NCBI GenBank assembly: GCA_000442125.1
Contig: KE546985.1
Coordinates: 310,001-374,000 of the forward strand
From: Opeltia flavorubescens
Lineage: Eukaryota > Ascomycota > Lecanoromycetes > Teloschistales > Teloschistaceae
Length of the DNA stretch: 64,000 bases
Direction: 5' to 3'
Shown here: positions 1 through 64,000 of the stretch, in pieces
Layout: every line of letters starts with the position of its first letter
How positions within the stretch are numbered: the first letter of the stretch is position 1
The notes under the pieces: model-generated
What the model was told of the DNA's origin: nothing
The model's input: only the letters and a program-made list of their open reading frames with translations
The model's database searches: none
Position numbers and translations under genes: made by a program

Positions 1-1324
1 GGCCAAGAATGGGAACAACATACTGTAAGTCGCCGTCATATGAGAGGTTGTCATTTGATCTCCTATAACTGGATGTAGTTTATGGAGCTGTGTGCCCGTG
101 AATGCACGTCTCCCGAATCCGACAGCAAAATCTGGCTGCGGCCGAGGACCTTGGACCAGAGCGATTGCCATTTCCCAACATTCGTTGTCAGTTTGATACA
201 GATTTTTTAGGTCATCATGACCGCGATGGTAATATTCTTCCGGCGAGGGAACAATTAGTCTCCCGATGTCTGAGATAACTCTGGCTTCGTTCCGGTGGGC
301 GATGGATTCACAAGTTTGTTCAAAAAGCCGGTCCTGAAACAGGGAATCCTGAGGGACCGGATATCGTTGGTTGAGTAAGTGCTGGCATAGATCCTTGTCC
401 TCCTGCACGATGCGAAATCCGGCATCTGATTGACCCATGAAGATGTTTGCTTCGGCAAGAGTCTCGACGTATCTTTCACTTGCAGCCTTGGGATTCTTGC
501 CTTGTCGAAATGTGATGCCTGTGGCTCCAGTTTCGGCCTTGCTGACTTTTGACCTAGTTCGTCGGCCGATCTTCTGAGCTGCCCACAAAGACGACATTTG
601 GTCAGACAAATGAAAATATTCTTTGGGCCAGGTACCGAAGTCAAGCCAGTGGTCGATGCCGCTCCCGCTCAGAGTGTCTGGCAGACTATGAAACAACTCA
701 TATGGGAAATTTGATTGCACACAGTCTGTAGGTATAGAGTCGTCGTAATTCCACTGGTCAATTGAGAGAGAGTACTTGGGGTTTGGTAGGTCAATTGATC
801 CAAGACTCGATGACTGTTTGGTAAGCGATGAGGGAGTGATCAAATTGGAGTAAGGCATTAGGAAATCATACCTTATCCTTTAGCTTTCTACTTGCTGAGG
901 ATTCTCGAGGATGCTTGGATCCGCCAGCTGAGATGTCTTGGTGAGTATCTTGCTGGATACTCTGGTGGATATCTTGGTGAGTATTTTGGTGAGTATCTTG
1001 GTGAGTATCTTGGTGAGTGTATTGTTGGATGTCTTGGTGAGTATCTTGCCGGATACCTTGGTGGATGTCTTGGTGAGTAACTTGGTGAGTATCTTGGCGG
1101 ATGTCCTGGTGGATGTCCTGATGGATGTCCTGCTGAGTATGTTGACAGGTATCCTGGTAAGTGTCTTGGTGGGTATCCTGGTAAGTGTCTCGGTGGGTGT
1201 CTTGGTGGGTGTCTTGGTGGGTGTCCTGGTAGATATCTTGGTGGATGTTGTGGTGGATGGTGTGTTGGTGTAGGATGAGTGAGGATCGCTTTCGCTTCAG
1301 GCTTTGAGGTTCGACTGATGGCAT
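1..1324 (-). CDS. DUF7924-type fungal protein, 5' part, two exons, runs off the left edge
   Basis: Seen: exon 1 is 1324..872 (ATG at 1324, 151 codons). An intron 871..814 (58 nt, GTATGA donor, CAG acceptor, CTTAC just upstream) joins exon 2 (813..1) in phase 0. Exon 2 stays open for 271 codons to the window edge, so 422 residues are visible and the C-terminus is outside. Residues 10-13 are KRKR; about residues 28-131 are a Gln/His/Asp tetrapeptide repeat. From about residue 240 the sequence has the hallmarks I recall for DUF7924: VPQDSLFQDRLFE, RNEARVISDI, IVPSPEEY, GPRPQPDFAVGF, then the start of a hydrophobic YSMLFPFL strand. The function of DUF7924 is unknown to me; many fungi carry expanded, variable sets. 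The intron also removes an in-frame stop at 868..866 and the ATG at 858, which would otherwise look like a separate start. Family assignment rests on remembered motifs; the gene model is strong because both frames fit. Confidence 0.85.
932..1243 (-). repeat. 12-bp coding minisatellite, about 26 units
   Basis: A 12-bp unit, on the minus strand close to CACCAAGATACC, is tandemly repeated about 26 times inside exon 1 of the DUF7924 gene. It encodes imperfect tetrapeptides HQDT/HQDI with variants YQDT, RQDT, QQDI, HQGI and HRDT. Two degenerate units precede it (1270-1244). Because the unit is a multiple of 3, copy-number change keeps the frame. Substitutions fall mostly at unit position 1 (H/Y/R/Q/C). 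Confidence 0.9.
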
Positions 1325-4257
1325 GATCGCGTGAGAGTGAATGAAGCTGAGATGGCAGTACTCTTTGGTGAATCAGAACAGATGCAAGCCCACGGCGTGT
1401 GAAGATTTCTTGGTCAGGAAGGAGGAAATTGAGCTATATCATCCCAGAGAGTTCGTTATACTTGCTACCGTGAGAGTTTGGATGGTAGTAGTATTGGTCT
1501 ATACGGTGGGGATGATGTTATGTATAGGAGAAGTATTCCCATACAGAATTACAGATGAGCTCACAGGAAGTACCGAGGTAATGGGTTGATCTAATCTCTT
1601 GGCACGCCAAGCCTGGCCCTTCTCTCATTTCCAACCTTACATTGTCAACGGCCAACGCCGAAGAGTCTTACCTATACAATTCAAATGAACAACTCTCACT
1701 AATCGAGGAAGAATTGAAGGATCCACTCTATTGAGTTATCGGATTTGATGGCGCGCTTAGCACCGTATCAGATATGCAACCGGTGATAATAGCAACACTC
1801 AGCTATAGGGGAAAGCAGCACAATATATTTCAAGCTTTTGTAGTCTTGTATAGGACTATACCGAGCGGGGACACGAATTGGAGATTAATCTGTCTATGTA
1901 AATGATCTGGCTTGATTTTGTGCCTGGCAATCCAGCAAGGATGAATTGATGGAGATTGATGGCAGGGTGCTGAACCAGGACGCAGAACAAGCATGCACAG
2001 AGCGTAAGCACCGCCCGATGTTTAACACAGCACAGCGTTGCTACAATCTCGCTGAGTATCTCCATCTTCGCCTTCTACATCTTAAAGATCTGACCTTAGG
2101 CAGGAACACCCATACATTTATCTTCTGTGAACCGAGAAATCTCCGCTTGTATACGCGATGCTTTTGCTACCCTGTATAGTCGACTGTCTATGGTTTCTGT
2201 GAGAATCCGAGCTCCATGTACGAACCGCTGTATGGATGAACTCTTAATTCAGTAAGAGGTCGAGTATGCTTTGGCTTTAAGTGTTTACTTCATTGCTACT
2301 AGTCGCCTAGAATCAGACATCAATAAGGCCTCCAAGAACAAGTCAATCAGCTCAACCTGCTAGGGCATCGTTCGATTGTCGGTGCGCAATTGGCAGATCT
2401 AGCACCTCAAGTCATACATACAGATATCAAGCTAGGCAGATATGATTCAAGACATATGGTTACAAATTTGCGACCGGCATTACACTGATAGCTCACATTG
2501 TACCTTAGAGCTCTTCAAGACACGATATCTTCTATCGGACACCCTCATTTCCACCGTAGTAATCCGGCGCTCGTTGTGTAGCCGGCGCCGCCTTGAAAAG
2601 GGCGTCATCGGATTAGAGAACTATTCGGGACTACTGTGATGGAAGTCTAGATGGAGCGAGCTCTGTACGTTCATCAAGAAACATGGAAATTCGTGCTCTG
2701 GATTCGTCAAGCGCTTGGCAGAAGGTAGACGCAACGTTGTCGGTGCATGTGCGAATAATTTTGTGACTCGGAGACTGCATCAGCGCCTTGAATCCTTACG
2801 AAAATAGCTTGGAGGGATCAAGGACGAGAATCATCGAGGCAGATTAGTCGCTAAGATTTGTAAGATTGCACTTTTGAGGAAAGTCCGGCGCACATTAACT
2901 ACTGACTGCCGGGTTTTAGATCACAAGGGGTACTCCTGTGCGATCGATCAATCGCCCGATCGCTGTCCATCTTATCTCGCAATCATGCCAGGAAACCTGT
3001 GTTTCCGCATACATCTTTCCCAGAGTCCTGTCCGCTGAGTCCCCTCAGCGGCGTTGTCTCCTGGCTCCAGCATAGCTAGAAGTGCTCGAATGATAGGTTC
3101 TCTTTGTTCCTTGGTTGGTAATCCTGCTCCAATTCTCTCGCAGATCAAACTTCTTCTTCTTTTTGATATGTACCCCGCCCTCTCTATTAGACCCAATCAT
3201 ACGTCAGACTTGACCCTTTTCAATAGATTGAACCTCAGCCCATACCGCTAGAACCAGATTCATTGTTGCTCGAGCCCGTCTAGCTAATAACTTATTCAAC
3301 ACCTTTCATTGGTGTTCTGCACGAGATGTCACCTAAGACAGTAATGTTGATGTCTGCGTTATCTCATTCCTAGAGGATGGTTGTTTAGACATCATCGTCC
3401 CTTTCTTTTTGGGCCCACTTTTATTCGCCATGCTGGCGAAACAGTCAATGGATACCTTGTATATTCTTGTTCTGAGTGCCTATAAGACAATTTCGTAGTC
3501 GAAGCCTACGACATTGTTACCATAATCGAGCTTTAGTGTGGCTATTCCATCTTTAGTTCTACTTAATCAATCTCGTGGCTGTAAAAGCCTGCGAGCATCA
3601 AGGCTACCAGAAGAGAACTTGAACCTTCTTGAATTTATCAACACCATCTGCACGTCTCTTCCTGCCATCAATCAAGCTGGCTCGTTTATTGGCCTTTTGG
3701 GGAAACCAAACAACTCCGTAGAGTACCTGGATATTGTTGGTCGTGGAAGATCTGATGATCGCTGACATGGTCATATCGGTGCTGATTGTTACTGGGAACA
3801 TTTACTTATAAGCTCAGAAGGTTTGCTATCCGTGATCCAACGTTGAACGAGACGTTGGGTGATCCGGCTACTTCGTACGCCTCCTCATGACATAAGCAAA
3901 GCGAGAACAGATCCCTTGATCTGATCCGGCTCAAGACAGGTGCACTGTAATCCAAGATCCAGCAATTCGCGTCCTAAGTGAATAAAACTACCAAAATCCG
4001 TGCGCCGAGCAAGATCATGTGAACTTTCGACGTCGCATTCCCCTCCGGCTTGAAGGGGCGGCCATAACATGAGACATTTGACACATCACCCGGGCATCTG
4101 CTACTCTCTGCCCCGTGGATCAATCGCGGCGATTTGCTAATCTTCAGGCAGGTGTATGATTCCTTCCGAAGCCAAAAGTCTACAGCAAGTGGTATCGGGG
4201 CACAATCCCGTTTCTTGATTTCGAAGTTCTTTGAAGCAACTACTCCATCTCGAATAA
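1325..4257. other. Gene-free stretch with weak coding-like remnants
   Basis: I find no intact gene here. Three stretches look like decayed coding DNA but match nothing I know. 2640..3038 (+) is open except for one TAG. 3538..3765 (+) is a 75-codon frame without an ATG. 3885..4070 (-) is a 61-codon frame. No tRNA, rRNA or repeat was recognised. Confidence 0.3.
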
Positions 4258-4575
4258 ACACCTGAAGAATTTGCACTGACCCCCAGTGCTTTGCCGAGCC
4301 CTGAGCGACTGCCTCTATATACTGTGGACGACAGCTTTCGGCTCATTGGGGGCAGCGACTTGGCAGACTTTGATGCTATCTCAAGCGGTCAAGGTATCAG
4401 CAACAGACGGATAGTCTTTGGGGGAATGGCCTTGTCACTCTTTCGCGTGCTATACACTCTCAACGTCAGCGAAGAAATAGTTCGACTTCTTGCGGAGGTT
4501 TTTGACAGAGAAGCATTACTACTAGAACCGCTAGATGGTATTGCAGACCAGTATTGCGCGAGAAAAGTTGGTTAA
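4258..4575 (+). pseudogene. Unrecognised gene remnant, C-terminal part
   Basis: A 105-codon open frame runs from after a TAA at 4255 to a TAA at 4573-4575. It has natural-looking composition (RLPLYTVDDSFRLIGG, RRIVFGGMALSLFRVLYTL, EEIVRLLAEVFDREALLLEP) but no ATG near its start. Read as the last exon or tail of a gene whose upstream part has decayed. An acceptor-like ACCTGAAG lies at its 5' edge, so an upstream exon is possible, but none was found in the 400 bp before it. Family not recognised. Confidence 0.35.
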
Positions 4576-4845
4576 TATAGTCACAACAACGCTCTCGAGG
4601 AAGCCAGAGAAGATCTCTAGAATTGCGTGCAGGCAATGTTCAAGAGGGACGGGCATGGTAATGCCGAATGAACGATGAAATCGAGATTAACTCTACAGCT
4701 GGTCAGCGCTGTATAAATAACTAGGGGTTTCCTTGTACAAGTAGATATCCGTATTATTAGCGGAGAAAACTAATCAATCAACCTATAGGACTTATTATCC
4801 TTCGAAAGCCTGGATTAGCAAGGTCCATCATGGCTAGACCGACAC

Positions 4846-5460
4846 CTAATTATCGCTGTTTTCCTTATTAGCAGTCTCGTCATCTGTATAATCCTCACTC
4901 CCAAACCCACTCTCATCGCTCTCCAAAAAAGTACCATCCTTCAAATACCGAAAGCCATCCCCGCCACCCTCCTCACTGGTATCATTCCTACTCTCGGTAT
5001 CGATATTACTTATCATTCAATTTACCAAGCTCGATCTTCATATCCTTCCCATATTCTTCTTGTTTTAGCAGTTCCTCGATGTAGGAATGCGCAATCGTTT
5101 TAAAGACATCTCTATAAGTGCCAGGTTTTTCAATCCCTCCTACCTCCGGCACCAGTTTGGATCAGTCGATCTGGTCGAGAGCTGATCCCCATACTTTCAT
5201 TGGTTCTACCCGAGGAATGACGCGGAATTGACTGGCAGGAGGATACCGAAACTCGAGTAAAGGATAACTGGCCAGATAAGGTTACGTGCTCAGAATTCCT
5301 TCCTCACCAGCAATCTTACGTTTCTTTGCCTCTCCTTCCCGCGGAGAATCAGATTGTTCGCTGAACGAGACAGATCGCTTACCTCCCTTGATCGGCAGGG
5401 GGTAGGAAGTGCGCGGCAGGCCCGCCTCACGATTTTAAGTCTATTGTTGCGGTGGTCTGA
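4846..5460 (-). pseudogene. RIP-degraded unknown gene, C-terminal part
   Basis: On the minus strand one frame can be followed from about 5460 to 5000, broken by several stops; the last part continues in another frame to a TAG at 4848..4846. Order of recognisable segments: a basic disordered stretch (KRSVSFSEQSDSPREGEAKK), a segment with LLEFRYPPASQFRVIPRVEP and KVWGSALDQID, a helical stretch (TYRDVFKTIAHSYIEELL), and an acidic tail rich in Asp, Glu and Ser ending ANKENSDN. Several stops are TAA or TGA where CAA or CGA would give a normal residue, the change expected from RIP. I do not recognise the family; a host gene and a transposon-encoded gene are both possible. Confidence 0.5.
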
Positions 5461-6005
5461 GGTTCGGAGGTTATAGAGACGGCATATTAGGCCTTCGCTT
5501 TGAGCCTGCAACTCTCGATTGTTCCATTTTATTCGAGTTTAAGGGAAGATTGGGAAGGAGGTGTGGTGTTTCCACACTCGATTAATCTTCCATTGCTGTT
5601 GTCCGGCAAATTCTCTTGAGTCTCTACATTCATCCAGTTCTGGCTCCCTCCCCCGCCCGGTCAGTAATGGATGCTTGAGAAGGAGCTGAAAGTGTTGGTT
5701 CAATGGAACGAGTCCTGTGTCACGACCATATTTCAGTCGCGTTTGATCTAGAGACTTGAGCCCTTGTTTGATTTAAGGACCTTAATGGCACGCGAACAAA
5801 GACGCTTGGACTCGGCCTTGTACTTGAGGAGGGCTTTGCAAATGAACGTCTAGGCTGTGCACTGCTAAGCCTTTCTTGTTTGGGACCGACCGGGAGCAGC
5901 TACAGTACTCAGCATGGAATACTTGATTTGCCTCGTGAACCTTTCTGTGGACACGGGAGCGGGGCGAATAATGATGGTGAACAAATTTATGTGCCAGAGG
6001 AAGTG

Positions 6006-6775
6006 TCAACGGTGAGGAGCCATGTATCTTTTCCCTGACCGTGACTCATCGTTGCTGGACTGTATGTCCGTTGGATTTCCTCCATGATCTAAATGCCTTG
6101 AGGATGCTTGGCAAGACGTCCCTATGCAACTAGAAACCAAGGTATTCTTGAGGTTGCTTACATTGGTTGGCCTTGCTATCGTAAGGATAAGTGTAGGCAG
6201 CCCCTGCGCAAGCTTTGAAAAAGGGAGGAGCGGGTCCATCCGCGATGTTCTGAGTTGAGGCAGACAGGGCCGCCGACTTGACTGTTGTATGTGCTGCCTG
6301 GCTGTTTGAATAGATCGATGTTGTAATCAGAAAATGCTGTGCCCTCGGAAGCGCATGTGATGGGGACAGAGTAGCTATCGAGATAGCCGACGTCGATATC
6401 AGGCGGACCAATAAGGCTGCCTTCAATATTACTGCTGCGATAGTCGGTGTTGGGTCCAAAGCTTCCTGCCCGTCTAATTTGGAAAGCGGATCGGGTAAGC
6501 GAGTTGTAGGAGAGGATGGTCGCTGCCAGATTACCTACCGGAGCGGGGCCGCCAGCATTGGAAAGGAAGGATATCGAAATCGTCATGTAATCGGTTGAGC
6601 CATCGGCGCCTGTGATGCTGACGGGGTTTGGAGTACTCGTGACTGGAATGGAATCAGAAGCAGGTGTCGAATGTCCGTCTCCGAGAGTCACAGTCGCGGC
6701 CGCTGGGCAGTTGAACGGGCTCGCAGCTATCAGAGCCGCAAGGGCCAAAATAGCAATATGACAAATTTTTTTCAT
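6006..6775 (-). pseudogene. Secreted thaumatin-like protein gene, reading frame broken
   Basis: ATG at 6775 starts a typical signal peptide (MKKICHIAILALAALIAASP), followed by a mature domain rich in Ser, Thr and Gly. DIDVGYLDSYSVPITC corresponds to the conserved thaumatin-family stretch before the first acidic-cleft strand. FFKACAGAAYTYPYD corresponds to the family's C-terminal FxxACPxAYSYAYDD motif. The similarity continues across about three reading frames within 250 bp, ending in a Cys-containing tail (SSCIGTSCQ) and a TGA near 6006, so the copy appears broken unless the assembly has indel errors. Thaumatin-like proteins are secreted, disulphide-rich and glucan-associated in other fungi; the role here is inferred only. 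A low-complexity His-rich frame continues to 5782 and might be the old 3' end. Family call moderate. Confidence 0.5.
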
Positions 6776-7481
6776 CTTGTGGTTGAAGGGGCATGAGGAT
6801 CGTCAGGGTCAAATAGTTTCGGGGCCGTCATTGGCTTTTGTGGTATTTTGACGAGTGCGTCAGTCTATGGATGCTTCGTGTTTGGTGAGTCTCTGGCGTT
6901 TACGGTACGCTGTGAAGAAGATATCGTGGTTGAATCGGCCTCTCGCTAGAGAAATTGAGATGATGGATTGGGGGTGGGGAGGGCAATCCGCGGAAAAGCG
7001 CGGTCCAAAGGGGAACCCATATCGCGGCATCATGTTTCACACCTCACGGCCGTCCGGGGGACGCGGGCGTACTCTCGGGTATCGACCATTGTGGACGAGA
7101 CGTGTAGCCGGACGCCGTCATCCCAAACAATCCCTTCCGAGAGGCATTGGATACCCGCTTCCCAGAGTGATCGAAACACACATCCGCATGCTTTCCAATC
7201 GCAGCGTGATGTAGTACGATCCTTTCATAGCAGGTTGTAGCCGAGAGCGTGGATTGTGAATGTTGAAAGACTGTTCGAGGTGCAGGTTATATATATCATG
7301 AAGGCCGACGCGGTGCAGTAGTATATGCAAATCCATAGTGAATTAGATTGGGCTTGGAGTTTTCCTGGTAGAGTAGGGTAGAGTAGGCAATTGAAGCGAC
7401 TGGCGTACGAGTCCGAACAGGCCACGTTGGTGAAAACGAGCGAAGCGAGTAGAGCTGTGAGCAAAATTATGATTATACAAA
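6776..7481. other. Intergenic, nothing firm
   Basis: Overlapping open frames on both strands (6855-7240 +, 7225-7481 -) have no family resemblance, and those on the minus strand run through the adjacent Helitron, so I do not call genes. The strongly basic-then-hydrophobic frame seen on the minus strand near 7500 is Helitron sequence. Confidence 0.4.
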
Positions 7482-7799
7482 CTAGGTAAGCTCGACGCCT
7501 TCGGCGCCGAGCAACCCAACGCAAGGGTCCTGCGCCAAGCTTGTTGCTGGTTCCCCAGATCTTTGCAGTTGAATAGCACATTCAATTTTCGTCCGAGACT
7601 AAAGCACAATAACTTGTTTTAAAGAACATGACGTGCGCTTTCCGTGCATATACTTTTCATATAAACCCGATAAGAGTTGGTAGAATTATTCACGTGCAAA
7701 GTTTGTGTGTACGGGCGCTTTTGATAGGGTGATTTGCACATGGGGTACAATCTTGGCAGGAGCAATTTTCGCGGAATTGTGCGGAACTATTGGTAGAGA
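7482..7799 (-). mobile_element. Non-autonomous Helitron, 318 bp, complete ends
   Basis: Read on the minus strand, the element starts TCTCTACCAATAG (5' TC end at 7799) and ends CTAG at 7485..7482. Five bases before CTAG there is a hairpin: arms 7511..7503 and 7499..7491, 9 bp with one wobble, 3-base loop. The flanking bases are A at 7800 and T (complement of 7481), the A|T target that Helitrons use without duplicating it. The first 245 bp match, with about three quarters of bases alike, the 5' part of the Helitron at 27,080, including the shared cores TTCCGCGAAAAT (as read from the 5' end) and CAAACTTTGCACGT. There is no Rep/helicase frame; it would depend on a master copy. It is far less AT-rich than the 27-kb copy, so it escaped most RIP. 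Confidence 0.85.
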
Positions 7800-8390
7800 T
7801 GAAGATTGGAATAAAAAGGAATAAGTGAAGTCGAGGTATCGATATCGTCAGGTCGTTATAATAAAGTTTTCTTAGTGCGGCTGAAAAAAAAAGATTAAGC
7901 GGCCGACTTTATTATCCCTCCTAAATACTGAACGTCGGCTAGAGTATTCCCGCCAAGACCCTACCTACTTTAGTCAGTCGGCGAGGATCCTAGAGATAAC
8001 GCAGATCGCCTCAACCATTTGGACATGACGGTAGCGCCTTGATAATACCGAATAACAACGTCTATGATTACCCAGGAACACGGATCTTGCGCAATAGGCT
8101 TCAGCTCGGACAAAGACCATTTTGCGGAACATCCGTGTACCTGCAGCATGCGAAACTATCAGACAAAATGGAATGAAATCAATTGCCAGTACCATCAGCC
8201 GGAGCGCGAACAGATCCCTCGATGATGGCTGAACATCCTGTCAATAATCACCCCAAAGCCTCAACTCTTCCAAGTCCTGAGTCAAATACCGTTTCTGTGA
8301 CGGAAGAGCAGCTACACCCAATCTTTTGAAAGACCACCGCTTAGAGCCTAGGATTGCTGTTTAGGAAGTCGGCCAGACGAAATTGGACTT
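7800..8390. other. Intergenic, nothing recognised
   Basis: Moderate GC, no open frame with family resemblance. A 73-codon minus-strand frame at 7974..8195 has no support. Confidence 0.4.
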
Positions 8391-9081
8391 ATGACGTCGA
8401 GAGCGCCACATGCCTCTAAAGACCTCTTTGACTACGCACCTGAATCACAAAGACTGGACCCCAACACCGTACACTTCGTTTACAATCTCCCCAGCGGTCA
8501 TTCAAGACTTACTAACTTTCAGGTCCCAACGAAAATACAGACGTGTCCAGACTCTCACCGTTATGGATCCCAATACTCGCTCAAGAGACTGTTCACCTGT
8601 CCTCGATATTGTCGCCGAGATGGATCATTGTGAGATACCGGATCGGCACGGGGAATCGAATCAATACTACGTCGATCGCCATGTTTGTCTTTTGCAGGTT
8701 ACTGAAAGAGAGATAGACAGTGAATGGCTATACGAGGTCCTTAATACGAATGAAGACTGGGATGAACAGATTATCATGCCTGCTTTCAGGCGATTTAGAG
8801 TCGGACGGCTGTCCAACTCCACTGGTGACACGGCGTTTGACTTGTCGACCACCATGAACCAGCTTTCTCGTAAGTCTTTGGTCAAGAACAGGATTCCAAA
8901 GCTAATGAAGTAAGCCACGAGCGATCCCTCCGATCTATCCTCCGCCTTTTACGGAGATTCAGATCCATCAAACGAAGCGTTCGCCACTGGCTTTGAAGAT
9001 GAAGCAGGCTGAGATACAGATAATGAAGCTGACGAGGCTAATGCAGCCGACAATATAACCAAGGAAATTGAAGGAGATTAG
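8391..9081 (+). pseudogene. Unknown gene with in-frame stops
   Basis: A frame starting at ATG 8410 gives 167 codons to a TAA, then continues in the same frame as an acidic segment (ATSDPSDLSSAFYGDSDPS), a TGA, and a further acidic segment ending at a TAG near 9081. So about 220 codons of one frame are interrupted by two stops. Both are explainable as CAA or CGA changed by RIP. The region around LLQVTEREIDSEWLYEVL and NTNEDWDEQIIMPAF looks like folded protein. An alternative N-terminus is the overlapping frame from ATG 8391, and a good branch-point/acceptor (TTACTAACTTTCAG) sits at 8507-8521, but I could not find a donor that joins the two in frame. Family not recognised. Confidence 0.4.
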
Positions 9082-9779
9082 TGAGTGACGTAAGGAGTCA
9101 TCAAGATGCTTCGTCCTAACGCATGTTGCACGTTATTCATTCTCCTTAGAATCGATGGCTTCTGCGCCGTTTCCTTTGGATTCACGCGGCTCCTTCTCTG
9201 GCTAGGAAAATGCTGGACAAAGACTCGCCTGACAATTGTCAGAATTCAGGAAACGCGATTCAAATCCTGCAGCTGTTCGGCGCCACAATTAAAGCTTGGA
9301 AGCTTCAAGATACACCTCCATCCACAATGTTTACGACAGCCCTGGACTGCTCTCAAGATGTTCGGTCTCTTTACGGAGAAAGACTAACGGTGGAAAATTT
9401 CGCACTGTGACCCTTTTCAATTTACGCTCGACAACGGAAAGTGGAGAAATGGCCGCGCAAACCGCACCCGTGGAAACTTCGGACTCGTGCTTGAACGGCA
9501 GCCTATGACCGGACAGTGTGTTATTATTATGATCCTGAGTACAGAAGATGCAGCAGAACCGGAACAGAGGGGAGTTGTTATAGGATGTATATGAAGCTGG
9601 GGGGAGCAAGGGTTAGACCTCTACATGAAATCTTTCAAACTGATCTTGCCCTACCGAAGGCTGCGCCAACAATACCATCTCGGCAAAAATATCGAGAGCG
9701 CCGGTTGGACTACGCCAATGGCATCCCCGCTCTACAGTGCTGGTACTGCGCTCTACGTTTTACCAGAAGCAGCAAGACA
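9082..9779 (+). other. Coding-like debris upstream of the channel pseudogene
   Basis: Several overlapping plus-strand frames of 66-120 codons with plausible composition (for example LQLFGATIKAWKLQDTPPST near 9270) but no continuous frame and no recognised family. It may be a decayed gene distinct from the CSC1-like one that follows. Confidence 0.25.
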
Positions 9780-12326
9780 CGCTCAAGGGCTCTCCCTCCG
9801 AGATTTTCTGGCATCGCTCGTGACGTTGGTGGCGATATTGTCTGTGTGTCCGTTCTTCCCAAGGATAGGCCTAAATAAATCTAATAAGCCCCATTTACTT
9901 TCTAAGTATAAAGATACCGAGTCGGTATGACTATCTTGTGCCGAAGGACAAGGTACAATTCAACGTCCTCTAGGTGCTATATACTGGACCCTACGTATAT
10001 TCCAGCTTCCCGGTATAATTATCTTACAGCACTCGGGCTCAGACGCTTTCTTCTTTTTTCTATACATTTGCACTCTCCTCACCATTTTTATCAGCCACTT
10101 GGTCGTCACTATACCATGCCTAGTTCCGCTGAACCTACTAGGTGGCAATGATATTGCTGGTGAAACCCAAGGTCTCAACAGGTACAGCTGGGCGGAAGTC
10201 GGGCTCGATCACACCGCGATTTTACTGCGTTGTACTGGGCCTATCTGTTCATGACCTTGCTTGTAATCGTGATTATATATTATAAGATTACGTGGAACTG
10301 TATTTCTACGGTCCCGCCCGTTATTTATATCTGGTCCCATCTATATACCGTCTTTAAGAGGCCGTTAACACGATTCCTATAACCGATATCCTCGAGGAGG
10401 GCCTTCTATATCGGAGGATGTGTACGGTATATCCCCCGGTAGAATACATTCTACGTAGATCAATCGAGATCTCTCTACCCTCTCTGGGAAGATCCGATAG
10501 CGAAAAAAGCTCGCTACCACACTAGAAGTTGCAGAGATCAGCCTCATATTATCGGCAACGAAGTCGTTCCGTAAATATAAGAGTCACGAGGCTGTACAGC
10601 CGAGTGGGTCGGATATCGGAAAGGAGAGACCATTGTAGAGGCGCCACCTGAAGGATAAAGACCGTGATCATATGTATATTTCATAGTAAGGATGCAACCG
10701 GATGCCCGCAATCCCTCTTATCGCAAAAAGGGTCGGTACCATCCACCACCGCTTAGGCGAGCTGGCACGAATGCACAAAGAAATCAGTGTATAGTCGATG
10801 GAGCTGCCCGAGGTCGAGTCAGATAGGAGAGAATCAAGCAAGTATCTACAAATGAAATGCGTCTTTACACGATTCAACACTCAATCTGCCGCGTAGATGG
10901 CCTATCAAACCCTCCTGAACTCCAACCCTCTGCACTCATCCGCCCGATATATCAACGTTCTTGTGTGGGAAGTGAGAAGGAGCACTCTGACTCAACGATG
11001 GTGGAATCGATGTATACGCAGTGGGTTGGTGTGGATCGCCATCGCTTCTCTTCTCATGATGTGGGCGACACCCGTCGCGTTCACAGGTTTCCTGTTCCAA
11101 GTTACTAACCTGGGAGACTCCGTATCGTCGCTTCACTGGAATTCCGACGCTCTGGCGTGGCTGAGTGGGATTTTTCAAGGTGTGCTGCCGCAGTTGGTGT
11201 TAGTAGCACTGAAAGCATCGTTACCGCTGGTCCTGCGGGCTGGCAAGGTCTGTCAACGGAGACGACAGTCAAGCTGTCGCTGCAAATATACTATTTCGTC
11301 GTTCTCTTCCCACAAAACTCTCTCACGCTGTCACTCTCATCCAGTAATCACGGCCATCGCTCAGGAAGTCCTCCATGGCCCAAGATCTGTACCCGCACTG
11401 TTGGCCAGAAGCTTTCCCAAGGCGAGCAACTACATCTCTCCTATCTTGCTTTACAAGGTCTTTCGGTAAGTGCCGCTGCCTTCCTGCAAGCAGGAGGTCT
11501 AACCAACTAGCTGATAGAAATGGGAGAGATAGATAGGTTTACCGGAAATTTTAATAGGGTAATATTCTACCCTCTTTATACGGCCCTCGCATGTATTTAT
11601 AAGACGCTCGCACCTTTACCGACGCCTCCGCTAATTAATCAGGCCTTATATACTCTGTCATCGCTCTTTTAAATGATCCTCCAGTTCAGCGTCGCTACCT
11701 CCAGCCTATTCTATATCGCATTCCACTACAACCTGCTCTACGTATCGGCTTTTCCGTACGATACTGGAAGTCAACTTCATCCCACTGCTTTGAAACGACT
11801 CTCTACGGGAGTGTACATGATGGAGTTATGCCCGATAGGCCTTTTCCCGTCTATTCGCGATGATCAGGGTGTTTTTACCGGCATCGGCCGGGCCGTGGTT
11901 AGGATGATTGCCACAATATTGACTGTTATTTACTGACTGCTTCTGGGAGACATCTTTACCTCAATTCTCAAATATCTGCTTGCCTTTCCGAAAGACGGAG
12001 ATGATGAAGGAGGGGACTCGAATTCAAATCACTCCTCAGCACCTGCGTTCAGTCATTTACGATACCTAGGGCGCACCTGCTATAGCTGGATGGGGCCTTC
12101 TCAGGAAGATCTCCGAGAAAGTATTGACGAGCTAGTACGCAACGAACTCGAGGTGACAGATCGGCTTGGGTATAAGCATGAGGCTACTGACTATCGCAGC
12201 CCTGTCGTCTGGATTCTAAAGGACGACCTGGGAATTAGCGAAGATGAGATTGCCCACGCCAAAACTGCGCTTCAGATATCAGAATCAGCAATGAGTTTAC
12301 AGACCTTGATATCAAGGGGCGCATGA
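9780..12326 (+). pseudogene. Broken CSC1/OSCA-type (DUF221, RSN1_7TM) stress-gated cation channel gene
   Basis: The whole family architecture can be followed in order on the plus strand but across several frames. N-terminal SLRDFLASLV near 9790; TM1 region and PCLVPLNLLGGND near 10110; SWAEVGL then YWAYLFMTLLVIVIIYYK near 10190-10285; the cytosolic linker with GTIHHRLGELARMHKE near 10730; FNTQSAA then MAYQTLLNSNPLHSSARYI near 10870-10950; RWWNRCIRSG and ATPVAFTGFLFQV; WLSGIFQGVLPQ near 11155-11190; FHYNLLYVSAFPYDTGSQ and MMELCPIGLFPSIRDDQG near 11720-11870; and the C-terminal VVWILKDDLGISEDEI near 12210. Family members are plasma- or endo-membrane proteins gated by osmotic or mechanical stress. 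The length (2.5 kb) suits a nearly full gene. Several frame changes and in-frame stops make it non-functional as assembled. Confidence 0.85.
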
Positions 12327-12771
12327 CGATTATACAGTTAAATCAAGGCTTTACTTTAGAGCAGTTTACTTCTGGGATCAGGTAGCCTTGATTATCATGC
12401 CATTCAAGGTTTATCTCACAAGCTTGCTATAATATCAAATCGCCGGAATTTGCTGAAGTAAAATTCTCTTTCCCGCCCAAACCTTGTCACGGTTTCCTTC
12501 AGAGTGCTATCCTCTTCTAGTATAGGTGTGGATGCTCTGCCTCCTTCACTCATTCCCTTAGTACAACGCGCTGTCATACTTGTAAGCGTAGTCCCTCTCA
12601 ATGCACCTTCTACGCCTGATGCGCGAGTTAAAATCGCAGGTACCGGGGCCATGGGTACTCCGCTGTCTTCCTCGCAAAGATATAGCATGGATTGGAAATC
12701 TGCTAATAAAGTTCGTTAGTCTCGTCGATATCGAAACGCAAAGATTACATCTTACATTCGACTGAATCCGA
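12327..12771. other. Intergenic
   Basis: Space between the channel pseudogene and the convergent kinase gene. It holds only short overlapping frames (12,416-12,719) on both strands, with no family match. It presumably contains the kinase 3' UTR. Confidence 0.4.
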
Positions 12772-13947
12772 TCATTGGTTTGAAGTTGGAATACCGGACT
12801 GATGAGACCGCGTTGGTAATGGGAGAATGCGTATCAAGGCTTCGATTATCCATGGCCACCAACCCCGCAAGCGATCCGGCGCATCACGCTGTCGGTGCAT
12901 ATTAGCTGAGGGACGACGGGTATTCATGCGAAGGAAACAGAGTCTTACTACAAAGTCTGGACGACGATCCCCAGCGGCCTCGAATAACGCATATGGTTGA
13001 GATTTGAGTGGATTCACCGGGGCTTGGTCTAAGATTCCTTCTTCCACAAGTCGCATGCATGTTCGTTTTGCGGTGCGATATTCGGCTTGATCCATAGGCT
13101 TTGCAAGCATTGATCGGGCTTTAGGACAAGTTTGCAGTACTTCACGATGCAGGTCTTGGATGCTGGCGTAGTCGCCCTCCCAGCATTTGCGTATGATGCC
13201 GTCGACGTTGCTACTGTCTGTTGCGGGGAAGATCTTGGCTTGCAGTAGATCAACGATCTTTGTGTCATGGTCTGGCCCAAGCCATTCGTTGTCGTAAGGT
13301 TCAAAGCCCCGGACCATGGTGTAGAGGATAGAACCCATGGCGAACTGCTCTGTACGGGGTCCATGGTAACCAAATGTACCCCGATCCTCGGCGCCTTCCT
13401 CGCCTAGAACTCTCGCGAAAGGCGGTTGCAGGCCCTCGAAGAGCTCACCGATGGGTGTAGTACTGTCGAAATCCGAAACCTTAAGACAATCTTCACCATC
13501 CAGGAGTAAGTTGGATGGCCGTAGATCTCCATGCGCGAGCCCAAGGGACTCTAGCCAAGCGATAGCGTCGGTCATCTCCGCCATCCACCGCCAGACTAGT
13601 TCAAGAGGTGGCTTATCATGGACCTCGATTACCAGGTCGTGAACCGGATCCCTCGTTTGACGTTCTCTCAGTCTTTGATCAAGTGACCCACCACTCATCA
13701 GCTGCAGGAAAATCGCCGACGGGACTCGGTGGAGACTGCGAATGATGTGCGGGGAGCAGCTGGGATACTTGTCAAAGAGATCAAAAATCCGGTGTTCGTT
13801 GGTCGGTCGAGGGTCATCGTCATCAACATTGACTCTCTTCACAGCTATCGTCCGAGTGGCCTTGTAGACGATACCGGCACTACCTAAGCCTAGTATTTCT
13901 AGGGATTGTTGTCGCATGTTGGTATGCAACTTGGTGATGGGCGGCAT
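12772..13947 (-). CDS. Orphan serine/threonine-type protein kinase, single exon
   Basis: 391 codons from ATG 13947 (MPPITKLH); the frame stays open upstream to 14042 but has no earlier ATG. Catalytic-domain landmarks in order: glycine-rich loop LGLGSAGIVYKA (about residues 19-30), ATP-binding Lys in IAVKRV (37), alpha-C Glu candidate in TNEHRIF (51), hinge FLQLMSGGSLDQ, catalytic loop HGDLRPSN (catalytic Asp 141, Asn 146), metal-binding DFD in VSDFDS (159-161, DFD in place of DFG), GTFGYHGPRTEQFAMGSILY at the end of the activation segment and helix F. All residues needed for phosphotransfer are present, so it should be active. The type resembles small, lineage-variable fungal kinases of unknown substrate. 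Convergent with the broken channel gene, divergent from the small Cys-rich ORF at 14,242. No targeting signal or other domain seen. Confidence 0.85.
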   Translation of the reverse strand: MPPITKLHTNMRQQSLEILGLGSAGIVYKATRTIAVKRVNVDDDDPRPTNEHRIFDLFDKYPSCSPHIIRSLHRVPSAIFLQLMSGGSLDQRLRERQTRDPVHDLVIEVHDKPPLELVWRWMAEMTDAIAWLESLGLAHGDLRPSNLLLDGEDCLKVSDFDSTTPIGELFEGLQPPFARVLGEEGAEDRGTFGYHGPRTEQFAMGSILYTMVRGFEPYDNEWLGPDHDTKIVDLLQAKIFPATDSSNVDGIIRKCWEGDYASIQDLHREVLQTCPKARSMLAKPMDQAEYRTAKRTCMRLVEEGILDQAPVNPLKSQPYALFEAAGDRRPDFVVRLCFLRMNTRRPSANMHRQRDAPDRLRGWWPWIIEALIRILPLPTRSHQSGIPTSNQ

Positions 13948-14241
13948 TGTTGTGTCGTCGTCGTCCAGGCCGCCAGAGCGAGCCGAGGTCCGAAACGGCG
14001 CCAAGCCATTTCGGAAAGCTCTTCCGAAAACACTAGGTCATCATGCCTTACCGTCATCAATGTTTTATCTATCAACTCGCAATCAGAAACTCCCCATCAA
14101 CCTTGGATCGGCATACCACAGACACCAACCAATCTCTATTTGCAAGAACCCCCAAAGCTATTGCCACCAAGCCAGTACGTGACTTGGCGTCCAGGGATCT
14201 ATGTGAGGACGATCTAACCGTAGCATAGGAGCACGGTCTCC

Positions 14242-14454
14242 ATGTGCAAACAACAGCTCATCACTACGACCAAAATGGTGTGCGGCCACATACTCGACGA
14301 GTCCGGATTCATGGTGCCGGTCAAAGATTGCGACTGCCAGGCAGTCAAGAAAATTAACTATATGGCTTCCAAGACCAAAAAGTTGCCATGCGACGACTGT
14401 GTGGCGTCCGGAAAGTGGTCGAAGAACGAGCAGGGAATCTGGGTCAAATCTTGA
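14242..14454 (+). CDS. Small Cys-rich hypothetical protein, 70 residues
   Basis: ATG 14242 to TGA 14454. Six cysteines: Cys2, CGH at 14-16, CDC near 30-32, CDDC near 50-53. The spacing (CGH early, CxxC late) is like small fungal proteins that bind one zinc ion, but no named family is recognised. There is no signal peptide, so it would be intracellular. It starts 295 bp upstream of the divergent kinase start, so the two could share a promoter region. It might also be a chance ORF. Confidence 0.45.
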   Translation: MCKQQLITTTKMVCGHILDESGFMVPVKDCDCQAVKKINYMASKTKKLPCDDCVASGKWSKNEQGIWVKS

Positions 14455-15670
14455 GAAATCTGGATAGGTGGGTAGATGAATTCCGATTCTGTCTGTCTCT
14501 ATGTGTGTCTCTGGTTCTGATCTTTGATAGAGTGCGACGACCTGGAGCTCAAAAGACGATTTTTGCTCCTGTTTCACACGCTTGCTCTTTGAATATTATG
14601 CTTGCTTGACTCGCCTCGGTCGACATTGAGCGATGTCGATCCCCTTGCAAAAAAAATGACAATTGACGACTGTGAGTCCTACTTCCGCTTGCCCTTTGCC
14701 CAAAAACGATGGTTACGGTTTGTGGTAATCTGGTCGCACTCCCTTGCCCAACCTGCCTCTTATTACGATATCCCTGGTGGTACCATTGTAAGTGATCAGC
14801 CTGACCGCTTATTATCGCCGGATATTCCTGCATCTGTAATGTGATGAAAAAGAGAGCGCTAGTATAGGAAGTCCTGACGGATATCCGATACAGCAGGCGC
14901 TCCGCCGTAGGAATACTCTACGATAATAGGGAGTTTAGAGGCTATAGCGGTAAGGGATTGAGAACCGAATGAGAAGAGTTTCCAGAAAGCTTTGACCGAC
15001 AGCGCTTCTTCGACATGGGCTGCGTTGACTTGATGTTGTTAGTGAAGCTTGTATCGTTACAAATCGACGAAAACCCATACACGGAGCGCGATTCTTACAG
15101 TGCCTGAAACCATAGGTGAATACGCTGGACGCAATCGGCTTGATATTTTCATTAGGTACTAGAAAACGTCAGCATTTGGACCAGGTTATACGTCGCACCG
15201 CGTGTTGATTTTTCTGGGGGAGAGTCTTTAAGGGAGCTCTCGTACTGTTCGCATGCTAATTATCTAGATAGATTGGTACAGGGCAAATATCTCCTTTAAG
15301 AATCGCATTGAAATTCTCATCGAAATTACAAAACCGTGTTTTCTCTCGATCATATAAAAGTTAAGAATATAAAGCGGACTCAAATGTTAAAGTTCACCCT
15401 GGACTTGATCGGGATAGGATAGATCGCTCAGAACAATACTTCCTCTCGGTTACACAAAGCTGGAAATATTCGGAGGGAGCCAATAAGAAAATGGAGATAA
15501 GCAAAGATCGCCCTTAAAATTTTTACTCGCTTCTTCATACCGGAAGATTTTCCGAAATTCGAAATGATTCGATATAATCAATATACTTTGAATTTTATAA
15601 GGTCGTCATCACTTTTTTTTTCTGTTCAAGCTAGGGTTTCTCCCCGGCTAGGGATTTTTTCGCAGATAAT
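14455..15670. other. Intergenic, 1.2 kb, nothing recognised
   Basis: Only short frames with non-ATG starts. The GC content falls towards 15,300-15,700 (AT-rich stretch with poly-T), which could be promoter DNA of the frame that follows. Confidence 0.4.
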
Positions 15671-16281
15671 CTATATCCTTTCTTCTACGACAACAGGATC
15701 AAGTCAGATCAGAAGAACAACGGCGCAATAGCAACGAACTTGAATCTCCTCGTCTTGTTGTTAGCAGCCTCAGAAGTGTTATTACTTCATTACGCCTATC
15801 CTCTTTGTGGTCTAATCGTACATATCCTCGGGAGTATGAACACGGGGACCCTCCTCGATCAGTCCACATGTTAGTATACTTGAATCCAACCCCATCGTCT
15901 AGACTCAGAAAATCTTCTACTATAGCATACCTTCTCGCTCGCAAGATCTCACGCTATCTTGTTAAAGTTCTAGCATTAATGTCACGGCAATTGCAATCCT
16001 ACGTTTACCTTCAATGCCGCACCCTTTACTTACTCCAGCGCCCACTCCGTGGAGCCTGCCTACCGATATTCCTCCTATTTCTAGCACTCCAAGGATGTTC
16101 GGACCCCTCAGCAACCGAGAAAGACCTTATTATCCAGCAAGAAATGACGCATATGAAAAGTACCCTCGCACATTTAAAAGCCCTGGCGATGGCCATTTTC
16201 ATTCTGGTGAGTATAATGATTCTATTTCTCCGCGCAATGGACGAGGTACGGAAAGACACCCGATCACAGTTCGCAAGCTGA
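15671..16281 (+). CDS. Unknown ORF with hydrophobic segments, first ATG at 15868
   Basis: One frame is open for about 204 codons from 15671 to TGA 16281, longer than expected by chance at this GC. The first ATG is at 15868, giving 137 residues. Hydrophobic stretches ACLPIFLLFLALQGC (about residue 68) and LAMAIFILVSIMILFL (about 108) could be membrane helices. A GTGAGT donor at 16207 follows AIFIL in phase 0. It could be spliced to an acceptor at 16298 (AACAG) and so to the open frame at 16299..16648. A competing frame from ATG 16014 is rich in Pro and charged residues and also looks protein-like, so the true model is uncertain. Family not recognised. Confidence 0.3.
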
Positions 16282-16298
16282 GACTCACAGGAAACAGG

Positions 16299-16648
16299 TA
16301 CCAAGACCATTACCTCCGCGTCTCTTAGAGGAGAACATGCGAGACTTCTTGGGACCTTGGCCAGACGCTCACTTCGATACTGCCGATTCGTCGCACGGGA
16401 CTGTGGGAGATGGCTTGAAAGTCGAATCTGACTATTATCTTGATGTGGATATCCTAGCCATACCGTCCGAATCGTCGAAAGGGATTGTACATCAATTCAT
16501 GGAAGAGGAGGAGAATGACGATGTTCGCACTATTTTTGAATTCCCAACAGGACCCTTCGTCGAGATTCGAGAGCTGGATAGAGGCATTTGTGAGAGCCGG
16601 GAAGATCGGGAGACGAAAGAATCTGTTCGGCGGTGGAGGAAGTCTTGA
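16299..16648 (+). CDS. Unknown ORF, possibly second exon of the preceding one
   Basis: Open from 16299 to TGA 16648, with an ATG at 16337 (104 residues to the stop, counting the stop codon). The protein is acidic and composed like a real polypeptide: MRDFLGPWPDAHFD, DYYLDVDILAIPSESSKG, HQFMEEEENDD, IFEFPTGPFVEIREL, then a charged C-terminus. Either a short independent gene or the 3' exon of the frame starting upstream (see 15671..16281). No family recognised. Confidence 0.35.
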
Positions 16649-17378
16649 ATGTGACAACGGACCTGCTATAATATTTCGGTGTTATGCGATATCGATGGCA
16701 AAACAAGTAATACGCTGCATTCTAGCAGGCGATTGGCCTTGATATTTAATCTAAAGAATGAACAGTGAGTATAAAATGCAGTGGCCGAGCGAAATTCACG
16801 TATGCATATTAATATTTTAGGAATGCAGCTATCTTCCCTTATACGCTGATCAAAGTCTTGTCCGATAGAAGGGACTCGAAGCCTGCCTCGTCGCAAGCAA
16901 GATCACACTCGGACTGTCCTAATATACTTCAACTCTGAAATGCAAGCGGTCGTGAGTTTAGAACACCCCCTACCCATCGATAAGCGAATTTGGAAATATT
17001 ATAGTTGAATCGTGTCCTTGTCCATCTCTAACGCGATTGAAGTTCATCCTAGTGGGTTTATTGCCATCCCGGTGGTTATAGAGAGTATAAAGATATAAGA
17101 GAGCGACCTTTAATAAATTTTCCGGTGAAATACATTAACATTGACCGATTCTTCCTTCCTTATATATCTAACAGTGACTGGGATTGAGACCCTCCAAGGT
17201 ATCCAGCAGTATACACCGTCACAGTCCCAGTCCGGGGCTATGATCAATCGGGCTAAGCGCGCTAAACGGTAGACTTTACCTTATTTTCCGCACTAACATT
17301 GCGAATTGATCCATCATCAATACCTCCCCATAATCTATCAAATTCCCTTCAAGCTTGTTTCCACAATCAAGCGAAGAT
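16649..17378. other. Intergenic, upstream region of the AT-hook gene
   Basis: No ORF of note. AT-rich stretches with TATA-like motifs (for example TATAAAGATATAAGA near 17088) lie about 290 bp before the AT-hook start; whether they act as promoter elements cannot be told. Confidence 0.35.
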
Positions 17379-18040
17379 ATGGCAAAGCTTCAAAACGCCT
17401 TGGTAAGCTTCGCTGTTGAGCACCACAAGGCTAACTTCACATTGCGATAAATCCACTGAAATCTCTATAGTCCTCCAGATCAACATCCAGAGCGCCGTCT
17501 CCTCCAACTGTACCCCCAGCCGAGCCAGGACAAACGTCATCCACTGGCCACAACGGATCAATCGCGGAAAATGAAGCGGCCCTTGGCAGTAACGAAGGAT
17601 TGTCGACTACACTCGAGATAGCCGCTTTTCAAGCAAATTCTCAGTCTCCATCCACAAACAAGCCTCTCACCCTTGCTCATCCGCCGGCACCTCCAACCCT
17701 AGTCCTCAAGCGCAAAGTCGAGGCAGAGGACCAAGCGGCTACTACGGCCATACCCCCTCCGGCTAAACGCGGACGAGGCAGGCCTAGAGGTAGCACCAAG
17801 ATCTCAATGCAAGCTGGGATGAACAGCGACACAGCCTCGGGGCCCGAAGCTGTACGGGGTCTGGAGAAGGCTGATGGGGCTGTCACGATGTCGAGGAAAG
17901 GGCGGGGACGGCCGCGAAAGGAGCAAATTAGGAGCGCGGAGGGCAAGAACGGTCAGGCAGGCAACGTCGTCGTGACCGAGGGTGGGCAAGCGGAGGGAAA
18001 GAAGAGAGGAAGACCTTCCAAGGCCAAGAGTGGCATGTGA
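17379..18040 (+). CDS. AT-hook DNA-binding protein, two exons, 197 residues
   Basis: Exon 1 is only eight codons, 17379..17402 (MAKLQNAL). An intron 17403..17470 (68 nt, GTAAGC donor, CTATAG acceptor) joins exon 2 (17471..18040) in phase 0. The long frame has no ATG of its own near the N-terminus, so the mini-exon supplies the start. Three AT-hooks are visible: KRGRGRPRG (about 107-115), RKGRGRPRK (150-158) and KKRGRPSK (185-192), set in a low-complexity Ser, Pro, Gly and Ala background as in HMGA-like chromatin proteins. The hooks bind the minor groove of AT-rich DNA, so a nuclear role in chromatin or transcription is likely. No other domain is seen. Family by motif only; no orthologue name claimed. 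Confidence 0.8.
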
Positions 18041-19562
18041 ATTGAATGAGATGTCGGAAATTCAGGGTGGTGAGTATGGCGAAGCTCAAAGCACCGGTCC
18101 TATCATATGGGTGCTTTGGATTTCTGCTGATCATTGCCTGGAGATAGGTAGTGACATACCGTTAGGAGAAGCAGGCTTGCTTGCCTACATCCGAGGCTCA
18201 TTTAATGATACTTCGGGTATTACTAAGCTAGATTGCCCGAATAACAAGAAGACTTCATTAAGGGGTTAGCACAGATGCCGTCCGCTCGGGTATTGCTGAT
18301 GTGAACCTGAATTCGAATCCTCTTCATTGCTCTATAGAATGGTCTGTACCACTCTATACTTGGATATGAAGGCGCTTAAGAGCCTGATAACCATTTTTCT
18401 TGCCGGACATCCGATCTTGAGTATTTATGAAAAGCTGTATTCGAGGATTGTGTTAAAGGTTTTATGCGAGTTTACTGAATGTACTATAACCAGTCTGGGT
18501 TTTGTAATGGACAGAACTTTATTCAAGCGCATTAGCATTCGTACAGTTCTGGGATAAGATATATAGTCTAAAAGTCCTTCAGGCAATTCCGAGTTTGTGC
18601 CCCTGGGCTGTTGTGGAGACCGCCTCCTCAGATATATCTCGTCGAAGCGAATACCACTGCCACTCTTTCTACCAATAACTTCGCTTAAGGTCATCGCTCA
18701 ACTGAACAAGTCTTGAGACCTTGCAAGCGACAACGTCGATAGCACCTTCCACTTCTCGAGCACTCACGTACCGGGTTAGATTGCGCCATTCATATTCGCG
18801 TTTAAGGTAGGTAGCAACGCTGACCAGTCTAAGATCGCAGAGTGCCATCCTCTCATTAGAGCAGAGTTTCCCTATCTTCAAGCACGTTCCATGTGTACAC
18901 CATCTCAATGTTCAGACGGGAGGTTTCTTCCCCGGTATACGGTTCTAGGAAGGGTTGGGAGATNACTGGCACTATGTTCCGATATACTTCAACTAAATGC
19001 AGATAACCCGCACTTCATGCAAACTTGAAAGACCCTTATAATACTGATACGATTCCTACGCACCTACGTTATTAACGGACTCTCATCGATCAGTTGTCTA
19101 TATAGGCCACGAACCTGCTATATCCATCTCAATTTCTGCAAACGGCGTCCAACTTCCGCGGAAACAGCCTTTATAGAGTATAGGCCGCCTTCCTCTGGTT
19201 ATGGTAAGAGAAGCAGGTTCGTGATGGCAAGTGAGGGCATGGCAGCCGAAGATGTGAAAGATTCGACGATCTCTCTTGGCTGGATGATGTCCTCGACTAT
19301 AGGCCGCCAGATACTACAAACACGTCCACTAACTCTGAAAGTCCTATCAATATATGTGTACTCTATATTCAGGAGCACCCTTAGTCTTGAAATTTTGCTA
19401 ACGTGAAAAATTATCATCGAGGGAGCTATATCAGCATCTGTACAATTCTGGACAATCACCCTTCCACTCACCTTATTTCGAGGGCAGCTATCCCACCATC
19501 TCTTCCTTTATCGTCCCTTATGACGGTCGACTAAAGCTATTCCTCCGTTTACCCTCTTTACG
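18041..19562. other. Intergenic, 1.5 kb, nothing recognised
   Basis: Short frames on both strands without family resemblance. One ambiguous base at 18,964. A tRNA was considered near 18,260-18,340 and rejected. Confidence 0.4.
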
Positions 19563-20066
19563 ATGCCCAAGCAGGGCCCAGCCAAACAATGTTTCTTCCT
19601 GCCTATCTTTACGAACCGCCAAAGCACAGGGATACCATGTCTATTAGTTCGAAGAAAGATACCAAGCATGGAGGAAGAGCAATTTATCATCCATGAAGAT
19701 GCAACCTCTACTAGGATGGCAGAATTAAGTCCAAACGTACAACATCATCGCAAAGGATGTGGCCCAAACCGGAAGAGATATTTAAGCCACTGGGATGATG
19801 ATATCCTACACGAGTCCGCAACTCCGCCCAGGGAGCCAAAGGAGGGAAATGACCAGAATGCAAGGCAGATATTAGGAGACCTTGTTTTGCTGGCCAGATC
19901 GAAGGCCATTACCGAGGAAGCCGAAAAATCACGGTGTCCAGGATCAGAGGCTCCCAAGAACGGCAGCCAGTACTTCATCCAATCCAATGCAAGATATGGA
20001 GGAACCTTTCCGTGCAGGATTTCCAGTTTCGTAATTACCCTTGAAGTTATATCGACTACTCCCTAA
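19563..20066 (+). CDS. Hypothetical protein, 167 residues
   Basis: ATG 19563 to TAA 20066. Charged central part (RKRYLSHWDDDILHESATPP, REPKEGNDQNARQILGDLV) followed by a less convincing C-terminus. No domain, signal peptide or membrane segment is recognised. The length is modestly above chance; composition is the only other support. Could be a decayed gene. Confidence 0.25.
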   Translation: MPKQGPAKQCFFLPIFTNRQSTGIPCLLVRRKIPSMEEEQFIIHEDATSTRMAELSPNVQHHRKGCGPNRKRYLSHWDDDILHESATPPREPKEGNDQNARQILGDLVLLARSKAITEEAEKSRCPGSEAPKNGSQYFIQSNARYGGTFPCRISSFVITLEVISTTP

Positions 20067-20881
20067 GGTTTGACCAAGTCACAATTTCATGTACAGCTCT
20101 ACGGGCACACGGAAGTTCCGCCAATCAGTAAACCACGAGCAGCATAATCTCTCTGGATATCAAGATATACCCAAGAGCGACGAAGTCTTTTTCTGGACGA
20201 CAGGCTGCTACAAACGATATTGAACGGATAAGGGCACCGGCTATAGCTGCTGTTCCTTTGCGGCTCGTTCTTCTTCGGGCTCGGATGGTCGTTAAGCAGC
20301 TGCCGCGTTAAATTCAGGCTTAACCAGCAGCCATAATCGCATACAGTCAACAAGGCCTCGGGCTGAAATGCATGCCCACCGGACACTTTGCTCGTTGTTC
20401 ATACTTCCGAGGAGGAGGTCGAACCGCGGCGAGGACCTTCAGATTGTTGGCGGTTTCGTCCCTCGATTTGACCATGTCACCTGGATCTGGGGTGGACGAT
20501 TCTGGGTATTTGGAGGCTTGGATCTAAGTGTGGGTACGATCGGGTGAAACTTGGTGGCTCAATCTGGGGAGCAGCCCGATTTTAAAACAGCGCCAGTTCA
20601 AGGGACGCCCAACGGGTCTCCAAACAGAATGTCGCGGGCTTTCAATGAAGAAGCTGCTCGTACGGTTGCTCTCTCCTATCGACGAATACGTGAGTACCAT
20701 GACATGACGAGACTAGCCGGTAATCGACCGATGCAGATAATAGGATTATAAAGCTTCCAGTAGTCGCATCGCCCTGGTAAAGGAGCCCCGTTATAGGGGC
20801 TCAATATCTCAACGAAAGAATACGTGATATGCAGACTCATGCTGCTGAAGAGAACACGAAGTATGCAGCAATGCTGTAACA
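20067..20881. other. Intergenic
   Basis: Nothing recognised. A short plus-strand frame (20,551-20,751) ends in a possible donor GTGAGT at 20,690 after LSYRRIREY-like sequence, but no partner exon was found. Confidence 0.3.
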
Positions 20882-20956
20882 AGTCCTCGACCACACCCTA
20901 CCAAATTATACTAGCAGTATCCGGCCACTAGCGAATAGAGTGCCTATACCGCAAAC
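20882..20956. repeat. 75-bp direct repeat, copy 1
   Basis: Aligns without gaps to 21085..21159 with 59 of 75 bases identical by my count. Both begin AGTCCTCGACCACA and end CTATACCGCAAA. The copies lie 203 bp apart, start to start. Origin not known; most likely an old local duplication. Confidence 0.7.
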
Positions 20957-21044
20957 CCTGCCCAACGCGCCCGGGACCGGGACAAAAGAAACGCGGCCGG
21001 GTCAACTTACCTTACGATATGTATCATCGATGACTCCTTTCGCA

Positions 21045-21069
21045 GTCATGGCAGAAAGACTGCCATGAC
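21045..21069. repeat. Perfect 10-bp hairpin
   Basis: Arm GTCATGGCAG (21045..21054), loop AAAGA, arm CTGCCATGAC (21060..21069). It sits 15 bp before copy 2 of the 75-bp repeat. No gene follows directly and no T-run is present, so a terminator role is not supported. Confidence 0.6.
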
Positions 21070-21084
21070 AGTACGTTACGGCCC

Positions 21085-21159
21085 AGTCCTCGACCACATC
21101 ATACCCAAGTACACCATCAACATACGGCCACTTCCGGATTGAGTGGCTATACCGCAAAT
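21085..21159. repeat. 75-bp direct repeat, copy 2
   Basis: Second copy, ungapped alignment with 20882..20956. On the minus strand it lies in a 62-codon frame (RYSHSIRKWPYVDGVLGYD) that is interrupted by stops in copy 1, so copy 1 looks the more decayed. Confidence 0.7.
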
Positions 21160-21514
21160 TCGAGCAGCGTCCAAGTTCGAGCCTTGTCATCGTTCAAGCC
21201 TGTTGGTCCTGGCGCTATATCATCGGTTCGATTCGTCTCAGGGCCAAATGTAGCTTCGCAGGCGGCCAGGAGAGATATCTATTTCTAATCCCCAGTGGCA
21301 TTACTCGACTTTGGGACACCTGCTAATCCCATCTATCTGCCAGAATATAACCTTTCGGCGCTAGAATCAGACGCGCTTCCGTGCTAGAAACTGGGCCGGA
21401 GTCAAAAGCTCATGCAAACGACATCTTTTAGAAGACTGGCTGCACTAATAGGACCCGCACACCATTGCTGAAGCGTAGACAAGGAGGTTAATATCAAATC
21501 GGCCAACCAGAATC

Positions 21515-21900
21515 AACGCTAAGAAAGGCAAGAAAATCAAGGGTAGAAGCTATACCGATGAAATAGCGGTAGACGGGTCAGCCGCTAGCCCTGTCAAGAA
21601 AGTGGCGGATATTTCGAAGAAGGTCAAAGGGAAGACTGCAAATCTCGAAGAGACAGTGAAGCAAGCCAAAGTTTAGCGCCACCGTTAAGAAGGCCAAAGT
21701 CAGAAGGAAGGAAGGACGCTATGAACAATATCAAAATAGCAGCGATTGAACCGGAGAAACCAGAAGCAGTAAGCAGGAAAAGCTTACAGATTCTCTGGGA
21801 TAACGGTGCAAAAGTAGACCAGTCTGGGACTCAACAAAGCAAGTAAGCAGCAGGACGGTCGCGTAAGGCCAAGGTCGAGGATGTTAAGAAGTAGAGCCCG
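21515..21900 (+). pseudogene. Lysine-rich protein remnant
   Basis: A frame without ATG reads KKGKKIKGRSYTDEIAV, then SPVKKVADISKKVKGK and EETVKQAKV to a stop at 21,677; other frames continue as VKKAKVRRKEGR and, further on, EPEKPEAVSRKSLQILWDNG. Repeated PVKK/KKAK motifs are like linker-histone or other basic nuclear-protein tails. No start and several frame changes: a decayed gene, family undecided. Confidence 0.35.
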
Positions 21901-22961
21901 ATTAGCGGAGTCGAAACGATTAAAAAGATTAACGCCTAATAACGAGCGTTAGAGCCTTTGATATATAGGCACAATATTCTATATATCGCCGATGGTTCCA
22001 TCCTAGGCTTCCTGCCAGCCGAAATTAGTATATAGCGCTGTTATTCGATAATATAGGTTTTTCAATGCCACCAATACTTCTATCGCCTCACCCTTGTATT
22101 AAGGTCTAATATACTTGATTTTAAGCCTAGATAAGGGCGAGTATTAAATAATTGTTGTAGAACTCGTCTCTATGATTACTGTATTAGCTATCTTGATCCG
22201 GATAAGGTCCTTTTTATAATAATAAGCATCCAAATCCTGATCCTTGCTATCGAAGCCTTGAGCCTATCCTGGTATATCCTCCCTATAAAAGCTATAGCTA
22301 TAATTCTACCTATCACCGCTTGAAGGCATTTCCAATCTTTACAACGGCCATCTTTATAGGCGCGTTTCCGGAGCCTATAGGGCTTTGACTGGGGACTTCT
22401 ATCGTGCTACCGACGGTAAGGGCTAAGCTCGTTGATCTGGGTGGGGTGGTGGTAGGAAATGGTGGCAAGGGTGTATAATGATGTAGCGTTTGGGATTGTA
22501 AAGGGGCTTTAGGCATGGGTTGTGATTATCCTAGGGGACGGGCGGGCGGAGAGAATAGGGGAAGTCTGGAAGAAGATCACGAGTTAGCTGTCTGAACCAG
22601 GCATTTACACCCTTAGTATTTCTGTACTTTCTCATTGCAATATCATTGCAACTCTTATATGATAAGGTATTTGACCGGGGCCCTTTCGAAATAAGAAATA
22701 CTATTAGAAGCAAGACTTTAAAGTTAGGACCGCTCACTCCGTATCTTTCGAGAGCTTTTCTATTATTGCGTGGAGCATTGTTTAACATTTTATACTTTGT
22801 ATGCGATGGACTATTCTAAGAGAGGCATAAAGCGTAGTCGTTGGAGTTATTATACATTTTATATTTTTCATGGTACTTGAAGACGTCCGCTGAATAATGG
22901 ATTAGTATAACGGATGTTAGGCTTTCTGTACACGGAGGCGTTTGAGTCGTGAGGCTCTCAT
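21901..22961. other. Gene-free, AT-leaning DNA
   Basis: Multiple short frames only. The base composition is more AT-rich than the preceding kilobases (for example 21,950-22,320), possibly an old, partly RIP-altered repeat fragment. No ends or repeats recognised. Confidence 0.3.
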
Positions 22962-23180
22962 ATGGGTTCCCAATACGAGTGTAACAATCAGGTTCAAGGG
23001 CTCAAGCGGACAGACTTACTTAAGATTGCCATGGATCTTGAAGACGTCGTGCCTACGACTAGTTTGTACATACAAAGTTCTCTTGTTTCTGATTCCGATG
23101 TCATCATTGAGGCCTGGGCGGCTAAACCACGTTTTGCGAGGAACGACAAGATCGGCCATCAAGATCCGATAACAGCCTAG
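22962..23180 (+). CDS. Hypothetical short ORF, 72 residues
   Basis: ATG 22962 to TAG 23180. Sequence such as GLKRTDLLKIAMDLEDVV and SDSDVIIEAWAAKPRFAR looks like a folded polypeptide fragment. No family, signal peptide or membrane segment. May be a gene fragment; low confidence. Confidence 0.25.
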   Translation: MGSQYECNNQVQGLKRTDLLKIAMDLEDVVPTTSLYIQSSLVSDSDVIIEAWAAKPRFARNDKIGHQDPITA

Positions 23181-25430
23181 ATCATATAGATCTTACCACC
23201 ATAACAATTGCTTCACAATGAAGGATGCGGTAAACTAATGTCATGTATTCGGTGTGATTTCACTTTCCTGAGCCTTAATTACAGTAGGCGTGACGAGTAA
23301 TAGAGCAGAGTTTTGCCGCACCTTGACGCACCCTATAGTATGGTGCTTACAACAAATCCGTCGTACTATGATGCTTTCTTATGATCGATAGCATTCACCC
23401 AAGCCAGATCAAATGCAAAGACTTGTATAAGACTTCTCATGCGTGCTATAATCATAGGTGCCACGTATAGCCTCTGATTTTTCGACCCCTTCCTCTTTAT
23501 CGCCTTCCGTCCTTGCTATAAATTTATCTCGCCGCCGTCGGGTTAGCCACGACGTCGTCTCTAGATTTCTCTGTATTATAATCGCCTGTTCTTTGAAACC
23601 CTCTCTAACTCCTCGACCTCTTCCTCTTCCTCTTCTTCCCTCGTTAAATCCTCGGTATCCTCCACGGTAAGATCCCGGAAAGCATCAAGAACGGGGCGGT
23701 GTATCGCCATTTCCTTGGAGCTGATAGCCAGGGTATATGTCCGGCGGCTACACACGCTGCTGTCCATCCAAAGCCAGATAGATGCCTAGGATGTACAAAA
23801 TGTAGCAAGGCTTGGGCGTGGCCGCTTCCAATTACAGGCTCATTTCGATCATAGGCACGTCTTCGCCTAGTACTCTTGCACCATTCAATTTGATGCTCAT
23901 CTGGCCTAGTAATTGACATTGCACCTTTTACCGAAGCCGTAACGACATATCCGCAATAAGTCCCGGACACTGTATCATCTACAGCTGTAGCAATTCCAAG
24001 ATGCTGCCGGTCACCGTCGGTGGTTTCGGTCTATTTCACCTCGCTCAGCTGCTCGCGCAATGCTTGCATCCGTCCTTTGCGAGATAGAGTTTGGGCGGGG
24101 TTTGTGAGTGAGTATTTTCATTATTATGGGAATAGGGTGGTTGAGACTGCGAGGAAGCGAGAGAGGGATGATAGAGTGGTGGGGATAGGGATTGTTGGGA
24201 AGTTTGCGGGGAAGAGAAAGGTGGGGAATGAGTTGGAGGTGGAGATTGAGAGGGTGAGGAAGGAGAAGTGATGAGTTTGTTTGGGTCGATGGTGAGGGCT
24301 CGAAAGCGGTCTTCGGTCCCTTGATCCTTGAACCGCCTAAGCCACGGACAAGCGGATCCATCACGGGTATAGTGATTGAAATGCGACGATCAGTATTCAG
24401 AGCCGAGGATCAGGTTGATGTCTGCTATGACTGGTTGCCCGAGTCATTCCTTATCCTACCGGTGATCTGAAGCCAGTACTGTTCATTCTCGGATCGTGCC
24501 ACTTGAGTCACATCGCGTCGAGACCAGTATCCGAGTCGATGAAATGTATGCCCCTTACTGCTGCGAGCCGTTGTATCAGTGATGACGCTTATAGGAGACT
24601 TTCGGTAACTCGCATTCCATTATTTGCTACCTCTCGGACTGTGTATAAACCTCACGGAAGGGCCGGCCATGGTCGANGCTGAGACTGTTATATATGGTGT
24701 AAGTAGAGTGACGATCTCCCTAGAGGAAACTTCCAATAAACTCCTTCGCTTGATACCAACCATGAAGTATATGCGATGCCATGCAGACGGGATTAAATGA
24801 GAGCCATGTCCGTGACGGATACTCTTGGAAGACTGGAAATGCAGCACACTCGCTGAACGTTGTGCCGACTAGGAGCCAAGGAGATGCGCGCTTGATGCTT
24901 GCTGGCCACGTGATAGCCCCGCCCTGGCAGTTCTGCCGCTGCCGTTTTGCATCTGGTGCTCTTATCTTACTAAATGCCTCCTTTCTCCTTTGTCCTGACT
25001 GGTGCTTCTTTGATTCTGCCGTCTGTCTTCCTATAATATCGTCTTGATGTTCTGCCTGTGACTGGCTTGATCTCCCTAGCCCTTCCATTCTTTGTCTCTG
25101 TTTGATCCTGGTCCACCCACTCCATATTGCTTCCATGGCTCTTGGATCCGTTCACCAAGTCAGCTTATTATACCGTCGCGTGAATGATTGTGGCAACGGT
25201 CTTGCAGCGCTTGTATGGAAGGATTCGTGGGAAATGTGCATTGGGTTGTTGCAGCGAGTTGGGAGTGGGGGCAGGCAAGACATGGGAGGGAGTGGAGGGG
25301 GGAAAGTGGCAGGAGCAATTTGGCTTGCTGAGTAATGCGCACCTCTGATTGGCTGGATATACGGAGCAGCTTCAAAAACAAGAGATACTCGGCTTTGACC
25401 AAAGTTGAAGGAGTTGGCTTGAATTTTATA
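23181..25430. other. Gene-free border of the normal-GC block
   Basis: Only overlapping frames. A minus-strand frame at 23576..23767 ends in a run of glutamates (TREEEEEEEVEELERV) and could be the tail of a lost gene. One ambiguous base at 24,677. From about 25,430 the composition shifts abruptly to very AT-rich. Confidence 0.35.
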
Positions 25431-25819
25431 GGAAAGCTTGATTCGATATAGCCAGGATCAAGGTAAATAACTCTTAGCGTTATTCTACCGAGATCTCCAG
25501 ATACGAGTATTGCCCAGTTCCCTTGTCGCTCTATATATATAATAAATACAGGTTTGAAAAGCTAAATTCTATATTAAATAGCAATTCGGCTTTAAATATT
25601 TGCAATTTGATTTTTTGAAAAAAGCTGGAGCTAAATAAATAGTTCGATATCGTCTATAACTATTATTATTCCAGCTAAAAATAACTCTAATATTCTTTTC
25701 GATTAATAGCTATACTTTTATATTATATTTTAATATAAAAGCGTGAAACGGTAATATATATAAATAGATATTAATTAAAATATAATTTATTTATTCAATT
25801 TATTTTATTAATAATATTT

Positions 25820-26010
25820 ATTATATTATAAATATAAAGTAATACTATTATATTAAAAGTAAAAAACTATTTATTTATAGAATTTATAATTAAATAAATA
25901 CAAATACTGAAAAGTACTAAATTTAATTAGATAAATATATTTAAAAAGCTATTTTTAAATTGCAATAATTATTTAATTCTATTTTTTAGTTTTTTATTTA
26001 TATAATATAA
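25820..26010. repeat. Family A copy 1, left LTR
   Basis: Shares an ordered series of motifs with the repeats at 46,442, 51,895 and 58,059: TATAATAAATATAAA-like start, an ACGCTAAA-like middle (degraded here), GATAAATATATTTAAA, and TTTTTTATTTATATAATATA near the end. Edges are uncertain by about 10 bp. Confidence 0.65.
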
Positions 26011-27420
26011 CTAGAATAAATTCTAGTAATAAATAAAACTATTAGTTTTTAATAATAAATTTTATTTTACCGATAAATAGTTTTTTAATTGATTTTTATT
26101 ATTTAATATTAATATTAGTATTTTTAACGATTTTATTATAATTTAAAGCCGATTTCGGGTTAAAATAAAATTTATAATTTTTTATAAATACTTTAATATT
26201 ATTTAAATAGTATTTAAATATTTAATATTATTTATTATTATTATAATTAACCTAATAATTAAAATATTAAATAAAAAAGCTTTAATATCTTTAAATATAG
26301 CGTTTAAAAAAGATTTATTCGATTTTAAATTTTTTATTTTTATTTATAATATATAAAAATATAAATATATAATAAAATCTATAGAATTCGCTATTAGAAA
26401 TAATAATAAACTCTAGATATATTATTAATATTATATTTAAAATTTTTATAATAGATTACAAGTTTAAATAACAATTTAATAATTTAATATAGTTAATAAT
26501 TTTAATATTAATATATTTTTATAAATTTATTTATTTGAAAATAAATTAATTAGTAATATATATTATAATATTCTTTTGTTTTTATTATAATAACAATATT
26601 AATAGTTTTAATATTAATATATATAAGCCGGTATTTTTTTATAGCTATAAATATTATAATAGTTTCTATTATAAATCTATTTATAAATTTGTTAATTTTT
26701 AAAATAATCGGATTAATATAATAAATTATCTATATTATAGTTAAAAAAATTACTGGTTTTTTAATAAATATTTTAGCGGGAATTTTAAAAATTAAAATAT
26801 TTTTTAATTTAATAATTTATTTGATATTTAATAAATATAAAAAATATAATATTTTATAAATTTTCATTTCGAATAAATTTTAACTAAATATTTAAAATAT
26901 AAGATTATAAATTATAAAATTATTAAAATCTATTAATATTTATAGAAAAATAATAAACTATAATTTAAAATAGTCTAATATAGCGATATAATAGTATATA
27001 ATAATTTTAATAAATTTATTAGATTATTTTAATAAATTATTAATTTATAAATATTAAGTAATAAAATACTATAGATTTATCTACTAATAATTACAATAAT
27101 TCCGTACAATTCCGCGAAAATCGCCCGATTCGGACGCCAAGATGTCCACCCCCATATGCAGATCCCCCATCGAAACCGCCCGTATACACAAACTTTGCAC
27201 GTAAATAACTCAACCAATTCTTATTGGATCTAGATAAAATATATATATATGGAAGGCGCTAAACGTACGCTTTCTAACGAGCTACTAACAACCGATTTTA
27301 GATAAAAATTGGCTGCGTTATTCAACTGCAAAGATTAGGCGGATAGGCGATCTCCGGCAGCTAAAAAACTGCTTTACGCAAAAATTGAAAAAACCAGCTG
27401 ATTTTTTAGAAAATTTATTT

Positions 27421-27514
27421 ATTAAATAATCTATTAAATAATCTAATAAATAATTTAATAAATAATCTAAAAAATAATCTAATAAATAATCTAATAAATA
27501 ATCTAATAAATAAT
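27421..27514. repeat. 12-bp tandem repeat left of the gap
   Basis: About seven imperfect copies of AATAAATAATCT run up to the first N. The array probably continues into the gap and may be why it was not assembled. Confidence 0.75.
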
Positions 27515-28499
27515 NNNNNNNNNNNNNNNNNNNNNNNNNNNNNNNNNNNNNNNNNNNNNNNNNNNNNNNNNNNNNNNNNNNNNNNNNNNNNNNNNNNNNN
27601 NNNNNNNNNNNNNNNNNNNNNNNNNNNNNNNNNNNNNNNNNNNNNNNNNNNNNNNNNNNNNNNNNNNNNNNNNNNNNNNNNNNNNNNNNNNNNNNNNNNN
27701 NNNNNNNNNNNNNNNNNNNNNNNNNNNNNNNNNNNNNNNNNNNNNNNNNNNNNNNNNNNNNNNNNNNNNNNNNNNNNNNNNNNNNNNNNNNNNNNNNNNN
27801 NNNNNNNNNNNNNNNNNNNNNNNNNNNNNNNNNNNNNNNNNNNNNNNNNNNNNNNNNNNNNNNNNNNNNNNNNNNNNNNNNNNNNNNNNNNNNNNNNNNN
27901 NNNNNNNNNNNNNNNNNNNNNNNNNNNNNNNNNNNNNNNNNNNNNNNNNNNNNNNNNNNNNNNNNNNNNNNNNNNNNNNNNNNNNNNNNNNNNNNNNNNN
28001 NNNNNNNNNNNNNNNNNNNNNNNNNNNNNNNNNNNNNNNNNNNNNNNNNNNNNNNNNNNNNNNNNNNNNNNNNNNNNNNNNNNNNNNNNNNNNNNNNNNN
28101 NNNNNNNNNNNNNNNNNNNNNNNNNNNNNNNNNNNNNNNNNNNNNNNNNNNNNNNNNNNNNNNNNNNNNNNNNNNNNNNNNNNNNNNNNNNNNNNNNNNN
28201 NNNNNNNNNNNNNNNNNNNNNNNNNNNNNNNNNNNNNNNNNNNNNNNNNNNNNNNNNNNNNNNNNNNNNNNNNNNNNNNNNNNNNNNNNNNNNNNNNNNN
28301 NNNNNNNNNNNNNNNNNNNNNNNNNNNNNNNNNNNNNNNNNNNNNNNNNNNNNNNNNNNNNNNNNNNNNNNNNNNNNNNNNNNNNNNNNNNNNNNNNNNN
28401 NNNNNNNNNNNNNNNNNNNNNNNNNNNNNNNNNNNNNNNNNNNNNNNNNNNNNNNNNNNNNNNNNNNNNNNNNNNNNNNNNNNNNNNNNNNNNNNNNNN
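27515..28499. other. Assembly gap, 985 N
   Basis: Run of N lying between two different tandem arrays within the Helitron. The true size is unknown. Confidence 0.99.
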
Positions 28500-28575
28500 A
28501 AATAAAATAAATAAAATAAATAAAATAAATAAAATAAATAAAATAAATAAAATAAATAAAATAAATAAAATAAAT
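28500..28575. repeat. 9-bp tandem repeat right of the gap
   Basis: About eight near-perfect copies of AAATAAAAT immediately follow the gap. Confidence 0.85.
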
Positions 28576-30116
28576 TGAAAAAATTAAAAAAATTAATAAT
28601 AAATAGAATTATAAATTAAATAAATAAAAAAAAAATTTAAATAGAAAATTATATTTATATAATATTAAATTATAAATTTAATTAACTATTATTATAAAAA
28701 AAATTAAAAAATAAAAATATAAAAATAATAAAATAAATTTAATATAATTAATAAATATTTTAAATTTAATATTTTAAAAGTATAAATAAATAAAAAAATT
28801 AAATAATTAATTAATAAATAAAATATAAAATATATTTATATAAATTAAAAATAAATATTATATAATTTATTTATAATTATTAAATATATACTTTAAAAAT
28901 TTATAAAAGAGAAATTTTAATTCGCCGCTGCAAGCGGCGAGTCTACTAGTCTTTAATAATTTAAATATTTAGCGTTATAATTAATTAACGAATTTCTTAT
29001 TATAATTTAAAATTATTATTTATAATATCTTTTAATTTATTTTTAATAATTTATTTTATAATTATTTAATATATTATCTATTGTTTTAAATAGTTTTTTT
29101 TAATATATAAATAATTATTATAGTAAATTTATTTATTATTATTATATAAAAATTATTTTTTTTATATAATTTTAATAAACTAAAAATAAAATCAATAGTA
29201 AATATATAAAATAGTTTTATCGGAATAAATACTAGCTATAATATTTTATATAAATAATAATAGAATATTTAAAAAATTTATATAGCTTTATTAATATATT
29301 ATATATTAAAAAGCTTTTTATTAAACGTTTATATATATATATATATAATTTAAATAGTTTATTGTATTATATATTAGCTACAATATTTTCTTTTTATATT
29401 TAAAAATATTATTAAATATAAATTTTTTTTTATTAAAATAGAATAACGCGTTAATAATATAATAAAAAATTTAAAATATTATTATTAAATTTTATATTAA
29501 TTTTAGTTATTTTTTTAATTTTAATCTAATAACTTTTTTTAATATATTTATTAATTAATTATATATAAAAAATTTAATTAATACTTCTAATAATAACAGC
29601 GATTAATATTATTATATTATAATAAAAATTATTTATTTTTATATTTCTAGATAAATATATATTAATAATTTTTATTTTTTTAATATCGATATAAATAACT
29701 ATATTAGCGTTTAAATTATTTATTAAATTAAACTTATATATAATAATAATAAATTATATAGTTCTTTTATTAAATATAAAAATTTAAATAATTATAAATT
29801 TAATAAGATTATATCGCCTTTTATTAATATATTTAATATATATAAAAGCTAATATTTTATAAGTAATAGTATATAGCAGTTATTTTAATAAAAATTTTCG
29901 ATTATTTAAATTTAATATATAGTTTATCTATTAATAAAAGCTATAAATATTAGTATTTAATTTTAAATAAATATTCGCGATTATATAATAGTTTTTTTAA
30001 AAAATAAAGTTTATTATTAATATATTTTCTATAATCGAATAAATTATATATAGTATTTATAATAGAAGTTATTTAATAATTTTTTATTATAAAAATTAAA
30101 AAATTAGTTTAAAAAA

Positions 30117-30313
30117 TATATAAATTTAAATTATTAAAATAAATAATTTATAAAATATTATATATAAAAAAAAAAGAACTCGCTACTAAATAAATATATA
30201 AATTATACCTATTAATTTTTTATATAAAATTAATTACTAAACGAATATTATAAAAAAATTATTATTTTAAATTTATATATTTATTTTTTAAACTAAATAT
30301 ACTAATATTATAA
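30117..30313. repeat. Family B left LTR
   Basis: Direct repeat partner of 35903..36102. Edges approximate. Confidence 0.65.
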
Positions 30314-33300
30314 TAATAGCTTCTTTTTTAATATTTTAAACTCTATAAAAATAATTTATTTAGATAGTAATAAAGGTCGCTAGCGGTTAATAAAAAGAAA
30401 ATTAAAAACGAAATAAAATTTAAAAACTATTAAAAAGTCTTTTAAAAAAATTTAAAAAAAAGTTCTAATAATTAAAATATTATTTTTATATTTTTATATA
30501 TTAATTTAAAATATAATTTTATTATAAATTTAAATTCGCGATTTTCAAACAAAAATATTCAAATAAAAATATATAGAATAATATTATTAAAAATTTATAA
30601 TAATTATATATTATAATAGTTATTTATTTCAATTATAATATTATAACAATAGAATTTAATATAAAATATAATATTAAAATTATTATTTAATAATAAATTT
30701 AAATATAAAGTTTTAAAAATTTATAAAAGTATTAAATATAAAAAATAGCTAATAGTTTTTTAATATTAATAAAGTTTTTAATAAAATTTAACTATAATAT
30801 ATTATAGTCTTTTTATTTAACTTAATAATATAACTAGTTATATTAATATAAAAAATCTAGAATATATTCTAGCTTATATATTTTTTTATTATCGATTTTT
30901 ATAAACGGTAATAATAGAATTATTTATTCTAAATAAAAGTTATTAATAATAGATTTTTATAAAATAAAATAAATATATAACTTTAAAGATATATTTAAAT
31001 AATAAATATAAAAGTTAATAATTTCGGATATAAAATAAAACCTATTATATTTATAATCTAGCTTTTTTAAAAATCTATATATTTTAATATTATAGGTATT
31101 AAATTGAATAAAATTACTAAAAATAAAGTCTAGTATTAACGCGCGGCTATTATTAGTATATTTAATATATTTAATTTATATTAGTTTTATTATAAAATAA
31201 AAATATTTAGTAATTTTTTTTATAATATTAATAAATTCGTTTATTATATTAGTTTTTTTATAAAAAATATCTAGACCGGAAGTATTAAAAGGTTTTAAAC
31301 CTATTTAAAAATAAAATCTATAGTTAATAATAATTAAATTTATTATAATAGTTTTAAAAATACAATTGTTTATATTAAATTTATTAACTAATAATTATTT
31401 AATTTTATTATTCTATAAATAGATAATATATTTTTAAAAATATTATTTTATAATAATATTTAAACGTTTAATTTAATTATCGATTTCGGAGTAAAAAATA
31501 TTAAAAAAAATTTTAAATATTTAAGTTTTTTTATTAATAGTTTTCTAAAATCGATTTATAAATAAAATATTTTAAATAAAAATATTATTTTTAAATAGAT
31601 TATATATTTTTTAAATATAATTTTTAAATAATTTAATAAATTTTTTAATACTATTAATTATATAATAAAATATATAATAGTGTATTTTTAATAAATAATC
31701 TATTATTATTATAATTATATTATATTTATTATTTTTTAATAATTTATTAATAAAATTTATCAAAATATTTTATTAACGCTAGATAAATATAAATAAAAAC
31801 TTTAATATACTGATTTTAAATTTATATTTAGATTTATTTTAAATATAAATTTAATAGTTTCGAATATATTATATTATATATATATAGTTTCAAAACTATT
31901 TATAGCTTTAGTCTAATAATTTATAGATTTTAGCTCTTTTAAAATAGTTAATAGTAGGATAATCGTAATATAATTAATAACAGTAATTTTTTAAAAGTTT
32001 AGAATTAGAAATAAATAAACGGTTTTAATAATATAAAAATCTATTTCGTTTTTTATATTTTATTAAAAAGATATATTTAAGATATATAGTTTTATTATAA
32101 AAGAATTTAAACGTTTTTTATATAAAAAAATCGTTTTAAAAAATTTTAATAATAAAATTTTTTAAAAAATATAAATAATTATTATTTTTATTATTAAATA
32201 TTTTAAAAATATTAAAAATATTTTTATATTCCAAGTTTAAATTATTAATAGTTTTTATAGAAATAATATCGATTATTAATTTAGGTTTAATAAAAATTTA
32301 CTTTTAATATTTTAAATTTAATATTTTTTTTAAAAAAAATTTTTAATATATTAAATTAAAATATTAAATTTAATATTTTATTAATTTAAATAATATTTAA
32401 TTTTAAAATTATTATAAAAAAAAATTTAAATTTATTAGATTTACAAACGGTTAAAAATTTTAATAAATATAAAATATTTAAAATTTTTATAATTAATAAA
32501 AATAATAAAAATATTTAATATTTTTTTAAATTTAAATTTTTATTATTTTAAATACTAGATAATCGTTTAAAGTTTTTTATTATAAATTTTATAGTTAATT
32601 TATTATATAATTATTTTATAGAAAAAATAAATAATAAATTTAAAAATTCTATTATTATTATATTAAAAAAGTACTTTTTTAATAATAATATTAAAAGTAT
32701 TAGTTTTTATAATATTTTTTTTATTAAAATTATAATAAACGAAAATTATATTTAAATTAAAAATTTTTTTTAAAATATTAAAAGTTTATTAATAACTAGT
32801 AATTTATTAAAAAAATATATTTTTATATATAAATTTCTAAAAGGGTTTAATAATAAAAGCGAAATTTTTAATAAAATATTAATAAAAATTAGTAAATTTA
32901 ATAAAAAATAATATTTCTTTAATATTTTAAAGATTATTTTAATTTTAAATAGTTTTAATTTTTATAAAATCTATTTTAAAGTTTTTAATAATAATAATAA
33001 AATTAATATATTTAATTTAAATAATATAAAATTTATATTTAATAATATTTATTTATAAATTAATATTTTTAATTATTATTTATAATTTTTAAATAAACTA
33101 TTTATATTTTTTTAGATTATTATTATAAATAAAAATATTATTAATATAAATAGTATAAAAAATTTTAAAGTATTTATAAAAAATATTATTAATATATTTT
33201 TAAAAAAAATTTGGGCTATTAAATAATTTAAATAGTAATACTAGTTATTTAAATAAATTATAATAAATTTTTATTATTATTTTCTATTTGTATTTTTTAA

Positions 33301-35902
33301 CGAGATAAAACTTATTAAAAATAATAATAATATTTAAATTAATAACAATTTTAGCTTTATATAAATAATCTAGAATTTTCTATAATAAAAAGATAAAATA
33401 ATAGTTTTTTTTAATAATTTCGTTAAATTTATAATAATCGATATAAAATTAAAAATTTCTTTTAAATTTTTTAATAAATAGTATAAAAGATAAAATTTTT
33501 AAAAAATTATTATAGATAAACTTTTTATTAAAATTTTTTTAAAAATTTTTTAAAATATAACTAATTTATTACAGTTTCTATTATAAAAAAAATTTTTAAA
33601 TAAAAGTATATTTCTTATTAATTTAATTTTATAATTATAAAAAGATTTTTTAAAAAATATATTAGTTATTTCTTTTAAAAAAGTTTCTAAAAGATTATAA
33701 TAATCGATAGAATAAATAAATTAAAAATCTATTTTAAATTTATTAATAAAGGCTTTAATAATATTAAAAAATAATACCGTTATTAATATATAATCGATAA
33801 ATTTATAGTTTATATAGTTATAATTATTTTTTAAAACTTTAGCGTAAATTATTAAACGAAGTAAAATTTAAAACCTTCGAGTAAATATAAATTATAAAAG
33901 TTTAAGTTTCTTTAAATATTTATTAATATTTATTATTAAAAAAATAAAAAATTTATTATCTAAATTATATACAAGGGATATAAAAGATACTAGATCTATT
34001 TATTTAGTATTTAAAAGTTTTAAAAATAAATTTAAAATATTAAATAATTAAATAAATAGTTTTTTATAAACGGGCTTCAATATATTTTAATATTTTTTTC
34101 AATCTAATTAATAGAGTTTTTTAAATAATTTTAATAATAATAATTACTTTTAAATATAAAAGAGATTTTTTTTAATTAATTATAAAATTATATTTATTTA
34201 ATTAAATATATTCGAAAACTATTAGATAATTTAATTTAAATATTGCAAAAAAAAATTAATTCGATATAATCCTTTAAATAAATGAAAATAAAGTAGTAAT
34301 ATTTAATATAAAAAACAACTTTACTATTAATAAAACGAAAATTTTTATTATATTTTAAATAATAAAAATAAAAATAATTATTACGCGTATAAATTTAATT
34401 AATAAAATTAATAATAAACTTTTTTATTCTTAATTATTGTATAAATAAAAAATATAAAATTGATTATATAGAATTCTATTATAATTAATAAAAGTTTATT
34501 AATTTTAAATTTAATAGATTTATTATTAATTATATAAATAATTTATAAAAAAAAATTCTTTAAAAACTTTTAAAAGCAATTTAATTTAAAAATTAAATAT
34601 TTTTTAATTTTATTATAAAATTTATATTCAAAAAAAAAAGCTGGTTATATTATATTTAATAGCTATTATAAGCGGTTAATTAAATATAAAAGGTATTAAT
34701 AGAATATTATCTATAATATATATAGAATTTAAAAATAAAACGTTATTATTTTTTATTAATTTAAAGCTTTTTATTAATAGTAAATATAGATATATTTATA
34801 GCGTTTCTTTTATAATTAATAGTAATAACGGTTTTAATAGCGATTTTAGCGGTAATAATAGTAGTAATAATAAAAATAGAAGATAATTATTAATTATTAT
34901 TACTAAAGCGCTAATTACTAAAAGTTTTATTATATTATAAATTCTAAAACTAATAATTAATATAACGATTTATAATTTTAAAAATATATTTCTATTTAAT
35001 TTAATAGTTAATAAAAGAAAGTAAAATAATTAAAAAACTATTAAACTCGCGGTTTAAACTATAAATTAAATAATAGTATTTAAAAATTTTATTAATTTTA
35101 ATAATAAATATAAACTTTATAAAAGAAGCTAAATATTTTATAAAAAATTTATTTTTTTATTATAAATATTCTAGCTGAATTTAAATATTAATTTTATAGT
35201 TTAAATCGCCGAAAATTAGTTTTAATTATTTTTTAATATTTTTAATATTATTAAATTCGAGATTTTAAATATAAAATAGAATAATTCAATTAATAATATC
35301 GGTAGTATATAAACAAATATTTTATATTTAATTATATTTTATTTTATAGTAATTATAATTAGTTAAAAATTTAGCGTTTATTTATTAATACTAGCTATAA
35401 AATTTCACGCGGTTCTTTTTAAAAATTTTAGGGTCGAGTTATTTAAATATTCTCTATATAATAGTAGTAGTAGTAGCTATAAATATTTATTTTACAAATA
35501 ATTTATTTTAAATAATTATTAGTTATATAATAATTTTATAATATTTAATATATAAATATTAAAAACCGGTTTAAATAGCGATTAAAGATTCGATATATTT
35601 ATTTTTAATATAAATAAATTTAAAAACTTTAATTATAGCCTATTTAAAAAAATTAATAAATTATTATAAATAATTAAAAGTAATTATACTATTATAATTA
35701 CTAAAAATAAAATTTTAAAAAAGTTAAATTAAATTAAAATATTTAATTTTATTAAAAATCTTTTTAAATTTATTGTAAATTCTTAAAAAATAAATAAAAG
35801 TTCTTTTAAAAAAGTTATAATTCGCTATTTTTATAAAATAAATACTAGTTAAATAAAAAGATATAATATAATATTATAAAGTTAAAAGTATTAATTACTA
35901 AA

Positions 35903-36102
35903 TATATAGATTTAAATTATTAAAGTAAATAATATATAAAATATTATATCGAAAAAAAAAAGAAAAAACTTGCTATTAAATAAATATATAAATTATATCT
36001 ATAGGTTTTTTATATAAAACTAATTATTAAATAATTATTATAAAAAAACTATTGTTTTAAATCTATATATATATTTTTTAAACTATATATATTAAGATTA
36101 TT
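35903..36102. repeat. Family B right LTR
   Basis: Direct repeat partner of 30117..30313. Edges approximate. Confidence 0.65.
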
Positions 36103-37612
36103 ATATTTCTAGTATAATAATTTTTAATATATTTTTTAATAATTTATTTAATTTTAAAAAAATTTATAATAATATTAATAGAATATTTAATTTAATAATA
36201 AATTTAATTATTATTGCTATTATTAAAAGTAGTTTTCTATTATAATCGGAATATAAATACTAATATAAAATAATATTTAATTTAAGTATTAAATTATATT
36301 TAATCTATTAATATATTTTTATTAATTTAAATATCGCGCGTTTTATTTTAAAAAATAAAAAATAAAAAATTAATTATAGTATTATATTAGTAAAATAGTT
36401 TTATAATAATATATAAAATCTTTTTGAATTTTTTAACTATTTTATATTTAATTATAATAAAATCTATTAATTAATAAAAGCTATTTTAATTATTTCAAAA
36501 CTATTTGTTAAAAATTGATTTATTAATTATTCGGCTAGTAGTTTTTATATAAATTTTAGCTATTATAATATTATTAATAGCTATAAATTTACTAATTTTT
36601 AATTTAATTCTATAATAGTAAAAGAATAATTTTAAATAGAAGTTATTAATAATTATTATAAATAATACGCTAATTATTTTATATATTAAATTTGTTTTTA
36701 ATTAATAAAATTTACAAAACTATAAAAAAAATTTAGTATTAATATATAGTAAAAAATATTTTCGGCTGATTTTTTTATATATAATTTAAATATATAAATA
36801 AATATTTGAATATATAAGAAAAAGTTATTTTAAAATAGCTAGTATATTATAAATTTTTTATATTATTTATTTTTTTTTTATAAAGAGTTTAATTTTAATA
36901 TTTCGCGGTTTTTATTATTATTATTCGAGATATTAAACTAATTATTTTTTTTTTAAAAAAAATTTATAAATAATTTTAAAATTAATTATTATACTTTTAT
37001 TTAGAATTAATATTTAGATTCGAATATTAAAATATTCGATAGTATTTATTATAGAAATAATTTTAATATATACTATTATTATATTTTTTATTTTTATAAT
37101 AATATTATTAAAATATTTTAAATAAAAATTTTAAATTTAAATATTATTAAAAATATAATATATTTATTTTATTCAATTATTATAATCTATAAAAATAATT
37201 ATTAATTATAAAATTATATTATATAATTATTTTACTTTATAAATAAAAATTAAACTATAATATATTAATAATATATATATTTTTTTATATTTTATTTCTA
37301 TATATTATTTAAAAGAATATATATTATAATAAATATTATATAATTTTATAATTTTTATAAGCTTTTTAATACTATCTAAAAAAAATAAATTAATATTATA
37401 TACTTTTGGTTTCTATTTAATAATAATTAATATAATTATTAAATTTGCTAGTATAATAATTAATTAATATTAAAATTTTTATATAAAAAATTCTAGTAGT
37501 TAAATTAAACGAGCGTTTACAAATAATTATTTAGTGAAAAAAATTTATAATTATTATAATAAATTATTTATATTTTTAAATTAATTCTATTATTATTATT
37601 ATAATAGAAATA

Positions 37613-37820
37613 TATTATAAATATATTATAATAGCTTTAAATATTATATATATATATATATTATTTATTACGCTATAATATTTTATTATATTATAGTAAT
37701 AAAAAACTATATTTACCGTTCTAGAAATTACTATTAATATTTGTAGTAGATTCTCGGTAAATTAAATCTATAATTTTATATAATCCAATATTTAATTTAT
37801 TATAATATATATTTTCAATA
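37613..37820. repeat. Family C left LTR
   Basis: Direct repeat partner of 45476..45682, the clearest LTR pair in the window because the central TCGGTAAA segment survives in both. Confidence 0.7.
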
Positions 37821-40800
37821 AATAATTGTAATTTATTTATAGTAATAATAAAAGATATTATTTAAATTTTTTTTTATTAAATTATTAATCTTTTAAATAT
37901 TTAAACTATTAAATTTTTTTAATTTATAATTAATTCTATTATATTATTATTTTTTTTATATTTATTTTATTAATAATTTAGTTTTTATTTTAATTTACCT
38001 AATCAAATATATTATAAATATTATTAAAAAATTTTATTTTTTATTTTTATTATCGCTTTATTTTATAATTAATATAATTATAAAATTAAAATTTAATTAT
38101 TAAATTTTAATCTTTTTATTAAATTTTTATTTAAAATATTTTTTTTTATTATTTTTTTATTTAATCTCGATTATTTTTTATTATTATTTTAAAAATTTTT
38201 TAATATTTTAATTTAAATTCTCTAATTAATCGGTAAAAATTATTAAAATTTTTATTATAACGGTATTTATTTAATAAATTTATTAATTACTTTAAATTAT
38301 ATTATCTATTATTTTATTAGTATATTATTTTAACGATTTTTTAACTTTTAATTATAGATATATAATTTTACTAGTTCAAATATTTATTATATACTAGTAT
38401 ATTTTACTATTAAATATTATTATTTAAAAAAATTAAAAAATTTTTATTACTTTAAACTTTTTAATTAATTAAAAAACGTTTAATAAATTTGAATTATTTT
38501 ATTTAATTTTTTAAATAAACTTTTAATTATATAAAAATTAAAAAAATAATCAAAATTTTTAATATTACAATAATTAAAATTTTTTAATATTTATAATATT
38601 TTTTTCTAGAATTAAATACTAGTAATAATCTTAGATTATTATAAATCGAAGAATAAAATATAAAAAAGTCTAAAAATACTAAAAATTAAAATTAAAATAT
38701 TTAAAAAATTTAAAAAAATTAAAACTATTAATTAATTATTTAATTAAAAATAATTTTTTATTTAATTTTTATATAAATTTAATAAAAAATAATTTTAATA
38801 ATTTTTAAAAAAATAAAAATTTTTATATAAATTATTGTAAAAATTTAATATTTCCCTTTAAAAAAATATTAAAAAAAATATTTTAATTCAAAAATACCTT
38901 TAATAGATTCAATCCGCTATTAATTATAATAGCGAATAATAGTTTTTAGTTTATAAATAATTAAATTCCACTATTTTTTATTTTTTTATAAATATAATAG
39001 AATTAAATATCGATTATTATTATAAATCTATTAGTTATAATAAATATATAAAAGTTATTATTAGCTAATAATATCTTTATAACTTTACTAAATATTTATT
39101 AATAGTTTAAAAATATCGATTTCTTTAATTTAAATTTTAATATTTAAATTATAAAAATAAAAAATAGTTCAAATATATACTATAATATATATAGTTTTAC
39201 TAATTATTTAAAAATTAAATCTATTATTATTAATATTAAACTATTAATTAAATATTTAAAAATAGATTTTTTAAATAAAATAAACGAATAATATATTATT
39301 TAATTTAAATTTATTATATATAATAATTTTTATAATAATTTTTAAAATATTATAAAATAAATTAAAATTTATTAAAAAAATTATTTATATTATTTAAAAA
39401 AATTATTTATATTATTTAAAAATATTAAATATATAATAAAAAATATATATAATTAAAAAAATTCTATAAATTTTATTTTTTCTATTATTTTAAATATTTG
39501 GAATACTAAAATTATTATTATTAAAAATATTTAAATATTGTTTATATATAAATATATTACAAGATATTTATTAAAAAAATTTATTATAATTTATATCTAT
39601 ATTTTTAGTATTAGTATTATTAAATAAATTATACTTTTATAAAAAAATATAATATAATATTTATAGATAATTATAAAAATAATTAATTAGTATATTATAT
39701 TACAAATAAAATATAACCTAATATATAAATTAAAATTAAAATTAATATAATATAAATAATTTCTTTTTTATAGTAATAATATTTATAATATTTATTTTTA
39801 TTATAAATTTATTATCTATAATAGTTAATCTAATAATTAATATATTAATAATTTTTACAATAATTAATAAAGTAATGAAATTACTTATAATTATTATTAA
39901 TAATAATATTTTAATTATATATTCAACCAGCTATATATTTAAATATTAATTGAAATTAAAATAAAATAGCTTTTTAATAGTAGCTAGTAGATTTAAATAA
40001 AATAAACAATAAAAAGTATATTAAATTTATTTAATCTTCTAGAATTTATATTAAATTTTAATATAAATTTCTAAAATTATAATTAAAATTTATTTATATT
40101 TAGTAATAATTATTTTTAATATTTCTAGACCTATAAAAATAAAAAAGAATATAAATTTATAAATATATTAAATATATCTTTAAAAATAAAAAATAAGATA
40201 AAATAATTCGAAAATCTTTAAAAGTTTTTTTATTAAAATACCGATTAGTAAAATTATAACTATAAATTTTAAAATTTATATAAAAATTATAATTATATTA
40301 TCTATAAATATAATAATAAATAAAATAGCTATTTTAATAAAATAATTAAAAATAATTTTATTTCTATTAAATAAATTATTATAATTAAAAAATATAATAA
40401 ATATTATAAAAAGTTTTTTTTTCTAATAATACGCTTTATAAATATTTTTATTAAAGAATTTATATTTAAAATTAAATAAAAAAAATATTAAAAATTAAAT
40501 TTTATACTTTAATTTCTAATTAAAATATATTTATTTTTAAATATACTTTTTTAATATTTTCTATAAAAATTATTAAATTTATAATTATAAAATATTAAAA
40601 TAATAAAAAATATATATTTAAAATATCTAAATTTATTATTATAGCTATTAATTTTATAGAAAATAAATACAAAATAGCTATATTTTAAAATCGACTATAT
40701 TATAAATTTTATAAATAAAATCTTTTTATTTTTTTATTTATTTAATATAGTTTTTAGATAAAAACCTATTATTTTAAATATTAAAAATCTAAAAAAAATT

Positions 40801-43800
40801 TGGTATAATATATTTAAATATATAATTATATTTATATATATTTCTAGTAAAAATAATTATATAATATTTATTAAATAGATAGTTTATATTATTAAATACT
40901 TTATTATTAATTTTTTTATTAATATATATATTTTTATATTTAAAAATATTTTTATCTATTATAGCTAGAATATAATAATTATTAAAATATATTAAAATCT
41001 AATAATTATAATTATTTCTACTTTTAAAAATAATATTATAAATATTATTATATATTCTAATACTAATATAATAATATTATTATATATAAATATAACTATT
41101 TTAATAATACTATTATATATAAATATAACTATTTTAGTTATTAGAAATAAATTATAATTTATATAACTATAAAATAATAAATAGGATTTTCTTTTAAATT
41201 TAAAAAATTCGAAAAATTTAATATTTATATCTATTTAATAAATAAAAAAATAAGTTATATTTTAATTTAAAATAATATAGATTTTTTTATTAAATTATCG
41301 CGTAAAACTAAACTAAAAAAATTATAAATAATAATTTTAAAATTGTAAATTACTATATAATATTATTAAATAATATATTATTTATATTAAAACTTTTAAA
41401 ATAATATTTAAATTAATTTCAAAAATTAATTATTATAAAAGCTATAGCATTTTTAATAATTATTAACTTAATTTTTATAAATAATTTTAATTTAGATATT
41501 AATTAATTATTTATAAAAAATATTATTTATATTATTAAAATAATTATTTATAGTAATTAAAATATTATTTTTATTATTAATTAAATAGATAATAATAATT
41601 TAAATTTATAATATAATATTAAAAATATTATTATTTTAAAAGAAAATTTTATAAATATTCTATTAATAGAAAACTTATATAATATTTAGAAATCTAATTA
41701 AATAAAAATATTTTTAATTAAATAAAAAAATAAAAAAAATATTAATTAAAAATTTAATAAATTATATAACTAAAAATATTTAAAATAGATATTTATATTA
41801 GTATTTTTCTTTTTTCTTTATTTTATAGTATAAAAAACGCTTAAAAATAATTTTATTAAAAATTGTATAGTAATAAATATCCGAGTTTTTAATAAAACTA
41901 TTATATTAAATATTTATTCTATATTTATATAAACGAAAATTTTAGTATTTATTCGTTATATAAAATATATTACTATAATAAATTTTATAAATTTTTTCTA
42001 TTAATAATAAATTAAATTTAAATACTAGTATTAATTTATAATACTAAATTATAGAAATTGATAAATATTTAATATATTAATTATAAAATATAAAAGTATT
42101 TTTATATATATCTAATAAATAATTAATATCAATTTATATATTTATCGCGCGTTTTATTATATATATATAGATAATATTATTATATTTTTTAAAAATTTTA
42201 TAAAATATATTAAATATTTATACAATATTTTTAATATATTTAATTAGTTAAACCTTTATTTTTTTTAAAAAAAAATATTTTTAGAATATCTATTAGTAAA
42301 TCTATAAGATTAAAAAGTAAATATTTTTAAATTTATTATAATAAAAAAAAAATTTAAAATAATATTTAAATTAATATTTTTTATAATTTTAAAATAATTA
42401 AAATATTATTTAAAATTAATCGAGTATTTTAAAAATTATATTCTATATTATACTATTATAATAAAACTATTATAATAATAAAAAATATATTTTTATTTAA
42501 TATTTTAGAATTTAAAAGAAAATATATAAAAAAATACAATTATAAAAATTTATTTAATTATATTTATATTAAAAAAATTTAATATATTTTATTATTTATA
42601 AAAATTTTTTTTTGTTTAATATATTAAAATATTTTAATAAAAGATTTATATTTTATATAAATTTTAGTATTAATAAAAAGTTGAATTTTATAATATAAAT
42701 ATATATTATAATATAATTAAAAAAAATTATTTATTAATAAAATTTTATAATATTTTATTATTTAATTTATATAATAATTTATTAAAAAATTCTATTTTAT
42801 TTAAAAAAAATAATATATAAAAGAATAAAAATAAGTATATTAAATTTAAATAAAAATTTAAAAAATCTATTTTATTTTTAAATAACTTTTAATAGATATT
42901 AAAATAAAATATTAATTTATAAAATTTAAAATAATTAATATAATTTAAACTATTAAAAGAATTTATTATATAATTAAAATTTTAAAATAAAAATTATTAT
43001 TTATATAAATTATTTAACGGTTATATTTATTATTAAATAATTAAATATTAATATATACTTTATTAATAATATAAATTTATATTTAATAAAAATATTTAAA
43101 TATTTTTAATATTATTATTTAAATATTCGCTATAAATTTAATAAAACTAATATAATATTAAATATATTTTTTCGTTTAATTAATAAAAGAAATTATAAAT
43201 CTAATAATTAAAAAATATTAGATTTATTATTTTTAATTAATAATTTTTCTATAATATTATTTAAAATATAACTAGAATTTTATTAATATTTTATTTTAGG
43301 CTATAATAATAGAATAATATAGATATAAATTTAATTTATAAAATAAACTAATAATCGATTAAATAGAAATATAATTAAACTATTATATAAAATTATTCAA
43401 AATATTATTTATTCTAATAATTTTAAAAAAAAATTTAAACTATATATATCTAATTTTATAAAAAAAATTTTCTTTAATTTATATATAATAAAAGAAACTA
43501 TTTAAAATATATTAGAATTTTTAAATAATTAATAGAAAATATATATATATATATATAATAAATTAAAAAAATTATATAATTTTATATAATACTATTTTTT
43601 AGATAAATAAAATATTTAAATATATATTTTATAGTTTTTAATAATCTATTTTTACTTTTATTAAATTATTTTATATTATAACTATTAATTTTATTTTAAA
43701 TTTTTCTATAATAAAAAAAATATTAATTATATACTATTAATTATAAATAAATTTCGTAAAACCGTATTATTTTTTTTAAAAAAAACAATATTTTTTATAA

Positions 43801-45475
43801 TTTAATAATTAAAAAAATTACTAGAATATTTTTTAAATTTTGATTGAAATATATTTAAAGTTATTATTTTTAATAAAAATTATAAATTTATATTTAATTT
43901 TTAAAAATAAATTTTTAAAANTTTTAAAATAAATTTTTTTTTTTATTATTTAATATCTTTAAATTAATAATATATCGGAAAAATTAAATTAAATAATAAA
44001 AATCGCGATATATTATTATATTATAATATTTTTTAATTTTAAATATTAGCCTTTTATATTATTATAAATATTTATAATATTAAATAATTTTATTAATTAT
44101 AGTTTTATATTGAAAATATTTATAAAAATTATTTTTAATTTTAAAATAAAAAAAATATAAAATTTAATATATTTAAATTATTTAAATAATATTAAAAATA
44201 ATACTTTTAGTAAAAATACTATTATTTTTATTATATAATTTATTATAATAAATATATTTCCTGTTATAATATAAACGTAAAACTAGTAATAAAATATAAA
44301 TTTTAATATTTTATTACCGTTTTAGTAATTTATTTAATTTATTATATAATTAATTACTTTTTAAAATCTAATTATTATAGCGGAATACCAGTCTATTTAT
44401 ATAAATAATAAAAAATATTATTATATTTACTATTATAAAAATAAAAGATTATTATAATATTAAATATATAAAAAAGTTTTTTTTTATTAGAAATTATATA
44501 CTTTTAAAATTTTATAAAAATTATTTTATTTTAAATTCCTTTCTATTTTTAAAAAAGATAAACTAGTAATTTATAGAGTTTTTTAATATTATTAAATATA
44601 TTAATTAACTTATATATAAATTTATACTATTCGAATAAATAAAAATTTATAATATTATTTCTATTATATCTTTAAAGCCTATTATTAATTCGATTAGAAA
44701 TCCCTTTAATAAATATTAAATTTTTATACTATTATTAATTATTAATAATAATAATAAATTTAAAATTAAACGAATTATTATAAAATAAAAGATTAATAAA
44801 AATAAAAAATAAAATATTTAATATTTAATATAATAAAAAAGCTATAAATTTAAAAAAAATTAGTAGATATTTTTATAAAAGCTCGAATATATTAAAAAAT
44901 TTATTTAAAATAATAAAAATATATTTAATCTAATTAGAATAATATTAATTTTAATTTTATTATTAATTTTGTAAATTTTATAATAAATTTTATATATTAA
45001 TCTATAAATTCTATTTATTTAAAACTTTTTATAAATTTAAATTCCTATATATATATAAATTAATATTTTTAATATTTTGAATTATACTAGATTTATATAA
45101 TAATTAGAATATATAAATTAAAAAAGCTATATAAAAAAAAATTCAAAATATATTTATTTAATATATTTAATAATAATATTTCTTTAATTATTATTATATA
45201 AATTCTTTTATAAAATAAAAATCGATTTATTATTAGTAGAACTATATATTATAAACGATATTATTATATATAATAATTTTTAGTAGTTAAATTAAAGGTT
45301 TTTTATATAATTTATATAAATTTATAGATAAAAAATATAAAAAAAAAGTTACTAATATATATATAGAATATATTCTAATATATTATTTTAGCGGATAAAA
45401 ATATACTTTTTTATTTATTTATTTATTTTTTTATTTATATACTTCGAAATAAAGTATTTTTTTAAAAAAAATAAT

Positions 45476-45682
45476 TATTATAAATATATTATAATAGCTC
45501 TATATATTATATATATATATATAATATATTGCGCTATAATAATTTATTGCGCTATAATAATAAAAAACTGTATTTATTATTTTTAAAATTACTACTAATA
45601 TTAATAGTAGATTTTCGGTAAATTTAATCTATAACTCTATATATTATAATATTTAACTTGCTGTAGTATATATTTACTACAA
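45476..45682. repeat. Family C right LTR
   Basis: Direct repeat partner of 37613..37820. Confidence 0.7.
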
Positions 45683-46441
45683 ATTTTTATTATATTTTAC
45701 GGCGGTATAATATTTATTTTCGATTTTAGTAAATAGAATAGATTAAATTTAATAATAAAAAAAATATTATTTTATTATTTAAATATTTAAATAAATTTAA
45801 TAATATTTTTAAATTAATTTAATTCTTTTAAATTTTTTAATAAATTTAAAAAATAAAAATTTCTATTTAGTTTTAATATAAATTTAAAAGCTTTTATTTT
45901 TAAAAATTATAATAGTATTATTATAAAAATAATTTATTTTTTTAATAAAAATCTATAAATATTCGTTTTTATTTATAGAATAAATAATAATAAAAATTAT
46001 ATTATATTAAATTTCCCGATTATTAAAAAATTTCTATATTAAAAAATAGTATAAATTTAGATTTCTTTTATAAATATAATTAATATAAATTTTAAAAATA
46101 ATTATAAAAGCTCGATTTTATTTTAAAAATCGTTTAATATACTTTTAAAATATTTTAATAAAAAAAATAATTATAATAAAAGCTAATATAATAATAAAAT
46201 CGATTAAGTTATTTAAATTATTAAAAAAAATATTTAAAATTTCGCTAAAAATAAAAAACTTGAATATAATTTAATTAATTCTATTAATTAATTATTTATA
46301 CAAAAATAATAATTTAATAAACGAAAAAATACTAGATTTATTTAAAAAACTTAATATTATATAATAATTAATAGTATATATATATATAGAAATCAATAAT
46401 ATTAATTCCTATTAAAACTACTATTAATTACTATTATTTAC

Positions 46442-46635
46442 TATATTATAAATATAAAATAATAATACTATATTAAAAATTGAAAATTGATTATTTATAA
46501 AATTTTTATTTAAATAAATCCAGGCGCTAAAAAACGCTAAATTTAACTGGATAAATATATTTAAAAGGCTTTTTTCGAGTTATAATAGCTATTTAATTTT
46601 ATTTATTCTAATAGTTTTTTATTTATATAATATAT
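46442..46635. repeat. Family A copy 1, right LTR
   Basis: Best-preserved A-type LTR: GCTAAAAAACGCTAAATTTA, then GATAAATATATTTAAAAGG, GAGTTATAATAGCTATTT and TTTTTTATTTATATAATATA. Same orientation as the other three A-type LTRs. Confidence 0.7.
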
Positions 46636-47110
46636 TTGTAATAATATTATTTAATAGTATTTATTCTATTTTTAATTATTTTAACTTTAAAATTCCGTTA
46701 TTTAATCGATATAAATTGCGTATCGAATATAAATAGCCTGTATTTAACGAAAATTTTTAATTCAATTTTTATATTTTAAATATATAGTTTTTATTTAAAT
46801 CGATACGCGTTATTTTTAAAAAGAAATCTCGGGTAAAATTAATAAAATCTATTAAATTCTATTATATATTTGTAATTTTTATATTTCTATTTAAAATATA
46901 ATATAATAATTTTTTTTTATTTTTTTTTTATTAAAATAAATTTTTATATTTTATTTTTTTATTTTATAAATAATAATAAAAAAAATTAATAATATTAAAA
47001 TTGTAAATTATACTCGAAATTTAAAATTTAAATCTCTAGAATAAAATTAATAAATTGAATTTAATCGAGTCGAATATTTAGTTTATTTAATAGTTATTAT
47101 CTCTATATAT
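46636..47110. other. AT-rich spacer right of family A copy 1
   Basis: RIP-like DNA with a few GC patches (ATCGATACGCGTT near 46,800). It does not continue family A. Possibly a fragment of another element. Confidence 0.4.
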
Positions 47111-47214
47111 TATTTTCGTTGCTTTCGAAAATAAAGCAAAAAATCAGCTACGAAGGCTGATAACCTGAAATCCTCTTCGTGTCTTAGATAATAATTCCAG
47201 AATACAAGGAACAA

Positions 47215-47481
47215 TCACGAAGCTTTTACTACGGCGAAAACCAATTCACTATCTCGAATTCGAGTGCGATCTGTTTGGTCGCTTGCAGCGTGGGAGCTGG
47301 CGAGGTTTGAAGTTCCAACAATACCAAAACATTTGGATAGGCGGATACCTGGCTTGTCTTGGTGCAAAAGCGGAGTTGGACGTTGAAAACAATTTACTAC
47401 TTGTTCAAGTAAAGCTAGTCGATATAGGCTAAACGCGGATGTCGTTGACGAATACGCAGCAAGGATATAAAGCATGGCCAT
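47215..47481 (-). CDS. Short ORF directly downstream of the protease gene, doubtful
   Basis: ATG 47481, 88 residues, starting six bases after the protease gene's stop codon in another frame. No domain recognised; N-terminal stretch moderately hydrophobic. In a fungus it would lie in the 3' UTR of the protease mRNA, so translation is unlikely. It may be the remains of a longer C-terminus or simply chance. Confidence 0.2.
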   Translation of the reverse strand: MAMLYILAAYSSTTSAFSLYRLALLEQVVNCFQRPTPLLHQDKPGIRLSKCFGIVGTSNLASSHAASDQTDRTRIRDSELVFAVVKAS

Positions 47482-47487
47482 TGTTTT

Positions 47488-50056
47488 TTATTTTTCTAAA
47501 AAGCTACCAGTAACGCCGCCGAGAAGCTGCTCCGCTTTTCTGGCTGTACTTTGAAGACACCTTGCCTCATGATCTGCTTGCTGAATTTCTACCCGCAACG
47601 CGTCTTTGGTGGCCTGAGAACGTTCCCCAGCGAGCATGCAAAGGCGGTCGCAGAGCTGCCCTGCAGCATCCCATCCTTGTATGGATGCCTCGGCTTCTTT
47701 CCTTCGCGTTTCCCCCTGCTCGAGCTTTTGGGAAATCTCCTTGTGAACCTTACTTAACCCTTCCAGGGCATAGTTGAGCCCGACTGTGATGCGATCCCGG
47801 AGTGCAGTGCTAGTGTCATTCAAGAAGACCAACTGCTCTGCTAGTCCCTTGTTTTCTTGTATTGCCGACGCGACGCGCAATACCCGCGAGGGTCGGACTA
47901 CTTGACTGGCACAGCGAACGATGGTTGATAACTCTTGACTATGTGAAATGTCCCTCTGACACTGTTCCACCGTTCGTATTGACATCTCGAGCCTGTGGAG
48001 CTGCGTTGAGTCTATTTTGGGGGAAAGTTTTGTTAGCTCCGCTGCAGTATCTTCTGATGCTGCTACTCCGGATATCAGGTTGGGCGCCGGGGGCCCTAAG
48101 AGTGCTATGAAAACCTTCCTCCACGCCGCGCTATCGACCGCTCCTGGAAGCTTTTGATTTCCAACCATGCAGAGTACCGCGATCAGGATGAATAAACCGC
48201 AATCGAAACCGTTGGACTGTAGGAACTTTGGGTTGGTATTTATCGTCCATCCATCGGCACCTAGTGGCGCAAGCGCAGCCTCGAGGACTGCTGATAAGTG
48301 CTTCTCATTTAAAGAGTTTGGGAGTGAATTGATAACTTCGGCGATTTTCACCTCCAGCCTAAGGACGACCAGCATCCAATGGTGCTGAAAGCATGTGGGT
48401 AGGAGAATGTGATCTGCCTTCGTCACTCGCTTCTTGACCAAGGCTGGGATGGATGGCAACTGCTTCTCGGGGCTATCGATAGATGACCAGTCGTCAGGTA
48501 AGATTCGTGAGAGGATGTACTGTATTGCTGAGGCTGAGAGATACTTTCCTGGCGCCAATGTTGTTAGCGCACCAGGGAGGTCGGTCGTCGGTAATGCCAA
48601 TGGTGTCTTCTTGCCTCGAGGCGAAACTCCAGTGTGTAGACTTGACCGCAAATGTGAATCATCGTACTTTTCCTGCCTTTTCGTGGAGATATTGCATGTA
48701 GTCGGACTGGGTGAAAAGGTAGCGCCGGGTATTGGATAGGGAGATGAATCAACAGGGAAGGGGTGAAACGGATCCTCCGAATCTGCTTTGGAAGGTCGCG
48801 TATGTAGCCACGTTTGCTCAGTGTCTTGCCCTGCCGTTGGATTCGTTGGTAATGCGGAAACGTGGCTCGGAGCGCCAAAGATATCGGAAGGGCTATGAAC
48901 ATATGCAGTCAGCAGTGTCTATTGAGACCGATCCTATCGTCAGACTAGGAGCTTCCACCTTTGTGTAGCGTTTGGAGACACAGCAGATCCAGCGTCTCCG
49001 TCGTCAATGGAGAAGGGCGGCGTTGTTGCCCTCCTTGCGCGCTCAATGGACTGTTTTCGTCAATCACCCATTCACGTCGCATACGAGGTCATCAGGAAGC
49101 AAAGCGCTCCGCGAACAAGCACCTCAGGTTATGCTCACCAAAGAAGACGACCCATAGGAGATCTCTAGCTCTTCCGCCTGTAACCCTTCCCGTAAATCAT
49201 CCCACAAAACCGCTGGACGGGGATTCCGGGGCCTCGGAAAGGCGCGACTCTCTGATGACTGTTTACGTCGGCGCTTCAAAGTAACTTCACGCAGGATAGG
49301 GGGCGGTGTGTTCTGGTTCTTGTGTTGGCTGCTGCTGACTGGCTCCTCCAACTCATTTGCTCCGGCGGCTTCGGACTCCGGAGAGTCCTCTGTGTTGGTG
49401 GACTGATTTGCTGTATTGGTGGGCTGAAACTGATTAATAAGAACTTTTATGTCTTTAATACTGAGGCCGAGGTACGAGGTCCTGGGCTTGTTGAGACGTT
49501 TTTCAACGATCTGCGTCAGCGCCGTCCTTGCATGTGAGAAAGGTTGGATGGTGGCTGACGCTGTAGCAAGAAGTTTCACTGCGCGAAGAGACAAGGGTCC
49601 CGCGTAATAAGCTGGATCCAGAATTGAGTATGCGCCGTCGCATTCCGGCCAATTCCTACGAATCTCCGCATCAAATTTAGCTATCTCCGACCGTGGTTGC
49701 CGATCAAGGACTAAGGAGTTCGAAATTTGCTCCTCGCCGAATTGCTGCCGTATTGATGTCCAAAGTTGATCTACCTGTTGTTGACTGAGGATGCCTTGGT
49801 CTACTTGGCCATTCAAATAACCATTTATGGCCTCGATTGTTGTGTCGCATGCCTCTTGTGCTTCTTGGCGTGTTTCGAATACGGTTCGAATCAAGCTTTC
49901 GCACTTGGCTAGTCTATGCTCAGTTGATAACTGACTGCACCAGTGATCGATCAACGCCTGGTATGTCATGTTTGGGAAGTCGAGGTGAAATGGACTGGTA
50001 TGAGATGGATTATGCCAAGACGAATATTGCGCTAGACCTTTTTTGACCGCCGGCAT
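47488..50056 (-). CDS. Ulp1/C48-type cysteine protease-domain protein, three exons, 804 residues
   Basis: Exons 50056..49139, 49050..48959 and 48892..47488; introns 49138..49051 (88 nt, GTGAGC donor, CAG acceptor) and 48958..48893 (66 nt, GTGGAA donor, CTGAC branch site, CATAG acceptor). Phases match and the joined length is exactly 805 codons with the stop. Start is the first ATG of the frame (MPAVKKGLA). Residues 1-240 are mostly helical and unknown; a KRRRK nuclear-type signal is at about 261-265; 300-440 is disordered. The protease core has HHWMLVVLRLE (His about 508), INSL (Asn about 525 where Ulp1 enzymes have Asp), and LQSNGFDCGLFIL (Gln 562, Cys 568). The C-terminal 110 residues are coiled-coil-like. 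Ulp1 enzymes remove SUMO-type modifiers; related domains are also carried by fungal DNA transposons. No transposase is seen here. The gene lies in a normal-GC island between RIP-degraded LTR elements and shows no stops. Confidence 0.8.
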
Positions 50057-51300
50057 GACTCGACACCTGACCACTTTTTGTTTAATAGAGCTTAGCGCAC
50101 GGCATCGTTGACTCGTAGACTCTGCCAACGAGTCTTTCAGCAACGATATCCGTAAGGTTCACGGAGAAGACACATCGCATGACTCCCAGGAGGACTCTTC
50201 GTAAGCCTCTCTGTCAAGAAGTCCTCAACATCAACATGGTCTCCTATAACCCTCAATCGGCTCCACTGCATAGAGCCGTACCTGCTGGTCAAATATACAG
50301 GTCTCGCTCTTCATGTTTCTCTGCATCTGTCTACCATCAAGTGAAGGGATATAATAAACACCGATCACTTATGGCCCTAGTTGGTCAATCATTCGATCAA
50401 TTTCGAGCCCTATCGTTGTACACCATACGTCCCCCATGTTCCTCACGGTATCCGGAGGTTCTTGGAACTCCTATGTCTGATAGTAATTTTATCACGAGCC
50501 TAAAATGCCCAGCACAGGGTGTAACACGATGCTCCGCCTGGACCAACTCTTCAGCCGACTGACCAATCTGACTATACAATGCTTCCGTCCACTAGTCTTT
50601 GGAATCTATGCCACCTGTCTGAACAACCGATTACGTATACTGATGTGACTCCTATCCAGAAGCTCCGTGTCGATCCTATCAGCAGTATCGACACGCTTCC
50701 GTTGTAATCATCGATTTTTCAGACGCCCATGCATAAGTTTACTAGCCTATTATGCCCTTCTCCCATGCAGGATCACCCATCTGCTCGGAAGGCTCACCTT
50801 TCCCTGAGGGTTTGCACCGTCTCTCGTATCTGTTGGTGGCGGCTTGTTACTTCGTCATGTCCCTATCGCATCAAACTGCCCGACTTCGCATACAACTTCG
50901 ATGGCGGCTCTTGGTAATCGTACCTGAGCTTGTAGTATTATTTTTCCGGTTCTAATTAATACCGCAATTATAGCCATGCTGGGAACACAAAAAAGCGGCT
51001 TCTGGAGTATTGCAGGCGCTCAGGTTTCGAACATTTCTCGTTGAACCTTCTATATCGGTGTCGCTAAGGTCACCGATCATGCCCAGATATCATTTTTACC
51101 GGAAGTAGCAGACGGTACGTATTTTATCGTGGACTAAGGTGCCTGCGATTTATTCTTTCCATGATATCCCTATATTTTGCTCTTGTACATTCGATATTTT
51201 CTTTTCTACCTATTTGCTTGACTACCGTTTTTATCTTCCTGCTATATAGTATATAGTCTCTGGCGTTCCTCGGTTTAAATTACCTCTATTTATCGAATAC
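50057..51300. other. Upstream region of the protease gene
   Basis: Normal-GC DNA with short plus-strand frames (50,179-50,562, 127 codons from ATG; 50,729-50,955) that resemble no family. It presumably contains the protease promoter. Composition shifts to AT-rich at about 51,300. Confidence 0.35.
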
Positions 51301-51894
51301 GGGGACGAATTGGTTCGCTAAAATATAGAGAAAAAAAAAACGAAAGGAAATTAAATATAATCGTATTATTTTACTAATAAACCAATATATAATCAATAAA
51401 AATATTAGATAATATATTTCTTTTCGAGATAAACTTTATTTTTAAAATAGAGGTAGAATTAAATAATAAAATTTGTTGGTATATATTAAAGTTTCGATTT
51501 TAATATACGTAATATCTATTTTTTTTTTCGAACTAAAAACTATATTTTTATAATATAAATTTTAGCGTATAATTATTATATCGAAGTTTATAGAATCTTT
51601 TAATAAATATTTAAAAAAAAAAATTAATATATAAAAAAAAACTCGAGAATATTTATTTAAATATTAATTTTATTAATAGAAATATTTATAAAAATATATA
51701 TTTATAGCTTTTATTATTTAAATAAAAAACTAAAATATTAATAAAATTAAATTATTAATAAAAATAATATACAATATTTTTTATTCTATTATTTTTAATT
51801 TAAAATAAAATAAATAAAATCGTTAATAATTTTATACTAAAATTTATTATATAAATAAAATTATTTTTATATAACTTTTAATTAATAAATAAAT

Positions 51895-52090
51895 ACTATA
51901 TAATAAATATAAAATAATAGTATTATATTAAAAATAAAATATTATTTATTTATAAAATCTATAATTAAATTAATATAAACGCTAAAAAATATAAAATTTA
52001 AATAGATAAATATATTTTAACAAAAATTTTCGAGTTATAATAGCTATTTAATTTTATTTATTTTATTAATTTTTAATTAATATAATATAG
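51895..52090. repeat. Family A copy 2, left LTR
   Basis: Contains AACGCTAAAAAATATAAAAT, GATAAATATATTTTAAC, GAGTTATAATAGCTATTT and AATATAATATAGCTATAAT. Edges approximate. Confidence 0.7.
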
Positions 52091-55000
52091 CTATAATTAA
52101 TACCGGTAATAAAAAAAACTTTTAGCTTTTAATACCAAGCTTTTTTTTATTAATAAACGGCTTTTTAGTTTAATTTTACTATTTAATAATAATATTAATA
52201 ATATTAGTAATTTTATTATAATTATAGCTAATTCTAAATTAAAATATTATTTATATTTTTTTATTAATATTCTAGTATTATTTAAACGGTATTCGAATAT
52301 ATATTAATTAATTTTAAACCTATAATCAATTTAATAATTAAAATATTTAATAAAAATATTTTTATTTTTATAAATATAGTATTTATAAAAATCTTATATA
52401 ATAAATAAAAATTTTGAATAATAAAATACCAGTTTATTATATTTAATAAATTTAATTTTTTTATAATTAAATTCTAATATAATATAATTTTCATAAAAAT
52501 ATATTATTATAAAAATACTATTTTTAAAATAAATTAGCTAATAATATATATTATAATTTTTTTCTATTTTTATTATAATAATAATAATAAGATTTATAAT
52601 ACTAATAACAATAAATTAATATTTTATTATAGCTATTAGTATTATAGTATTTTATATTATAAATATATTAATAAATTTATTAAATTTTAAAATATTTCGA
52701 TTATAATAATAAATTATATATTTTATAATTAAAAAAATCGTTAATTTTTTAATAGAAATATAAATAAAAGTTTTAAAATCTAGTATATTTTTTAATTGAA
52801 TAATTTATTTAAAATTTAGTAAAAATAAAAAATTTAATAATTTATAAATTATAAATATAAATAATTTTTAATTAAAAATTTAAATATAGAATAATAGTTT
52901 ATAAAATTATTAAAAGCGATTAATATTAATTAAAAAACAAAAAATTAGAATTTATAGCTAGTAAATTTTAATAATATATTTAGAATAATATTTATAACTA
53001 AAAAATAAAATTAATTTTAGATTTAAAATATTAAAATAATTTAAAAATTTCTATTAAATAAAAATATAATTTTTTTATAAATATTATATTTGAAATAATT
53101 TAGCGAAAAATTCTATTTATAGTAGAATAATATAAATAGTTAATAGTATTATATTTAATTATTTTTATTATATAACGAATAAATTTAATTATTTAAATAA
53201 TATTTATAACTTTTTATTTTATAAATTAATAGTATATTTTTACATTTAATTATAAATAGCTAAAAAATACAATCAATTATTTAATTTTCTATTTAAATTT
53301 TTTGATTATTTAATAAATAATTTTATTTAGATTATAATAAATATAAATTCTAAAATTATATTTTTTACTAGCGTTAAAATCGATATATAATATTAAACTT
53401 TTATTAAAATAAACCAGAATTAATACTAATAAAAAAAGCTTTTATAGATAATAAAGTATATAAAATCTTTTAGATATAAATATTATTTATAACGGTAATA
53501 TCGCGGATTATATAAATTCTATAGTTTTAAATAAGTTTAATAATAATTATATAATTATTAATCTATTTTTAAAAATAGTTTATTAAAATATTATATTTTT
53601 TTAATATTTAAAATATATATAAAAATAAATATTTTTAAATTATTTCTAGCTTATTTTATACTATAGTAAATTTAAATATATTAGTTTTTTAATTTAAAGA
53701 TTTTATAAATATATATTTAATAAATAATTATATAAATAAATAATAAAAATTTATAGTATTTAATATATAAAAAACTTTATTAAAATATTTTATAAATTTT
53801 TTAATAAAAAAAAAAATTATAATATTATTAATATAAATTTTTAAAAAAAAAAAAAATAAATATAAAATTTTATTTATTATTTATTATATAAAAATTAATA
53901 AACTATAATAATTGATTATCGATATTTTAAATATTTTTAACTTTTAATATAAAATTATTATTAAACGGTAATAATACTATTAATTAATTTATTATTAATA
54001 GAAAAAAATATAAAAAATATTATAAAAAGAACTTTAGCGTTATAAATCTATACTAGATTTTTTTTTCGATAATATTAAATAGATATTAAATATTGTAAAT
54101 TTATTAATTAGTTAAATAATAATAATAATATATTTTTTAAAATTTTAATCGATATTTCTTTATATTATAAATTAAAAAAACGAAATAAAATAATTATAAT
54201 AATTTTTTGTATTTATTTTTATTTATATAATATATTTAAAATTCTATTAATAGTTTTTTTATTATAAATATAAATTGAATATATATTAGTTTATAAAAAT
54301 TTATAATTTAATTTTTAGTTTTTTATTTATAAAATATTTATATATTTTAATTTTTATATATTAATTATTTTTTCGATATTTTATTTTAAATAAAGATCGC
54401 GTTTAATTAAAATAGCTAAAATAGTTTATTTAGCTTATATTTTAAAGAATATTATATTTATATAATATATTACTTTTATTCTATTTATAATATTCGTAAA
54501 TAATATATAAATAATTTTATAAACTATAATAGCTATTAGAATAGCTATTTTAAAAATTATTTAAATTTTTATTTTAATATTTTAACCGCTAGTTTATAGT
54601 TTTTTAAATTAATTTAATAATATTTATTAAATTTATATTATTAAATAATATCTAGCTAGATTTTTATAATTTATTGAATAAAAATTAATAAAATATTAAA
54701 AATAAAAGTTTATTTAAATATATAAACAATTAAAAAAATTTAACTAATAAAAGTTTTTTAATATTTTCGGTTAATAAATAAATTTATAATTTTATAAAAA
54801 ATTTATAAAATTTTAAAATAAATTAATAATTTTAATAATTTTATTAATATATAATATTATTATAATATATTAAATATTATATATAGTTTTATTTATTTTA
54901 ATAATTTTAATATTAATAGCGATAATTATCTTTATATAATTATAAAAAATAATAATTATTATATTTTAAAATAAATATATATTAATATTTTTAAAATCTA

Positions 55001-58000
55001 CACTATTAATATTATTAAATACTATAATTTTAATATTAAATAATAATATATTAATAATATTAATAAATATTATACCGTTTAATTTATTTATTAAATAAAA
55101 TTTATATATAATAATTATAAACTATAATATTTTTTTATAAAATATTAAAGTTTTTGTAATTATAAATTGAATAATATTATATCGCCTTTTATTGCTATTT
55201 TTAAAAGTTATAGAAACTGATTTTTTTTAAATTATCGTATATAGCAGTTATTTTAATAAAAATTTTTAATTAATTAAATTTTTATATAGTTTATATTTTA
55301 ATAAAAGCTATAATTTTTTATATTTAATTTTAAATAAATATTTACAGTTATATAACGATATTTTCGAAAAATAAAGTCTATTATTAATATATTTTTGGCG
55401 GTTGAATAAATTATTTATAGCGTTTATAGCGATTATTTTTTATATTTTCTAATTTAATAGTTTTTAATTTAAAAAATCTCTAGTTTAATAATTATTAGTA
55501 TATTTTTAAATAATTTAATAAATTTTAAATTTACTTACGCTAATATTAATAAGATATTTAATTTAATAATTAATTTATTTATAACAGCTATTATTAAAAA
55601 TAGATTTTTATTATAACTAAAATATAAATTATAATATAAAATATTATTTAAATTAAAAATTTCGTTTTATTTATTATATTAATTTATTTTTATTAATTTA
55701 AATATTGCGCGTTTTATTATAATAAAAATAAATTTTATTATATTAATATACTAATTAAAATATTTAATAATTGTATATAAAATTTTATTAAATTTTTTAT
55801 TTATTATATATTCGATTCTAATAGAATTTATAAATTAATAAAAATCGTTTTTATAATTCTAATATTATTTCGTTTTATTATTTAAAATTTATTTATTAAA
55901 AGTTTTTTATTAAAATTAAATTTATTAATTATTCAACTAGCGGTTTCTATATAAATTCTAGCTATTATTATATTATATAATAGCTATAATATTACTAGTT
56001 TTTAAAATAATATTATTATAATATATTAATAATTTTAAACGAAAATTATTAATATTTATTTCAAATAATACGCTAATTATTTTATATATTAGATTTCTTT
56101 TTAATTAATAAAGTTTCGAAAATTATAAAAATAACTAATAGTAATATATAATAAAAAAAATATTCGGTTAGTTTTTTTATATATAATTTGAATATATAAA
56201 TAAACATTTAAATAAATTAAAAAAAGTATTTTATAATAATTAATATATTATTAATTTTTATTTTAGTTACTTTTAAATTTTTTATAAAAAATATAATTTT
56301 AATATTTCGCGATTTTTATTATTTTTATAAATATCGAATTAAATATATTTTTTATTATAATAAAATTTATTAAATATACTAATAGTAATTATTATAATTA
56401 TATTCGAGATTAATATATATATTCGAATATTAAAAAAATTAGTATTAGTTTTACTTTAAATATTTTCAAAAAATATTAATTTTATATTTTTTCTATTATT
56501 CAAAATAATTATTAAAAGTTTTCGTTTGCAATTATTAATATATTATAATAGAATTTATCTAAAAACAAGTAATATTACAGCTATTAAATATATAATAATA
56601 GCCGGAATCTATATAAAAACCGCTAGTTAAATAATTTATAAACTTATTTTTTATAAAAAAACTTTTAGTAAATAAATATATTTCGAATTTTTTTTTTGAA
56701 TCTATAAATCGTTAAAAATATAATAAATCTATTTTAACTAGTTTAAAATAGTAAATAATAATTCGTTAAATTAAAATTCAAAAAATATATTTTATAATTT
56801 AATATTTTCGTTTAAATATATTAATTTATCAATAAATTTATAATTATAATAGTATAATATATAATTATTTTATTTTGAAAAAAAATTCTAGATTATAATA
56901 TATTAATAATCTATTTATTATTTTATATTTAATTTCTATATATTATAAAAAAATTAATATATTATAATCAATTCTATATAAATTTATATAAATTAAAGGT
57001 TATTTATTATTATAGAATTGAAATTAATTAATATTATAAATTTTCTATTATATATTTATAATAAGTAATATAATTATTAAATTTATTTATATAATAACTT
57101 GTTAATTTATAAAATTTTATATAAAAATTTCTAGTAATTAAATTAAACGGGCGTTTATAAAGAATTAATTATTCGAAAATATATAATTTTAATATAATAA
57201 ATCGCTAATATTTATAGATCTAGTCTATTATTATTAAAATAAAAGTTCTATTATTTTTATAGTAGAAGTTTTATTATATTTAGCGGCGGTATAATATTTT
57301 ATTCCAATTTTATTAAATAAAATAAATTAGATTTAATACTAAATAAAAAATTTTTTTATTATTTAAATATATTAATAAATTTAATTATATTTATAAAATT
57401 TTTATATTATTATAAATTCTTTAATAAATTTAAAAAATAAAAATAAAAATTCAAATTATTTTAAATAAATTTTTTATTAATTTTTTAATATTAATTTAAA
57501 AACTTCTAACTATTTTTAAAAACTATAATAGTTTTATTATAAAAATCGTTTAATAATTCAATAGTAATATATAAATATTCGCTTTAATTTATAAAATAAA
57601 TAATTATAAAAACTATTTTAATTTAAATTATTAGACTATTAAAAATTTTTTAAAATAAAAAAAGATATAAACTCGAATTGATTTTATATATATAATCGAT
57701 ATAAACTTTAAAAATTACTATAAATATATAATTTTATTTTAAAAATCGATTAATATATTTTTTAATTATTTTAATAAAAAAAATAATTATAATAAAAACT
57801 AATATAATAATTAAATTAATTATATTTTTTAAATTATTATAAAAAATATTTGAATTTTTATTAAAAGAACCAGAAATTAGAATATATTTTAATTAATTTT
57901 ATTATTTAAATACTAATATAAAAATAATAGTTTAATAAACGAAAAAGTATTCAATTTATTTAAAAAAGTATAATATTATATAATAGTTAATGATATTTAT

Positions 58001-58058
58001 ATACGAATATTAAAAAGAAAATATTTTATATAAATTATTTTTATTTACTATTATTTAT

Positions 58059-58252
58059 TATATAATAGATTTATATTAATAATATTATATTAAATTTAAA
58101 AATCTATTTAATTTTAAAATCTATAATTAAATAAATTTAGATTTTAAAAAACGCTAAACCCAATTAAATAAATATATTTAATAGATATACCTCGAGTTAT
58201 AATAGTTTTTTCAGTCCTATTTATTCTATTAGTTCTCTATTTATATAATTTA
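58059..58252. repeat. Family A copy 2, right LTR
   Basis: Contains AAACGCTAAACCCAATTAAA, TAAATATATTTAA, GAGTTATAATAG and TTATATAATTTAGCCGTAAT. It keeps more C and G than the other A-type LTRs. Confidence 0.7.
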
Positions 58253-61200
58253 GCCGTAATAGTAAAAATTAAATAATAATATTATTATATATTTTAAAAA
58301 TTAACAATAAAAAAATTTCGTATAATAATAATTTTTTAATATAGTTGAAATCGAAATTAATAAATAATTTTAATATTAATTTTTAAAATATATAAATTAA
58401 ACCCAGTATTTTTATTTAAAAAATATTTAATATTTATAAAATCTATTAATTATATTATTAGAAGATATTTATAATTTTATAGATATAAAAAACTATTATA
58501 TAATACTTAAATCTATATAATATTTATATTATATAATTTTAATAATATAAATATATATTAAAATTAAATTAAATTTTATATTTTTTTTATTATAATAATT
58601 TAAATATAAAAAAAGTTTAATCGAAAAAAAATTTAAATTATTTTTTAATAAATATAAAATAAATTAATATAAATTAGATTTAATCTAGTATAAATTATTA
58701 TATATTATTTTTTTTATTATATTTATTAGAAATAGAGAATATTTTTTTATATTTTCTATTATTACTATAATATATCCTTTATACTACTATAAGATCGCTA
58801 GATAAACCGCCTGCGAATCTCGAGTTAACGGAACTATATAATAAAATATAGAAGATATTTATTTTTATAATAATAGAACTATTTACTAAAAAATTAGTGG
58901 TTTAAAATCTATAGAGTTTTTATTAAATATAAACGCTATCTGTATTAAATATAGCTCTATTTTTTATAAACTTTATATCTATTCAGCCTTTAGTTTTATA
59001 ATTATATTTTTTTTATTTAAATTTAATTCTTTAAGTTCTATTAGTAAATAATAAATTTATATAATATATTTCTTCTTTTTATTAACCGGTATATAGCTAT
59101 ATTAAAATCTATAAAAGTTAAATTTATAAATTATAAATAAATAGATCTTATATATAATTATAAAATTTAAATATTTTATAATTTAATTAAAAATATAACT
59201 ATTTTTTTAATTTATTTAATTAATTGAAATCAATTAAATTAATTATTTTAATTTTATTTAATTATTTATAATTTATAAATTTTTTATTTATAATATTTAT
59301 TTAATATTATTCTATAAAATTTAAAAAGATAAATTTATAAGTAAATATAGTAAAATTTTATTTTTTTATTTATTATAAAATAATTTAAAATAGTATAAAA
59401 CTTTTTTAAAATTTTTTTAAAAGATAAAATTTATAAATTTTAGTTTTTAATTATATTAAATTATTTTTAGATATTAAATTAATAAATAAATAGTACTTTT
59501 ATTATATAATCTTTTTTTTAAAAATATTATTATATTTATTATATAATAATAAAATATTTTAAATTTTATTTTAATAGTATTAAATTACTTTTTACTATAT
59601 AAAGTCGTTTAAAGTTTAATTTTTAGTTTCGATTTATTTTTAGAAAATATATAGTAGTAGATATAAAATAAATTAGAGTTTTTTCTAGAATTATATTTTT
59701 TAAAAAGCTATAAATATAATAAAAAAATAAATAATTATTTTTTTATTTAATTATAATTTTTTTTTATTTTTATAATATTTTTCTAGTAAATATTTTTTAA
59801 AATATTTAAATAATTATATATTTTTTTTAAATCTTTATTTTTTATTAAACTATAAATTTTTTTTAGTTTTTTTTTTATTTTATATTTAAAACTATAGTTT
59901 ATTATATAAATATAATTTTTAGCTATTATTATAATTTATTTATTAAATTATAGTATTAAAACTATAAATTTTTTTTATTTCCTTAAAATTTTCGTTTAAT
60001 TTTACGAATTCTAGTTAATCTAATAGATAAATAGGTTTAAAACTAATTTTTTTTAATTTTCTATATAATTTTTACTATAGCCTTTTTATTTAAAAAAAAC
60101 TATAAAAAAAAACCGCAGCTTAAAAATATATAGAAAATAGATTTTTTAAATATTTAAATTATTATTTTATAATTTATAATTTTAATAATATTTTTAAATA
60201 ATTATTTAAATTTTTAAATTTTTTTAGTTAAATATTAATATAATTTTTTATAGTTTATAAAAATTTAATTTAATATATATAATATATTAAATGCTTTATA
60301 ATAAACTTTATATATATTTATTCTATATTTATAAAAAAAATTATTTAATATAATTACTATTTTTTTATTAATTATTAATATAAATAGGATATTTATTTTT
60401 TAGAAAATTAATTTATATTTAGAAATTTTTATTAATATTTCTATTTAAAAGCGAATTTTAAAATTATCTTCGCTTTTTAATAGCGATATTTCTAGAAATT
60501 TAAGGTAAAAGTTACTATAAAACGCGGGCCTATTAATACTACTACTTTAATAATAGTAAATATAATTAAATTTTTTATTTTTATAATAGCGGAAGTTTTT
60601 ATTTTATTATAAAATATAGTAGATAATATTTAATAAATTACTAAAAAAATATATATTAGTAATTTTTTTTTAATTATTTATTTAAAACTTTTATTAATAA
60701 TTTACTTTTAAATATAATAATTAGTAGTTTTATTAAAAAATATAAATATATTATAGATTAATTTATATAAATAATAATTATTTAAATTAATATAATAATA
60801 TAAATTTTCAATTTATATATAAACTTCTAGTAATAATTTTCTATAATTAATCAATAGATTTTATATAGTCTATTTTTTTTTTTTTTTTTTAAATATATTT
60901 TTTATTCTAGTTTTTATTCTATTTAATATATCAATTTTTAATTTTATTTATTTAAAATATTTAATAGATTCCTTTATATTATTTAAATTATTAACTAGTT
61001 TTTAAAATTTTTTAAAAGATATAATATTAATTTAATAGATCAATTATTAAAATTTATTTTTAATTATATATTTAATAAATATCTATTTTATTTTTTATTC
61101 TTTTTTATTTTCTATTAGAATAGGTTAAATTTTAGGGTTTTTACCGTAAAAGTACTATAGTTCGAGTAAATTAATATAAAATATAGAATAAATCCTTCTA

Positions 61201-64000
61201 TATTATTTAAATAATTTAAAAAAATAAATTTATTTATTAATTTTTTTTAGAACTTTAAAAGACTCTAATTATCTATAATCTAATTTTTTTTTAAATTATA
61301 AAATACGAAGATTAATATACTATAATAGTATTTAATTATTTTTTTAAAAGTTTATAGCTTAATAATAAATATTATAATATTTTATCTATTATTTAAAAAT
61401 TTTTTTATAAAATTTAATTAAATATTTTTTTAAATCTTTTAACTAATTTATTTTTTTAAATATTAAAAGCGCTTTTTTTTTAAAAAATATATTTTTTAAT
61501 TTAATTTTTAAAAAATTAATATATTTTTTAAATAAATTATATTACGGTTTATTAATAATTATATATTTAATAATTATTATAAATAAATTTTATTAAAAAT
61601 AATAATTATAATTAATTATTTTACTTATAATTGTAATAAATTTATAGATAATATTTTAAAATTTAATTTTAATATTTTATTTTATTATTAATTTAAAGGT
61701 TAAATATTATATTAAATTTTTTTTTAATATTTAAATAATAATAAAAAATATTTTAAAATTTATTTATAAAAAAAAGTTTTTTATTATTAATAATTTCCCG
61801 TATAATTTTATAGTATTTAAATTCGCGTTATAATAGATTTATAAATCTTTTTATATTAATATTTTTAGTAATAGAAATATAAATTATATATTTAATTAAT
61901 TTATTTATTAATATAAAAATTAAATCGCAGATTCTTTTTATATAAAGGTCGGTTATAAATAATAAATTAAAAATAAAATCTATTATTACTATATAAAATA
62001 GTATTATACTTTTTAATAAAATTAATTTTAATTAATTATAAAATTTATAATAATAAGTTTATATTTTTTAATAATTAAAGTATAATTTATAAAAATTTTC
62101 TATTTTTTTAACTATATCTAGCTAATAATATTTTCTATAAATAAAATTCTCTATTTTATTCCGTTTTAAAATTATTATAATTTATATAAAAAATTATTTT
62201 CTTTTATTATTAGATTATTAGGTATATAAATCGCTAGATTTTTTAAAATAATTTATTTTTTTTAATCTTTTATTTAAAAAAATCTTTTTAATTAATAGTA
62301 AATTTTTAATATTTTTCCTTTTTAATAATAAAAGGGTTTTTTTATTAAAATTTAAAAAACTATTCTACTATAAATAATTATATATTTAAAAAAAATTATT
62401 TCGATTAAATAATTTATTAAATTAATAGCTAAAAATTTATAAAATTTAAAATTTTTTTTTATTTACAAATTCTTTTTAATTTTTATAAATAGCGAGAGTA
62501 TTTATAATAATTATATTATTTAATTATACCGTTAAAATTATTATAAATTTAATTATTTTAAATATTTTATTTTTTTTTTATAATTTAAACTAAGAGTTTT
62601 TATTATAAAATTTATTTTATAAAATAAATAGGAAATTATTATTATTATTTTTATTATTATTAGATTTTATAATATTAGATTTTTTAAATAATATATTAAT
62701 TAAATTTAACAAATCTTTTAAATATTTTATATAAAAATTAATATAATTAGTTTTTTTTACCTATTATATTTATTTTATAATAAACTTTTTTAAAATTATA
62801 AAATATTTAAAGTTAATATAGTTTATAATTATAAAAATTATTTTTTTAATTTTTTATAAATAATATCGCTAATTTTAAAAGCTTAATATTATAATATAAA
62901 GCTTTTTATTATATATATTTTAGTAAAATTTTATATTTTTAAATTTATAGCTAAAAAATACTATTAAATACTAGTATAAACTTTTTTCTAGTTTTAAATT
63001 AAAAATCCCCCCTATTTTACGCTTTAATATATCTATTCTTATATAAATTTTAGTATTTATACTATAATACTATAAAATAGGGGTTAAAATAAAAATTTTT
63101 TTTAATTTTTTAAAAATTTTTTATACTTTTTTAAACTAAATAAATTTAAATTTAATTTATCTTCTTTTATATTTTATATTAAATTGGTTAAAAGAATAGT
63201 TATTTATAAAAAACCTTTTATAAATCGCCTATAAAATTCTATAAATTTTAAAAATATTAAAATATTTTTTATATTTTTTAATACTAGCTATTTATTTATA
63301 ACCTCGATTTTTAAAAATTTTATACAAATTTTTTACTAACTTACTATAAAATTTAAAAAATATTTATAATTAAAAATATATTTTAATAGTTTTATATATA
63401 AATAATACTTTAATAAAGCTTTAATAACTATATAAATATATTTTTAAAATAGATTAATATATTATTTAAATAGATTATATAAAATAAATCTAGATAAAAT
63501 TATAATCTTTTATTAATATATAATTAGAATATAATAAAAATATTTATAAAATTAAATAGTAAAATTTAATATTCAAACTATTTATAGTAAATTCGAAATA
63601 TAATTTTCTATTTATTTTTTTATCTAATTTAAATATAATAATAAATATTATAAATATCGATTTTAATAAATCGTTTTATATATATAAATCTATCTAAAAT
63701 TTCTAATAATAAAAAAAAAATATTTATTTTTAATAAAAATTTTATTAAAATTTTTAATAATAATTTTATTAAACTTTTTATAATTTATATATAGTAATAC
63801 TATTATTTACCTTTTTAATAAATAATACTAGTATTTTAATTAAATTATTTAAAGGTTTTATCTAGCTTTTAATTTATATATTAATAAAGTAATTTCGAAT
63901 TACCGCTAATTTATCTAGTAATATATTATAAATTAGGCCTATTTTTAATTATTTATCTAGTTTTAAATTTATAAAGTATTTTATCTAATTATATATATTT
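58253..64000. other. Unclassified RIP-degraded repeat DNA to the right edge
   Basis: AT-rich throughout, no readable frame. I looked for the A, B and C LTR motifs and Helitron ends and found none. A GC patch at about 58,790-58,840 (CCGCCTGCGAATCTCGAGTT) and an inverted repeat at 63,009-63,083 are the only landmarks. Probably one or more further mobile elements whose ends lie outside the window. Confidence 0.5.
63009..63083. repeat. Inverted repeat CCCCTATTTTA / TAAAATAGGGG
   Basis: Perfect 11-bp arms at 63009..63019 and 63073..63083 with a 53-base spacer. It stands out because CCCC and GGGG are otherwise nearly absent in this block. Possibly the remains of a palindromic element end. Confidence 0.5.

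Follow-up and report, generated by a model that had tools for sequence, protein, structure and literature searches.

A probable non-autonomous Helitron of the canonical type and its longer sister copy in a fungal DNA window

Anatomy of the short element

The 64 kb stretch of DNA analysed here (the window) very probably contains a complete Helitron, canonical (Helitron1-type) and non-autonomous, at positions 7482-7799 on the minus strand, one of two such elements; the other spans 27080-28949 and has a middle part of A-rich tandem repeats. The pair credibly adds a new member to a familiar class of mobile DNA and introduces nothing new in principle. The anatomy of the two copies fits the tested features of canonical Helitrons, that is, their ends, target and hairpin together with the absence of a TSD and of terminal inverted repeats, and does not fit the target of Helentrons or Helitron2. 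The 5′ terminus TC is preceded by A in both (A followed by TCTCTACC in the short copy and by TCTACTAATA in the long one, where the 5′ end was placed by homology), and the 3′ terminus, of the CTRR form, is CTAG followed by T in both. Each copy lies between A and T, and neither the TT target of Helentrons nor the TTTT followed by T/C of Helitron2 was found at them.

Read on the minus strand, the small element extends over 318 bp from 7799 to 7482. It begins with TCTCTACC (7792-7799), a motif that alone is expected about once by chance, and ends with CTAG (7482-7485), followed by a T that corresponds to the A at window position 7481. A sequence-only reading of this DNA had proposed a 318-bp element with A and T flanks at this place, and its ends, flanks and coordinates turned out to be exact. 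No TSD of 2-20 bp was detected at either copy, and a comparison of the first 12 bases revealed that only 1 of the 12 terminal bases matched the inverted 3′ end, again in both copies. The short copy is devoid of coding capacity, as no stop-free frame is longer than 55 codons. Its neighbours are two ORFs, at 6176-6802 (minus strand) and 8395-8913 (plus strand), neither of which matched a Pfam family at E = 0.01.

The 3′ subterminal hairpin, identified by a hairpin scan and by folding against shuffled sequences, is located at 7490-7512 on the minus strand and consists of a 10-bp stem with one G.T pair closed by a GAA loop (GCTCGGCGCC-GAA-GGCGTCGAGC). The full stem stops 4 bases before CTAG, and its 8-bp core, the part common to the sister copy, ends 6 bases before it. 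In the sister, the 8-bp stem stops 5 bases before CTAG; therefore, the earlier description of a hairpin five bases before CTAG was right to within one base. The last 60 bases of the short copy folded with z = -2.99, and 2 of 200 shuffles folded as well; for the 3′ end of the sister (28893-28952) z was -4.73 and none of 200 shuffles folded as well. The 5′ ends of the two copies contained no structure above that of the shuffles (z = -0.35 and -0.40).

Immediately beyond the 3′ terminus of the short element, at 7360-7480, the word GGTAGAGTAG occurs twice in tandem and GAGCGAAGCGAG once. By eye, these words resemble Helitron-like ends and possibly belong to a second, older element.

The sister copy at 27 kb

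The longer sister copy, 19 kb away from the short one, occupies 27080-28949 on the plus strand, from TCTACTAATA after A to CTAG before T, and measures 1870 bp including a gap of 985 N (27515-28499). Its 5′ part (27080-27335) is homologous to 7559-7799 according to BLAST and global alignment. This part is followed by a 12-bp tandem array of TAAATAATCTAA at 27423-27514 (7.7 copies, plus strand), which is cut by the N gap, and, beyond the gap, by a degenerate, strand-asymmetric A-rich tandem repeat, (AAATAAAAT)n, at 28500-28857 (plus strand). The 3′ hairpin lies at 28922-28940 (plus strand) and has an 8-bp stem and a GCA loop; scanning, comparison and folding identify it as the homolog of the hairpin at 7490-7512. 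The CTAG terminus follows at 28946-28949, with the T at 28950.

A scan of both strands of the window for a GC-rich hairpin before CTRR and T, with a score of at least 13, returned only the sites at 7482 (minus strand) and 28949 (plus strand). The sequence-only reading had named no 3′ end for the 27-kb copy. Because the site at 28949 is the only other one of its kind, lies downstream of the sister's body and has the same orientation, we took the sister to be 27080-28949, and we infer that these positions are the ends of one element joined across the N gap. The 5′ end was placed by homology only, since the first ~14 bases (A followed by TCTACTAATAATTA) align poorly, a 7-base gap being needed, and do not match the 5′ motif used in the scans, ATC[TC][CA]TA[CT][CT]. 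A loose match to this motif at 26729 (plus strand) could pair with the hairpin at 28949 too, although loose matches occur at chance level in the surrounding AT block (9 seen, ~9.2 expected). Within that block (26000-47000), GC-richer pieces comprise three in 27098-27381, one at 28909-28959, which holds the hairpin, and two short and weak ones at 30361-30388 and 31122-31153.

Relationship between the two copies

The two copies, found within 64 kb, share ~245 bp of 5′ body and ~30 bp at the 3′ end. BLAST within the window aligned element bases 8-165 of the short copy to 27094-27259 (167 columns, 77% identity, E = 1e-28) and bases 211-241 to 27305-27335 (31 columns, 87%, E = 3e-5), so that the related body covers element bases 8-241, or 7559-7792 on the minus strand. 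A global alignment of the 5′ parts, which includes the poorly matching stretch between the two BLAST pieces, yielded 179 identical positions in 249 columns (72%). The ~245 bp of alignable 5′ sequence that had been reported as common with 27,080-27,330 are therefore real.

At the 3′ ends, the core hairpins TCGGCGCC-GAA-GGCGTCGA and TCGCCGCT-GCA-AGCGGCGA, together with the next G, agree in 15 of 20 bases, a value reached by 215 of 200,000 random GC-matched hairpins. Six of the eight stem pairs compared are identical; in the other two, both partners differ between the copies and still pair (G.T to C-G, C-G to T-A). Such compensated pairs, here in two sequences only, are suggestive of selection on the stem, though not proof of it.

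The correspondence of the ends has its limits. Hairpins, CTAG followed by T, and the A and T flanks are alike; the 5′ termini differ in their first ~14 bases, and only 21 of the last 30 columns are alike. The proposal of a small non-autonomous family made in the sequence-only reading is supported for the Helitron identity and for two members, which are linked by their 5′ bodies, by hairpins with two compensated pairs, by CTAG before T, by the A and T flanks and by the lack of TSD and terminal inverted repeats, but the wording "matching ends" was too strong.

These differences bear on whether the two copies form one strict family. Both could be Helitrons, with the long copy a chimera that obtained its 3′ end via end bypass, a documented process (PMC4778049), or from another related Helitron. 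The rule used for Pleurotus, in which a family is defined by an identity of at least 80% over the 3′-terminal 30 bp (PMC4289320), would place the two copies in separate families or subfamilies, given 21 of 30. Moreover, the 77 bp after element base 241 have a counterpart in the sister only for hairpin and tail, and the stretch from base 241 to the hairpin is unshared. On the other side, the two compensated stem changes and the common CGAG..TA.CTAG tail suggest a single ancestral 3′ end. With 72% identity, the 5′ parts have diverged to a similar degree, which may reflect equal ageing at the two ends. We regard a chimeric origin as less likely than not; it is compatible with the preferred explanation of two non-autonomous canonical Helitrons.

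Chance controls

The chance occurrence of the termini was assessed with 60 dinucleotide shuffles per compositional block, using thresholds that were set after seeing the hits. A hairpin followed by CTAG and T at the observed score appeared in none of the 60 shuffles of the GC-normal block and in none of the 60 of the AT block; at a looser score it appeared in 3 and 1 of the 60, respectively. With CTRR instead of CTAG, the shuffle means for the GC-normal and the AT block were 0.03 and 0.02 under the strict and 0.27 and 0.35 under the loose setting. The 5′ motif ATCTCTAC was seen once in the GC-normal block, where 1.1-1.2 occurrences were expected, and thus carries no weight by itself.

Given this chance rate of the 5′ motif, the shared ~245 bp might alternatively be part of a dispersed repeat of another kind, for instance the remnant of an LTR element or a DNA transposon, with Helitron-like ends that match by chance. 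Among the 60 shuffles of the GC-normal block, one indeed contained the full pair of strict motifs at the looser hairpin score, the alignment is poor over the sister's first ~14 bases, and the 3′ interiors of the two copies differ. However, the hairpin-CTAG end before T at its observed score was absent from all shuffles of either block, such ends occur twice in the window, beside both of the related bodies and in matching orientation, and the two 3′ ends resemble each other down to the compensated pairs. Taken together, a chance combination of this kind is very unlikely.

The compact size, the strong hairpin and the lack of a long ORF would also suit a tRNA-derived SINE or a structured RNA gene, but no tRNA was found with the program's bacterial settings, no Rfam family reached its gathering score and no TSD is present, which leaves this interpretation with a negligible probability.

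Searches for further copies and for a RepHel partner

Beyond the 27-kb copy, BLAST in the window returned only short matches with E of at least 0.057. A RIP-blind search, in which C was read as T and G as A, gave a score of 162 for the 27-kb copy within the window and next-best scores of 51 with the short element and 53 with 27080-27405 as the query, both lower than the top scores of the reversed queries that served as controls (61 and 57). When a 17-base segment of the body was searched with a tolerance of 3 mismatches, it was recovered at the two copies already described, and 2 of 100 shuffles had as many matches. Exact patterns built on the core common to both copies and on either end had no match in viral contigs, a non-fungal collection. 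In bacterial and archaeal genomes, likewise non-fungal, the shared-core pattern matched once, in a Mucilaginibacter MAG; we attribute this match to chance because the similarity is only 20 bases long.

No Rep or helicase family was among the Pfam hits up to E = 0.01 in six frames of 30.5 kb of GC-normal sequence (1-26000 and 47000-51501), a search in which a split Rep or helicase domain could be missed because frames were cut at ~13000 and between exons. With their canonical ends and compensated hairpin, the two copies constitute usable queries for the family and for its helicase partner.

Elsewhere in the window, a DUF7924 domain is encoded at 1-330 on the minus strand (E = 4e-31), and a gene with RSN1/PHM7-type channel domains lies at ~9960-12290 on the plus strand. 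Positions 866-1372 contain direct repeats (~932-1259, 74-80% alike) in a minus-strand open frame that corresponds to a repetitive, HQD-rich protein.

Base composition and RIP

The short element has a GC content of 46%, close to the 46% and 44% of its flanks, and its RIP indices (TA/AT of 0.90; CpA+TpG over ApC+GpT of 1.22) indicate no RIP. This copy had been thought to retain the ancestral state of a family whose other members are mutated, a view that found no support. Among the 70 differences between the copies, transitions toward A/T account for 25 in the 27-kb copy and for 21 in the 7.5-kb copy (p = 0.66), the remaining 24 being transversions. Changes in CpA/TpG context made up 9 of the 25 in the 27-kb copy vs 1 of the 21 in the 7.5-kb copy (Fisher p = 0.013, a rough value, since the changes were counted in a single global alignment that is poor in some columns). 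The homologous 5′ block of the sister (27080-27335) has 39.5% GC and retains 15 CpA and 8 TpG in 256 bp; each 300-bp flank of the long copy has 1 CpA and 1 TpG. Considering the balance of transitions, the remaining CpA and TpG and the mild context excess, the 27-kb copy may be lightly RIPped at most, and neither of the two can be taken as the ancestral form.

Since RIP acts on C in either strand, a pronounced AT skew is not expected from it. At 28500-28872 the AT skew amounts to 0.32, whereas the highest value among 297 overlapping windows of the same length, taken as background from the AT blocks, was 0.16. Therefore, the AT-rich middle of the sister is better explained by degenerate, A-rich tandem repetition than by RIP.

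Two AT-rich blocks, 26000-47000 and 51500-64000, have ~8% GC and are almost free of CpA and TpG (123 CA+TG sites in 29000-47000 and 83 in 51500-64000). Their GC content is far below the 36% given for the AT-rich isochores of Leptosphaeria maculans (PMC4352252). The loss of C in other contexts within these blocks seems to go beyond CpA-directed RIP. Together with the kinds of protein domains encoded in the window, the AT blocks point to a fungal host. Between the blocks lies a GC-normal island of 3.7 kb (47400-51100) with coding sequence on the minus strand, which includes a protein with a Ulp1/C48 peptidase domain (47488-48918, E = 4e-5) and a second ORF (49124-50158) without a Pfam family.

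As is known from work on Neurospora, RIP recognises only repeats above a size threshold, and the pair described here lends itself as a natural experiment on the escape of very short elements from it. One could imagine a canonical Helitron1 family that persists as forms of less than 400 bp, below the RIP size, with a longer sister in an AT block whose ends stay almost unmutated around a strand-asymmetric A-rich satellite, in other words, an element that escapes RIP and spreads tandem repeats. At present we consider this scenario unlikely.

Mechanism and comparison with known rolling-circle elements

If the two copies move like other canonical Helitrons, a RepHel protein encoded elsewhere would nick at the 5′ terminus, where TC follows A, and its helicase would unwind the element and peel off one strand. 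The subterminal hairpin would make the helicase pause, the strand would be cut after CTAG, and a circular intermediate would form and insert between A and T. We infer all protein steps of this scheme by analogy. In Helraiser, as described in PMC4778049, TC was joined to A and CTAG to T, the hairpin acted as terminator and circles were formed. The present finding leaves the known Helitron mechanism unchanged.

In 2007, Cultrone et al. reportedly described a Helitron in Aspergillus nidulans that contains the xanA promoter; the likeness to our case is that of a Helitron in an ascomycete. The Helentron-derived DINE-1/HINE elements carry internal tandem or microsatellite repeats and in this respect are similar to the 27-kb copy. 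According to PMC4067079 and PMC5148889, Helentrons insert into TT, whereas here the target is AT. The same papers give subterminal inverted repeats for Helentrons; in the present copies, a comparison confined to the first 12 terminal bases found 1 that matches in inverted orientation.

According to PMC5148889, fungal Helitrons are relatively little studied, and most of those in Pezizomycotina are held to be non-canonical, a point that speaks against the canonical reading of the present pair. FoHeli/Helitron2 of Fusarium oxysporum are likewise fungal rolling-circle elements that include non-autonomous forms, but they have asymmetric terminal inverted repeats and other terminal sequences (as given in PMC5148889), whereas the present element has canonical ends. 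HELPO1 and HELPO2 of Pleurotus ostreatus, as described in PMC4289320, share with it a fungal host, a subterminal hairpin, ends of the CTRR type (CTTG in HELPO2) and insertion into AT, and one HELPO subfamily has intact non-autonomous copies. They differ in belonging to a basidiomycete; as far as descriptions can be compared, a length of 3.9 to 10 kb is given for one group (PMC4289320).

The spacing of the hairpin allows a further comparison. A distance of 10-12 nt from the 3′ terminus is given for canonical hairpins in PMC5148889; the 4-6 bases of the short and the 5 bases of the long copy are shorter if counted to CTAG, and lie near the 5-8 bp set in HelSearch, as reported in PMC4289320. Helibat1/Helraiser of bats is an example of a canonical Helitron (Helitron1) and its non-autonomous derivatives; compared by description, the palindrome of Helraiser lies 11 nucleotides upstream of the end, whereas the hairpins reported here stop 4-6 bases before CTAG.
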